In this document: piece by piece, positions 1-57,076 of the stretch | Layout: the number at the start of each line of letters is the position of its first letter | How positions within the stretch are numbered: position 1 is the stretch's first letter | Assembly: GCA_027012135.1 (NCBI GenBank) | Contig: JALUZF010000197.1 | Span: 1 to 57,076 of the forward strand | Source: Gammaproteobacteria bacterium | Lineage (GTDB): Bacteria; Pseudomonadota; Gammaproteobacteria; GRL18 | Length of the DNA: 57,076 bases | Direction of reading: 5' to 3' | Program-made: the position numbers and the translations under genes | The notes under the pieces: model-generated | The model's database searches: none | What the model was told of the DNA's origin: nothing | The model's input: only the letters and a program-made list of their open reading frames with translations

Positions 1-2
1 GT

Positions 3-53
3 TTCCAAACAGTGACCGGTTCTACTATGACTTATTCCCATATAAAAGTATAA
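3..53 (+). other. possible 3' remnant of lpxD (very uncertain)
   Basis: In many gammaproteobacteria lpxD lies directly before fabZ. Frame 3 here is open from the window edge to a TAA at 51-53 and contains the residues VTGSTM, which loosely resemble a region near the end of LpxD (VTGMTMVTHS-like). If so, the usual 40 or so C-terminal residues are missing and tandem repeats follow. Alternatively, frame 2 is open from base 2 to a TAA at 188-190 that overlaps the fabZ ATG in the TAATG arrangement used elsewhere in this window, but its translation resembles nothing I know. Both readings are weak because only the edge of the gene is visible. Confidence 0.2.
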
Positions 54-70
54 TGGTTTCAGAACTGATT

Positions 71-160
71 TCAGTTCAGGACTATTACAATTGTTCAGGA
101 CTATTTACAATCGTTCAGGACTATTTACAATCGTTCAGGACTGTTATATCAGCTCAGGAC
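71..160. repeat. about 20-bp tandem repeat upstream of fabZ
   Basis: Four to five head-to-tail copies of a roughly 20-base unit beginning GTTCAGGACTAT start near positions 74, 93, 113 and 133, with a diverged copy (CTCAGGACT) near 152. The two central copies are nearly identical. The array fills most of the sequence between the window edge and fabZ, so it could affect transcription or translation of fabZ, or form the tail of an upstream gene. The copies are contiguous without unique spacers, so it is not a CRISPR array. Confidence 0.8.
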
Positions 161-189
161 TCGCATTTAAAAAGATATAAGAAGAAATA

Positions 190-645
190 ATGGAAAAACA
201 ACTCAACTCAATGGATATCAATGATATTCTGGAACACCTGCCGCACCGCTATCCTTTTTTGCTGGTGGACAAAGTCGTAGACTATGAAGCTGGAAAATAT
301 TTAACCGGTATAAAAAATGTCAGCTATAATGAACCGCAGTTTACCGGTCATTTCCCTCAAAAGCCCATTTTGCCCGGTGTTCTGGTTATTGAAGCACTGG
401 CACAGGCAACGGGTATTCTTGCGTATAAATCCACAGATTCAAAACCTGACGAAAACTCTCTGTATTATCTGGTGGGCATTGATAAAGCCCGTTTTAAACG
501 TCCGGTAAACCCTGGAGAGCAACTGGTATTAAAAGTTGAAGTGGTCAAAAATATGCGTGGTGTCTGGAAATTTAATGCCGAAGCAAGCGTTGATGAGCAG
601 CTGGTGGCTTCTGCTGAATTAATGTGTGCTGAGAGAGATGCCTGA
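190..645 (+). CDS. fabZ: 3-hydroxyacyl-[acyl-carrier-protein] dehydratase FabZ
   Basis: This cytosolic enzyme dehydrates 3-hydroxyacyl-ACP to trans-2-enoyl-ACP in type II fatty acid synthesis. The 151-residue length is normal. The hot-dog-fold signature is clear: [11 protein letters not shown] near residues 17-27, catalytic His54 in GHFP and Glu68 in the following helix (VIEALAQ). It is the first complete gene of an fabZ-lpxA-lpxB-rnhB-dnaE run; its TGA overlaps the start of lpxA. The ATG at 190 overlaps a TAA in frame 2, the TAATG pattern seen at several junctions here. Shared hydroxyacyl-ACP substrates explain its pairing with lpxA. Confidence 0.97.
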
Positions 646-1438
646 GCAAGATTCTAACTCTGTTTTAATTCATCCAACGGCCATTATAGATCCCTCAGCG
701 GAACTGGCGGATGATGTTACGGTGGGTGCCTGGTCTGTTATCGGCCCCAAAGTAAAAATTGACACCGGCAATATAATCGCTTCTCATGTGGTGATTAACG
801 GCCCAACCAGCATTGGTAAAGACAACCATTTTTACCAGTTTGGTTCCATTGGTGAAGCTCCCCAGGATAAAAAATATCAGGGCGAAGACACCACGCTTGA
901 AATCGGCAACCGGAATGTTATTCGTGAATTTACCACGCTGAACCGCGGAACAGTCCAGGATCGCGGTGCCACCACTATTGGCGATGACAATCTGATCATG
1001 GCTTATGTGCATATTGCCCATGACTGTGCTCTGGGCAGTAATATTATCCTGGCCAATAATGTAGCTCTGGCCGGTCATGTTAATATTCATAATCATGCTA
1101 TTTTAGGCGGTTTTTCCCTGGTGCATCAGTTCTGTACTATTGGCTCTTACTGTTTTACGGCTATGAACAGTGTTATTTCCAAAGATATTCCGCCTTATAT
1201 CATGGTGTCCGGTCATATGGCCAAACCTCATGGTCTGAATACCGAAGGTCTGAAACGTCATGGTTACAGTTCTGAGGCCATTAAGTCCATTCGACAGGCC
1301 TATAAGGCTCTGTATCGTTCAGGCCTGACTCTGGAAGATGCCATTACCGAGATTAATGAACTGGCTACAGAGTGTCAGGAACTGATGTTAATGACTGAGT
1401 TTTTAAATAATCACCTTAAGCGCGGGATTATCCGCTAA
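638..1438 (+). CDS. lpxA: UDP-N-acetylglucosamine acyltransferase LpxA
   Basis: LpxA transfers a 3-hydroxyacyl chain from ACP to UDP-GlcNAc, the first step of lipid A synthesis. The protein shows left-handed beta-helix hexapeptide repeats from about residue 10 ([23 protein letters not shown]) and the catalytic region HIAHDC, with His128 of the 266-residue form matching the family's catalytic histidine. The C-terminal helical domain ([15 protein letters not shown] onward) is complete. I chose ATG 638; a GTG at 626 adds four residues and cannot be excluded. Either start overlaps the end of fabZ, suggesting translational coupling. The TAA overlaps the lpxB ATG by one base. Confidence 0.96.
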
Positions 1439-2652
1439 TGCGTATAGGCATTATTGCGGGCGAAGCGTCTGGTGATATTCTTGCCTCCGGTTTAATTAAA
1501 GCCATTCACAAATACTATCCCGATGCCCGGTTTGAAGGCATTGCCGGCCCTTTAATGATTGAGGCCGGCTGCAGGGCTATCTATCCGGCAGAAAAGCTGG
1601 CGGTGATGGGACTGGTTGAAGTACTGGCCCATTATCGAGAATTATCTTCTATCCGCAAGGAACTTATTGAATACTTTATTGCTAATCCTCCTGATGTCTT
1701 TATCGGTATCGACGCGCCGGATTTTAACCTGGATATTGAAGCGGCCTTAAAAGCGCAGGGCATCGGCACTATCCATTATGTCAGCCCTTCAGTCTGGGCC
1801 TGGCGGCAGTATCGCCTGGCTAAAATTGCCCGGGCTGTGGATATGATCCTGACCCTGTTTCCATTTGAAAAACGCTTTTATGAAAATCATAATATTTCAG
1901 TTCAGTACGTGGGACATACTCTGGCTGATGAAATTGATTTAAAAATTGATGTTCCTGCCATCCGTAACAAACTGTCACTGGATATAAAAAACAATCAATC
2001 CGTTATCGCAGTACTGCCGGGCAGCCGTATGTCGGAGGTGACACGACTTGCACAGCCTTTTATTGCAACCATGCTTCAGTGTCTGCAGGAACAGCCCAAT
2101 CTGGTTTTTGTTATACCCTTTGTTAATGAAAAGACCAGAGACTTTTTTAGCCAGGAGCTGAACCAGCAGTTTAAGGAGCAGGATGTTTTACGTCAGCAGA
2201 TCCATTTGTTTAACTACTGCTCCAGAGATGTTATGGCTGCAGCTGATGCCGTATTACTGGCCTCGGGTACCGCCGCTCTGGAAGCCCTGTTATTAAAGAA
2301 ACCCATGCTGGTGGCCTATAAACTGGCACCGCTGACATACTGGATAGCCAAACGCTTATTAAAAGTTCCTTATTACTCTCTGCCCAATTTGCTGGCAGGG
2401 GAGTGTCTGGTGGAAGAAATTACTCAGAATGATGTTCGTCCTGAAATACTTACAGATAAAGTGTTAAATTTGCTCAATATTGAAAACTGGCAGGAAAAAT
2501 TGAAAATATTTGATGACATTCACCAGCTGTTGCGTAAAAATGCCAATGAAACTGCAGCTCAGGCCGTTTTTGATTATCTGCGCTTAAAGGGTAAACTGCC
2601 TGCCTCTGACCCGGTTGTTCGTGTTAAAGATTCCACGGCAGAAGAAAAATAA
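1438..2652 (+). CDS. lpxB: lipid-A-disaccharide synthase LpxB
   Basis: LpxB is a peripheral inner-membrane GT-B glycosyltransferase (family GT19) that joins lipid X and UDP-2,3-diacylglucosamine into the tetraacyl disaccharide of lipid A. The 404 residues start with the family signature IIAGEASGD. They include GIDAPDFN, the VSPSVWAWR motif and VAVLPGSR-like IAVLPGSR, then [10 protein letters not shown] and [17 protein letters not shown] in the C-terminal half. Length is slightly above the E. coli protein because of a charged tail. Start and stop overlap lpxA and rnhB in the TAATG manner, so the genes are probably co-translated. Confidence 0.96.
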
Positions 2653-3257
2653 TGGCTTTTGATCCTCTGTATGAAAACCTGTCTGGTCTGGTTGCCGGTG
2701 TTGATGAAGTCGGCAGAGGTCCGCTGGCCGGTGCTGTGGTAACGGCTGCAGTTATACTGGATCCGGATAAGCCCATTAAAGGGCTTGATGATTCCAAAAA
2801 AATCTCTGAAAAAAAACGCAGTATCCTGGCACAGCAGATCAAGGAGCGGGCATTATGCTATTGTATTGCCCGCGCCGAACATGGTGAGATTGATGATTTA
2901 AATATATTTCAGGCCACTCTGCTGGCCATGCGCCGTGCTGTGGAAGGGTTGGGTATCAGGCCTGATCGGGTACTGGTGGATGGTAAGTTCTGTCCTAATA
3001 TAACTTATTCTTGTGAGGCGGTAGTAAAAGGTGATTCACGGGTAGCGGCTATTAGTGCCGCCTCAATTCTGGCCAAGGTGGAACGGGATAATGAAATGAT
3101 TGCCCTGGATAAAGTCTGGCCCGGTTACGGCTTTGCAAAACACAAGGGCTACCCGACCAAAGTGCATATTGAAGCCTTACAAAAGCTGGGTGTAACCCCT
3201 ATCCACCGTAGAAGTTATAAGCCGGTACAGAAAATTTTAAACCTGGCAAACTCGTAA
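2652..3257 (+). CDS. rnhB: ribonuclease HII
   Basis: RNase HII removes RNA from RNA-DNA hybrids and initiates excision of single ribonucleotides left in DNA. The 201-residue protein carries the N-terminal [13 protein letters not shown] motif with acidic residues Asp16-Glu17, then DDSKKIS, a third acidic position in LVDG, and SILAKVERD. It ends in the basic HKGYPTKVH and RRSY segments. The gene sits between lpxB and dnaE as in E. coli. The lpxB stop overlaps its ATG, and a 43-base gap separates it from dnaE. Confidence 0.97.
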
Positions 3258-3300
3258 TATTCCCTGATCATGAGACAGTAGCTCCTAAAGCAATTTAAAA

Positions 3301-6300
3301 ATGCCCAATACTTTTGTTCACTTAAATATCCACACTGAATTTTCCCTGGTTGATGGCATTGTCCGTCTTAAGCCCTTAATCCAGGCAGTTAAAGACCAGC
3401 AAATGCCGGCTCTGGCAGTTACCGATCAAAGTAATGTCTATGCTCTGGTCAAGGTTTATCAGGCATGTCTGGGGGCAGGTATCAAACCCATAGTCGGTGC
3501 TGATCTCTGGTTAAAAAATCCTGATGACTCTGCCCAGCCGTTTCGACTATTGATTCTGTGTCAGAATAATGACGGCTACCTGAATCTGAAACATTTAATC
3601 AGCCGAAGTTACCTGGAAGGGCAGCATCTGGGCAAAGCCATGATTGAAAAAGACTGGCTGGCTGAGCGTTCAGACGGTTTAATTGTATTACTGGGCAAGG
3701 GCAGTGAAATCGGCAGTCTGTTATCAGAAGAGCACTACAGCGAGGCAAAAGCTGCCATTGGTTTTTACCAGCAGTTATTTCCAGAGCGGCTTTACCTGGA
3801 GCTGCAGCGTATTTCACATCCCGGAGATGAACTGTTTTTGCATCAGGCCGTACAACTGGCTGGTGAATGCAGGCTTCCCGTGGTGGCGACTAATGCTGTG
3901 CGTTTTATTAAGCGCGAAGATTTTGAGGCACATGAGGCCCGGGTGTGTATTAACCAGGGCAGGGTACTGGCTGATAAACACCGGCCTAAGGATTATACCG
4001 AAGAGCAGTATTTAAAATCAGCGGCAGAAATGGCCGAGCTGTTTCAGGATATTCCGGAAGCCATAGAAAACAGCATTGAGATCGCCAGACGCTGTAATGT
4101 AACTCTGCACCTGGGCGAAAACTTTCTGCCTGACTTCCCGATACCGGAAGGCCTAAGCATGGATGAACATTTCCGCAGGCTTTCCCATGAAGGGCTGGAT
4201 AAACGTTTCCCCCAGCTATTTGGTGAGGACTTTGACTTTGACAAAGCAGAATATCAGGAGCGTATAAAAGAATATCGGGAACGTCTGGATATAGAACTGG
4301 ATGTTATTATCGGCATGGGCTTCCCCGGTTATTTCCTGATTGTTGCCGACTTTATCCAGTGGGCCAAAAATAATGGTGTACCGGTGGGGCCGGGTCGGGG
4401 TTCCGGTGCCGGCTCCCTGGTGGCTTATGCTCTGACCATTACTGATCTGGATCCTCTGGAATACGATTTGCTGTTTGAACGTTTCCTGAATCCGGAACGG
4501 GTATCCATGCCCGACTTTGATATTGATTTCTGTATGGAAGGCCGGGATAAAGTGATCCAGTATGTGGCTGAAACCTATGGCCGGGATCGGGTGTCGCAAA
4601 TTATTACCTTCGGTTCCATGGCCGCCAGGGCGGCTATTCGGGATGTGGGACGGGTACAGAGCCAGGGCTATGGTTTTGTGGACTCCATTGCCAAGCTGAT
4701 CCCCATGGATATTGGTATTACCATTTCCAAAGCCATGGAGCAGGAGGAAGAACTGCAGCGCCGCTATGATACGGATGATGCCGTTAAAGAGCTGATTGAT
4801 ATGGCGCTGGCCCTGGAAGGCATTACCCGTAATGTGGGTAAACATGCCGGGGGCGTGGTTATTTCCCCCAGTGATATTAATGAATTTTCCCCCATCTACT
4901 GTGAACAGGGTTCTCAGAGCATTGTTACCCAGTTTGATAAAAACGATGTGGAAACCGTCGGCCTGGTCAAGTTTGACTTCCTGGGCTTAAAAACACTGAC
5001 AGTGATTGACTGGGCGCTGGAAATTATTAATACCCGGCTTAAAAAAGAGGGCAAAGAACCGGTCGATATTACCCAGATTGACCTGACGGATCGGGCTTCC
5101 TTTGACACCTTAAAAGCCAGTAATACCACGGCGGTTTTCCAGCTTGAATCCCGCGGTATGAAAGATCTGATCAAACGCCTCCAGCCGGACTGTTTTGAAG
5201 ACATTGTGGCCCTGGTGGCCCTGTTCCGTCCCGGTCCTTTACAGTCCGGCATGGTGGATGATTTTATTGACCGAAAGCATGGCCGGCAGAAAGTTGAGTA
5301 CCCTCATCCTTCGCTGGAACCGATTCTTCAGCCCACCTATGGCACCATTTTATACCAGGAACAGGTGATGCAGATCTCCCAGGTGCTGTCCGGTTATACC
5401 CTGGGTGGAGCCGATCTGTTACGCCGTGCCATGGGAAAGAAAAAACCGGAAGTTATGGCGGAACAACGTTCTATTTTTGAAGAGGGAGCGGTTAAAAACA
5501 ATGTAGACAAGGCAGTGGCTACCCATATTTTTGACCAGATGGAAAAATTTGCCGCCTATGGTTTTAACAAATCCCACTCAGCGGCCTATGCACTGGTTTC
5601 CTATCAGACGCTCTGGCTGAAAACTCACTATGTAGAAGCCTTTATGGCCGCTGTATTATCGGCTGATATGGATAATACCGATAAGGTGGTGATAATTATT
5701 GAAGAATGCCGGGATCAGGGGCTTAAGGTGGTGGCCCCGAAAGTGAATGTATCGGAATACAAGTTTACCGTTAGTGATGATAATGAAATTGTCTATGGTC
5801 TGGGTGCCATTAAAGGGGTCGGTGAAGGTGCCATTGAAAGTATTATCGAGAGCCGTAACAGCGGCGGCCCCTACAAGGATTTTCAGGACTTCTGTAACCG
5901 TGTGGATCTACGGCGCTGCAATAAACGGGTTATAGAAACCCTGGTTAAATCCGGCGCCCTTGACGATATGGGCTGTACCCGGGCCACCCTGTTTAAGGCC
6001 ATACCGGAAGCCACCAAAGCGGCAGAACAGTTCGCCAAAGCCGAGGCGGTGGGGCAGGATGACCTGTTTGGCGGGAACTTTTTTGCCACCGGCTCACTGG
6101 ACAGTACGGCGGAGGAAGCCGCCGGTTTTGAGCCGCTGGAAGAATGGCCGGAAGACGAGCGCCTGAGGTATGAAAAAGATACTCTGGGCCTGTATCTTAC
6201 CGGACACCCCATTGATCAGTATCTTAATGAACTGAAAAACTTTATTACCCATCGCCTGGTTGAACTTAACCCGGAGAAAAAACAGAATATTGTCATTGCC

Positions 6301-6789
6301 GGACTTATTATTGGTATTCGAACCATTAATACCAAACGCGGTTTAATGGCCATTGTAACGATTGATGATCGCAGCGCCCGTCAGGAAATCACCCTGTTTT
6401 CTGAGAAGTTTACGGAATTTAAAGATATTTTAATTAAGGATTCAGTTATTGCTGTTTCCGGTGAACTGGGACTGGATCATTATTCCGGTAATGCCCGTAT
6501 TAATGTTAATCATATTTATGATCTGGATGAGGCCCGTAATCATTTTGCCCGCAGACTGGCTGTATCTCTGCATTGGGAGCAAATAGACAATGATTTTATT
6601 GAGCAGTTCAGGGAACTTTTAAGTACTTTTTCTGAAGGTGGGAAATGCCCGGTGGTCTGCTATTACCGGGGAGAAAAAGCCAAAGCAGCAATGCGCCTTG
6701 GAGATAACTGGCGAGTGCATCTGAACCGGGAACTCATTCAGCGTCTGGAACATCTGACCGGCCATTCGAGTAAAATCATTTACCGTTAA
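3301..6789 (+). CDS. dnaE: DNA polymerase III subunit alpha
   Basis: This is the replicative polymerase catalytic subunit, 1162 residues, normal length for the DnaE1 type. The N-terminal PHP domain begins FVHLNIHTEFS. Catalytic Asp405 and Asp407 lie in PDFDIDF, and the third catalytic Asp lies in VKFDFLGLK near residue 558. An internal sliding-clamp motif QDDLF occupies residues 919-923, exactly where E. coli has QADMF. The OB-fold and C-terminal tau-binding region follow. Its TAA overlaps the next gene's ATG by one base. A long antisense frame within it is a coding shadow. Confidence 0.98.
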   Translation: MPNTFVHLNIHTEFSLVDGIVRLKPLIQAVKDQQMPALAVTDQSNVYALVKVYQACLGAGIKPIVGADLWLKNPDDSAQPFRLLILCQNNDGYLNLKHLISRSYLEGQHLGKAMIEKDWLAERSDGLIVLLGKGSEIGSLLSEEHYSEAKAAIGFYQQLFPERLYLELQRISHPGDELFLHQAVQLAGECRLPVVATNAVRFIKREDFEAHEARVCINQGRVLADKHRPKDYTEEQYLKSAAEMAELFQDIPEAIENSIEIARRCNVTLHLGENFLPDFPIPEGLSMDEHFRRLSHEGLDKRFPQLFGEDFDFDKAEYQERIKEYRERLDIELDVIIGMGFPGYFLIVADFIQWAKNNGVPVGPGRGSGAGSLVAYALTITDLDPLEYDLLFERFLNPERVSMPDFDIDFCMEGRDKVIQYVAETYGRDRVSQIITFGSMAARAAIRDVGRVQSQGYGFVDSIAKLIPMDIGITISKAMEQEEELQRRYDTDDAVKELIDMALALEGITRNVGKHAGGVVISPSDINEFSPIYCEQGSQSIVTQFDKNDVETVGLVKFDFLGLKTLTVIDWALEIINTRLKKEGKEPVDITQIDLTDRASFDTLKASNTTAVFQLESRGMKDLIKRLQPDCFEDIVALVALFRPGPLQSGMVDDFIDRKHGRQKVEYPHPSLEPILQPTYGTILYQEQVMQISQVLSGYTLGGADLLRRAMGKKKPEVMAEQRSIFEEGAVKNNVDKAVATHIFDQMEKFAAYGFNKSHSAAYALVSYQTLWLKTHYVEAFMAAVLSADMDNTDKVVIIIEECRDQGLKVVAPKVNVSEYKFTVSDDNEIVYGLGAIKGVGEGAIESIIESRNSGGPYKDFQDFCNRVDLRRCNKRVIETLVKSGALDDMGCTRATLFKAIPEATKAAEQFAKAEAVGQDDLFGGNFFATGSLDSTAEEAAGFEPLEEWPEDERLRYEKDTLGLYLTGHPIDQYLNELKNFITHRLVELNPEKKQNIVIAGLIIGIRTINTKRGLMAIVTIDDRSARQEITLFSEKFTEFKDILIKDSVIAVSGELGLDHYSGNARINVNHIYDLDEARNHFARRLAVSLHWEQIDNDFIEQFRELLSTFSEGGKCPVVCYYRGEKAKAAMRLGDNWRVHLNRELIQRLEHLTGHSSKIIYR

Positions 6790-7220
6790 TGGAACTTCTG
6801 ACCCTGTTTTTCAGCGGCTTTACCTCGTCAACCCTGCTGCCGGGCAGTTCCGAAGCTCTGTTTGCCTGGATGCTGTCCCAGCAAAGCTGGCCGGCCTGGT
6901 TACTGATTGTGGTAGTGGGTACGGCCAATTCTTTAGGCGGTATGACCAACTGGCTGCTGGGTCTGTTAATACGCCGGGGACTGCTGGAAGACAGGGATAA
7001 AAAAAAGCCCGACAGGCAAGCGGATAAAACCAGACTCAATGCAGAACAGTGGCTGGAACAGCATGGTGCCCCGGTACTGTTTTTCAGTTTTCTGCCCATT
7101 ATCGGCGATCCCTTATGTCTGGTGGCCGGTCTGATAAAAATAAGCTGGCTGCAGGCTCTGCTTTATATCAGTATGGGGAAGTTTTTTCGTTATATTGCCA
7201 TGGCTTACTTTATAAACTAA
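6789..7220 (+). CDS. YqaA family membrane protein
   Basis: This small inner-membrane protein of 143 residues belongs to the YqaA/SNARE-associated (DedA-related) group. The family signature is the N-terminal SSTLLPGSSEALFAWM followed by VGTANSLGGMTNWLLG. About three to four hydrophobic segments are visible (roughly residues 25-60, 88-108 and 115-140), with a charged loop near residues 65-85 rich in Lys, Asp and Arg. The biochemical role is not established; DedA relatives act in lipid transport and envelope homeostasis. It is coupled to dnaE by a TAATG overlap, although no functional link is obvious. Confidence 0.85.
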   Translation: MELLTLFFSGFTSSTLLPGSSEALFAWMLSQQSWPAWLLIVVVGTANSLGGMTNWLLGLLIRRGLLEDRDKKKPDRQADKTRLNAEQWLEQHGAPVLFFSFLPIIGDPLCLVAGLIKISWLQALLYISMGKFFRYIAMAYFIN

Positions 7221-7266
7221 TAATGTTATAATTATTAACTGTATGACAAGATTTTGCTCTCAACTT

Positions 7267-7300
7267 CCCCCTTCTTTAGAAGGGGGATTGAGGGGATTGA
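7267..7300. repeat. dispersed palindromic repeat, copy 1
   Basis: CCCCCTTCT at 7267-7275 pairs with AGAAGGGGG at 7278-7286 and is followed by ATTGAGGGG. It lies in the 192-base gap between the YqaA gene and accA. A close relative occurs at 15062-15091 and a related longer palindrome at 37716-37752. The element may act as a bidirectional terminator or be a REP/MITE-like mobile repeat; sequence alone does not decide. Confidence 0.7.
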
Positions 7301-7412
7301 ATGCACCTGAAAATAAGTAACTTAGAACCCCCAGGTCTCTGATTTGTGTAGTTAATTTCCTCGCAGTGAAAAGGGCCTTAATTACCAGAATTAAAACATA
7401 AGAAAAGACAAA

Positions 7413-8372
7413 ATGAATCCAAATTTTCTTGATTTTGAACAACCGATTGCTGAACTGGAAGCTAAAATTGAAGAGCTTCGCTATGTCGGCAATGATACCG
7501 ATCTTAACTTATCCGAAGAAATATCCAACTTACAGGGTAAAAGCCGCTCCTTAACTGAATCTATTTTCAAGAGCCTGACCCCCTGGCAGATCTCCCAGTT
7601 AGCCCGTCATCCCTTACGTCCTTATACTCTGGACTATATTGAACACATGTTTACGGATTTTGAAGAACTGCACGGTGATCGGGCTTTTGCCGATGATTCC
7701 CCTATAGTTGGAGGTCTGGCTCGTCTGGAGGGTAGGCCGGTTATGGTCATAGGTCACCAGAAAGGCCGCGATACGGCAGAAAAGGTAAAACGTAATTTTG
7801 GTATGCCGCGTCCGGAAGGTTATCGCAAGGCCCTGCGGCTGATGAAACTGGCGGAGCGTTTTAAATTGCCCATTCTGACCTTTATTGATACCCCCGGAGC
7901 TTATCCCGGTGTGGATGCTGAAGAGCGCGGACAAAGTGAAGCCATTGCCCGTAATTTAATAGAAATGTCCGAGTTAAAGGTACCGGTTATCTGTACTGTC
8001 ATAGGTGAAGGTGGTTCCGGCGGAGCTCTGGCCATTGGAGTCGGTGACCGGGTTAATATACTGCAGTACAGTACTTATTCCGTAATTTCTCCGGAAGGCT
8101 GTGCCTCTATTTTATGGAAAAGTGCCGATAAAGCAGCTGAAGCGGCTGAAGCCATGGGCATAACCTCTGAGCGATTAAAAGAACTGGGTCTGGTGGACCA
8201 TATCATAGAAGAACCTCTGGGCGGCGCTCATCGCGATCATAAAGCCATGGCCAATAAACTGAAGCAGTCCTTACTGGAAACTCTGGAACACCTGTCCGAA
8301 CTGCCTGCGGACCGGTTACTGGATGCCCGCTATGAACGCCTGATGAAATACGGTAATTTTATTGAGGCTTAA
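7413..8372 (+). CDS. accA: acetyl-CoA carboxylase carboxyltransferase subunit alpha
   Basis: AccA with AccD transfers the carboxyl group from carboxybiotin to acetyl-CoA, giving malonyl-CoA for fatty acid synthesis. The 319-residue protein begins with the typical [19 protein letters not shown] coiled-coil segment. It shows HRPYTLDYI-like [55 protein letters not shown] and [15 protein letters not shown], the crotonase-fold core and oxyanion loop. The dnaE-accA proximity is the common gammaproteobacterial order. No zinc finger is expected here because it belongs to AccD. Confidence 0.98.
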
Positions 8373-8403
8373 TAGTGAAAGGCGCTGGAAGGAGTAACAG
8401 GCC

Positions 8404-9807
8404 ATGGCGGTAACTCCTCAGTCCCTTCATTATCACTTAACCCGTCTGGTTGACAGCCAGAAATTCCTTATTGCCTATAGCGGCGGAGTGGACTCCCATG
8501 TTCTGCTGCATCTCTGTTATCAGCTAAAAAATCATAGTCTGGGTAAAGATCTGTTCTTTTCCGCTGTTTATATTGATCATGGTCTTAGTCCCCATGCTCA
8601 AAAATGGGGGCAGCATTGCCAGCGGGTTTGTTATGAACTGGACATCCCCCTGAGTATTATTGAAGTGAATGCCCAGCCTGATCAGGGGCAAAGTCCGGAA
8701 GCCGCTGCCCGTAAAGCAAGATACCAGGCTTTTCATGAAATCTTAACGGACGGGGAATGCCTGCTCACTGCCCAGCATCTGGATGATCAGGCTGAAACCG
8801 TATTGCTGCAGCTAATGCGAGGCAGTGGTACCCGTGGTTTATCGGCCATGCCTGAGCTAAAGACATTCGGCAAAGGCTTGCTGTGCCGGCCCATGCTGGA
8901 TGTAAACAAGCAGACCCTACTAGCCTATGCACAGCAGCATCAACTGCACTGGGTAGAAGATGAAAGCAATCAGGAACAACGTTTTGACCGTAATTTTTTA
9001 CGTCATAGTATTCTGCCTGAATTGCAGAAACACTGGCCTTCGGTGCAAAGTAGCATTGCCCGTACCGCCAGGGTGCTGGGAGAGTCTCAATATCTGCTCG
9101 ACATTATGGCTGAAAAGGATTTTACTGCTACAGTTGAATTTGAAAATGAGCAGCAGACAGCCGATAAACTGGTATTAAATAAAGTCAGAGAACTGGTCAC
9201 TTTATCAGCCTCACAAGCCTTAACTGATGCTCGTTTTAACCTGGCCCGGGTGCATAATCTATTAAGATACTGGATACACCTCAATGACTTACCCATGCCA
9301 TCTAAAAAAATTCTTGAACAGGTAGTGCAGAATATTATCTTTTCCAGTGAAGATGCCTCACCGGTAGTATGCTGGAAAAGAGATTCGCTGCAATGTGAAA
9401 TCAGAAAATACCGCAATACCCTGTACCTGATTAATCGAACCGGACAACCGGTTATTGATGAACAGGTCAGAACACAAACTTATGACCTTAAACCGGATCA
9501 ACCGATAAACCTGCCTGGTATTGGGATGATCAGTGTTGAGCCGGGTTGTGAAGAATCGAAGCAGACCATTACAGTATGTTTCCGGCAGGGTGGGGAACGT
9601 TTCAGGAAATTCCGGGGGGCAGCATCCAGCCTGTTAAAACACTGGTTTCAGGAACAGGGTATCCCGCCCTGGGAACGGGATTACATGCCACTAATATTTG
9701 TAGGTGATGAACTGGTTCAGGTGGGGCAATATATTGTTAATAAAGATTTTGGCAATAAAAGTGGCAAGCCCAAAGTTTTTGTAAAATCTGATCACTTTTT
9801 AGCATAA
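8404..9807 (+). CDS. tilS: tRNA(Ile)-lysidine synthase
   Basis: TilS modifies the wobble cytidine of the CAU anticodon of tRNA-Ile to lysidine, using ATP and lysine; it is essential for AUA decoding. The N-type ATP-pyrophosphatase P-loop YSGGVDSHVLLH lies near residues 25-36. The catalytic region continues with VYIDHGLS, AARKARYQ and TAQHLDDQAETVLLQLMRGSG, then DESNQEQRFDRNFLR. The C-terminal tRNA-binding domains include FRQGGERF near residue 395 and LKHWFQEQGIPPWERD. The 467-residue length is typical. The ATG is preceded by GGAAGGAG about ten bases upstream. Confidence 0.96.
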   Translation: MAVTPQSLHYHLTRLVDSQKFLIAYSGGVDSHVLLHLCYQLKNHSLGKDLFFSAVYIDHGLSPHAQKWGQHCQRVCYELDIPLSIIEVNAQPDQGQSPEAAARKARYQAFHEILTDGECLLTAQHLDDQAETVLLQLMRGSGTRGLSAMPELKTFGKGLLCRPMLDVNKQTLLAYAQQHQLHWVEDESNQEQRFDRNFLRHSILPELQKHWPSVQSSIARTARVLGESQYLLDIMAEKDFTATVEFENEQQTADKLVLNKVRELVTLSASQALTDARFNLARVHNLLRYWIHLNDLPMPSKKILEQVVQNIIFSSEDASPVVCWKRDSLQCEIRKYRNTLYLINRTGQPVIDEQVRTQTYDLKPDQPINLPGIGMISVEPGCEESKQTITVCFRQGGERFRKFRGAASSLLKHWFQEQGIPPWERDYMPLIFVGDELVQVGQYIVNKDFGNKSGKPKVFVKSDHFLA

Positions 9808-9900
9808 ACAGATAGAGCTATAACTGTGAAATAAGTGGGTGAAATTAAGCGCAATAAACGGTAAAATTACTTTTTTCAGATCCGACTAAATTTCGACTAA

Positions 9901-11588
<1,688 letters not shown>

Positions 11589-11589
<1 letters not shown>

Positions 11590-12422
11590 TGAAACTTTGC
11601 GGTTTTGAAGCCGGTCTGGATCAGCCTCTGTTTTTAATTGCCGGTCCCTGCGTGATAGAAAGTGAGCAGATGGCCATGTCCACTGCCGAGCAGTTAAAAC
11701 GGATCAGCGAACAACTGGGCATTTCTTTTATTTATAAATCCTCCTTTGACAAGGCTAACCGCACCTCCAGCCAGAGCTACCGCGGTCCCGGTATGGCAGA
11801 AGGTCTGCGCATTCTGAAAAAAGTCAAACAGGAACTGAACCTGGCCATACTTACCGATGTCCATGAAGACACTCCCCTGGATGAAGTAGCCGAGGTCGCA
11901 GATGTTTTACAGACCCCGGCTTTTTTATGCCGTCAGACTAATTTTATCAAGCAGGTGGCAGCCGTCGGCAAGCCGGTGAATATTAAGAAGGGTCAGTTTC
12001 TGGCACCCTGGGATATGAAAAATGTTATCGACAAGGCCAGGGAAACCGGTAACGAACAGATAATGGCCTGTGAGCGCGGGGTCAGTTTTGGTTACAACAA
12101 CCTGGTGTCCGATATGCGCTCACTGGCGGTTATGCGTGAAACCGGCTGCCCGGTGGTTTATGATGCCACTCATTCCGTACAGCAGCCGGGCGGCCTGGGC
12201 GGCTGCTCCGGCGGCAACCGGGAATTTGTGCCGGTACTGGCTCGGGCCGCTGTGGCCAGCGGTGTATCCGGACTGTTTATGGAAACTCATCCAGACCCGG
12301 AAAAGGCTCTGAGTGACGGTCCCAATTCCTGGCCTCTGGATAAAATGAGCGATTTAATCAAAACATTAATGGATATAGACCAGCTGGTGAAATCCGGGGT
12401 GTTTGCAGAAGATACTTTGTAA
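11589..12422 (+). CDS. kdsA: 2-dehydro-3-deoxyphosphooctonate aldolase (KDO-8-P synthase), metal-dependent type
   Basis: KdsA condenses PEP with arabinose 5-phosphate to KDO 8-phosphate for the lipopolysaccharide inner core. The 277 residues show [43 protein letters not shown] and [12 protein letters not shown]. Cys21 occupies the position that is Asn in the metal-independent E. coli enzyme and Cys in the metal-dependent Aquifex enzyme. The other three ligand positions also look present: His in DATHSV, Glu in FMETHPDP and Asp in LSDGP. I therefore infer the metal-dependent class. It is translationally coupled to pyrG. Confidence 0.95.
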
Positions 12423-12484
12423 TTTAAAAAGCCATTAAAAAGTAATTAAAAAATTTATACACAATTAAACCAAATAAAACTTAA

Positions 12485-13783
<1,299 letters not shown>

Positions 13784-13807
13784 GATCTGGACTGGAGGAA
13801 ATCTGCA

Positions 13808-14083
13808 ATGAACTATGTCATAGCCCTGCTGGTGGCACTGATTGTTATCCTCCAGTACGATCTATGGGTCGGTAAAGGCAGTATTCAGGAAGTTCGTGAA
13901 CTTGAAGCGTCTATTAAGTCCCAGAGTGAAGAAAACCAGCTACTTAAAGAACGAAATGAAGCTCTTCGGGCAGAAGTACGGGATTTAAAAACCGGCCTGG
14001 ATGCCGTGGAAGAAAGGGTTCGTACTGAACTGGGTATGATCCGCCAGGATGAAATATTTTTTCATATCATTGAGAAAAAGTAG
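13808..14083 (+). CDS. ftsB: cell division protein FtsB
   Basis: FtsB is a small bitopic divisome protein that complexes with FtsL and FtsQ and helps activate septal peptidoglycan synthesis. The 91-residue protein has one N-terminal transmembrane helix (about residues 3-19) followed by QYDLWVG, the typical post-membrane motif. A long coiled coil of Glu/Leu heptads runs over about residues 28-70, then ERVRTELGMIRQDEIFF, the conserved C-terminal block. GGAGGAAA precedes the ATG by about five bases. It sits right after eno, the standard location. The stop codon is TAG. Confidence 0.95.
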   Translation: MNYVIALLVALIVILQYDLWVGKGSIQEVRELEASIKSQSEENQLLKERNEALRAEVRDLKTGLDAVEERVRTELGMIRQDEIFFHIIEKK

Positions 14084-14099
14084 TCTGTTCTGAAGTGTT

Positions 14100-14972
14100 T
14101 TAACCGCCTCCCTGTGGAGCGGCATTCCCTGCCTCTTCACCACCTACCGTAAATGGTGTTACATACACCAGTAAACCATACACCGGATTATCCAGATAGT
14201 GCAATTCCTTACTGCGCATTTTGCGGTTCTGTTTAAAACGATAAACCTTATTAATGCAGTTACCTGCATTTAAAATCTGTGCCTCTGCTGCTATAGCAGA
14301 CTCTGGTGTAATACCCTGTGCAAGTTTTTGATCCAGTACTTTATCGGTAACAGCCTGATCAGTCTGGGATTGTTTATCTGCAGAGGGCTGAGACAGAGGT
14401 TCACAGTGACTGGAAGCCAGGTTAACCTCCAGATGCAGAAAACGGGATACAGATAGTTTTAATTCACCTTCAGGCAAAAGGCTGTCGGACATGTTATCTG
14501 CAGTAATTTTAATGGGCAGGGCATAATGTCTGGAGAGCGAACGTTGAGTCCAGCCAAAATGAGCCAGTAAACGGTAATTGGGAGAGTAACGAAGATTGGC
14601 TGCTGAATCGGCCAGCTTATAGTGTTTTCTGGATAATGCACCAATCCCTTTATGCAAGGGTAAAAACTGACGGCTGGAGAGATTGTATTCAGCCAGAGCC
14701 GGTGTTTCATCAGTCAGAGGTTTTATGTCTCCCGTTAAACCCTGATCTTCCGGACGGCTCCAGTATTCTTCCTGCATACCCTGTTTATTTAACTGCCTGA
14801 ACAGAAGGACTTCAACAATATAATACTGTTTTTTCTGTGCTGGCTTAGTTTGTGCGGCATCAGGCTCACTGTTTGCTGTATTAGTCTCTGCTGGTTCAGC
14901 ATAACTGACAGCCGTACTTAAAAGCAGGAAAAGGCTTAGGAAACGGGCGGTGTAATTGACAATATCAGGCAT
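14100..14972 (-). CDS. csiV: CsiV-like periplasmic peptidoglycan-binding protein
   Basis: The 290-residue product has an N-terminal hydrophobic signal segment (about residues 10-25, likely cleavage after SYA). The CsiV family pattern follows: YYIVEVLLFRQ near residue 49, EYWSRPEDQGL, then LRYSPNYRLLAHFGWTQ near residues 128-144, and a C-terminal LDNPVYGLLVYVTPF. In Vibrio cholerae CsiV binds peptidoglycan and activates LpoA/PBP1a; the same role here is inferred from family resemblance. The insert between about residues 190 and 235 is low-complexity (Gln, Ser, Ala). It converges with ftsB, leaving only 16 bases between stops. Confidence 0.75.
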   Translation of the reverse strand: MPDIVNYTARFLSLFLLLSTAVSYAEPAETNTANSEPDAAQTKPAQKKQYYIVEVLLFRQLNKQGMQEEYWSRPEDQGLTGDIKPLTDETPALAEYNLSSRQFLPLHKGIGALSRKHYKLADSAANLRYSPNYRLLAHFGWTQRSLSRHYALPIKITADNMSDSLLPEGELKLSVSRFLHLEVNLASSHCEPLSQPSADKQSQTDQAVTDKVLDQKLAQGITPESAIAAEAQILNAGNCINKVYRFKQNRKMRSKELHYLDNPVYGLLVYVTPFTVGGEEAGNAAPQGGG

Positions 14973-15061
14973 TTATCAGGTTCTCAAATTATATTGCCTT
15001 ATTATCCTAAATAGGGCAGATGAAAGCCATACCCAGTGATGAATTAGTACTCATTAAAGCT

Positions 15062-15091
15062 TCCCCCCTTCTTTAGAAAGGGGATTGAACT
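15062..15091. repeat. dispersed palindromic repeat, copy 2
   Basis: CCCCTT, CTTTAGA and AAGGGG followed by ATTGAAC lie between csiV and the end of mutH. The sequence closely matches the repeat at 7267-7300, with one arm slightly diverged. Its location in a short intergenic gap downstream of mutH fits a terminator or a REP-like element. Confidence 0.6.
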
Positions 15092-15122
15092 TGAGAATGG
15101 CTTCTAAAAGACTGCACATAGC

Positions 15123-15806
15123 TTATATTTTATAATTCTGACGCAGAATCTGATTAGTAAAAGCCGTTCTAAGATAAAATCCTCTTGGGAGCGTCTGTTT
15201 TCTTAGTCCATCACTGCCGATACCTGTGGTAATAGCCGAGGAATTGGCCGCCTTGGGACGGATCTGCAGGTATTCACCCTGATGCGCGGTAATTGTTTCT
15301 ACCTGACCCAGGCTGATCAGTTCCATAAAATCTTCCCAGTCGGTCTGCAGGATGTCCATATCATCTTCGTCGGGTGACCATAAAAAACCATTACCCACTT
15401 TACGTTGTGATAGGGGAATGTCTGGACTGGCTTCAACAGGCACCCAGAGTACTCTGGAGAGCTTTTTATAGACACAGGAGTCCTGCCATTGCAGACCAAT
15501 ATTATTCAATAAAGGAACGGTACAGACATAAGTGGTTTCCCTGGCCTGGTATGCGGCATTCAGGGGAATAGTTTTCAGTTCGATACCTAAATTAATAAAA
15601 TCGGGTTCAGACAGGTTGCCGGCGGAAGTACCCAGTAAACATTCCAGTAACTGTCCGATCCAGCCCTTGTCACGTCGTAAATCAGGCGGTACCGTCCAGT
15701 TAACTGAGTCAGCCAGTTGCTGCAGAGACTGCCCGGCAATGTTCTGGCATAGCGACATCAGCTCCGTTTCTGTTTGTGGTGCAGTCTGTTTTTCTGTCAT
15801 AAGCAT
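15123..15806 (-). CDS. mutH: DNA mismatch repair endonuclease MutH
   Basis: MutH nicks the unmethylated strand at hemimethylated GATC sites after MutS/MutL recognise a mismatch. The 227-residue protein matches the family through RRDKGWIGQLLE, DFINLGIELKTIP, ETTYVCTVPL, KLSRVLWVPVE, LWSPDEDD and LQIRPKAANS. The catalytic set is intact: Glu55, Asp69, Glu76 and Lys78, corresponding to E. coli Glu56, Asp70, Glu77 and Lys79. The ATG at 15806 is used; a second ATG two codons in (15800) is equally possible. A terminator hairpin immediately upstream ends the neighbouring transcript. MutH occurs mainly in Dam-containing gammaproteobacteria, which supports the classification. Confidence 0.95.
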   Translation of the reverse strand: MLMTEKQTAPQTETELMSLCQNIAGQSLQQLADSVNWTVPPDLRRDKGWIGQLLECLLGTSAGNLSEPDFINLGIELKTIPLNAAYQARETTYVCTVPLLNNIGLQWQDSCVYKKLSRVLWVPVEASPDIPLSQRKVGNGFLWSPDEDDMDILQTDWEDFMELISLGQVETITAHQGEYLQIRPKAANSSAITTGIGSDGLRKQTLPRGFYLRTAFTNQILRQNYKI

Positions 15807-15838
15807 AAAAAAGCCCCGACCTGTACAGGATGGGGCTT
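15807..15838 (-). terminator. rho-independent terminator after the Bax-inhibitor-like gene
   Basis: Read on the - strand, AAGCCCC (15838-15832) pairs with GGGGCTT (15817-15811) across a 14-base loop that contains a TGTACA palindrome, and is followed by a run of six T residues (15812-15807). It lies between the stop of the gene ending at 15883 and the mutH start at 15806. It therefore probably ends the upstream transcript and leaves mutH dependent on read-through or a promoter within this short gap. Confidence 0.85.
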
Positions 15839-15882
15839 GTGCTGCAGGGTTACTGTTTAGTTGCTAAAGCGATAAATAAATA

Positions 15883-16563
15883 TTAATCATCGCCGCCCAT
15901 AAAGAACTGCAGCAGGTTTAATAAGTGCATTAATAATGCAAATATTGAAGTGTACAGAGCAACAGTCATAGTAATATAGTTGGTTTCACCGCCATGTACC
16001 ATGGCACTGGTTTCATATAAAATTCCTGCGGAAAGTAATAAAACCATGGCCGCTGATATAGCCAGGCTTAAAGCAGGTATTTCCAGAAAGATATTCAGCA
16101 CGATAGCTGCCAGCATTACCAGGAAACCGACCATTAAAAAGCCGCCCATAAAGCTGAAGTTTTTACGGCTCACCAGAGCATAGCCGGACAGGCCTAAAAA
16201 GATTACGCCAGTCAGACCAAAGGCTGTGGTCACTATTTGAGAACCGTTTGGCAGAGCCAGATAAAGGCTTAAAATAGGACCCAGGATATAACCCATGGCA
16301 CCGGTAAAAGCAAAAATAGCTACCAGACCCATAGCGCTGTTGCGCAGTGCATTAATAACAAATGGTCCCCCCAGAAACACAACCAGCATAATCAGCCAGT
16401 GTACAGGCTGGGCATTGGTCATCATGGCGAAGCCAGCCGTTACGGCGCTGAAAAGTATGGTCATGGATAATAAAGTATAAGTATTTCTTATAACTTTATT
16501 GGTTGCCAGTACACTATCCGCTGAACGGACCGTGGAACGGGCAACATTAACGTATTGGTTCAT
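15883..16563 (-). CDS. Bax inhibitor-1 / YccA family membrane protein
   Basis: This inner-membrane protein of about 226 residues has seven hydrophobic segments and belongs to the Bax inhibitor-1 family (E. coli YccA/YbhL). Family features are the N-terminal LATNKVIRNTYTLLSMTILFSA, GFAMMTNA, LSGYALVSRKNFSFMGGFL and the C-terminal LYTSIFALLMHLLNLLQFF. E. coli YccA modulates FtsH proteolysis; whether that applies here is unknown. I chose the ATG at 16563 because AGGAGGC sits nine bases upstream. An upstream extension to 16665 is open but lacks conservation. A terminator follows the stop. Confidence 0.92.
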   Translation of the reverse strand: MNQYVNVARSTVRSADSVLATNKVIRNTYTLLSMTILFSAVTAGFAMMTNAQPVHWLIMLVVFLGGPFVINALRNSAMGLVAIFAFTGAMGYILGPILSLYLALPNGSQIVTTAFGLTGVIFLGLSGYALVSRKNFSFMGGFLMVGFLVMLAAIVLNIFLEIPALSLAISAAMVLLLSAGILYETSAMVHGGETNYITMTVALYTSIFALLMHLLNLLQFFMGGDD

Positions 16564-16648
16564 TTTATTTATGCCTCCTAAGCATTTGTTTTTTAGAGCT
16601 GTCGGTATTATTTGGTTTTGTTTCCAGTTTGTCTGTAATATGCTGTCT

Positions 16649-16736
16649 AAGACAATATAAATCAAGGAAAATTCACTTTTTTATTAAATACTGGACACTG
16701 GAAAGCAGAAAAAGACAATATAAATTAAGAAAAATT
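16649..16736. repeat. direct repeat of 25 bp upstream of the Bax-inhibitor-like gene
   Basis: The sequence starting AAGACAATATAAAT at 16649-16673 recurs at 16712-16736 with two mismatches, a 63-base period. The pair sits in the 263-base gap between the divergent Bax-inhibitor-like gene and tRNA-Ser. On the - strand each copy contains a TTnATTTATATTGTCTT-like stretch, so duplicated promoter or operator sites are possible. Confidence 0.65.
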
Positions 16737-16826
16737 TAAATCAGTTTGAATGGATACAGCTAAAAAAATTTTTTAAGGGCTGGTATTTAAAAAAAAGGTT
16801 GTTTATAATGCCCACACTTTATACGT

Positions 16827-16916
16827 GGTGGGCTGGCTGAGTGGCTGAAAGCACCGGTCTTGAAAACCGGCAACGGGTTAAACCGTTCGGGGGTTCAAAT
16901 CCCTCGCCCATCGCCA
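16827..16916 (+). tRNA. tRNA-Ser (UGA anticodon)
   Basis: A 90-base class II tRNA. The acceptor stem GGTGGGC pairs with GCCCATC (one G-T wobble), followed by discriminator G and encoded CCA. The anticodon stem CCGGT/ACCGG carries loop CTTGAAA, so the anticodon is TGA and it reads UCA and UCG-type serine codons. The long variable arm is ACGGGTT..AACCGTTC and the T arm contains GGTTCAAAT. A TATAAT hexamer at 16804-16809 is a good -10 box about 17 bases upstream; I see no convincing -35. Confidence 0.97.
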
Positions 16917-17200
16917 TTTTCCCGGTATTTAAAATTTCTTCCTAAAACATCGTTAAAACTTCCCAAGTCTTTAAATTTTCTGAATTTTTATGTTCCATGT
17001 TCTTGTTCTGGCTTATTGTTTATAAACACGCTAAAATTGCTTTATAAGGATTAAATTTAGCACTATTATTTTTTTTGTTTTTTACATAAATAAACTGGCA
17101 ATTTCACTAAATTATGTCTAAATTAAATAAGTAACTATAATCTATCTATCTCATACTAATAAACAGGTAATCCTATTTTTGCCTGAAGGGTCTGGTTTAA

Positions 17201-17839
17201 GTGATAAAAGTTTTACTGGTTGATGACCATGAGTTGGTTCGTACAGGGATCCGTCGACTGATTGAAGACATTAAAGGTCTGGAAGTGGTTGGCGAAGTCG
17301 AGACAGGTGAAGCTGCCATAGATTTTGCCAGGGATCAGCATGTTGACGTGGTTTTAATGGACCTGAATATGCCGGGTATTGGTGGTCTGGAAGCAACCCG
17401 CCGACTGATTTCCAAAGACAAACACCTGAAAATTATTGTCGTTACCGTACATAATACGGAACCGTTTCCTCAGCAGCTGTTTAAAGCCGGTGCCATGGGC
17501 TACCTGACCAAGGGCTGTAATATCGAAGAAATAGTGCACGCTATTAAAGAAGTCTTTTATGGCCGTCGGTATATTTCGGTCGATATTGCTCAGCAGATGG
17601 CTATGAATCTTCAGCCTGAAGATGAGAATCCCTTTGATAAACTGTCTCAGCGTGAAATGCAGGTCATGATGATGAGTATGCAGGGTATGAAAGGGCAGGA
17701 AATTTCCGAGCAGCTTAATCTCAGTCCCAAAACCATTTCCACTTATCGTTACCGTCTGTTTGAAAAACTGAATGTTTCCAATGATGTGGAACTGACCCGT
17801 CTTGCTATGCAATATGGTCTGATTGACGACTCTATATAA
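17201..17839 (+). CDS. uvrY: response regulator UvrY/GacA (LuxR-type)
   Basis: The 212-residue response regulator has a receiver domain (about 1-120) with acidic Asp8-Asp9, phospho-acceptor Asp54 in LMDLNMPG, and Lys in YLTKGC. A C-terminal LuxR-type helix-turn-helix (about 145-205) carries LSQREMQVMMM and LSPKTISTYRYRLFEKLNV. The sequence and the position directly before uvrC identify the BarA/GacS partner, which in relatives activates small RNAs of the Csr/Rsm system. The start is a GTG at 17201. A LuxR-like Glu in the HTH is kept. The 3' end is partly duplicated downstream. Confidence 0.93.
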   Translation: MIKVLLVDDHELVRTGIRRLIEDIKGLEVVGEVETGEAAIDFARDQHVDVVLMDLNMPGIGGLEATRRLISKDKHLKIIVVTVHNTEPFPQQLFKAGAMGYLTKGCNIEEIVHAIKEVFYGRRYISVDIAQQMAMNLQPEDENPFDKLSQREMQVMMMSMQGMKGQEISEQLNLSPKTISTYRYRLFEKLNVSNDVELTRLAMQYGLIDDSI

Positions 17840-17881
17840 CTTGGGTTGAAGACTATCAGTCTGGTTGATGACTCTATATAA
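17817..17881. repeat. decayed 21-bp tandem repeat at the uvrY 3' end
   Basis: The last codons of uvrY with the stop (GTCTGATTGACGACTC..., 17817-17839) recur at 17859-17881 with two mismatches. A more diverged middle unit (GGGTTGAAGACTATCA) starts near 17843. The units are about 21 bases apart, so this is a threefold tandem expansion covering the stop codon and the gap before uvrC. Confidence 0.75.
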
Positions 17882-17892
17882 AACACTCCAGT

Positions 17893-19755
17893 ATGTCTGA
17901 TCCGAAATCACAGGAACAGAACTCTTCAAAACCGGTCTTTGATACCGAGCACTTCCTTCAGGAGCTGACCAGCAAACCGGGTGTCTACCAGATGCTGGAT
18001 GCTGCCGGGATTGTTATCTATGTGGGTAAAGCCAAAAACCTGAAAAAACGGGTCAGCAGTTACTTTCGTAAAACCGGCCAGACACCCAAGACCCAGGTTA
18101 TGGTGTCCCAGATAGCCAATATAGAGATTCTGGTCACTCATACTGAAAGCGAGGCCCTGTTATTAGAAAATAATCTGATTAAAAACCTTAAGCCGCGCTA
18201 TAACATTCTGCTGCGTGATGATAAGTCTTACCCCTATATTTTTCTGTCCGATCAGGACAGGTTTCCCCGTCTGGCCTTCCATCGGGGGGCCCGCAAAAAT
18301 AAAGGCCGCTACTTTGGACCTTTTCCCAACGGCCACTCCGTAAAAAGCAGTTTAAATCTGCTGCAGAAACTGTTTCCGGTACGCCAGTGTGAAGACAGTT
18401 TTTACAAAAACCGCTCCCGGGCCTGTCTGCAGTACCAGATCAAACGCTGCAGCGCCCCCTGTGTGGGGCTGGTCAGTGAGGCTGATTACGCTGAAGATGT
18501 ACGCCATACCATTTTATTTCTGGAAGGCAAAAGCAATCAGGTTATTGATGAACTGATCAAACGTATGGATGAAGCGGCCGCCCAGCTGGAATATGAAAAA
18601 GCAGCCCTACATCGGGATCAGATTGTCAGTTTAAGGCGGCTGCAGGAAACCCAGTATGTGAGCAATGAAAAAGGCGATCTCGATGTGATTGCCATTGAAT
18701 ATCAACAGGGTATTGCCTGTATTCAGGTGTTCTTTATCCGTGACGGGCTTAACCTGGGCAATAAAAGTTTTTTCCCGAAAAATGCCCGTCATCAGACTGT
18801 CTCAGAATTATTATCTGCTTTTATCGCGCAGTTTTATCTCAGCAGTCTGAAAACCGACCGGCTGATCCCCTCACTGATCCTGGTCAGTCATCCTTTTGAG
18901 GATCAGGCCCTGATAGAAACGGTGTTAAAGGAACAGTCAGGTCATAAGGTGGAAATTCGTGATAAAGTCAGGGGAGAACGCCTGCGCTGGCTGCAGATGG
19001 CTCTGGCCAATGCTCAGACGGCGCTGTTATCCAGACTGTCCAATAGAGCCAGTGTCGTGGAACGCTTTAAGGAGCTGCAAAAAGCCTTAAATATGGATAC
19101 TGTGCCAGAGCGGCTGGAATGTTTTGATATCAGCCATAGTTCCGGTGAAGCGACCGTCGCATCCTGTGTGGTTTTTGATCAGTCCGGCCCGTTAAAGTCC
19201 GATTACCGGCGCTTTAATATAGATAATATCACCCCCGGTGATGATTATGCGGCCATGCATCAGGCCTTAACCCGGCGCTATATCAGAGCTGCAAAAGGGG
19301 ATGGCAGGTTACCGGACCTGCTGGTTATTGACGGCGGTAAGGGACAGGTTAAACAGGCACGTGATGTTCTGGAAGAGTTACAGCTTAATTCTGTGCGTAT
19401 TATCGGCATTACCAAAGGTGAAGGTCGAAAAGCGGAGCATGATACGCTATTATTGTCAGAGACCAATGAGAAGGTTATACTGCCGTCAAATTCAAAAGCC
19501 ATGCATTTGCTGCAGCATATCCGGGATGAGGCACACCGCTTTGCCATCACCGGCCATAAGACCCGCAGAGCCAAAGCCCGCAAGACCTCACAGCTGGAAA
19601 AAATCAGCGGCCTGGGGCCGAAGCGTCGGCAGGAACTGTTAAAACAGTTCGGTGGTCTGCAGGAAGTGGCCCGGGCCGGGGTGGAAGACCTGGCTAAAAT
19701 TAAGGGCATCAGTAAATCCCTGGCACAAAAGATTTACGATCATTTTCACGGCTAA
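17893..19755 (+). CDS. uvrC: excinuclease ABC subunit C
   Basis: UvrC makes both incisions around a lesion in nucleotide excision repair after UvrA/UvrB loading. The 620-residue protein has the GIY-YIG nuclease at the N-terminus ([27 protein letters not shown]). The cysteine-containing [15 protein letters not shown] segment, the UVR UvrB-binding motif (about 205-240), an RNase H-like C-terminal nuclease ([28 protein letters not shown]) and a tandem helix-hairpin-helix ([25 protein letters not shown]) follow. It is complete. The uvrY-uvrC-pgsA arrangement matches E. coli. Its stop overlaps the following ATG by one base. Confidence 0.97.
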
Positions 19756-20339
19756 TGGCTGGATATACTATGGAATACAACATACCCAATCTGCTCACCT
19801 CATTTCGCATTGTACTGGTGCCTGTTGTGGTGGTGTTTTTCTACCTGCCGGTTTCCTGGGGTGAACAGGTGGCTGCAGCAGTATTTATGGTGGCGGCCAT
19901 TACCGATTTGTTTGATGGCTACCTGGCTCGTAAATGGGGACAGACATCGGCTTTTGGTGCGTTTCTGGATCCGGTGGCCGATAAGGTGATTGTCTCTGTT
20001 GCCCTGATCCTGCTGGTGGACAAAAACCCAACTGATTATCCCAGTATCTTTATGACTCTGGCGGCTATTATTATTATTGGCCGTGAAATTACCATTTCTG
20101 CCCTCAGAGAATGGATGGCAGAAATCGGTTCACGCAATAGTGTGGCGGTTTCCATTATAGGCAAGGTTAAAACCACCACTCAAATGACTGCTCTGGTCTG
20201 GCTGCTCTATGGTCAGCCCCTGTTTGGCTTCCCTCTGGTTGAAGCCGGTTTTGTACTGCTCTATATTGCGGTTTTCCTGACCCTGTGGTCTATGATTGAC
20301 TATATTTCAGCCGCTCTGGTATCCATGAAAAACGATTAA
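19755..20339 (+). CDS. pgsA: CDP-diacylglycerol-glycerol-3-phosphate 3-phosphatidyltransferase
   Basis: PgsA makes phosphatidylglycerophosphate, the committed step to phosphatidylglycerol and cardiolipin, in the inner membrane. The CDP-alcohol phosphotransferase signature [27 protein letters not shown] carries the D-x2-D-G-x2-A-R-x8-G-x3-D-x3-D pattern (near residues 55-80). About four hydrophobic helices are visible. Two starts are plausible: ATG 19755, coupled to uvrC by TAATG, and ATG 19770, whose product [13 protein letters not shown] aligns with the N-terminus of E. coli PgsA. The 3' end overlaps the convergent next gene by four bases. Confidence 0.95.
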
Positions 20340-21253
20340 GCACTGCTCTTCTTTTGCTCGGTAACAAAGTCATCGCAGTCTTCACAGGCCTCGCCATAAC
20401 CCATTCTTTCGTATTCGGCAATCACCTGAGCACCAAAGAGCAGGATAATTGCACCCACTTCCAGGAACAGTAAAATAACAATGGCGGAAGTTAATGAGCC
20501 GTAAACTACATTAACCATGGACAGCGTTGAAAAATACCAGATCAGAATATGACGGGCAATTTCCCATAAAAAGGTGGCACTAATACTGCCGATTAAGGCG
20601 TGTTTAAAACTCAGTTTACCAACGGGCATTACCATGTAAATCGAAGTCAGCATCAGAATAAGGCCGATGATGCCTAAAATATAGACAATACTTTTGGTCA
20701 CACTGTCTAAACTCAAAGTCCAGTAAAAAAAGTGCAGCGTTTCTCCCTCCCATATTTGCAGAATGCCGCTGATGGTCGTTATTATCAGCATCCCCAGACC
20801 TACAACAATAATATAACAATAAGGAATAATGGCAGAAATTAAAAAATGCCGGCGGCGGATCCGTACCCGGTGATAAAAGATAATAGACATGGTGTTTTCC
20901 AGAACCGTAAAAGTCATGGAACTGAAAAACAGTAGTATCAGAAGTAACAGCAAACCAATATGTTTCTGCCGGGTAAAACGTGTGATCTGCTCCATAAACA
21001 CCGAGGCCTGATCAGGCAGTATAAGATTAATGTACTCACCGGTTATTTTTAATAACAGCTCTGGTGAAGCTACATAGGAAAGTACAATAAGGATCAGGGA
21101 AAATAAGGGGATAATTGACAGCAGGGTATAATAAGCCACAGCTCCGGAAAGCAATAAGCCCTGATTAGCCTGAAAACTTTTAAAAACCTTGCGGACAAAA
21201 CTCAGCGGATTACGCAGAATTTTTTTCCCGGGACTGTGCCATTCTTGTATCAT
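20336..21253 (-). CDS. YihY/BrkB family inner-membrane protein
   Basis: This 305-residue protein of the YihY/virulence-factor BrkB family (once misannotated as ribonuclease BN) has about six transmembrane helices. Family blocks are [24 protein letters not shown] at residues 34-57 (in part), the [21 protein letters not shown] helix, [21 protein letters not shown] and [29 protein letters not shown] charged cytoplasmic tail follows. The molecular function is not established. It converges on pgsA with a four-base overlap of the coding ends. Confidence 0.85.
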
Positions 21254-21507
21254 GGATGTATTTTAACCAGTAAAAAGAGAGAATTATATCAGGTTTATAT
21301 AACTGCAGTTTACCTCTAAAACCTTTAAGAGTCATTATCCTGAAAAAATCAGTTGTTTTATAATTCAATAGTCTATAGTTTTATGTCAGTGTAACTGACC
21401 ATGGCTGTCTACAGCCGTTCACTCTACTTTACTTTAGTTTATACTGAGTGGTTACATGTCATTTTTTGTATGGGAAACAGTATGCACAGTACAGCAGAAA
21501 ATTCGCA

Positions 21508-21627
21508 ATGACTGGGATTAAATTTCTGCTGGATACCAATATAGTCATTGGTCTGCTTAAGGGGCATAAAGCCGTCTTGCAATTGCTTGAGCAGACAGGC
21601 TGTTTTTTGTGTTTAATGAGTGACTGA
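21508..21627 (+). pseudogene. truncated VapC-like PIN-domain toxin remnant
   Basis: The 405-base gap between the YihY gene and the DUF763 gene contains a 39-codon frame. It starts MTGIKFLLDTNIVIGLLKGH, a textbook PIN-domain N-terminus with the first catalytic Asp at residue 9, and continues AVLQLLEQTG before stopping at a TGA. Functional VapC toxins need roughly 120-140 residues and further acidic residues, so this is a remnant of a type II toxin. A short frame ending in a TGA that overlaps the ATG (21509-21511) could be the end of a lost antitoxin, but I do not recognise it. The rest of the gap shows nothing clear. Confidence 0.75.
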
Positions 21628-21658
21628 TACATGCATGGCATCTATTGTTTGTTATAAT

Positions 21659-22867
21659 TTAAAACAGTGATAATTGTTTGCTGCAGGGTAATTTTGTATC
21701 AGTACCATCAAATACTGTTCGTCCATCATATTGGGCGGCATGCTTTTTTTCCCAGTCAATAACTGCCTGTGTATCAACATCAGGTTTTACCTGCTGCTCT
21801 ATTGATTGAGCCAACTGATGAAGCGACCTGAAAGCGGCACGTCTTTCAGAGTGTTCTAGCCGGGCCTTATTTATCATTTGATGCATTGTCTCAATGGTTT
21901 CGTCATAGGTTTTGGTTAAAACCGGAAATGGATGACCGTCTTTGCCGCCGTGTGCAAATGAAAACCGGGCTGGGTCGTCAAACCGAGTTGCTTCGCCGTA
22001 AACCAGTTCACTAACCAGGGCCAGGCTTTGTATGGTTCTGGGTCCAATCCCTTCCTGTAATATCAGGGGCACAAAATCCCGGTATTGCTTTTCATGAGCC
22101 AGTAATAAAGCCGCAGCCAGGCGTTTTGAACGCACATGCCGGGCAAGAACAGCATGGTTTTTATCCATAACCAGATGGCGTAATTCAGAAAGCTGTTGAT
22201 CAGGGTTTTGAGCAATAAAATCTACTATGGCATTCTGAGCCGGTTGTGCACGGGCATCAGAAAGGTTTAACAAAAGCCCCTGGTTGTGCCCTTCAATGGC
22301 TGTATGAGGATCCAGTACAAATGACTGTACCCGCGAAGAAAGCCAGTGATAACGTCGGGCCATACCATTTCCCTGATTCATCCCTTGCTGTATTATCGCC
22401 CACTGGCCCTGCTGACTGACAATAAAACTGTGCTGGTAGAGCTGATAACCATCCTGGATAAGACTATTATCCACTTTGGCTGCCAGTTTTGAAGCCTGTA
22501 CCAGAGCATGACCGTCCAGTCCTGTTTGTTCCGCTATGCTTAATAATTCAACTGGAGTCTTACGCGAATGCTTACCGCGTCCACCGCAAACATACAGGCC
22601 CAGCTCTGTTGCCACAGGATTTAAGGCACGTTTTAATGCACCCATTACAGAAGTGGTAATACCGGATGAGTGCCAGTCCATACCCAGAGCAGCACCAAAA
22701 CTCTGAAACCAGAACGGATCAGAAATACGGCTTAAAAATCCCTGTGTACCGTATTCATCTACAATAACCCGACTAATTGCCAGCCCAAGTGTTTCCATCC
22801 GCCGAGCCAGCCACACGGGAACCCGCCCACCATGCAAAGGTAAATCAGCAGAACCTGAACGTTTCAT
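21659..22867 (-). CDS. DUF763 protein with C-terminal clamp-binding-type motif
   Basis: The 402-residue protein matches the DUF763 family. It has an N-terminal KRSGSADLPLHGGRVPVWLARRM block, ALGMDWHSSGITTSVMGALKR, VCGGRGKHSRKTP and a helix-hairpin-helix-like stretch LQEGIGPRTIQSLALVSELVYG near residues 305-327. A following DPARFSFAHGGKDGHPFPV block is also conserved. Function is unknown; the HhH-like segment hints at DNA binding. The last five residues are QLSLF, matching the canonical bacterial beta-clamp-binding consensus QL(S/D)LF, at an exposed C-terminus. That suggests a DNA replication or repair role. It is monocistronic on the - strand. Confidence 0.85.
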   Translation of the reverse strand: MKRSGSADLPLHGGRVPVWLARRMETLGLAISRVIVDEYGTQGFLSRISDPFWFQSFGAALGMDWHSSGITTSVMGALKRALNPVATELGLYVCGGRGKHSRKTPVELLSIAEQTGLDGHALVQASKLAAKVDNSLIQDGYQLYQHSFIVSQQGQWAIIQQGMNQGNGMARRYHWLSSRVQSFVLDPHTAIEGHNQGLLLNLSDARAQPAQNAIVDFIAQNPDQQLSELRHLVMDKNHAVLARHVRSKRLAAALLLAHEKQYRDFVPLILQEGIGPRTIQSLALVSELVYGEATRFDDPARFSFAHGGKDGHPFPVLTKTYDETIETMHQMINKARLEHSERRAAFRSLHQLAQSIEQQVKPDVDTQAVIDWEKKHAAQYDGRTVFDGTDTKLPCSKQLSLF

Positions 22868-23098
22868 TGCTTAAAATAAACCTGTAATGTCATTTGTTAA
22901 TTAAATCGTTATCGTCATCAATGCTTAAATATTTTCTGCAGTGCCTGACAAATACTGGCTATGATAATAATTATTAACTGCTGTTTAAATAATTTGATTT
23001 TAAAACAAGGGTAACTTATAGGTAACACAGCAAAAAATTAATAATAAATAAATCTTAATTGCTACGTTTAAATATGGTGTAAGTTCTTGATTTTAAAT

Positions 23099-23185
23099 GG
23101 TGCCCAGGGCCGGAATCGAACCGGCACGGTATTGCTACCGAGGGATTTTAAGTCCCTTGCGTCTACCAATTTCGCCACCTGGGCA
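23099..23185 (-). tRNA. tRNA-Leu (UAA anticodon)
   Basis: An 87-base class II tRNA. On the - strand the acceptor TGCCCAG pairs perfectly with CTGGGCA, then CCA is encoded. The anticodon stem GGGAC/(A)TCCC holds loop CTTAAAA, anticodon TAA. The variable arm is CGGTAGCAATACCG and the T arm has GGTTCGATTCC. It lies 12 bases downstream of tRNA-Gly and is probably cotranscribed with it. Confidence 0.97.
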
Positions 23186-23197
23186 AACAGGTGTGTT

Positions 23198-23273
<76 letters not shown>

Positions 23274-23353
23274 AATAACTTCTCCTGGCGGAGAATGGTT
23301 TTTAGAAGTATGCCTTGTCAGGCTATATTTGGCCTTCTGTAAAATTGACGGGG

Positions 23354-23382
23354 ATTATACCGAGCCATACAGGAGAAAGCAA
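23354..23382 (-). promoter_or_regulatory. sigma70-type promoter of the tRNA-Gly-Leu unit
   Basis: On the - strand, TTGCTT (23382-23377) is separated by 17 bases from a perfect TATAAT (23359-23354). A GC-rich discriminator (CCCCG) follows, as is usual for stringently controlled stable-RNA promoters. The leader to tRNA-Gly would be about 75 bases and contains a six-base hairpin, TTCTCC-GCCA-GGAGAA. Confidence 0.8.
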
Positions 23383-23465
23383 CGCTTTTAAGTAGAAATT
23401 AGTCATATATATTGTTAATTTTTAAATGAAATTTTCTGTGCTTTTATAATGTAAGTCTTTGATTT

Positions 23466-26400
23466 TTAATTTTTTAACAGTGCGGTTATTTCTTCCGGTG
23501 GTAAAGGCCGGTAATAAAAGAAACCCTGGATAATGTCGCAGCCCATTTCTTTTAACAGACTGACTTCATCTTGATTTTCAACCCCTTCGGCGACTACCTG
23601 ATAATTTAGGGCGTGTGCCATATTGATAATGGTATTAAGTAGTATGGCTGATGTTGAATCGGCTCTTACATCATGAATAAACAGTTTATCAATTTTCAGA
23701 CAATCGATAGGTAACTGTTTTAAAGAGGCGAGGGATGAATAACCGGTGCCGAAATCGTCAATGGCAATTTTAATACCGGCTTTTCTAAGTTTAATAAATA
23801 TATCCAGAATTTTTTCTGGTGACTGAATAACACTTTCAGTAATTTCCAGTTTTAACCTGTTCGGTGTTAACCGGGTCTCTTTTAGAATGTTTTCTACGGA
23901 TGAAATTAATTGCGGATCACAAAAATGAATGGGTGAAATATTTACTGCTAAATTAAGATCCGGCAGGCCCTGTTGATGCCATTGTCTGGTCTGTTTACAG
24001 GCAGTTTCTAATACCCAGAGCCCCATTTGTTTAATTAAACCGAGATGTTCCATAATATGGATAAAATCTGTGGGTTCGACCAGACCGCGTTCAGGGTGAC
24101 GCCATCGGATCAAGGCTTCAACACCAATAATTTTACCAGTCGATAATTGTACCTGTGGCTGGTAATACAGTTCCATTTGTTCAAGCTCAATGGCCTGGCG
24201 TAGCTCTTCTTCCAGCTTTAAACGATGTTCAGCAAGAAGGGTAAGATCTTTCTGATAAAAAGCATACCGGTGTTTACCATCTGCTTTAGCGGCATACATG
24301 GCACTATCTGCCGCTTTTAACAGGGTTTTAAGGTCCTGTCCATCATCCGGGTAATGGGCAATACCAATACTGCAGCGAGGGCGAATTGTTTTGCCTTCCA
24401 GAAGTACGGGCTGATTAACTTCTTCCAGACAGCGTCTGGCGGCGTCTGCAGCACCATAAAGCTCATTAACATTATCAATGAGCATGCAAAATTCATCACC
24501 ACTTAAACGGGCAACAAAATCGGAATGGCGCAGAACGTGTTCAAGTCGCTGGGCTATAGTGATTAATAATTTGTCACCGATATCGTGTCCCATGCTGTCA
24601 TTAATATTTTTAAAACCATCGAGATCCAGAAACAGCATGGCAAATCGTTCCTGGCGACGCTGGGCAGAATTAATATAATCCCCGACGTGTTTGTAAAAAT
24701 AAGAACGACTGGCCAGTCCTGTCAGGGCATCAGTATAAGCCAGTTGACGAATATGACGTTCCGTTGCATTTTTCTGAGTAATATCCTGTATGGTACCCAG
24801 TATAATATCCGGGGAGTCCGGTGAAGTACCCAGCTCCTGATGGACTACCAGGGTCGGGCGGTCATTAATTACCAGACGATAATCAATGGGTTTAAGAGGT
24901 GCATTTTGAGTAACATCGGTAATAACACTGCGTACAAAACTGCGATCTTCCGGGTGCACAAACTTTAAATAGTCCCCCAGGTTATGACAGCAGGCATCTG
25001 AATTTATGCCTAATAATCGGAAAAAATTTTCAGATACACTAAAGGTGTCTTTTATTGAATCCCATCGCCAGTAACCAAGGTTGGCAATTTTTTGAGCGCT
25101 GGCTAACTGTTCATGTACTTCATTGAGTATTTTTATATTCTGACTGGCACGCAGGTTAAACATAATATGATGTTTAAGTACCATATAGTTGACAGGTTTG
25201 GTAATAAAGCCGGAAACACCGGTATCAAAAGCCTGTTTGACTGCATCAATATCTTCAAGTCCTGTCACCATGAGTATAGGTGTATTTTTTAAAGATTTTA
25301 ATTTCAGGAGTTGTCTGGCTGTTTCAAAGCCATCCATACCCTCCATAACTGCATCCAGAAGAATCAGGTCTGGTGGATTGGTTTGAGATACATTAATGGC
25401 CTGTTTACCATTGTCAGCTTCAATTACTTGATAGCCTGCAGCATGCAGTGCATCGGAAGTGTTCATTCGAAAATCTGGGTCATCGTCCACTATCAGGATG
25501 GTATAGTGGTTTTGTACTGGGGCCTTATCGTCAATACCAGGAAGTGTATTTTGAAAATTATGAGAATAATGGTTTAAAGCTTCAAGGAACTGTTTTAAAG
25601 CGGGTTCTGTTTTATCCAGTAAATTCTGGGCAGCAGATAGCTGGTTGTTTCTGGCAACAGATTCTAATTCAGCATAATAAGGAGAGAGTAGTCGGGCACC
25701 CAGATTGGCACTGGCTGATTTCATGGTGTGTGCTATTAAACGTAGTTTTTCAGTATCACCTGAATCCAGAGCCTGATGCATTTGAGCCATATTTTCTGAG
25801 GCCTGATGAATAAAACTCTCAATAGAGCGGGTTAAAATTTCTCGACCGGTTTCGATACTCAAATAGCGAAGCTGTTCAAGAACTGATAAATCGATTACTT
25901 CAATGGCATCGGACTGTTCTTTTGTCGCAGAATGACTGTTTTCAGAAGCTGGGTTTTTGGCATTAATACGGTGTTCTAAACTATCCGACTTTAATGCATA
26001 GGATGTCTCTAAGGGCTCATTTCCCTGTTCTGGCAACCAGTGTTTCAGTATGTTGGTTAATTGTATTTTATTAAAGGGTTTACTGAGGTAATCATCCATA
26101 CCTGCATTATGGCATTGTTCCTGAATACCTTTCTGGACATCGGCTGTTAAGGCAATAATAGGAACAGGGTGGCGCTTTAGTTTCTGCTCTGTTTCTCTAA
26201 TGGCTCTGGAGGCTGTAAAGCCGTCCATTTCTGGCATATGGCAGTCCATTAAGATGAGATCATAGGGCTGTTTCTGGAAGGCTTCCAGAGCAGCTTTGCC
26301 GTTTTCGACAAAGTCAACGTCACAGCCGATAGACATCAGCATTGCAATGGCTACTTCCTGGTTAACAAAGTTATCTTCAGCCAGTAAAATACGACCCGAG

Positions 26401-28388
26401 CAATGTCTGTTTTTTAATCTATCCTGTGGTATTGTCTCTATGGGATGGCCCATAATCTGATTTAAACATTCAAATAATTTTTGCTGTCGAACAGGCTGAG
26501 ATAAAATGCATTCCGTAGACATTTTATCTTTAAAACCAGTGTTTATGTCATACTCAGTAGAACTAAGGAGAATAATCTTTATTGCGGATATTTCATTATT
26601 GAAGCGAATTTTGTTAATAAGATCCTGGCCATTAATACCTGTCATGTGCCAGTTTATTATTAATATCTTATAGGGTTCTTCATCTATGGCTGCCTGTTGC
26701 AGTATTTCCAGAGTTTCTTCTGCAGAAACGGCTTTACGGCTTTGCACTTCCCAGTTGAGCAGTTGTTTATGCAGGATATCTCGAGCAGGGTATTCATCAA
26801 GAATTAAAATTTTAATGCCTTTAAGCTTATTTTCTATAATTGTTTCTGTATCAGCCATTTGTACAGACTTTGACATGTGTACTGTAAAACTGAATTGGGA
26901 GCCTTTGCCCGGCTCACTTTCAAGCTGAATATCACCACCCATTAACTTTACCAGTTTTCTGGCAATAGCCAGACCTAAACCGGTACCGCCATAACGTCGG
27001 CTGGTAGTGGTATCAGCCTGGCTGAAAGCATCAAATATTTTTTCCTGCTGGAACTTTGAAATGCCCGGACCGGTGTCAGAAATTTCAAAAGAAAGTATAT
27101 ATTCATTGTCTGATTTATCAACCACCCTGGCCCAGAGTTTTACTTCACCACGTTGAGTAAATTTTACAGCATTACCCAGTAGATTAATCAGGACCTGACG
27201 CAGTCTTAAGGCATCACCATAGAGCCATTGAGGTAAATCAGGCTGCAGGTTTGGAATTAATTTCAGACCCTTGTTGTGAGCCTGAGTGGTGAGCAGCTCC
27301 AGAGTGTCTTCCAGTAAACTGCGCAGATTGAAGTCTTCATTTTTTAAATATAACTTGCCCGCTTCTATCTTGGAAAAATCCAGGATATCATTAATAACTT
27401 CCAGAAGGTTTTCAGCAGAACGATGAGCAGTTTCTGCCAGACGATGAGCTCTGATATCCAGACTGCTGTCCATGAGCAACTCTGTCATACCCATTACCCC
27501 ATTCATAGGTGTTCGGATCTCATGGCTCATAACGGCAAGAAACTCACTTTTTGCCTGACTGGCCGCTTCTGCTGCTTCCTTGGCCTCCTGCAGACTGTGG
27601 GTTCTTTCGGCGACTCTTTTTTCCAGCTGTTCCTGGTACTCGTTAAGTTGGTTATCCCGATCCTCTACCTGTTCCAGCATTTCATTAAATTTGGTTATAA
27701 TGGTACCAATTTCATCTTTGTCACCGGGCTCCAGGCGTAAACTATAATCTTTTTTACTGGAAACCTTTTCCATTGCATTGACAATCTGTTTAATGGGGGT
27801 GGATATTCTGCGGTGTAAACGATTTGAGAGAAAATAAACCGCACCCAGAATAAAAGCCCATAACAGCAACATACTAACCAGATAGTTTACTATCTGGTTA
27901 TATAAATTATTAAGATTGGATTCAATATAGATAGAGCCTAAATAATTATTTTTAAAATAAATCGGTTTTAAGGTAATAATACGGTTGTAGATAAAATTCT
28001 GTTTTAAATATTTTTGCTGTTTAACCTGTTGCAGCCACTGGTGTATTTTATCCGGACTTAACTGTATGCTGGCATTGGCTTCACGAGTAAACTCAGCCAT
28101 TTTACTGTTATCTTCCGTAAATAATACTGCCACATCAACTGAAGGGTCTGAGCGTAGTGAGTCCAGTAACTGCCTGGCGATTTTATTATCATTAAAAGTT
28201 AAGGATGCAACAGAATTGGTTGCTACAAATTCTGAGAGTACTGTGGCTCGTTCAAACAGGCTTTGACGATAAGAAACAAACTCAATGACAAGGTAAGCCA
28301 AAGATGAAAATGTCAGTACCAGACCACTACTGATCAATATCATCTTTCTTAACTTTTCAGCAATGTTTTTATTTTTAAAACTTATCAT
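23466..28388 (-). CDS. CHASE8 hybrid histidine kinase with three receivers, Hpt, PAS, GGDEF and EAL domains
   Basis: This 1640-residue inner-membrane signalling protein has, in order: TM helix (about 14-36), periplasmic CHASE8-like region (37-165), TM helix (170-188), HAMP (190-245), HisKA with His289 in SHEIRTP, and an ATPase domain (385-505; [20 protein letters not shown]). Receiver 1 follows (525-645; Asn579 replaces the phospho-acceptor Asp), then receiver 2 (Asp715), Hpt (His887 in [14 protein letters not shown]), receiver 3 (Asp1012) and PAS (1090-1205). GGDEF is SGDEF at 1296-1300 with an inhibitory RxxD site at 1287-1290. EAL has Glu1424 and an intact DDFGTGYSS. Both output domains look competent. 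Its ATG overlaps the YfiR-like gene's TGA by four bases, so it is the last gene of the TonB receptor/YfiR operon. It probably converts an envelope signal into phosphotransfer and c-di-GMP turnover. Confidence 0.9.
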
Positions 28389-28963
28389 TGATTATTTATA
28401 TCACTATCTACAATAGTTGATAGCTGCAATAAGGTGGAAGAAATTTTTAAGCCCGATGCTTCGACTTTTTTTAAATTAATTTTAAAACTTATGTGTTTGT
28501 CTTTTGTAACCAGCTGGATCATACCACCTTTTTCAGCAAACTGTTTAGAGTCACTAATGGTTAAAACAGGTGCACGATCAAGTTTATTAAGTATACTTGT
28601 TAAAAAAGGCCGCTTCGATTCACTGATAAAGACCAGTTGGCAGTTATTTATAACACTTTGTGAATTATTAAACTGCTCAGTTTCAACGGTTAACTCATTT
28701 GATTTTTTTCCATTTAATAAAGTTAATGCTGAGTCAAATTCATTCTGACCCAGAACACATATTTTAAAATAGCCCGAAGAGCTATTTTTACTGGACTCAG
28801 GCCAGTCAATAAACTGCGTTAGCTTTAATAACAGTGCTGCTTTAATTTTTTGTTCATCAGTAATATTGTCTGCATTTATGGGAAATGAAAACAGAACTAC
28901 TATGAAAAAAATGCAATATACTGAAATACGGCCATGCAGATTGTTTATAATTTTATCTATCAT
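28385..28963 (-). CDS. YfiR-like periplasmic protein (DUF4154)
   Basis: The approximately 192-residue product has an N-terminal hydrophobic signal (residues 11-30 of this start; ends FPINADN). It matches the YfiR/DUF4154 family through [58 protein letters not shown] and a C-terminal [12 protein letters not shown]. In Pseudomonas aeruginosa YfiR is a periplasmic inhibitor of the CHASE8-containing cyclase YfiN. The next gene here encodes a CHASE8-type kinase, so an analogous partnership is likely. I chose ATG 28963, after the receptor's stop; a longer frame opens at 29032 inside that gene. Confidence 0.85.
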
Positions 28964-28991
28964 GATTAAAGATAATAGAAGCTGGGAACTA

Positions 28992-31031
28992 TTAATAGCT
29001 CCAGCGTATCTGACCATATACAGAGCGTTCAACTTCGGTATCTATAAGCACGTTTTCTCCGGAAAATTCCGGGTGATGATTATCAAAAAGATTTTGCCCA
29101 ACAATAGATAGTTCAACATCCTTTATCGGTTTCCAGGCTAGTCTCAGGTTAAAGCTGGTATAATCAGGAATACCGTTAGTGTTAGATTTGGATACATTGG
29201 TTTTTTTCAGATCGTCCACATAATACACCCATATGTCCAGTGCAATATTGTGGCTTAAGTCCATCATAGAGCGAATGGAAAACTGGTTTTCCGGGCTTGA
29301 ATCTTCAATAAATACATCGGTCCCAGAAACATCATGGCTGGTGCTGTCTAATCTGGCTTTAATATTGATATAACTGTAATTTGACTGTATGCGCCACCAC
29401 TCTAATGGCCGCCATTCTGTGGTCAGTTCCAGACCATAACTGTGGGCACTGATATTATTATCAAAAGTCACATCACTAAAAAGTGTAGGGGACTGTTGTT
29501 CGTAATTTTGCAGATCGTCGTATTCATTATAAAAGGTAGCCAGGTCAAAGGACAAATTTTCCCGTGGGTGAAAACGGTAACCCAGTTCATAGGCCAGCAG
29601 CTTTTCTGATTTAAAATTATCATTTCCATAAGCGCGTAGATGCCGTGGCGGTAGAGGAAACGGTACAATAAAGGAAGTAAAAACCCCACTTATATCAAGG
29701 CGGGATGGGCTTCTTACAGCATGAGAAACGGAAGCCCAGAGCGTATTGCGTTCATTAATTGTCCATAGTAAACGGGCACTGGGCTGGATTTCCATATCTG
29801 TGTATTCATTGTCTTCAAACTTGGAGCCAATGGTCAAGCGTAAAACTTCCGGGATCAGCTCTATTTCATCCTGAACAAAAGCACTATAGGACTCAATATT
29901 ATTCATGCTGTCGGGAATAATCATAACAGCATAGGTATTATTAAAAGCGTCTTTAACATGACGATATTCCATGCCCCATATAATGTCATGCTGCTGGATT
30001 TTAAACTGGTGCTGGAAATCGATATCCAGAGTATCGTGAAACTGATCGACAAATGCTTCTTTACGCTCAGTATAATCGTAATAAATCTGCAGGCTCATAC
30101 TGGAGGTATCAGAAAAGCTGCGATTCCATTTGCCTAGAATATTCCAGCCGGACGAGTCGACATGATTGCCGGCATTGGCATCCAGAAAGAAGGGGGCATA
30201 AATGATATTGGCTGGATCAGATGGATCTTTCCAGAGATTAACTGTCTGATTTTCATTAGAATTATAAGCATCGCCCTGAAGTGTCCAGGAGTCTCTTTCA
30301 TTAGCTCGGGCATCAATTCTAAAACCGCCCTGAATACGATCCCAGTCATCCCCCCCATTTTTCAGATCAGAGGTATACGAACTGTCACGGTCATTATATT
30401 TAATATAAAAACGACCGCTGGTATTATTGTCAAATTCAGTACCATAACGAAGGCTGGCAAATGATTTTTCTTCATCTCCAACCCCGGCAACAAACAAACC
30501 ATCCTGGGTTTGACTGGCCGATTTAGTAATAACATTAATTACCCCGTTAACCGCATTAGAACCCCAGATTGTAGCCCCCGGTCCGCGTATGACCTCAATA
30601 CGCTCAATATCATCCATCATAGTGTCCTGGGCATCCCAGTAAACGCCGGAAAATGAAGGTGAATAAACCGTGCGTCCATCAATCATTACTAATAACTTAT
30701 TGGAAAACTCACTATTGTATCCCCGGCTACTAATGGCCCATTTGTTGGCATCCATACGAGCCACCTGAATTCCCGGGGCCATTCTTAATGCTTCCGGGAT
30801 ACTGGTTACACCAGAACGTCTGATATCCTCATTAGTAATAACATAAATTGCAGCGGCTACCTCATTAAGTGACTGTTTCTTTTTTGAAACAGAAGTCACT
30901 TCCATAGACAGTAATTGTTCCAGGGGGAGATTGAGGTAATCTTCTACAGAATTATCAGCATGAACGTTAGGGCTTAATAAAAATGCAGAAATAGTCGTCA
31001 GAAAGTAATAATTTTTTTTAATTATCAACAT
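28992..31031 (-). CDS. TonB-dependent outer-membrane receptor
   Basis: The 679-residue protein has a signal peptide (cleavage probably after VHA), a plug domain and a 22-strand-type beta-barrel. The plug shows VTSVSKKKQSLNEVAAAIYVIT, DIRRSGVTSIPEALRMAPGI, the LLVMIDGRTVYSP block and IERIEVIRGPGATIWGSNAVNGVINVITK. The barrel ends in the aromatic terminus VYGQIRWSY required for BAM insertion. No classical siderophore or cobalamin signature is visible, so the ligand is unknown. It is the promoter-proximal gene of an operon with the YfiR-like protein and the hybrid kinase, which makes a signalling role plausible besides uptake. Confidence 0.92.
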   Translation of the reverse strand: MLIIKKNYYFLTTISAFLLSPNVHADNSVEDYLNLPLEQLLSMEVTSVSKKKQSLNEVAAAIYVITNEDIRRSGVTSIPEALRMAPGIQVARMDANKWAISSRGYNSEFSNKLLVMIDGRTVYSPSFSGVYWDAQDTMMDDIERIEVIRGPGATIWGSNAVNGVINVITKSASQTQDGLFVAGVGDEEKSFASLRYGTEFDNNTSGRFYIKYNDRDSSYTSDLKNGGDDWDRIQGGFRIDARANERDSWTLQGDAYNSNENQTVNLWKDPSDPANIIYAPFFLDANAGNHVDSSGWNILGKWNRSFSDTSSMSLQIYYDYTERKEAFVDQFHDTLDIDFQHQFKIQQHDIIWGMEYRHVKDAFNNTYAVMIIPDSMNNIESYSAFVQDEIELIPEVLRLTIGSKFEDNEYTDMEIQPSARLLWTINERNTLWASVSHAVRSPSRLDISGVFTSFIVPFPLPPRHLRAYGNDNFKSEKLLAYELGYRFHPRENLSFDLATFYNEYDDLQNYEQQSPTLFSDVTFDNNISAHSYGLELTTEWRPLEWWRIQSNYSYINIKARLDSTSHDVSGTDVFIEDSSPENQFSIRSMMDLSHNIALDIWVYYVDDLKKTNVSKSNTNGIPDYTSFNLRLAWKPIKDVELSIVGQNLFDNHHPEFSGENVLIDTEVERSVYGQIRWSY

Positions 31032-31200
31032 GATATATACTTCTATATTAGAAATTCTTTGATAGGGTTAAAAATGGTTTTTATTATAAATAATAAGTAT
31101 AAACCCTGATAAGGGTAAAGCAAGGTGAAACAGAAATTAAAAATCTCAATAAATTGATGGGCTTAGAATATGAAATAAACTTAAAAAGCGAGGGGGAAAT

Positions 31201-31274
31201 TGGAGGCTGGACCCGGAGTCGAACCGAGATCCACGGATTTGCAATCCGCTGCATAGCCATTCTGCCATCCAGCC
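31201..31274 (-). tRNA. tRNA-Cys (GCA anticodon)
   Basis: A 74-base tRNA on the - strand starting GGCTGGA and ending TCCAGCC plus TCCA. The anticodon stem GCGGA/TCCGT holds loop TTGCAAA, anticodon GCA; the T arm contains GGTTCGACTCC. It lies 70 bases downstream of tRNA-Gly copy 2 and is probably cotranscribed from the promoter at 31439-31466. Confidence 0.97.
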
Positions 31275-31344
31275 ATTTAACTCACTCAAAAACTGGTGTT
31301 CATTGATACAGCAATGAGGAGTTTAATTAGGATTTGAAATCGAT

Positions 31345-31420
<76 letters not shown>

Positions 31421-31438
31421 TTTTTTTCGATGGCGTGT

Positions 31439-31466
31439 ATTTTAACGTGTGTGGAGTTTATGTCAA
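31439..31466 (-). promoter_or_regulatory. sigma70-type promoter of the tRNA-Gly-Cys unit
   Basis: On the - strand a perfect -35 TTGACA (31466-31461) is separated by 16 bases from TAAAAT (31444-31439). The predicted start lies about 10-14 bases before the tRNA-Gly 5' end, giving a very short leader. Confidence 0.85.
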
Positions 31467-31483
31467 TGTTTTTTTTCAGGATT

Positions 31484-31996
31484 TTAAGCCTGTAGGCAGC
31501 CGATATTTTTGACCATTCTGTAATCATCCATAATAAAGCCGCCGCCGATATCCTTGATTATTGTACCTTTATTAATAAAGCCCATTTTCAGGTAGGAAAT
31601 AATGGCATTGGTATTGTATTTATTGACAGTCAGGGATATTTGTCCGGCATTAGCTTTAACTGCCTGCTGCTCAATAAAGTCAATAGTCTGTTTGCCAAAA
31701 CCCTGGTTGTGGTATTCAGAAAGAATATAAATTTTACTTAGAAACAGCTCATTATCATGGATTTTAAAGCTGATATAGCCAATTGTCAGGGAGGCATTTT
31801 TAAGCTGGAAATATTGATAGCCTTCATTGCTTATTTGCTGGCTGATGCTGTCCACGGACTGAAACGTTGCCAGCATATATTCTACCTGGGCAGAACCAAT
31901 AATAGGGGTAAAAGCTTCCTGCCAGATTTCCCTTGCCAGGGCCGAAATGACAGTTATCTGCTTTTTATCCTGTACTTTCAGGAAGGTGAGTTTCAT
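31484..31996 (-). CDS. GNAT family N-acetyltransferase
   Basis: The approximately 170-residue protein has the GNAT acetyl-CoA fold. It shows an N-terminal ALAREIWQEAFTPII segment, a beta-strand block with LTIGYISFKIHDNELFLSKIYILSEYHNQGFGKQTIDFIEQ in which HNQGFGKQ is the pyrophosphate-binding loop (R/Q-x-x-G-x-G/A), and ISLTVNKYNTNAIISYLKMGF near the end. The substrate is unknown. ATG 31996 is chosen over an upstream TTG at 32008. It stands alone between the tRNA unit and the divergent patatin-like gene. Confidence 0.85.
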   Translation of the reverse strand: MKLTFLKVQDKKQITVISALAREIWQEAFTPIIGSAQVEYMLATFQSVDSISQQISNEGYQYFQLKNASLTIGYISFKIHDNELFLSKIYILSEYHNQGFGKQTIDFIEQQAVKANAGQISLTVNKYNTNAIISYLKMGFINKGTIIKDIGGGFIMDDYRMVKNIGCLQA

Positions 31997-32136
31997 AACA
32001 AAATACAATGCCGGATTCAGGTGAGTCTAAGATCAGATTATGTGCGTGAAAATTCAAAATATCAAACAGTATAATTTCTGTATAATAAGGTCAGGAATAT
32101 TCATAAATCATAGTAATACTACAGGGAAAACAGCTA

Positions 32137-34395
32137 ATGAATATAAAAAAATTAGTTTTTGAGAAAATGGATGGTATCTGGGAAACTATTAAGGATATCA
32201 GCCTGATCCTCAAACCGTGCCGTTTCAGTATCATTCTTTTAATTGCTATACTGGCCTTTTTTATCCTCGCCGATCAGGGGCAGGATGTTTTACGGGCCCT
32301 GACTGAACAGGAAAACACCTCTTATAGCCGGGTTTTCTGGTTTTACCTGGCATTATTTTTATGGGCGATTAATACCTGGTACTGGGCCAGGGTTATGCTC
32401 AGATTTAATTTTGATAAGCATGATAAATACACAGCAGACTGTCATCCTTTAAGTGAGCAACAGAAACAGCGTCGAATCCGGATCCGCCAGTATCTGCCCC
32501 GGTTTTTAGGTACTTTTGCTTTTCTGCTCACCGCTTATGCTTTTTATAAAACCGGTTCGGATCAATCAACTATTGCCGGTTCAGGTGCCTGGTTATATTT
32601 TACTGCGGCCTGTATGGTATTTGCAGGACTGTTTCTTTATCTGACCACTAAGCGGCGGCAATGGATTAATAAGCTCCTGGGGCAGGCCAGTGCAAAGTCA
32701 CTGGAACAAAGATCCTGGCTAAAAAACCTGGCTCATGACTTTAACGAACTGTCTTCAGAGCAGGTTTATGGTGCAAATTATAATACTCTGGCCGATGTTC
32801 CGGTTTTAACCTGGATTATGCTGGGCATTCTGGCTGCTGTCAGTATTATTCTGTTTGTCTTATTTACTGCTTTACCCAATTCAGCTGTAGTGCTGGGAAC
32901 GGCGGCCATTTTCCTGACTGCTGCTGCAAGCTGGGTGTGTTTTGGCAGTGTTCTGGTGTATGCAGGCAGTAAATACAGTTTTCCTGTGATCACCTTGTTG
33001 ATTATTGCTGCGGTGAGTTTCAGTCTTAGGAATAATAATCATGATATCCGTTACCTTGAAAACCAGGAATTTGCCAGCCGGACGGGTCTGAATGACTATT
33101 CTAAACAATGGTTTATCGGGCTGAATCAGGAAAGTGGACAGAAAGTCCCTTATTTTATTATTGCTGCTGAAGGCGGTGGGATCCGGGCCGCTTACTGGAC
33201 TGCACTGGTTCTGTCTAAGTTTCAGGACAGCAATGCTGACTTTTCCAGGCATGTTCTGGCTCTTAGTGGCGTTTCTGGCGGCAGCCTGGGAGCGGCTGTA
33301 TTTGCCGCAGCACTGCATGAGCAGGTTCAGCAGGGTGCATTTAGCTCTAATGCAGTTAATAAAGGCCTTAAATGTCAGTTAAAGGATAGAGACAGTATCA
33401 CAGAAGCTTCCGTCCAGGAGTGTACCAGCGCTGTACTGGCGAATGACTTTTTAAGTCCGGCGGTGGCCTTTATGCTCTATCCTGATCTGGTGCAGCGGTT
33501 TTTACCGATACCGATTCCTTCTTTTGATCGTTCCAGGGCACTGGAACAGTCCTGGGAGGCGGCCTGGGCCAATGTATTCCCAGCTCAAAACAACAGGCAG
33601 AGCAATTTATTTGCAGGCGATTTTTTTGAACTGTGGAATATTAAAGAAGATAATAAATACATTATCCCCAATCTCTTTTTAAATTCAACCTGGGTTGAAA
33701 CCGGTAAACGGGTTATCAGCAGTAATCTGCTTATTGATCACCGACAGTTTTTTGATGCGGTTGATTTTTTTGATGCTTTAAATAGAGATGTTCGCCTCAG
33801 TACTGCAGTACATAATAGCGCCCGTTTTACTTATGTCAGTCCGGCAGGGCGTCTGCACCCACCGAAAAAAACGGTCTGGGGGCATCTGGTTGACGGTGGT
33901 TACTTTGAAAATTCCGGAGCAACCACGGCTTTTAATATTTTATTATCTATAAACAAACATCTTAACAATACAGAAAAGTATATACCGGTAGTAATCGTTA
34001 TTACTAATGATCCGGCTGTGAAACAACCCTGTGACAATACAGAAAACGCTCAGGATACCTCAGAAAATGACTGCCCCAAACAGGAATTTATGAACGAAGT
34101 TTATTCTCCCGTGGCCACCATGCTCAATACCCGTGGTGCCCGCGGCAGTTATGCCCGTGATGAGATTAAAAAATATGCTCAGAATCTGGGTGGTTTGTAT
34201 ATGGAAGCGGGGCTGTGTGGAGACAAGGGACCTCTGCCTTTGGGCTGGACTCTGTCGGATGCGGCGAAAAACAATATGGAACAGCAGTTAAAGGCTTATT
34301 TTCAGAGTTTTAAACAGCCGGGAGAAAACTTTAACTCATTGAATCTTAATCACTTATCAAAGCTTAAGGCTATTTTAAAACAGGCTTGTATTTAG
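32137..34395 (+). CDS. membrane-anchored patatin-like phospholipase
   Basis: The 752-residue protein has an N-terminal membrane region with about six to seven hydrophobic helices (roughly 31-47, 68-88, 120-138, 150-170, 222-245, 250-272, 276-297). A patatin-like hydrolase domain follows. Its oxyanion motif EGGGIRA lies at 345-351, nucleophile Ser380 in GVSGGS, and the catalytic-dyad Asp586 in VDGGYFENSG. Patatin domains hydrolyse acyl esters of lipids, so membrane lipid turnover is likely; the substrate is unknown. A Cys-rich loop is present (about 413-430). The multi-helix N-terminal half is unusual compared with soluble bacterial patatins. No partner gene is evident. Confidence 0.85.
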   Translation: MNIKKLVFEKMDGIWETIKDISLILKPCRFSIILLIAILAFFILADQGQDVLRALTEQENTSYSRVFWFYLALFLWAINTWYWARVMLRFNFDKHDKYTADCHPLSEQQKQRRIRIRQYLPRFLGTFAFLLTAYAFYKTGSDQSTIAGSGAWLYFTAACMVFAGLFLYLTTKRRQWINKLLGQASAKSLEQRSWLKNLAHDFNELSSEQVYGANYNTLADVPVLTWIMLGILAAVSIILFVLFTALPNSAVVLGTAAIFLTAAASWVCFGSVLVYAGSKYSFPVITLLIIAAVSFSLRNNNHDIRYLENQEFASRTGLNDYSKQWFIGLNQESGQKVPYFIIAAEGGGIRAAYWTALVLSKFQDSNADFSRHVLALSGVSGGSLGAAVFAAALHEQVQQGAFSSNAVNKGLKCQLKDRDSITEASVQECTSAVLANDFLSPAVAFMLYPDLVQRFLPIPIPSFDRSRALEQSWEAAWANVFPAQNNRQSNLFAGDFFELWNIKEDNKYIIPNLFLNSTWVETGKRVISSNLLIDHRQFFDAVDFFDALNRDVRLSTAVHNSARFTYVSPAGRLHPPKKTVWGHLVDGGYFENSGATTAFNILLSINKHLNNTEKYIPVVIVITNDPAVKQPCDNTENAQDTSENDCPKQEFMNEVYSPVATMLNTRGARGSYARDEIKKYAQNLGGLYMEAGLCGDKGPLPLGWTLSDAAKNNMEQQLKAYFQSFKQPGENFNSLNLNHLSKLKAILKQACI

Positions 34396-34400
34396 AGCAG

Positions 34401-34420
34401 GCAATTTATTGATAAATTGC
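34401..34420. repeat. 20-bp palindrome between the patatin-like gene and the GGDEF/EAL gene
   Basis: GCAATTTAT and ATAAATTGC form perfect nine-base arms around a TG centre. There is no T-run, so it is not a standard terminator. It could be an operator in the promoter region of the following gene, which begins at 34473. Confidence 0.5.
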
Positions 34421-34472
34421 ACACTATTACCTATGCTTTAATAAGGTATATGGTTTGAAAATCAGATAATTA

Positions 34473-37172
34473 ATGAAAACTTCACCGGATAATATTTTAA
34501 AATCGGATAAACTGCAGTTTTTTGACGAGCAATCAAACCATGATCGTCAGGATAAAGAAGCAGATGCATGGTTACCATGGAAGGTTATGGTGATTGATGA
34601 TGATATATCCACCCATGATGTAACGGCCATGGTTTTAAATAGCTTTAAGTATGATGGTCGTGGTCTTCATATTATCAGTGGCTATTCAGCGCAGGATGTA
34701 TATCAGTTGCTGGAGGAACATCCTGATACTGCCGTTATCTTACTTGATGTGGTTATGGAGACTGAACAGGCCGGTCTGGAAGTGGTTCGTCATATTCGGG
34801 AGGAATTAAAAAACCGCTTTATTCGAATTATTTTACGTACCGGGCAACCGGGGCAAGCCCCGGAAACTGAAATAATCACCGAGTATGATATTAATGACTA
34901 TAAAGATAAATCTGAACTAACGGCAGTTAAACTAAATACTGCCCTGGTGGTTGCCCTGCGATCCTATCAGGATCTCAAAACCATCCATTCTCTGGCCATG
35001 TCCAATGAAATTCTTGAGCAACTGGTCAATGAACGAACCCTGGCTCTGGGTCAAATTAATCGTGAGTTGAAAGAAGAGGCTTTAAAAAGAATGGAGAGTG
35101 AGATACGTCTCCTGGAAGCGCAGCGTCTGGCAAGGATAGGTAGCTGGGAATGGGAACTGGACAGCAATAAACTTATTTTTTCGGATCAGATTTTCAGTAT
35201 TTTTAATCTGGATAAAGATATTTCAGAGCTGACCTATAACAGCTTACTTGAATGGGTTCATAATGAAGACCGTGATATTGTAAAACATGAACATGAAAGG
35301 GCAATTAAAGAAAAACTGCCTTTTTTCAGTATTGAACATCGTATTACATTACCGGATAAATCCATTCGATATGTTTCACAGCAGGGTGAAGTTATAGAAG
35401 TAGATGGACAGATAGCTAAAATTGTTGGTACCTTTCAGGATATTACAGATCGTCATCTGGCTGATCAGGAAATGAAAAAGCTGTCTCTTGCGGTGGAGCA
35501 AACAGCTGATTCCATTATGATCACCGATGTTAATGGCAGAATAGAATATGTTAATTTAGCTTTTGAAAAAATAACCGGCTATAAAAAAACTGAGATTCTT
35601 GGGCAAACCCCTCGCATTATAAAATCAGATGCCCAGAATAAAAAATTCTATGGTCGTTTGTGGGAAAGTATTTTAAACGGCGATGTTTTCAGTGATGTAA
35701 TTATCAATCGTCGTAAGGATGGAACACTTTATTACGAAGAAAAGACGATTACTCCTCAAAAGGATGTTATGGGTAAGATCACGCATTTTATTTCATCCGG
35801 CAAGGATATTACCGAGCGTATGGAATCGCAGGAACTGCTTAAACACCTGGCCCATCATGATAACCTGACTGGTATGCCCAATCGCTTACTGTTTCAGGAC
35901 AGGCTCTACCAGGCTATGTCTCGTGTAAGCTGGCATAAGCGTACTGTTGCTATTCTGTTTATTGATCTGGATCGTTTTAAGCGGATAAATGATACTTTGG
36001 GGCATGAGGTAGGTGATCAATTATTGTGTGAAACTGCAGAACGCTTAAATGGCTGTGTACGGGAAGGTGACACAGTAGCACGTCTTGGCGGTGATGAGTT
36101 TTCTGTTATTCTTAATGATCTGGCTTCCAGGGATGATATTTCACCCATCTGCGAAAAAATAATTTATTCCCTGACCCAGCCTTTTGTTATCAACGGTAAT
36201 GAACTGTTTATTTCAGCCAGTATTGGTATTGCCCAATTTCCTCTGGATGGTGAAGATAATAAGACCCTGTTAAAAAAAGCGGATATGGCTATGTATGAGG
36301 CCAAGGCTAAAGGCGGTGAGTGTTACTGTTTTTATTCTGATCAGGATAATGCCGGGCAGTTTGAACGTCTGTCTCTGGAATCCAAACTGAGACGAGCTCT
36401 GGAAAATGATGAGTTTTTTCTGCATTATCAGCCTCAGTTGCACTTAAAGAAGGTACAGGTTATCAGTAGAGAAGTGCTGCTGCGCTGGATGCACCCGGAA
36501 TTCTCAGATATAACACCCAATATTTTTATTCCGGTTCTGGAAGAAACCGGACTGATTTCACCGGTTGGTGAGTGGATTTTGCTGCAGGCCTGTAAGGATG
36601 AAATGGTTCGTCAGAAAGCCGGTCTTACCCCCCAGAGAGTTGCAGTTAATTTATCTATCCGCCAGTTTATGCAAAGAAATTTTGTCAGTCGAGTTGAAGA
36701 TATTATTAATCAGACTGGTATTAAAGCGGATTGTCTGGAACTGGAAGTAACAGAAGGTCTGTTGATAAAGGACATTTCAGAAACTGCAAGAATATTGCAT
36801 GAGTTGCATGAGTTAGGTGTCAAGTTATCTATTGATGATTTTGGTACCGGCTATTCTTCCATGAATTATCTGAAGCGTCTGCCTTTTGATACCTTAAAAA
36901 TTGACCAGTCCTTTGTCAGGGATATCATGCAGAACAAGGATGATGCGGCCATTACCAGTGCCATTATTACCCTGGCCCATAGTATGGAACTGGAAGTGGT
37001 GGCCGAAGGGGTTGAAACTATGGAACAGCTACAGTATCTGTATCGACAGGGCTGTGACCTGATCCAGGGCTATCTGTTTAATCGTTCCATGCCATTTGAT
37101 AAGGTGGATGCGTTTGACCAGATTAACCCGGAAATTAAACAGTTCCTTGATGCCCAACCCGCCATAGTATAA
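34473..37172 (+). CDS. response regulator with PAS, PAS, GGDEF and EAL domains
   Basis: The 899-residue soluble c-di-GMP protein has a receiver (about 36-155; Asp42-44 acidic cluster, Asp92 in LLDVVMETEQ). A coiled linker follows (180-220), then PAS 1 (220-330), PAS 2 (335-455), GGDEF with intact GGDEF at 539-543 and an I-site RxxD at 530-533, and EAL in which the motif reads EVL (Glu667) with DDFGTGYSS preserved. Both catalytic domains look potentially active, so the net direction cannot be predicted. No cognate kinase is adjacent; the hybrid kinase at 23.5-28.4 kb is a candidate. It is followed four bases later by thpR. Confidence 0.92.
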   Translation: MKTSPDNILKSDKLQFFDEQSNHDRQDKEADAWLPWKVMVIDDDISTHDVTAMVLNSFKYDGRGLHIISGYSAQDVYQLLEEHPDTAVILLDVVMETEQAGLEVVRHIREELKNRFIRIILRTGQPGQAPETEIITEYDINDYKDKSELTAVKLNTALVVALRSYQDLKTIHSLAMSNEILEQLVNERTLALGQINRELKEEALKRMESEIRLLEAQRLARIGSWEWELDSNKLIFSDQIFSIFNLDKDISELTYNSLLEWVHNEDRDIVKHEHERAIKEKLPFFSIEHRITLPDKSIRYVSQQGEVIEVDGQIAKIVGTFQDITDRHLADQEMKKLSLAVEQTADSIMITDVNGRIEYVNLAFEKITGYKKTEILGQTPRIIKSDAQNKKFYGRLWESILNGDVFSDVIINRRKDGTLYYEEKTITPQKDVMGKITHFISSGKDITERMESQELLKHLAHHDNLTGMPNRLLFQDRLYQAMSRVSWHKRTVAILFIDLDRFKRINDTLGHEVGDQLLCETAERLNGCVREGDTVARLGGDEFSVILNDLASRDDISPICEKIIYSLTQPFVINGNELFISASIGIAQFPLDGEDNKTLLKKADMAMYEAKAKGGECYCFYSDQDNAGQFERLSLESKLRRALENDEFFLHYQPQLHLKKVQVISREVLLRWMHPEFSDITPNIFIPVLEETGLISPVGEWILLQACKDEMVRQKAGLTPQRVAVNLSIRQFMQRNFVSRVEDIINQTGIKADCLELEVTEGLLIKDISETARILHELHELGVKLSIDDFGTGYSSMNYLKRLPFDTLKIDQSFVRDIMQNKDDAAITSAIITLAHSMELEVVAEGVETMEQLQYLYRQGCDLIQGYLFNRSMPFDKVDAFDQINPEIKQFLDAQPAIV

Positions 37173-37176
37173 CGTT

Positions 37177-37722
37177 ATGAGTCGCTTTTTCTTTGCTCTT
37201 GAACCGGATAAAACTACCAGGGCGCAAATCCTGGTTTATCGAAAACAGCTGGATATTTCAGGTCGTTTTATCAGGCCGGCTAATTTTCATCTGACCTTAC
37301 TGTTTCTGGGCAGGCTGAGTATTAACCAGCAGCAGGATGTGATCCGGCAGGCTCAGAAAGTACATTTTGAACCATTTGAACTGGTACTTGACCGGTTTGG
37401 TTCCTTCAAACAGAATATCTTCTGGATGGGGCTGTAGACCTTACCGGAGTCATTAGTTTTACTGCATCAGCAGTTGCTGTCAAATATTTTTCAGAGTGAT
37501 AAAAATAATTTAACACTGGATCTGGAGTATGAAACAAAAAATTACCAGCCTCATGTAACACTTGTTCGTAAAGTAACAACCAGGGCTGTACTTAAACCTT
37601 CTGTATTGCAAAACCTGCCCAGACCAGATATACACTGGAGGGTACATGAATTTATCTTATACGAGTCTATTGACACACCGGATGGTGTGCGTTACCAGAA
37701 AATAAAAACATTCAGCCCTTAA
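37177..37722 (+). pseudogene. thpR: thpR (RNA 2',3'-cyclic phosphodiesterase) with in-frame amber codon
   Basis: ThpR (2H phosphoesterase, formerly 2'-5' RNA ligase) is normally about 175-185 residues. Here one frame runs 181 codons but codon 87 is TAG (37435-37437), after FWMGL. Both catalytic H-x-T-x motifs remain, one on each side: HLTL in NFHLTLLFLG before the stop and HVTL in QPHVTLVRK after it. Everything downstream stays in the same frame to the TAA at 37722, so a single base change explains the break. Truncation, suppressor read-through or a sequencing error are the options. TAG is an ordinary terminal stop elsewhere in the window (ftsB). Confidence 0.88.
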
Positions 37723-37752
37723 ATCCCCCTTTTTTAAAGGGGGATTTAAGGG
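37716..37752. terminator. long palindrome at convergent gene ends (dispersed repeat, copy 3)
   Basis: CCCTTAAATCCCCC (37716-37729) pairs perfectly with GGGGGATTTAAGGG (37739-37752) around a TTTTTTAAA loop. It overlaps the thpR stop and lies before the end of the convergent lipoprotein gene. It shares AAGGGGGATT-AGGGG with the repeats at 7267 and 15062. It could act as a bidirectional terminator and/or be a REP-like element. Confidence 0.7.
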
Positions 37753-37773
37753 GTTAAGTCTTTTCTTTCTAAC

Positions 37774-38844
37774 CTAGCCAGCCGGGATAGTGATCAGAGG
37801 CAGTCCTTCCTTCCCACCGGTTTCCGTTAGAGAAAAGATAATCATTAAAAAACCAAAAGTGCGTTTGGATTTAAAATCCCGGTCATCAATCCAGTACCAG
37901 TAATCACGATATTGTATGGCGGTAAAACTGTCTTCTGGTTTTTCCTTGCTGTGTCTTATGTTAATCAGGTTCCAGTCTTTATTGTCAGAATGACGAATCA
38001 GTCGAGATGGCGGAGTACGTCCTTCCTGTATATGTTCCTGAGGTACATCCACATAAGTGGCCAGGTTGATCATTATCTGCAGCAGGGAATTGGTCATCAT
38101 GGCAATTTCATGATCATCTTTGGGTACTGGTCCGTAGGTAACTTTAACGGAACTGGCCTTAGGGTTGAGACCCAGCAGGCGATTTACTTCTCGACGTTTG
38201 GCAACAATATCCGGGCTGATGTTTTTGTCATGGAAGAAAATGACTGTGGAATCACCGCCGGTCCTGCTTTTTATCAGGCGCATACCCACAGCACCGGATT
38301 TCTGAATATCTCTTAACAGGCTGACCACCCGGTAGTATTCATCATCACCTTTGCGCTGGTTGACGCCTGCTGTGATCTGGCTCTGCAGGCCGTTAATTGA
38401 GCGGGTTGTAAGAGGAAAAATCAGATCCACCGGCCAGCCGGACTGCATTAAAAATAAAATGGCACGGGGCGGAATAGGGGTCATAAAACTTTTATTAAAA
38501 TGACTGCCGGTGATTGGCTGGTAGGTAATGGTTGGGCGGTCAGAAAACTTGCCGGTACCCCCGACACTAAAAATATCACTGGCGGTTTGTCCGGAATGAA
38601 TACCGCTCATATTGACAGAGCTTTCCAGGGTATAACCACTGACAATTGAGGTGACTTCAACAAACAGCGGCATATCGGCATAGCGCAGTTTAACAATATT
38701 CAGTAAGGTCTGTTCTTTCCAGGAATCGGCAATGGCGGTATTGTAATCAAAACGATCGCGGGGGATAGTCTGTGGGCCGATATGGGTACAGGCATTTAGA
38801 AACACAGTGGACAATACAATAATGAACAGTAATCGTTTTGACAC
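37774..38844 (-). CDS. lipoprotein of unknown function
   Basis: The 356-residue product has a lipoprotein signal peptide with lipobox LNAC, so Cys19 would be acylated. No Asp follows the Cys, so outer-membrane sorting is expected by the E. coli rule. The mature part has RDRFDYNTAIADSWKEQTLL, NIVKLRYADMPLFVEV and a C-terminal RDYWYWIDDRDFKSKRTFGFL block, which look like a conserved domain. I do not recognise a named family. It is monocistronic, convergent with thpR, and divergent from the next hypothetical gene with 96 bases between starts. Confidence 0.8.
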   Translation of the reverse strand: MSKRLLFIIVLSTVFLNACTHIGPQTIPRDRFDYNTAIADSWKEQTLLNIVKLRYADMPLFVEVTSIVSGYTLESSVNMSGIHSGQTASDIFSVGGTGKFSDRPTITYQPITGSHFNKSFMTPIPPRAILFLMQSGWPVDLIFPLTTRSINGLQSQITAGVNQRKGDDEYYRVVSLLRDIQKSGAVGMRLIKSRTGGDSTVIFFHDKNISPDIVAKRREVNRLLGLNPKASSVKVTYGPVPKDDHEIAMMTNSLLQIMINLATYVDVPQEHIQEGRTPPSRLIRHSDNKDWNLINIRHSKEKPEDSFTAIQYRDYWYWIDDRDFKSKRTFGFLMIIFSLTETGGKEGLPLITIPAG

Positions 38845-38940
38845 AAAAAATCCTTATACTTGTTTATAATTAAGCGGTAGAATTTTAACACAGACCGTTT
38901 AATCCCGCATAATATCTGGAACATTATCCTGGAGCAGAAA

Positions 38941-40008
38941 GTGGACAGCAATATCGCTCAGCAATTATGGAATACCAATAAAGAAATCAGTATAGCCAAA
39001 GATCAGGAAAAGAAAGAAGGCCTGTTTCTAAGAGAGCGCTGGGAATCCGAACTGGATAAAAACATTGATGCCGTGTTTGATAAACTGTTTGTTTTTTATG
39101 AACATACCATTATCGACAAGGCGCGTATTGTTTTTGGCTCTGACCTGATTGAAGTGCGTTATTCCAATAATCCTTTTTGTCCCAAAGCTTATGTACTGGA
39201 TGAGTTTCTTGCACTGCCTGAAGAAAATCGGTTTGATTTTGATATCTGTTCAGGGATAAATATTGAGGATATTGAAAAGTCCTTACTGGCGATGAAGGAG
39301 CTGCGTTTTAAAGATATAGAATATCTGGAAGCTTTTCGTATCAACAGTTATTCCGGTAATATCTGGGCGTATTTTTCCTCCAGTTCCTCTTTAATCACCG
39401 ATTACCGGTATTTTCTGGAGTATCAGAAAATTCGCTCTGATCCGGATATCAGTCATGATCAGGCCCTGCAGAAAATGAATTTCACCAGCAGTTTTTTTCG
39501 CGGTGACAAGGAGTTTTTTGATAAACGCCTTAAAACTCACCGTCAGGAAAGCGAAACCGATCAGCAGATCGACCAGATGATAGCCACAGTACTGAAGCTG
39601 TTTAAAGAAAATAAAATTTTTGAAATCCAGGTCTACCTTGGCTCAGGAGTGATCCGGGTAATTACCCCCGAAGAACCTTATACCACCTATGCCTTTAATG
39701 GTGTAGATGAACTTAAACTGGCGGCAAAATACTATAAAAATACCCCGATGACGCTGGAACAGTCCTTAAAAAACAAAAACCTTAACCGGCCTAACCTGAG
39801 AATGAACCGCAACCTGGTCAATCAGGCATTTATGGCGGCTAAAAAATATCGCCTGATAGATGAAAGTCTGTATCTGAGAGTATTTTATATTGATTTTATG
39901 TACAATCAGGTACTGACCTCCTTTTCCTGCGGCGGCACCCGCTATCAGAAGGCTGAAAAATTTATTGAAGATTATTATCGGTATTTTGAAAGTAAACAAT
40001 TAACTTAA
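38941..40008 (+). CDS. hypothetical protein
   Basis: This 355-residue cytoplasmic-looking protein starts with GTG at 38941, preceded by GGAG about seven bases upstream. It is rich in charged and aromatic residues with no signal peptide or membrane helix. Two halves show similar short segments, DKARIVFGSDLIEVRYSN near residue 58 and IQVYLGSGVIRVITPEEPY near residue 233, so an internal domain duplication is possible. The C-terminal SCGGTRYQKAEKFIEDYYRYFES is distinctive. I recognise no family. A lipoprotein gene follows after 13 bases, so the two may be co-expressed. Confidence 0.7.
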   Translation: MDSNIAQQLWNTNKEISIAKDQEKKEGLFLRERWESELDKNIDAVFDKLFVFYEHTIIDKARIVFGSDLIEVRYSNNPFCPKAYVLDEFLALPEENRFDFDICSGINIEDIEKSLLAMKELRFKDIEYLEAFRINSYSGNIWAYFSSSSSLITDYRYFLEYQKIRSDPDISHDQALQKMNFTSSFFRGDKEFFDKRLKTHRQESETDQQIDQMIATVLKLFKENKIFEIQVYLGSGVIRVITPEEPYTTYAFNGVDELKLAAKYYKNTPMTLEQSLKNKNLNRPNLRMNRNLVNQAFMAAKKYRLIDESLYLRVFYIDFMYNQVLTSFSCGGTRYQKAEKFIEDYYRYFESKQLT

Positions 40009-40021
40009 AGGACTGCCTAAT

Positions 40022-40447
40022 ATGATAAACAGAATGTATAAACCACTTTTATTAACAACTTCTCTGATATTGTTCGTGGTTTTACTGTCCGGGTGTATGA
40101 GTGAAGCGGATCTGCTGCGCCAGCAGGGGCAGCCGCCTGCTTATGTAGACGGTTTTGATGACGGCTGTCACAGTGGTAAAAAAGCCGGGGGAAGCTGGTT
40201 TGATCAGTTTAAAAAAGATGTGAACCGCTTTGGCAAGGACAAACTGTATTCCCAGGGCTGGACAGATGGTTTCAGGCAGTGTGAAACCGAAGAAGAAGCT
40301 ATGCTGAGGAATCAGCGTATGGCTCTTGAATATCAGAAATACTCAGAACAGCAACGTCATAATAAGGCTATGGAATCGGAACATTTTAATAAAGAGATCC
40401 TTAAAGGTGTTGATACCCGCGGCCTGGAAAACCTGAAAACCAAATAG
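40022..40447 (+). CDS. small lipoprotein of unknown function
   Basis: The 141-residue product has a signal peptide with lipobox LLSGC (acylated Cys25). The mature part contains two related motifs, YVDGFDDGCHSGKKAG (about residues 41-56) and YSQGWTDGFRQCE (about 78-90), reminiscent of short Gly/Asp-Gly-Phe repeats. A Gln/Glu-rich helical tail follows. Two Cys residues in the repeats could form a disulfide. Function is unknown. It lies 13 bases downstream of the 355-residue hypothetical gene. Confidence 0.75.
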   Translation: MINRMYKPLLLTTSLILFVVLLSGCMSEADLLRQQGQPPAYVDGFDDGCHSGKKAGGSWFDQFKKDVNRFGKDKLYSQGWTDGFRQCETEEEAMLRNQRMALEYQKYSEQQRHNKAMESEHFNKEILKGVDTRGLENLKTK

Positions 40448-40462
40448 CATCCATTCAATAAG

Positions 40463-40720
40463 CTACTGAGATTTTCTTAAAATACCCACAATAAACAATA
40501 ATACCACCGCTCCGGCGGTGGCTGTTATAATGGTGCTGATAATTCCATTGCCCACCGCAAAACCAATCAGTCCAAACAGATAATTACCTACAGATGCACC
40601 CAGTATGCCGACGACGGCATTAAGCCAGAAGCCCATTCCCTTGCCTTTTAGTATCAACCCTGCCAGCCATCCGGCAATGGCGCCAATAATAATACTGGTA
40701 ATAATCCCGTAAGAGTCCAT
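40463..40720 (-). CDS. GlsB/YeaQ/YmgE family stress-response membrane protein
   Basis: The 85-residue protein has three hydrophobic helices with Gly-rich faces. It shows the family motifs IIIGAIAGWLAGLILKGKGMGFWLNAVVGILGASVG (residues 10-45) and a C-terminal TATAGAVVLLFIVGILR. Members of this transglycosylase-associated family are common, stress-induced and of unclear molecular role. It stands alone, convergent with the small lipoprotein gene and divergent from the dikinase-like gene. Confidence 0.9.
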   Translation of the reverse strand: MDSYGIITSIIIGAIAGWLAGLILKGKGMGFWLNAVVGILGASVGNYLFGLIGFAVGNGIISTIITATAGAVVLLFIVGILRKSQ

Positions 40721-40810
40721 AAGCTTTGATCCATTCTAAAATAAAGAAGAATTATGTCATAAAACAGGCTACTATTGATAGATAACATAAAATTTTATTA
40801 CAGGAAATTT

Positions 40811-40948
40811 ATGAAACCAGTAAGCTATTTTTTCCTTGTATTTATTGCTCTTTGTACCCTGTTTGCACAGAGGATTTCTGCAGCAGAAACCACATCAGGC
40901 AGAACGGATAGCGAGATACTTAAGCAATACCGCCAGTGAATAGAACAG
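40811..40948 (+). pseudogene. signal-peptide leader of the dikinase-like gene, cut off by an in-frame TGA
   Basis: The ATG at 40811, with AGGAAAT just upstream, opens a frame encoding a typical signal peptide: Lys, a hydrophobic core YFFLVFIALCTLFA and a cleavage region ISAAE. About 15 more residues end QYRQ before a TGA at 40937-40939. The same frame then continues IEQM into the 934-residue body that starts at ATG 40949. A TGG to TGA change at codon 43 would explain the break, since a Trp fits the QYRQ(W)IEQM context. This appears to be the true 5' end of the next gene. Confidence 0.8.
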
Positions 40949-43753
40949 ATGAAAACGGCACCCAGAGGGCCATTTAAAAATGTCAGATGGTTCTGTAAGG
41001 ACGGTACCATACTGCCGCCTAAAGCTTATGCCTGTAAAGAACATGGGGGCGGCTATCAACACGGTAATTATTCAGATAAAACCAGAACTCTGAGGCAGCA
41101 CGGCTATTATATTGCTAATTTTTTAGCGGGTGTCAATGCCGAAAGCATGATAAAAAAGAACGGTTTTATGGATGAATATAACCAGATCCTGCTGGAAAAA
41201 TTTCTGATCCGAATTGATAACGGCTGGATCTGGCGAAAAGCACAGTTTTATCGCGGTGCGGTTCAGGAAGAAGATGAACGTGAAGGTGCTAGAGTATTAT
41301 TAACCCGTCTGAGCGGCGAAAAAGAGTGGACAGGCCATCGTTACCTGGGACTGCGCACGGGAGTGCAGCTGCTGCCTCAAGGGAAAGATACGGCTTCAGC
41401 TCAGGAGGTCAGACAACTGGCAGCCGCCCTGGCTGAAACAGACAGGGCGTTTATCCCATTAAGAGTCAAGATCCATGGAACCCCTGAAGCCAGTGATGCC
41501 CAGCGGGTCAGAGATTATATCAAAGAGCACAATATTAAGGATGCAGAAAAATACCATATTCTGGCGGATGAAATTGATCAGTTATATAAAGCAGCACCGC
41601 TGGCAGACAGTCTGCGCAAACATGCCGGAATTTTTTCCGCTGCGCCCTGGTTACAGACTTTATTAAATAATGCTGCGGATGAGCTGGATAATAGTCAGCA
41701 GCCTTTGCCGAAGTTTCGCGTTTCTGCAAAATTACTGGCGGATCTGCGTCAGCAGCTGCATAAAGTCCGCAGCAGCAGTGCCCGTTTAAAAGTGCTGGAT
41801 TTAAGTATGGAAATTGAAGCCGTTAACTATAAGAGCGGCACGGAACTGCGTAATCAGCTTGAAAAAATGACTCGTAAGGAAAGAGTAGAACTGCTGGGTA
41901 TTATTGCACAGGCGGCCTATGGAACGGGTGTTATTAATTACAGAAGCTATCAGCAGATTAAAAAATCAGTACAGACTATTAATAAGCCTGAAGTGGATCT
42001 GGGCAGTTATATCAGAGAGTTAAACTATCTGGGCCGGGTGCCGGGCTGGGGTACCCAGGGCATGCGTTTTCAGTTTTATGAATCCATGCTGAAACTGGGA
42101 GAAATAGAACCGCTGACTGTTCACTTTATACAGGATCAATTACGTGGCAGCCCTTTATTATTATTTTCGCAGGTGCTTAATGATCTGAGCATTGATGTTA
42201 ATCATTTAAGCGGTGTTAAACACACATTGTTCGGTAACAAAATCGGGGTTGGCTTTAATGCCCTGAATCCCGGCCTGGTGCGCGGGGTGCTGCATACGGA
42301 TATTACCCTCGATAAAATAGATACTATTAAACCAGACGGTATTTATCTGCTGCCTGAAACTGTATCGGATTTACCGCCGCTGGCCGGTATTATTACAGCG
42401 GGTGAGGGTAATCCTCTGTCTCATGTACAATTGTTAGCCAGAAACCTGGGTATTCCCAATGTCAGTGTGGATGAGTCTCTTATCCCCGAGCTGAAAAAAC
42501 ACAATGGGCAAATAATTGTTATGGCCGTATCACCCTCCGGACTGGTACAGATCAGCGCCGACAGTAAAAAATGGCAGAAATTTTTTAAAGCTAATAAAAA
42601 AAAGTCCGCTGCCACCATCCGCCCCGATCTTGAAAAACTGGATATTAAATTCAGAAAATTCATCAGCCTGGATAAACTCAGAGCCAGTGACTCAGGCCGT
42701 ATAGTCGGCCCTAAAGCCGCAAACCTGGGAGAACTCAAGCATGTTTACCCGGACAAGGTGGCTGATGGTATGGCGATACCCTTTGGTATTTTCCGTCAAC
42801 AGGTGCTGAATAAGCCCTATAAAAACAGTGGTAAAAGCGTTTATGACTGGATGCTGGAACAGTACAGTCATATAAAATCCCTGCACACTAATTCTGCGGA
42901 ACAGCACCGGGTAGCGGAAGCTTTTCGTGCTGAACTGTATCAGATTATTTTAACTATCAAACTGGATAATGATTTTAAAAACAGGCTGAAGCAGAAACTG
43001 GATCAGGTTTTTGGCCGCTCTGATCTGGGTATTTTTGTACGCTCGGACACCAATGTAGAAGATCTGCCCGGCTTTACCGGCGCCGGTTTAAATCTAACCA
43101 TGCCCAATGTGATCGGTTTTGAAAATTTACTAACTGCTATCAGAAAGGTCTGGGCTTCACCCTTTACCCAGCGTGCCTTTGCCTGGCGTCAGTCACATAT
43201 GGATAAACCCGAATATGTTTATCCGTCCATATTACTGCTGCGCTCTGTGCCTAATGAAAAATCAGGCGTCATGGTAACGGAGGATATTGATACCGGTGAC
43301 AGAAATATACTCTCTGTGGCTGTTAATGAAGGTGTGGGTGGCGCTGTTGACGGGCAGTCCGCTGAGTCGTTGAGGATCAATATGCAGGACGGCTCGGTGA
43401 GGGTACTGGCTACCGCTACAGCACCTTATAAAAAGCTGCCCTCACCCAAAGGCGGTATGGTAAAACTGCCGGTCAGCGGCTCTGAAGAAATTCTTAAACC
43501 GGATGAAATTAAACAGTTAATCAGCTTCGCTAAAGGTCTGCCGAAAAAATTCCCATCTATAGTAGATGATCAGGGAAGACCGGCACCTGCTGATGTAGAG
43601 TTCGGTTTCCTGGACGGTAAACTGCATCTGTTTCAGTTACGGCCTTTCCTGCAGAATGATCAGGTTCAGGGGTTGAGCTATCTGGTCAATATGGATAAGG
43701 CACTGCATAAAAATGCCGATACTAAAGTCAATATGCTGGCAAGACCGAAATAG
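40949..43753 (+). CDS. PEP synthase/glucan-water-dikinase-like protein
   Basis: The 934-residue body has an unfamiliar N-terminal half with RGPFKNVRWFCKDG, YACKEHGGGYQHG and helical segments (1-430). A phosphohistidine swivelling domain follows at about 440-530, with the phospho-acceptor candidate His492 in GEGNPLSHVQLLARNLGIPNV. An ATP-grasp PEP/pyruvate-binding domain occupies about 575-925 (GPKAANLGEL, FVRSDTNVEDLPGFTGAGLN, VEFGFLDGKLHLFQLRPF). The His-then-ATP-grasp order is the reverse of PpsA and like plant glucan water dikinase, and the PEP-utilising barrel is missing. The upstream in-frame leader implies export, which is odd for an ATP-using enzyme. It may form a unit with the serine hydrolase starting 10 bases later. 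Substrate is unknown. Confidence 0.82.
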   Translation: MKTAPRGPFKNVRWFCKDGTILPPKAYACKEHGGGYQHGNYSDKTRTLRQHGYYIANFLAGVNAESMIKKNGFMDEYNQILLEKFLIRIDNGWIWRKAQFYRGAVQEEDEREGARVLLTRLSGEKEWTGHRYLGLRTGVQLLPQGKDTASAQEVRQLAAALAETDRAFIPLRVKIHGTPEASDAQRVRDYIKEHNIKDAEKYHILADEIDQLYKAAPLADSLRKHAGIFSAAPWLQTLLNNAADELDNSQQPLPKFRVSAKLLADLRQQLHKVRSSSARLKVLDLSMEIEAVNYKSGTELRNQLEKMTRKERVELLGIIAQAAYGTGVINYRSYQQIKKSVQTINKPEVDLGSYIRELNYLGRVPGWGTQGMRFQFYESMLKLGEIEPLTVHFIQDQLRGSPLLLFSQVLNDLSIDVNHLSGVKHTLFGNKIGVGFNALNPGLVRGVLHTDITLDKIDTIKPDGIYLLPETVSDLPPLAGIITAGEGNPLSHVQLLARNLGIPNVSVDESLIPELKKHNGQIIVMAVSPSGLVQISADSKKWQKFFKANKKKSAATIRPDLEKLDIKFRKFISLDKLRASDSGRIVGPKAANLGELKHVYPDKVADGMAIPFGIFRQQVLNKPYKNSGKSVYDWMLEQYSHIKSLHTNSAEQHRVAEAFRAELYQIILTIKLDNDFKNRLKQKLDQVFGRSDLGIFVRSDTNVEDLPGFTGAGLNLTMPNVIGFENLLTAIRKVWASPFTQRAFAWRQSHMDKPEYVYPSILLLRSVPNEKSGVMVTEDIDTGDRNILSVAVNEGVGGAVDGQSAESLRINMQDGSVRVLATATAPYKKLPSPKGGMVKLPVSGSEEILKPDEIKQLISFAKGLPKKFPSIVDDQGRPAPADVEFGFLDGKLHLFQLRPFLQNDQVQGLSYLVNMDKALHKNADTKVNMLARPK

Positions 43754-43762
43754 AGAGTACTT

Positions 43763-45100
43763 ATGAAAAGAATCATTAAAACAAGAAATTTCCGTTTGTG
43801 TATCAGGCTTTTTACTTCCCCCTTCACACATTTTATCGCACTCAGTTTATTCACTGTCATAGTGTCTTTCCCTGTTATCCTACAGGCCTGGCCCCTGGAT
43901 GGCTATAAAGATACCGGCATTCGCCGTGTAGAAGGTGCACGTCTTGCACATGAGGGTAAAGTTAAAGATTATCTGAAACAGGTTCCCGGTGCTTTATGGC
44001 TGACATCAAAAGTGGACATTCGTCTGCTGGAGCATAAAGATTTAAAAATCCCACCCCCTGATCCTGAGCTTACGGCACAGATTAAGAGCCTGCTTGGCAG
44101 TCATCTTAATGAATACGCCATTGCAGTACTGGATTTAACCGATTTAAACCATCCCCGCTATGCGGTTCATCGTGGAGAACATAAACAGAATGTCGGTAGT
44201 GTCGGCAAACTGGTGGTTATGCTGGGTATCTTTCAGGCACTGGCGGATATCTGGCCGGATGAGGACAGGCGTATTGATGTTCTGAAAAATACCATTGTTA
44301 CAGCCGATGAATTCAGTCAAAGCGATCATCACACTATTCGTATTTTTGACCCGAAGACCAATAAACTGGTTCGTCGTCCCATGCGTATAGGCGATCAGGG
44401 TACTCAATGGGAATTTCTTGACTGGATGATATCCATCAGTTCCAATTCAGCGGCGGCCATGAATCAGCGGCAGGGGATGTTAATGGTGCAATACGGTACC
44501 GATTTTCAGCCGCCGGAAGAAGAAATTAAACGCTTTTTTAAAGAGACTCCCTCAAAAGAAAAAACAGCCATTTATCAGAAAGCCTTCTGGGATCCTATTC
44601 CCCGTAATGGCATGGATCTGGATAAACTTCGTCAGGGCAGCTTTTTAACCCGTGGCGGTAAACGGATGGTTAATGGCGGCGGTAATAGTTATGGGACAGC
44701 CAATGAATTGCTTAAATTTCTGCTTAACATGGAAAAAGGGGAACTGGTGGATGAATTTTCTTCCCGTCAGATGAAGCGTCTGATGTACCTTACAGAACGG
44801 CGTATCCGTTATGCCTCATCCCCGGCACTTAGAAATTCTGCGGTGTATTACAAGTCCGGTTCCCTGTACAAGTGCAAAAAAGAAGAAGGCTTTAAATGCG
44901 GAGCCTATAAGGGCAATGTACGCAATTATATGAACTCGGTTGCCATTGTGGAAAGTCCACCAGAAGAAGGCAGTTTATATTATATGGTGGTGATTATTTC
45001 CAATGTACTGCGTAAAAATTCTGCTGTAGAACACCAGACACTGGGTACCCGAATTCACCGTCTGATGCAAAAAGCCCATCCAGTTAAAACCGCTGAATAG
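43763..45100 (+). CDS. exported serine hydrolase, class A beta-lactamase-like fold
   Basis: The 445-residue product has an N-terminal membrane or signal segment (about 22-42, ending QAWP). The penicillin-interacting fold motifs are present: S-x-x-K as Ser146-Lys149 in NVGSVGKL, S-x-N as Ser226-Asn228 in ISSNSAAAM, and KSG in VYYKSGSLY near residue 370. It is longer than true class A beta-lactamases, with an N-terminal extension of about 100 residues and extra loops (TPSKEKTAIY, CKKEEGFKCG). A periplasmic DD-peptidase-like or other acyl-serine hydrolase role is more likely than resistance. It begins ten bases after the dikinase-like gene and converges with a second such hydrolase. Confidence 0.85.
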   Translation: MKRIIKTRNFRLCIRLFTSPFTHFIALSLFTVIVSFPVILQAWPLDGYKDTGIRRVEGARLAHEGKVKDYLKQVPGALWLTSKVDIRLLEHKDLKIPPPDPELTAQIKSLLGSHLNEYAIAVLDLTDLNHPRYAVHRGEHKQNVGSVGKLVVMLGIFQALADIWPDEDRRIDVLKNTIVTADEFSQSDHHTIRIFDPKTNKLVRRPMRIGDQGTQWEFLDWMISISSNSAAAMNQRQGMLMVQYGTDFQPPEEEIKRFFKETPSKEKTAIYQKAFWDPIPRNGMDLDKLRQGSFLTRGGKRMVNGGGNSYGTANELLKFLLNMEKGELVDEFSSRQMKRLMYLTERRIRYASSPALRNSAVYYKSGSLYKCKKEEGFKCGAYKGNVRNYMNSVAIVESPPEEGSLYYMVVIISNVLRKNSAVEHQTLGTRIHRLMQKAHPVKTAE

Positions 45101-45108
45101 CTTCAGAA

Positions 45109-46002
45109 TTACTGTATAATCAGCTTATGTAAAGGTTTAGCCAGACGGGTGATCCATTGCCCGCCTTTAGCTGAATCAGACAATATCACCACAATGTATT
45201 TTTTATCTCCCTGTTCAATAATCGCACTGTCCGCATGAAAGTTTTTCCAGGAGCCGGACTTGCGGTAAAACTTAATACCGTTGATATCGGCCAGTCCCTT
45301 AACCAGTTTGTGTTTTATACCGGGATTTCCCAGTACTGCTTTCATTTTTTTACTGTATTCCGGGGTCAGTAACTGTCGGGTTTCCAGAAGATAGTAAAAT
45401 CGGGCAGCCTGAATACCGGTTGCACCGTGGGACAGGTTATGCAGTGGATCGCGATGAAAGGCACTGCCTTTAGCATAAGGTTTACCCACCCAGATACCGC
45501 CGTTATGATCCGGTGAATACAGGGAATATTGAGGTAATTGCAGAATTTCCAGTACCCGTTCACCGCCAATCAGATTAAGAACATGGGTAGCCGACTTATT
45601 ATTGGAAAAGCGGATCATTTTAACCAGGTGATCCATTAACTCATCGGTTTCCTGTAAATTACCATTTTGTATTTCCACAAAAGCCGCCAGCAGAATGGCA
45701 ATTTTAGGCAGGCTGGCAGCATAAAACATTTTATTGCCGTTAACATGAGCCAGCCTGGGTTTTAGCGGATTGCTGATATCCACAAGTACTACAGATAAAT
45801 GCTTCTGTTTAACGGGACGCCACAGCCCCAGCTGTTTAATAACAGCTTCCAGCTGTTTCTGCAGTAGGGGATCCTCAGCTGTCCATAATGAGGGGTAGAT
45901 TTGAGCTGTTCCGTCTGTTTGAGAGGAACAATAGGCGGGTAAAGAAAACACGGACAGTAAAGCGGTAAAGTAGAGAGCTGACAATTTAAATTGTTTTACC
46001 AT
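45109..46002 (-). CDS. exported serine hydrolase, class A beta-lactamase-like fold (second)
   Basis: The 297-residue protein has a signal peptide (about 1-24). The serine acylating motifs are intact: S-x-x-K as Ser97-Lys100 (AASLPKIAIL), S-x-N as Ser133-Asn135 (RFSNNKSATH) and KSG in FYRKSGSWKNFHADSAII. It is compact, near class A beta-lactamase size, but the substrate cannot be read from sequence. It shares the fold with the + strand gene at 43763, ending nine bases from it (convergent). Its start overlaps the end of the transporter fusion gene by seven bases, so it is probably co-translated with that gene. Confidence 0.87.
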   Translation of the reverse strand: MVKQFKLSALYFTALLSVFSLPAYCSSQTDGTAQIYPSLWTAEDPLLQKQLEAVIKQLGLWRPVKQKHLSVVLVDISNPLKPRLAHVNGNKMFYAASLPKIAILLAAFVEIQNGNLQETDELMDHLVKMIRFSNNKSATHVLNLIGGERVLEILQLPQYSLYSPDHNGGIWVGKPYAKGSAFHRDPLHNLSHGATGIQAARFYYLLETRQLLTPEYSKKMKAVLGNPGIKHKLVKGLADINGIKFYRKSGSWKNFHADSAIIEQGDKKYIVVILSDSAKGGQWITRLAKPLHKLIIQ

Positions 46003-48182
46003 CCCAGAACATTCCTTTTAATTGACCAGCGGGGTTCTTTTTTTATAGCACCGGCACCGGATACCCAGTAGTGGCTGCTGTAATCTATCAGTCCGCCGGC
46101 CTGTTTGGCTTTAATCCACTGACTCAGGAAAATGGCAAAGTCCTGCTGATTACTGGCAACGGCAAAACTCATGGGAAATTTGAATGTGGACAGTTTAGGC
46201 AGCAGGGCACTGTATTGCGGATGCAGTAAGGTCAGTGCTGAAGCAATTTCAATGGTTTCAATCAGGGCGTCAACTTTATCATCAGGCATTTTGAAAAACT
46301 CATTGTAGTGAGAGAGAGGAATAATTTTTAATTCTATATTGGGCAGCGCTCTCTGTAGTCGTTGGCTTATGGCCTGAACAAATACCGGTTCACCCAGTAC
46401 AGCCAGTTTAAGGACTTTATGTTTGAGTAAACTGTCCCGGCTTGAGAACTCATTGCGGCGATAATCCTTAACCACAGCACTTAATTTTCCCTCAATATAG
46501 GGACTAGATAATTCAGCTTTGAGCAGGTTAAAGGTATCGTAATTAACACCGGGGATAATATCAAGCTGGCCGCTGGCTAAAGCATCTGCAAAATTATTCC
46601 AGTCAAAGGGATAAAATTCAAGGCGGACACCCAGATCTTTGGCCAGATAAAAGAATAATTCAATGTCCATGCCCACCAGTTTTCCCTGATCATTAATATA
46701 GGAGAAGGGGAGTCGATCGGGACGATAACCTACTCTTAACACGCCACGCTCTTTTATAGTCTGGAGCAATTTATTTTCAGGTGCTGGCAGCGTTGCAGTA
46801 GTTTCCGGAAGTTTTTTAAATACCTGGTACGGCACATCGGGCAGAGTATCCGGTAATTGCATATTCATTACCAGATTGTCTTTGTTATAAGTGTTTTTTA
46901 CCGAAAACTGTAGAAAAGTGCGGGTCAGTATTACTGTCAGAAATAAAGCAAGACCCATAATAAATAAATTACGGAGTATTTTTTTACTGTTAAAATGCAA
47001 ATGACCACCCAGACCGGAAGTAATGATCAGGCTGAAAGCAAACAGATTCATGACGCTGACCATGGTGTCAAATTTGCCGTTAATAATAGCGCTGGGTATA
47101 TAAAAATTAAACATATCCTGGGGAATATGAAACAGATCCAGTAAAAAGGGCAATGCCACCTGGGCCTTGGCAAAAAAACTGAAAATACCGGTAACAATCA
47201 GTTCAGGGTATTGAGACAGGTCCAGTTGGGAGCCGGACATCCAGGCGGCAAAAGGGATAAATAAAATAGCCAGCAGCCGTCCGGTATTAGGAAAATTAAA
47301 GGTGACCGGAATAATAACATCAATGACATGCTCGCTTTTTTCTGAACTAAGCTGATATTTTTCGAATATTTCCCGGGAGTTTTCAATCAGCATGGGTAGA
47401 ATAATAAATATATTCTGGGCAATAAAACCAGTTAGCAGGGCGGAACGTGAACAGTAGATAATATCGCTGTATTTAAAGGGGGTAAAGGTACTGATAAGTA
47501 GTGGCAGAATAACAAAGGTCAGTAATATAGAGGCCGCAATATAAATTGCAAAGTAAACCTCAAGATGACTCAGCTGTTCCAGGGTCATTGTTCCGGCTGC
47601 TACGGCAGCAATGGCAAATACCCCGATGGGAGTTAACTGCACCATAAAGGACATCACTTTGCTCAGAACATCACTGAACACTTTAAATGAGTCCACCAGC
47701 AGAGCTTTGTCTTTATGCCCGATGAGCGCAACTCCGACAGCAATACAGAATAGTACCACGGCCGGTACAATACTATTGGCCATGGCATAAAAAGGGTTTT
47801 GTGGAATGTAAATTTCCAGGGGATTAAACGGCTGGGGCGGTTGAGTAATATTGGAACTGTAAAAACTGGCATCCTGCCATTGTGGAAAGGTCAGGGGCAT
47901 GGCAAATATAATTAAGGCTGATATCACCCAGAACAGCAATAATAACAGAGTACCCCGAAGCGCAAGCGATTTGGCCAGTCCCTTATTAAGAGAACCGACG
48001 CCGCTGATTAGAGAAACCACCACATAGGGCAGTACCGCCATCTGCATCAGCCGGATCCAGGCATCTCCCAGCCACTTGATGGATATAATATCCTCACCAA
48101 AAAAAAGTCCGGCAATAATCCCCAGACAAAGGCCGGCAATGATACGGTAGGAAAGCCATTTATTGGAAAAGTATCTGGACAT
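45996..48182 (-). CDS. dicarboxylate/cation-symporter-like protein fused to a solute-binding domain
   Basis: The 728-residue protein has two parts. Residues 1-430 resemble the SDF/DAACS sodium:dicarboxylate symporters with eight or so helices: AWIRLMQMAVLPYVVVSLISGVGSL, VMSFMVQLTPIGVFAIAA, and two re-entrant-loop regions. The canonical NMDGT motif is replaced by NFPNTGR (297-302) and the Ser-rich loop by SRSALLTGFIAQN, so the substrate may differ. Residues 470-700 form a family 3 periplasmic solute-binding domain (GVLRVGYRPDRLPFSYINDQGKLVGMDIELF). The hydrolase gene downstream overlaps it. The fusion could feed ligand to the transporter or sense it. Function is inferred from the domains only. 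Confidence 0.85.
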   Translation of the reverse strand: MSRYFSNKWLSYRIIAGLCLGIIAGLFFGEDIISIKWLGDAWIRLMQMAVLPYVVVSLISGVGSLNKGLAKSLALRGTLLLLLFWVISALIIFAMPLTFPQWQDASFYSSNITQPPQPFNPLEIYIPQNPFYAMANSIVPAVVLFCIAVGVALIGHKDKALLVDSFKVFSDVLSKVMSFMVQLTPIGVFAIAAVAAGTMTLEQLSHLEVYFAIYIAASILLTFVILPLLISTFTPFKYSDIIYCSRSALLTGFIAQNIFIILPMLIENSREIFEKYQLSSEKSEHVIDVIIPVTFNFPNTGRLLAILFIPFAAWMSGSQLDLSQYPELIVTGIFSFFAKAQVALPFLLDLFHIPQDMFNFYIPSAIINGKFDTMVSVMNLFAFSLIITSGLGGHLHFNSKKILRNLFIMGLALFLTVILTRTFLQFSVKNTYNKDNLVMNMQLPDTLPDVPYQVFKKLPETTATLPAPENKLLQTIKERGVLRVGYRPDRLPFSYINDQGKLVGMDIELFFYLAKDLGVRLEFYPFDWNNFADALASGQLDIIPGVNYDTFNLLKAELSSPYIEGKLSAVVKDYRRNEFSSRDSLLKHKVLKLAVLGEPVFVQAISQRLQRALPNIELKIIPLSHYNEFFKMPDDKVDALIETIEIASALTLLHPQYSALLPKLSTFKFPMSFAVASNQQDFAIFLSQWIKAKQAGGLIDYSSHYWVSGAGAIKKEPRWSIKRNVLGW

Positions 48183-48200
48183 AAATTTCTTATAGTTATT

Positions 48201-48310
48201 GTCCCTTCTCCCTTTGGAAGAAGGTTAGGATGAGGTTTTTTTTATCAACGTCTGTCATTAAAATTGCCCTCACCCTAAAACCCTAACCCATTCTCAGTGG
48301 GAGATAGGAT
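48201..48310. repeat. REP-like inverted repeat pair
   Basis: GTCCCTTCTCCCTTTGGAAG...AGGATGAGG (48201-48235) and CCCTCACCCTAAAACCC...GTGGGAGATAGG (48267-48309) are diverged inverted copies. Each can fold, and about 30 bases separate them. They lie in the 287-base gap between the transporter fusion and the porin gene, upstream of the former. The composition resembles REP/BIME-type elements. The gap otherwise holds only the porin terminator. Confidence 0.65.
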
Positions 48311-48410
48311 AATTGAACGCACATCAGAAATTCTACCATTTACCGCAACTAATCAGAAGTAACTTTTTTAAGGGGTATATTGAGTAACAGGAAAGAAAAG
48401 TCAGAAAAGA

Positions 48411-48440
48411 AAAAAGGGATATAAAAGACTTATATCCCTA
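48411..48440 (-). terminator. rho-independent terminator after the porin gene
   Basis: On the - strand, AGGGATATA (48439-48431) pairs with TATATCCCT (48423-48415) across a short AAGTCTT-type loop, followed by a T-rich tract (TTTTTTCTTTT). It lies about 30 bases downstream of the porin stop, as expected for that gene's transcript end. Confidence 0.85.
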
Positions 48441-48469
48441 CAAAGAAGCAAAATAAATGAGCTTAAAGT

Positions 48470-49864
48470 TTAGAAAATGGCCGTCACCTGGAAGGACAGA
48501 ACATCGCCCATATCATCCAGGATATTATCGGCTGTATTATTGTCCTGACCATCACCATCTCTGAAAGCATAGTTTACAGTAGCGCGGGTTTTCTTATTAA
48601 AGAAATATTGTGCACCCAGTGTAAGGGTTTTATATTTTCTTTCTACACCTATACCATTAACGTCTAAAGTATTTTTTGTTCCTCTATTGTAACGGTCATA
48701 GCGTGCTGCCAGTTCAATTTTAGGCAATACTTTATATCCAAAATCAACATACCAGCCGTCAGCTTCTTCATCAGGCAGTATGTTAAATTGAGCAGTGACG
48801 GGTACATTATTCGCAATATTTCCAGGAATAGCGCCACCGGTTACTCCGTTAAAGATCATGCCTTCTGCTTTATTGTATTCAGCAGCAGCACGAATTTTTC
48901 CTTTTCTGTAGGTAGTTCCAATACCCCAGCGTTTTCTGTCAAATTCATCTTCTCTATAGTTAGCCCCCAAACCTTTACCAGAACTGGTCAAGATTTCTCG
49001 AGTACCTTTGGTGTACCATGCAAATGTTTTCCAGCCGTTTCTTCGGGCACGTTTACCATCATAAACCTGTTCAGCAGAAAAATAGAGATAGTAATCTTTA
49101 TTATTGTTTTTATCTCCTTCATTTAATCCATTACCATTACCAACCATGGCAGAATAGGAGAATTCCCAGTCTTGCATGCTTTCAAAAACAAAAGTATCAA
49201 AGACCTGAATACCTGTATCACGGGCAGCACCAAAAGCTTCCCATTCATTCCCTTTAGCACAGGCTTCAAGGTATTTGGCATTGGTAAGGTTTGGTGTACA
49301 TGGAGTCTGACCATCAACAGCCAGATGACGTTCTAATAATTGTTGTGCGGCATAACCTGTAAAATTAATCCAGTCAAATAAAGCGATACCCTGGTAAACC
49401 TCTTCACTCATGGGAGTTTTAAACTGACCAACTCGAATACGGACACCTTTAATGTGGTTAAAGGTGACACTGGCATCGGTTAGTTCTACTGCATCACCAT
49501 ACTCGGTAATACCATTTTTACCAAATTCTGCCAGGAAGAAATAATTGATTTTATCATCCAGTGGAAAACCGGCACCGCGTACACCAATACGGGCACGACG
49601 TAACTGAAACTGAGAATTACTGTCCAGGTTTGGTCCAATTGAATTAAAGGCGGCATCCTGACCTTTCCAGGGACCATCGGCCAGTTTATCATTTTGCGTT
49701 CGTTCATACTGAGGCTGTAAAAAACCCCACAGCTTCGCACGAGGAGCCGAACCGGGTTCTTCTGTACCCTGAACCATTAACCAGTTTACAGCCTGAGCCT
49801 GACCGGCGATTAAAATACCACTGCCGACAGCAATAGCACATAGTGATTTTTTAAATATATTCAT
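48470..49864 (-). CDS. porin of the OprO/OprP (phosphate/polyphosphate-selective) family
   Basis: The 464-residue protein has a signal peptide (cleavage after AQA) and a 16-strand-type porin barrel. Family segments are AKLWGFLQPQYERT, FQLRRARIGVRG, INYFFLAEFGKNG, VRIRVGQFKTPMSEE, a central GWYVDFGYKVLPKIELAARYDRYN and TLTLGAQYFFNKKTRATVNYAF. It ends in Phe (VTAIF), needed for outer-membrane insertion. OprO/P relatives conduct phosphate or polyphosphate, but the family also includes broad anion porins, so the substrate is uncertain. A secreted DsrE-like gene lies 60 bases upstream in the same direction, and a terminator follows. Confidence 0.9.
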   Translation of the reverse strand: MNIFKKSLCAIAVGSGILIAGQAQAVNWLMVQGTEEPGSAPRAKLWGFLQPQYERTQNDKLADGPWKGQDAAFNSIGPNLDSNSQFQLRRARIGVRGAGFPLDDKINYFFLAEFGKNGITEYGDAVELTDASVTFNHIKGVRIRVGQFKTPMSEEVYQGIALFDWINFTGYAAQQLLERHLAVDGQTPCTPNLTNAKYLEACAKGNEWEAFGAARDTGIQVFDTFVFESMQDWEFSYSAMVGNGNGLNEGDKNNNKDYYLYFSAEQVYDGKRARRNGWKTFAWYTKGTREILTSSGKGLGANYREDEFDRKRWGIGTTYRKGKIRAAAEYNKAEGMIFNGVTGGAIPGNIANNVPVTAQFNILPDEEADGWYVDFGYKVLPKIELAARYDRYNRGTKNTLDVNGIGVERKYKTLTLGAQYFFNKKTRATVNYAFRDGDGQDNNTADNILDDMGDVLSFQVTAIF

Positions 49865-49924
49865 AAATTTAATCCCAATTTTTAGCTAATATTAATTATT
49901 GTTTTTTCAGAAAATTAATCTGAA

Positions 49925-50365
49925 TCAGGGTTTAACAAGAATGTAGCCTTTATCAACCAGATCCATAATACGAACCACTCCTGCGGAGACAGGTACCGCA
50001 ACAGGATTCAGTTCAGGCGCATGTCCTAACTTTTTGGTAAATGCCTTAATGGTGTTTTTACAGGCTGAAAAGCGCACACCTTCACTATTTAAGGCATCAA
50101 TACGTTTGGTGTTGGAATTGCCCAGTGTTAACAGTCTTAAACCGGGACCGAAAGCTACAATTTCAACATCCACCTTATCTGAACCATAATGTTTCAGGAT
50201 GTTACCTGCAACGTTAAGTACCAGGGTCTGTTTGAAAGGGTTTGGATCGCTGATCTGCAAAACCACATGCTTTTCAGCAAACGGCTTTGCTTCACTGGCT
50301 ATACCAAGAAGTGGGGCCACTAATAGTGATATTAGTAACGCAATAAATGAGATTTGTCTTAACAT
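49925..50365 (-). CDS. secreted DsrE-family protein
   Basis: The 146-residue protein has a signal peptide (about 1-24, ending IASEA) and a DsrE/DsrF-like fold: HVVLQISDPNPFKQTLVLNVAGNILKHYG, VEIVAFGPGLRLL and GVRFSACKNTIKAF. Cys in FSACKNT sits where sulfur-carrier Cys residues occur in DsrE-type proteins, and a single Cys is present in the mature form. Periplasmic members are often found in sulfur-metabolising bacteria, but the function is not established. GGAG precedes the ATG by about eight bases. It is probably cotranscribed with the downstream porin. Confidence 0.85.
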   Translation of the reverse strand: MLRQISFIALLISLLVAPLLGIASEAKPFAEKHVVLQISDPNPFKQTLVLNVAGNILKHYGSDKVDVEIVAFGPGLRLLTLGNSNTKRIDALNSEGVRFSACKNTIKAFTKKLGHAPELNPVAVPVSAGVVRIMDLVDKGYILVKP

Positions 50366-50659
50366 AATAACTCCATATTTTTATAAGTCATAAGTAAAGA
50401 CGCAGCCACTTTGTTTTTATTCCAAAATAATTATAATAAATTAATGATTTCGTTATTAAAATATTATAAATAGCTAATTAATGGTATTTATTACGTTAGC
50501 TATTTGTGTGTTTGTTACTAATTTAATGTCTTAGATCAGGGAGGTGTAGAACAGGATGTTTGTATTAATATGGTAAGATTTTTATTATAATGACTTAATA
50601 CCGCTAATTTAGTATAGTTGTAACAGTAATACTTATTAATCTGTAACTTGTGAACTATC
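50366..50659. promoter_or_regulatory. AT-rich divergent promoter region, no clear operator
   Basis: The 294-base gap separates the - strand DsrE/porin unit from the + strand fumarate-reductase-like cluster, so it should hold promoters for both. I see no strong -35/-10 pair, FNR-type TTGAT-ATCAA site or hairpin. Several AT-rich TATAAT-like stretches occur near 50430 and 50575-50590. GATCAGGGAGG near 50535 is far from a start codon and unlikely to be a ribosome site. Confidence 0.4.
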
Positions 50660-51307
50660 ATGTCCAGGCCTCTTTCTGAAACACAGGTGAGTTTAACCAT
50701 TAACGGCAGGCCCATTTCGGCACCGCAGTCGCTTTCTGTTATACAGGCGCTCTGGTACGCCGGTTATCCTCGGGTTAAAGGAGTGGGCTGTCTGGAAGGG
50801 GTTTGCGGGTCCTGTCGGGTTATGGTGCGTCGTAAGGGCAGTACTGAACTGAGTATGGAACTGGGCTGTCAGTTATTAATTGAAGAAGGCATGGATGTGT
50901 TCTTTGCTGTTTTTGATACGCCTTCTCACCATCATTATCAACTATCGGATATTCAGTCCTCCTGGAATGTGCAGACTTATTTTCAAAGTATCTTCCCTGA
51001 AGCAGAGCAATGCCGACATTGTCATGGCTGTAATGCAGCCTGTCCACAAGACATTGATGTGGAAACTGCGGTTGATCTGGCTGTAAAAGGTCATTTTAAA
51101 GAATGCGGTGATCTGTTTATAAATTGTGTTATGTGTGATTTATGTATGACCAGTTGCCCTGAGTTTATTGAGCCTAATCATGTGGGGCTGTTTGCCCGTC
51201 GTGTGTCAGCATATTTCGATACCCGTCCCTCCAATCTTATTAATCGCCTGGAAGCTATTCGCAGTGGCCAGATGCAGGTGATTACAGATGATGAGGAAAA
51301 TGATTAA
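50660..51307 (+). CDS. iron-sulfur subunit of a fumarate reductase-like complex
   Basis: The 215-residue protein has a 2Fe-2S ferredoxin-like domain with Cys44, 49, 52 and 70 (GCLEGVCGSC, LGC). Two 4Fe-4S motifs follow, Cys118/121/124/128 (CRHCHGCNAACP) and Cys156/159/162/166 (CVMCDLCMTSCP). It therefore resembles SdhB/FrdB but with two Cx2Cx2Cx3C clusters and no CCG domains or quinone-site residues. It starts the five-gene cluster; its TAA overlaps the flavoprotein ATG by one base. I infer that it carries electrons between the NuoF-like and flavin subunits. Confidence 0.85.
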   Translation: MSRPLSETQVSLTINGRPISAPQSLSVIQALWYAGYPRVKGVGCLEGVCGSCRVMVRRKGSTELSMELGCQLLIEEGMDVFFAVFDTPSHHHYQLSDIQSSWNVQTYFQSIFPEAEQCRHCHGCNAACPQDIDVETAVDLAVKGHFKECGDLFINCVMCDLCMTSCPEFIEPNHVGLFARRVSAYFDTRPSNLINRLEAIRSGQMQVITDDEEND

Positions 51308-52959
51308 TGAGGTCTTCTTCTAATATGAGCGATCATTCAGGACTTACTTATACGCAGGCTCTGAATAATTATCTTCAGCTCAAGGAATTTCCTGCCCGTG
51401 AACTGGATATGGATGAGCAGCAATTGCTGAACACCTTTCATCCTGATTACCGCTCTGAAACTATTACCACTTTAAACGTTGGCCCTAATAAGGGAGAACG
51501 CTGTCATACTCAACTGGCTGAATTACTGCAGGCTGACTCTCGTATTGACGCCTCTGATCTGGCTGGTGTTCGTATTGAAGAAACTGATGTGCTGGTTATT
51601 GGCGGTGGTGGAGCTGGTTGTGCTGCGGCACTGACGGCAGCTGAATCCGGTGCCAGGGTGATTCTGGCCACCAAACTGCGTCTGGGTGACAGCAATACCA
51701 TTATGGCTGAAGGTGGTATTCAGGCTTCGGTACAGAAGCAGGATACTTTACAGGCGCATTATAATGATACCTGGAAAGCCGGTTATAAACTGGCGGACAA
51801 AACCCTGGTTAAACAACTGGTCACCGATGGCCCTGAAACCATACGCTGGCTGATCCAGCAGGGTATGCAGTTTGACCTGGATTCAGCTGGTGATCTGCTG
51901 ACCCGCAGAGCCGGCGGTACATCTGCCAGCCGGGTGGTGCATTTTCGTGATTATACCGGCCTGGAAATGATGCGTGTCCTGCGTGAATCGGTGTATAACC
52001 ATGCGGCTATTGAGGTGCGTAATTATGCACCGGCAGTGGAACTGCTCAGTAATGAGTCCGGTCATTGTGCTGGAGCCATACTGTCTTCTCTGGAAGATTC
52101 CCATTTTCTTCAGATAAAAGCACGCACCGTAATAATCGCCACCGGCGGTATTGGCCGCCTGCATTTAAATGACTTTCCCACCTCCAACCACTTTGGTGCA
52201 ACCGGTGATGGTCTGGTGCTGGCTTATCGTCTGGGTGCCCGCCTGCGGGATCTGGACTCTTTTCAGTATCATCCTACCGGTGTGGCTTATCCTGTTCACT
52301 TGTCCGGTACACTTATTACGGAAGGTCTGCGTTCTGCCGGAGCCTATATTATTAATGCTCAGGGACAGCGTTTTGTTGATGAACTCAAGCCAAGGGATAT
52401 TGTAGCGGCGGCCATTATCAGGGAGTGCAGGGAAGGCAGGGGAGTGGCAGAGCAGGATTTCAGAGGCGTCTGGCTGGATACCGCCGGTCTGGAAAACCGA
52501 AATCCGGGTATTTTACAGCAGCGTTTTCCCAAACTGGTGCAGCTGGGACTGAAAAGCCGTATTGATATCAGAAAGCACCCCATGTTGATTTATCCTACCC
52601 TGCATTATCAGAATGGCGGAGTAATTATAGATAAAAATGGCCAGTCAACGGTGCCCGGTCTGTATTGTGTGGGTGAAGTCAGCGGCGGTATTCATGGCAG
52701 AAATCGTTTAATGGGCAATGCCCTGCTGGAAATTATCAGTTTCGGCCGCAAAGCGGGTGCCGATGCTGCCCGGCAGAGACAGAACCGGGGTCATAAAAAA
52801 ATCACCCTGGATCACATCAGCCGGCTGCGTAGAGAACTGATGCAGAACCATATGCCCATGCAGTTCAGTTCACCCCTGTTATTTCCGGATTATACCCGTC
52901 GTGCAGAAGCTGATGATGATCCGGAGCAGCCAGATCATCCGGGGATGTTTGATTTATGA
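51307..52959 (+). CDS. fumarate reductase/succinate dehydrogenase-type flavoprotein, soluble form
   Basis: The 550-residue protein has an approximately 92-residue N-terminal extension, then the FAD Rossmann motif GGGGAG (99-104). Active-site segments match the FrdA/SdhA/NadB family: SFQYHPTG, GTLITEGLRSAGA, KPRDIVAAAI and TLHYQNGG, with GNALLEIISFGR near the end. The site of covalent flavinylation is Asn130 (SNTIMAEGG) rather than His, so FAD should be bound noncovalently, as in soluble fumarate reductases and L-aspartate oxidase. The gene overlaps its iron-sulfur partner upstream, and its TGA overlaps the NuoF-like ATG by four bases. Direction in vivo is not given by sequence. Confidence 0.88.
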   Translation: MRSSSNMSDHSGLTYTQALNNYLQLKEFPARELDMDEQQLLNTFHPDYRSETITTLNVGPNKGERCHTQLAELLQADSRIDASDLAGVRIEETDVLVIGGGGAGCAAALTAAESGARVILATKLRLGDSNTIMAEGGIQASVQKQDTLQAHYNDTWKAGYKLADKTLVKQLVTDGPETIRWLIQQGMQFDLDSAGDLLTRRAGGTSASRVVHFRDYTGLEMMRVLRESVYNHAAIEVRNYAPAVELLSNESGHCAGAILSSLEDSHFLQIKARTVIIATGGIGRLHLNDFPTSNHFGATGDGLVLAYRLGARLRDLDSFQYHPTGVAYPVHLSGTLITEGLRSAGAYIINAQGQRFVDELKPRDIVAAAIIRECREGRGVAEQDFRGVWLDTAGLENRNPGILQQRFPKLVQLGLKSRIDIRKHPMLIYPTLHYQNGGVIIDKNGQSTVPGLYCVGEVSGGIHGRNRLMGNALLEIISFGRKAGADAARQRQNRGHKKITLDHISRLRRELMQNHMPMQFSSPLLFPDYTRRAEADDDPEQPDHPGMFDL

Positions 52960-54236
52960 ATACGGTATTTAAAAATCATGTCCTGCTGCATCCCAATTCG
53001 CTGGGCAATAACCTCAGCAACTGGCTGAGCAGTTATGGCGGCAGCGGCTTAATAAAAGCTCTGCAGCAGCCGGAGGCTATTATACCCTTGCTGAAGGAAG
53101 CGGGTTTAAGAGGACTGGGCGGCAGCGGTTTTCCGACCTGGAAAAAATGGCAGGCAGTGGCACAGCAGGGCAGTGATACGGACAAATACCTGATCTGCAA
53201 TGGCAATGAAGATGAACCGGGTACCTTTAAAGACGCTTATTTAATGAGCCGCTCGCCTAACCAGGTTATTGAAGGGGCTTTGATCAGTGCCGTGGCTAAC
53301 GGTACTAACCGGATTGTGTTTTATATTAATCCTGAGCAGGATAAAGCTCTGGCCAGTATGCGGGAAGCTGTGGTGCAATGGCAGGCCAGTGAGCTGCTGC
53401 AGCGCACTGAAGCGGTGACAGGTAAGAGCATTGAGTTTCAGGTCATGGCCAGTTCCGGACATTATATTGGCGGGGAAGAAACGGCGGCCATTGAATCAGT
53501 GGAAGGTAAATTTCCTTTTCCACGGGGCAAACCGCCGTATCCGGCGCAATCCGGTGTTAACGGCTGTCCTACTCTGGTCAATAATATTGAAACCCTGGCT
53601 AATATTCCGCATCTGCTGAGAAACGGTGCCCACTGGTTTCAGAAACTGGGTAAAGGCCTTTCATCCGGTACTAAGTTGTACTGCCTCAGTGGTGATGTAT
53701 TATATCCCGGGGTTTATGAACTGCCCATGGGAACCCCCTTATCTGAACTGATTTATATTCATGGCGGCGGCATGCTGCTGGAGAAAAAACTTAAAGCGGT
53801 ATTTACCGGCGGGGTTTCCAGTACTATTTTAACGCCCAAAGATCTGGACGTACCTCTGGACTTTGACTCGGTTCGGATCCGGGGTTCCAGTCTGGGTACC
53901 GGTGCCATGATTGTGGTATCAGAAGGGACGGGTATTGTCAGGCAGGTTACAGAGTACGTTAATTTTTATGCCCATTCTTCCTGCGGACAATGCCCATCCT
54001 GTAAAACCGGTACTTATTATATTTCTCAACTGCTTAACCGCATTGATACCGGTCAGGCCGGAAACCAGGATCTGGATACCCTGATTAACCTGTGTGCCAT
54101 TCTTCCCGGCAGCGGCCGCTGTCATTTACTGGACGGGGCGATTAAAATTGTGGACAGTTCTCTGTTTCATTTTAAGGATGAATATCAGCATTCCTTAAGC
54201 CATTCTTTTAACTCAAAGGCAAAGACTGAACTATGA
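52956..54236 (+). CDS. NuoF-like NADH-binding flavoprotein subunit
   Basis: The 426-residue protein is homologous to the NADH-oxidising 51-kDa subunit of complex I and NAD-linked hydrogenases. The FMN/NADH segments are RGLGGSGFPTWKKW (52-65), CNGNEDEPGTFKD and HYIGGEETAAIESVEGKFPFPR. The cluster Cys motif CGQCPSCKTGT lies near 344-354, with the later Cys in GSGRCHLLDGA, so a 4Fe-4S centre (N3-type) is expected. It is not in a nuo operon. Overlaps of four bases at both ends place it between the fumarate-reductase-like flavoprotein and SucC, so NADH is the likely electron donor or acceptor of this complex. Confidence 0.88.
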   Translation: MNTVFKNHVLLHPNSLGNNLSNWLSSYGGSGLIKALQQPEAIIPLLKEAGLRGLGGSGFPTWKKWQAVAQQGSDTDKYLICNGNEDEPGTFKDAYLMSRSPNQVIEGALISAVANGTNRIVFYINPEQDKALASMREAVVQWQASELLQRTEAVTGKSIEFQVMASSGHYIGGEETAAIESVEGKFPFPRGKPPYPAQSGVNGCPTLVNNIETLANIPHLLRNGAHWFQKLGKGLSSGTKLYCLSGDVLYPGVYELPMGTPLSELIYIHGGGMLLEKKLKAVFTGGVSSTILTPKDLDVPLDFDSVRIRGSSLGTGAMIVVSEGTGIVRQVTEYVNFYAHSSCGQCPSCKTGTYYISQLLNRIDTGQAGNQDLDTLINLCAILPGSGRCHLLDGAIKIVDSSLFHFKDEYQHSLSHSFNSKAKTEL

Positions 54237-55396
54237 ATTTACACGAATATCAGGCCAAAAGTCTGTTTACCGGCTTTGGCATACCGGTGCCGGCCAGTGT
54301 GCCTGTGGGCAGTGCAGAAGAAGCGCTCAGGGCAGCAGAGAATCTCGGCGGTAACAGCTGGATGGTTAAAGCCCAGATCTATGCCGGTTCCAGAGAGTTA
54401 TCAGGCGGGGTAAAACGGGTAAACAGTACTGAAGACCTGACAGCTGTCTGTAATAGCCTGCTGGGTAAAACCCTGGCCACCCCGCAGACAGATGGTGAAC
54501 ACCTGCCGGTTAACCGGGTTTTAATTGAACAGGCAGTCGATATAAAACAGGAAATGTATCTGAGTGCTCTGGTGGACAGAGACAGTGAAACCATCACTTT
54601 TATGGCTTCCACCCAGGGCGGTGTCAATATAGAAGACATTGCAGAAAAAAGTCCGGAAAAAATTATTCATATCCAGGTTAACCCCTGTACCGGTCTGCAG
54701 GCCTATCAATGCCGTCAGGTGGCTTTTGCTCTCGATCTGCAGGGCAGTCATGTTTCAGAACTGACGGATATTATGCTGGGACTGTATGATCTGTTTGTTT
54801 ATAAAGACCTGACCCTGGTTGAAATTAATCCTCTGGTGATCAGTAAGGAAAACACCATTCTGGCTCTGGATGCCAAACTGACTATTGATGATAATGCCTT
54901 ATACCGCCGGCCTGATTTACGGGAAATGCGTGATACCACTCAGGAAAACATCAAGGAGGCCAGGGCGCTGGAATCCGGTATTAACTATATAGCACTGAAC
55001 GGTAATATCGGTTGTATGGTAAATGGGGCAGGTCTTGCTATGGCAACTATGGACTTAATAAAACTTCACGGCGGTGAACCGGCTAATTTTCTGGATGTCA
55101 GCGGCGGTACCACCGCCGAAAAAGTGGCAGAATCTTTTAAACTGATTTTAACGGAGCCGGATGTTAAAGCCATTCTGGTGAATATTTTTGGCGGTATGGT
55201 GCACTGTGACTTAATTGCCGAGGGTATTATTCAGGCCATGCAGGAAGTCAGCGTAGTCATTCCCGTCATTGTTTTTCTGGCCGGAACCAATGCTGCACAG
55301 GGCCTGGATATTCTGGCACAAAGCAGCCTGAATATAGAAACCGCCAGTGATCTGACTGAAGCCGCCCGAAAAGCCGTTGCCTGTGCAGCAACCTGA
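54233..55396 (+). CDS. sucC: succinyl-CoA synthetase subunit beta
   Basis: The 387-residue ATP-grasp subunit matches SucC in length (388 in E. coli). It starts [19 protein letters not shown] and carries [26 protein letters not shown], and a ligase-domain end [29 protein letters not shown] and [17 protein letters not shown]. It activates succinate to succinyl-CoA with ATP and CoA; both directions are possible. The ATG overlaps the NuoF-like TGA. It is followed by sucD after 37 bases. Its location here, away from sucAB, argues for a dedicated role with the reductase cluster. Confidence 0.93.
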
Positions 55397-55433
55397 CTAT
55401 TGGATACCAACACAGAGTCATTCCGAGAAACCA

Positions 55434-56327
55434 ATGAGTATATTAATTAATAAAGATACCCGGGTCATAGTTCAGGGTTTTACCGGCAAGCAGGGCAGTT
55501 TTCATGCCCGGCAGGCCATTGAATACGGCACTCAACTGGTGGGTGGCGTTACGCCTGGTAAGGGCGGACAGGTTCACCTTGAACGACCGGTTTTTAATAC
55601 CGTACAGGATGCCGTTGCTGAAACAGGAGCCGACGCTTCTGTAATTTATGTTCCGGCGGCTATGGCTGCGGATGCCATACTCGAAGCAACAGAAGCCGGG
55701 ATAAGAGTTATTGTCTGTATTACTGAAGGTATTCCAGTACAGGATATGATCCGGGTCAAAGCTCTGCATCGACAGATGGGCGATAATGCCCCGTATTTAA
55801 TTGGTCCCAATTGTCCGGGCATCATTACCCCGGATGAATGTAAAATTGGTATTATGCCTGCTGAGATCCATCTCAGGGGCAGTACCGGTATTATCTCCCG
55901 TTCCGGTACACTGACTTATGAAGCGGTTCGGCAGACCACTGTTGAAGGCCTTGGTCAAAGCACCTGTATCGGTATTGGCGGTGATTTAATTCAGGGAATG
56001 AATTTTATTGACTGTCTGGCCCTGTTTGAACAGGACAGCGAAACTGAGGTCATAATCTTAGTGGGTGAAATAGGTGGCACCAGAGAAGAAACGGCGGCTG
56101 AGTATATCAGAGAGCATGTTACCAAGCCGGTTGTGGCTTATATCGCCGGTATGACAGCACCACATGGTCGCCGTATGGGTCATGCCGGAGCGATTATCTC
56201 AGGCGGTAAAGGTTCTGCTGCAGACAAAGTAATTGCACTGGAAGCTGCTGGAGTGAACGTTGTAGACTCTCCCGCAGAAATGGGCAGTACCGCCAGCAGC
56301 TTACTGGCTAATAGCTGTAACAGATAA
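55434..56327 (+). CDS. sucD: succinyl-CoA synthetase subunit alpha
   Basis: The 297-residue CoA-binding subunit starts at ATG 55434 ([18 protein letters not shown]). A longer open frame begins at 55377 within sucC but adds unconserved residues. Features include [34 protein letters not shown] and the SRSGTLTYE block. The catalytic phospho-histidine region is [18 protein letters not shown], with His in GHAGA. It is the partner of the adjacent sucC product and completes the enzyme; only AT-rich sequence follows for about 100 bases. Confidence 0.94.
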
Positions 56328-56432
56328 ATACCATACTATAATAAAGCTGACATAATATTAAGCTAAAATAAAAAATTATAATAAAAATAATAATATGGGG
56401 GCTTTTACTGACAACATTAAGAGGTAATCAAA

Positions 56433-56808
56433 ATGAGTGAGTTTATTGTCTGGTCTGATGAATTGAGTGTGGGTATTGAAGAAATTGATGAACAGCACAA
56501 GGTTCTGGTCAATTTAATTAACCGTATGCATAATGCCATTGCTGAAAAACACGGCAGCGAGGTAGTCAGTGGTATTCTGGCTGAGCTGGTAGATTATACA
56601 AAAATCCATTTTGCAGTAAAAGAAAGCCTGTTGAGAATATTAGGTTATCCTGGTTATGAAGAACATAAGAGAACATAAAGACATCCATGATGAACTGCTG
56701 GAGCATGTGTTGGATTTACAGAAAAAAGTAGCCTCGGGTAATACCAATATCAGTTTTGAACTGATGCATTTTCTTAAATCCTGGATCCGCAGACTCTGGG
56801 GTTCTTAA
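56433..56808 (+). pseudogene. broken bacteriohemerythrin gene
   Basis: The frame opens MSEFIVWSDELSVGIEEIDEQHK, typical of O2-binding bacteriohemerythrin, with His22 and His59. It ends early at a TAA (56676-56678). A tandem duplication of GAACATAAGA / GAACATAAAG at 56661-56670 and 56671-56680 inserts ten bases. Removing it restores EEHKDIHDELLEHVLDLQKK with the two downstream His ligands. Other damage is visible: Lys63 occupies the bridging Glu position (HFAVK), and the C-terminal FLKSWIRRLWGS lacks the final His and Asp ligands. I call it a pseudogene rather than an assembly error. Confidence 0.85.
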
Positions 56809-56930
56809 ATATATCTATTTATTCTTATATACGTTAAACTGACAGATTATCCTAAATTGATCAGTAGGTGCAACGAATTAATATAGGATTATTGCAATCA
56901 TGCATTTTTCGTTTTTTTTGAGATATATCT

Positions 56931-57076
56931 ATGAGTTTTTCCTCCCTTGGCCTGTCGCCGCTTATTCTGGATGCCGTAACCGAACAGGGTTATAACGAGC
57001 CTTCACCTATTCAGGCGCAAGCCATTCCCGTTGTTCTGGAGGGCCGTGATGTAATGGCGGCTGCCCAGACCGGAAC
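56931..57076 (+). CDS. rhlE: DEAD-box RNA helicase RhlE (5' part)
   Basis: The gene runs off the window edge; about 48 residues are visible. It starts [21 protein letters not shown], followed by the Q motif [11 protein letters not shown] and motif I AAAQTG, which together match RhlE-type helicases. These unwind short RNA duplexes and assist ribosome assembly and RNA decay. The ATG at 56931 follows an AT-rich leader that also has an ATG at 56900 in a different frame. The remaining DEAD and helicase-C motifs are outside the window. Confidence 0.88.

Follow-up and report, generated by a model that had tools for sequence, protein, structure and literature searches.

A predicted exported dikinase family co-inherited with an NTT carrier and two putative serine enzymes in free-living Proteobacteria

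A dikinase gene interrupted by one in-frame TGA was identified in a stretch of gammaproteobacterial DNA (the window, 57,076 nucleotides in total), and together with its homologues it defines a family of exported dikinases whose N-terminal domain is unrecognised. Judged from sequence alone, and with no activity or localisation data for any member, we consider it very probable that this family is both exported and catalytically competent. The genes are associated with those of two putative serine enzymes (BLA1 and BLA2) and of a carrier of the NTT family. The features of the locus are listed in Table 1.

Table 1. Features of the dikinase locus in the window; residue numbers count from ATG 40811.
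Feature	Position	Strand	Remarks
Shine-Dalgarno-like AGGAAA ahead of leader ATG	40802..40807	+	sequence upstream of 40811
Predicted signal peptide, dikinase residues 1-24	40811..40882	+	leaders at the same place in 48/48 full-length homologues
In-frame TGA, codon 43	40937..40939	+	nearly invariant Trp position across the dikinase family
Dikinase body (ORF finding)	40949..43753	+	934 aa
N-terminal domain, residues 53-480	40967..42250	+	no Pfam or PDB match; invariant Cys62, Cys75
Phosphohistidine swivelling domain PF00391, residues 514-569	42350..42517	+	catalytic His538 at 42422-42424
ATP-grasp domain PF01326, residues 631-951	42701..43663	+	Lys635, Arg744, Asp928, Glu930, Gln942, Arg944
BLA1, exported Beta-lactamase2 serine enzyme (predicted)	43763..45100	+	S146xxK149, S226xN228, K364SG
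BLA2, second exported Beta-lactamase2 serine enzyme (predicted)	45109..46002	-	S97xxK100, S133xN135, K248SG
SDF symporter fused to type-3 solute-binding domain	45996..48182	-	neighbour in window and two relatives

An earlier sequence-only reading of this DNA had joined the open reading frame to an in-frame upstream leader, and this assignment was confirmed. Reading upstream from the frame leads to ATG 40811 and yields the leader MKPVSYFFLVFIALCTLFAQRISA-AE, which is split from the body by the single TGA only. With this numbering, His492 of the body becomes His538. A Shine-Dalgarno-like sequence precedes ATG 40811 and none was found upstream of 40949; the former is therefore the likely ancestral start, as far as the sequence allows this to be deduced. 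A change of the genetic code, with TGA read as Trp, was ruled out. TGA terminates four of the 29 other genes of the window, and the code is thus ordinary. Since nearly all relatives have Trp at codon 43, the window copy is either recently broken or mis-sequenced. Uninterrupted genes were located in related bacteria, where full-length homologues possess the leader and, with few exceptions, this Trp. Furthermore, no NTT was detected in the assembly of the window's genome. Given this absence and the stop codon, the dikinase system of this particular genome is probably dead or dying.

The leader had been interpreted as a signal peptide, an idea that would have failed if the homologues had lacked it. 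The opposite was observed: in all 48 full-length homologues examined, the corresponding position is taken by a hydrophobic leader. The hydrophobic segment lies 24–39 residues before the first conserved motif, GPF....W[FY]C.DG, and is nearly always preceded by a Lys or an Arg. Note that export leaders were judged by hydropathy and not by SignalP. The best 11-residue Kyte-Doolittle mean was 2.70 for the leaders (n = 48) compared to 1.30 for control stretches (n = 621), and a threshold of 2.2 was reached by 92% of the leaders versus 2.6% of the controls. Because 48 homologues share the leader and relatives almost without exception have Trp at codon 43, the leader of the window dikinase cannot be attributed to chance.

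The swivelling domain precedes the ATP-grasp domain, and a PEP barrel was not found by Pfam in the window protein or in the members checked; on both points the first reading was correct. For the window protein, the Pfam match of the mobile domain of PEP-utilizers had an E-value of 1e-4, just under the cut-off, and that of the PPDK_N ATP-grasp domain an E-value of 3e-26. The mobile domain was matched in 21 of 21 family members checked (best E-value 2.5e-6), all of which contain the His domain followed by the ATP-grasp domain. The first 480 or so residues yielded nothing convincing in Pfam for these 21 members, in agreement with the initial impression that some 430 N-terminal residues match nothing known. 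An alignment of homologues identified two invariant cysteines in this domain, Cys62 and Cys75, which could form a disulphide. Structure prediction, for which the window protein and two relatives served as input, reached a pLDDT of 41 for the whole protein and of 54 for the N-terminal domain. This low-confidence model is rich in helices but does not name a fold, and the best hit of a Foldseek comparison with the PDB had an E-value of 0.7.

The catalytic residues are nearly invariant. His538, Lys635 and Arg744 are each conserved in 40 of 41 aligned homologues; the corresponding numbers are 39/40 for Glu930, 40/40 for Gln942 and 39/40 for Arg944. The spacing of Asp928, Glu930 and Gln942 (and Arg944) is that of the ATP sites in PPDK and rifampin phosphotransferase. 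With the catalytic His and the ATP-grasp residues present in 39–41 of 41 homologues, the family fulfils the criterion for the PPDK/PPS/GWD superfamily. The family is therefore very probably an intact exported dikinase and no dead relic. The sequence-only reading had left two options, an ATP-dependent enzyme outside the cytoplasm or an exported protein that has given up ATP; the conserved residues clearly favour the first over the second.

The same reading had likened the protein to plant glucan water dikinase (GWD). The likeness holds for the domain order: as in GWD/PWD, the phosphohistidine domain is followed by a C-terminal ATP-grasp domain, and the PEP barrel is missing. In addition, an ATP-grasp motif of the type RSDxNxEDLxGxxGAGL is common to both groups. 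In contrast, the family is exported according to its leaders and has an unrelated N-terminal domain. No CBM45 or CBM20 starch-binding domain was matched by Pfam in 21 members, and the GWD phosphohistidine model PF22973 was matched in three of them, with E-values of 0.02–0.1 (best 0.022), below the cut-off. As far as these comparisons go, the resemblance to GWD appears restricted to layout and ATP-grasp motif. The structurally characterised relatives, over the ATP-grasp part of the sequence, are PEP synthase and rifampin phosphotransferase (RPH). The ATP-grasp and His domains of PpsA and PPDK are homologous to those of the dikinase (PDB 8a8e, profile E-value 1.3e-32) and stand in the order ATP-grasp, His and PEP/pyruvate barrel; in the predicted exported family, the order is reversed and the barrel missing. 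All NCBIfam PpsA models scored far below their cut-offs. RPH (PDB 5fbs/5hv1) similarly combines ATP-grasp and His domains with an extra substrate domain, and the E-Q-R spacing is alike; it differs in being cytoplasmic and in its order of ATP-grasp, rifampin and His domains. Membership in RPH was rejected: NF041857 scored 85.5 bits against a cut-off of 999 and matched the ATP-grasp part only. By the tests made, the dikinase is neither GWD nor PpsA nor RPH; it represents a putative branch of its own, an exported one, within the dikinase superfamily.

The dikinase gene is directly followed by BLA1, then by BLA2 on the other strand and, in most relatives, by the NTT carrier. Dikinase and BLA1 often overlap by their stop and start codons. 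Of 35 separate loci flanked by no less than 6.5 kb on either side, 34 contained BLA1, 30 BLA2 and 23 NTT at a distance of up to 8 kb from the dikinase; the next commonest neighbour family occurred in seven loci of the whole locus set. Both BLA proteins carry export leaders, and their SxxK, SxN and KSG motifs are conserved to at least 95% in 48 BLA1 and 46 BLA2 sequences. Judged by these features, both seem to be functional serine enzymes with the beta-lactamase/DD-peptidase fold. Neither matched any NCBIfam beta-lactamase model. The window also contains, at the place occupied by the NTT carrier in many relatives, an SDF (sodium:dicarboxylate) symporter fusion that likewise adjoins the dikinase in L043 (G175) and L076 (G320). 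Its membership in the system is uncertain; one possible role is the uptake of a product set free in the periplasm. A homologue of phosphate-selective porin O/P (PF07396; 48470-49864, - strand) is one gene away from the cassette. Elsewhere in the window, three ORFs of 752, 356 and 355 aa (32137-34395, +; 37774-38844, -; 38941-40008, +) had no Pfam match above the cut-off. A full-length DUF763 protein is encoded at 21659-22867 (-), and genes for a Fer2 protein, a FAD subunit, a Nuo51-like subunit and a two-subunit CoA ligase form a run at 50660-56327 (+).

A profile of 14 linked carriers matched two translocases of the PDB along their length, namely 9j3n (ADP,ATP carrier protein 1; E-value 1e-30) and 9j3j (chloroplastic ADP,ATP carrier 1; E-value 6e-24). 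PF03219 was matched in 12 of 14 members, and the linked carriers share the signature Y-x-P-[VL]-D...K-x-x-ID with ATP/ADP translocases. In a tree, they fall into two well-supported clades, set apart from NTTs of the class that are not linked to the dikinase and from further NTTs encoded in these genomes. As distant relatives of the plastid and chlamydial ATP/ADP translocases, the carriers differ in belonging to free-living hosts, and an outward direction is probable. All 28 genomes with a clade-B NTT (a match of at least 44% identity to one query carrier) possess the dikinase. For the 369 genomes drawn from the class, this NTT is present in 28 of 36 with and in none of 333 without the dikinase (Fisher p of about 1e-35, shared ancestry ignored), and the carriers span many families. 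In several genomes the NTT gene adjoins BLA2 and lies apart from the dikinase, either on a different contig or at a distance of about 30 kb; the carriers of G089, G220 and G323 are placed in this way, away from the dikinase and beside BLA2. The second, distant clade fills the same place in the closest relatives of the window, and its only member outside a dikinase genome is that of G227, whose locus contains the remnant of a deleted dikinase. Altogether, an NTT homologue was detected in 30 of 33 dikinase genomes; those without a detected NTT were the window's genome, G446 and G610, the latter two having divergent dikinases. Part of the genus g352 has only a more distant NTT paralogue. In three loci (L049, L051, L053) a second, longer NTT of 715-820 aa adjoins that of the cassette; such longer proteins, which occur near the dikinase in a few genomes, are probably HEAT-type fusions.

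Homologues of the dikinase occur in four of 24 genomes of the window's order, in 36 of 369 of its class and, mostly within the genus g352, in another class of the phylum. One of the genomes with the gene, G320, is an Arenicellales MAG, which identifies the class as Gammaproteobacteria. Most full-length copies share about 41-70% identity with the window's dikinase or with its near relative. Within the sample set, the genus of the window includes no second genome with the gene, and no relative was found on viral contigs. The full-length gene was likewise not found on plasmids, on which all matches were PEP-synthase-like and confined to the ATP-grasp part. Several copies are damaged: the window and G032 contain a stop codon, the gene of G004 is interrupted near its 3' end by an IS66-type element (L011, 11090-13203), and in G227 (L175, 8147-8701) a deletion has fused a dikinase fragment to BLA1 while the NTT gene downstream is still intact. 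These cases suggest that the bacteria can do without the system in certain circumstances, although a lone stop in a draft assembly may be an error. The idea that dikinase and NTT decay jointly in G032 was weighed and given up: the NTT there extends almost to the contig end, and no stop occurs in its aligned part.

The mechanism proposed here is, like every statement on function in this work, an inference from genomes. Its signal peptide would take the dikinase across the inner membrane. Once outside the cytoplasm, the enzyme would bind ATP with its C-terminal ATP-grasp domain, and this domain would phosphorylate His538 of the swivelling domain, which would carry the phosphate to an acceptor on the helical N-terminal domain, leaving AMP and phosphate. 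The ATP would be supplied by the NTT of the cassette, running outward against a returning nucleotide. The acceptor would be an envelope component on which BLA1 and BLA2 also act; the best candidate is a glycan, for example peptidoglycan or a polysaccharide that has been exported. This last choice is a guess by analogy with the GWD-like layout and from the serine-enzyme partners; the substrate is merely inferred, and we regard a glycan as possible but rather doubtful. AMP or ADP would then return inward. A dikinase releases AMP, and a carrier that exchanges strictly ATP for ADP would not accept it for return. The carrier must therefore tolerate AMP as a substrate, unless AMP is degraded and then salvaged. 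That NTT delivers ATP to the dikinase is deduced without any transport data, and we lean slightly towards it. The scheme as a whole, which combines an exported dikinase, ATP fed by NTT and an envelope acceptor, is the best explanation and seems to us somewhat probable.

Its most serious competitor, which we judge unlikely but worth keeping in mind, accepts a working exported dikinase and lets the NTT carry something else, such as a phosphorylated product to be imported or a salvaged nucleotide, with ATP stemming from lysed neighbours or leakage. Members of the NTT family also transport other nucleotides or NAD, the substrates of characterised NTTs that fall outside the main clade are NAD or purines, and one tested member showed no nucleotide transport (PMC5381601). 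The linked clades are moreover distant from the characterised ATP carriers, and three dikinase genomes lack a detectable NTT. What this explanation leaves unaccounted for is the near-perfect co-occurrence of the carrier with an ATP-requiring enzyme in many families and the presence of two separate NTT clades at the same place; an enzyme living on stray ATP would need no dedicated partner of the NTT family.

The remaining alternatives are weaker. A periplasmic island for drug inactivation, consisting of an RPH-like dikinase and two beta-lactamases, would fit the relatedness of the ATP-grasp domain to that of RPH, the beta-lactamase fold and intact motifs of the partners, and the repeated gene loss, which suggests a conditional function. 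We consider it improbable in view of the deviating domain order, the missing match of BLA1 and BLA2 to NCBIfam beta-lactamase models, and the long co-inheritance as chromosomal loci, with no full-length copy found on a plasmid. Even less likely is an envelope binding or structural protein that no longer uses ATP; the view that the periplasm lacks ATP (PMC7530735) would favour such a role, which is difficult to reconcile with the linked carrier of the ATP/ADP translocase family and with the retention of His538, Lys635, Arg744, Glu930, Gln942 and Arg944 in nearly all of the 41 homologues despite identities of about 41-70%. A cytoplasmic PEP-synthase-like enzyme starting at ATG 40949, from where alone the window ORF is open, can practically be dismissed given the position of the Shine-Dalgarno-like sequence before 40811 and not before 40949, the uninterrupted leaders of full-length homologues, the lack of a PEP barrel and the export leaders of the conserved neighbours.

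No paper on a dikinase/NTT system was found in the open-access literature; subscription papers were outside the scope. ATP is held to be absent from the periplasm (PMC7530735), and what NTT carriers do in free-living bacteria has yet to be settled (PMC5381601). An exported dikinase whose catalytic residues are intact and which is co-inherited with an NTT makes both issues directly testable. We tentatively propose, without yet counting it as probable, that free-living proteobacteria run a periplasmic ATP economy in which NTT exports ATP and the exported dikinase phosphorylates an envelope polymer together with two serine enzymes. ATP may thus be sent outward on purpose, and the system offers a candidate route by which an envelope polymer would be phosphorylated after its export.
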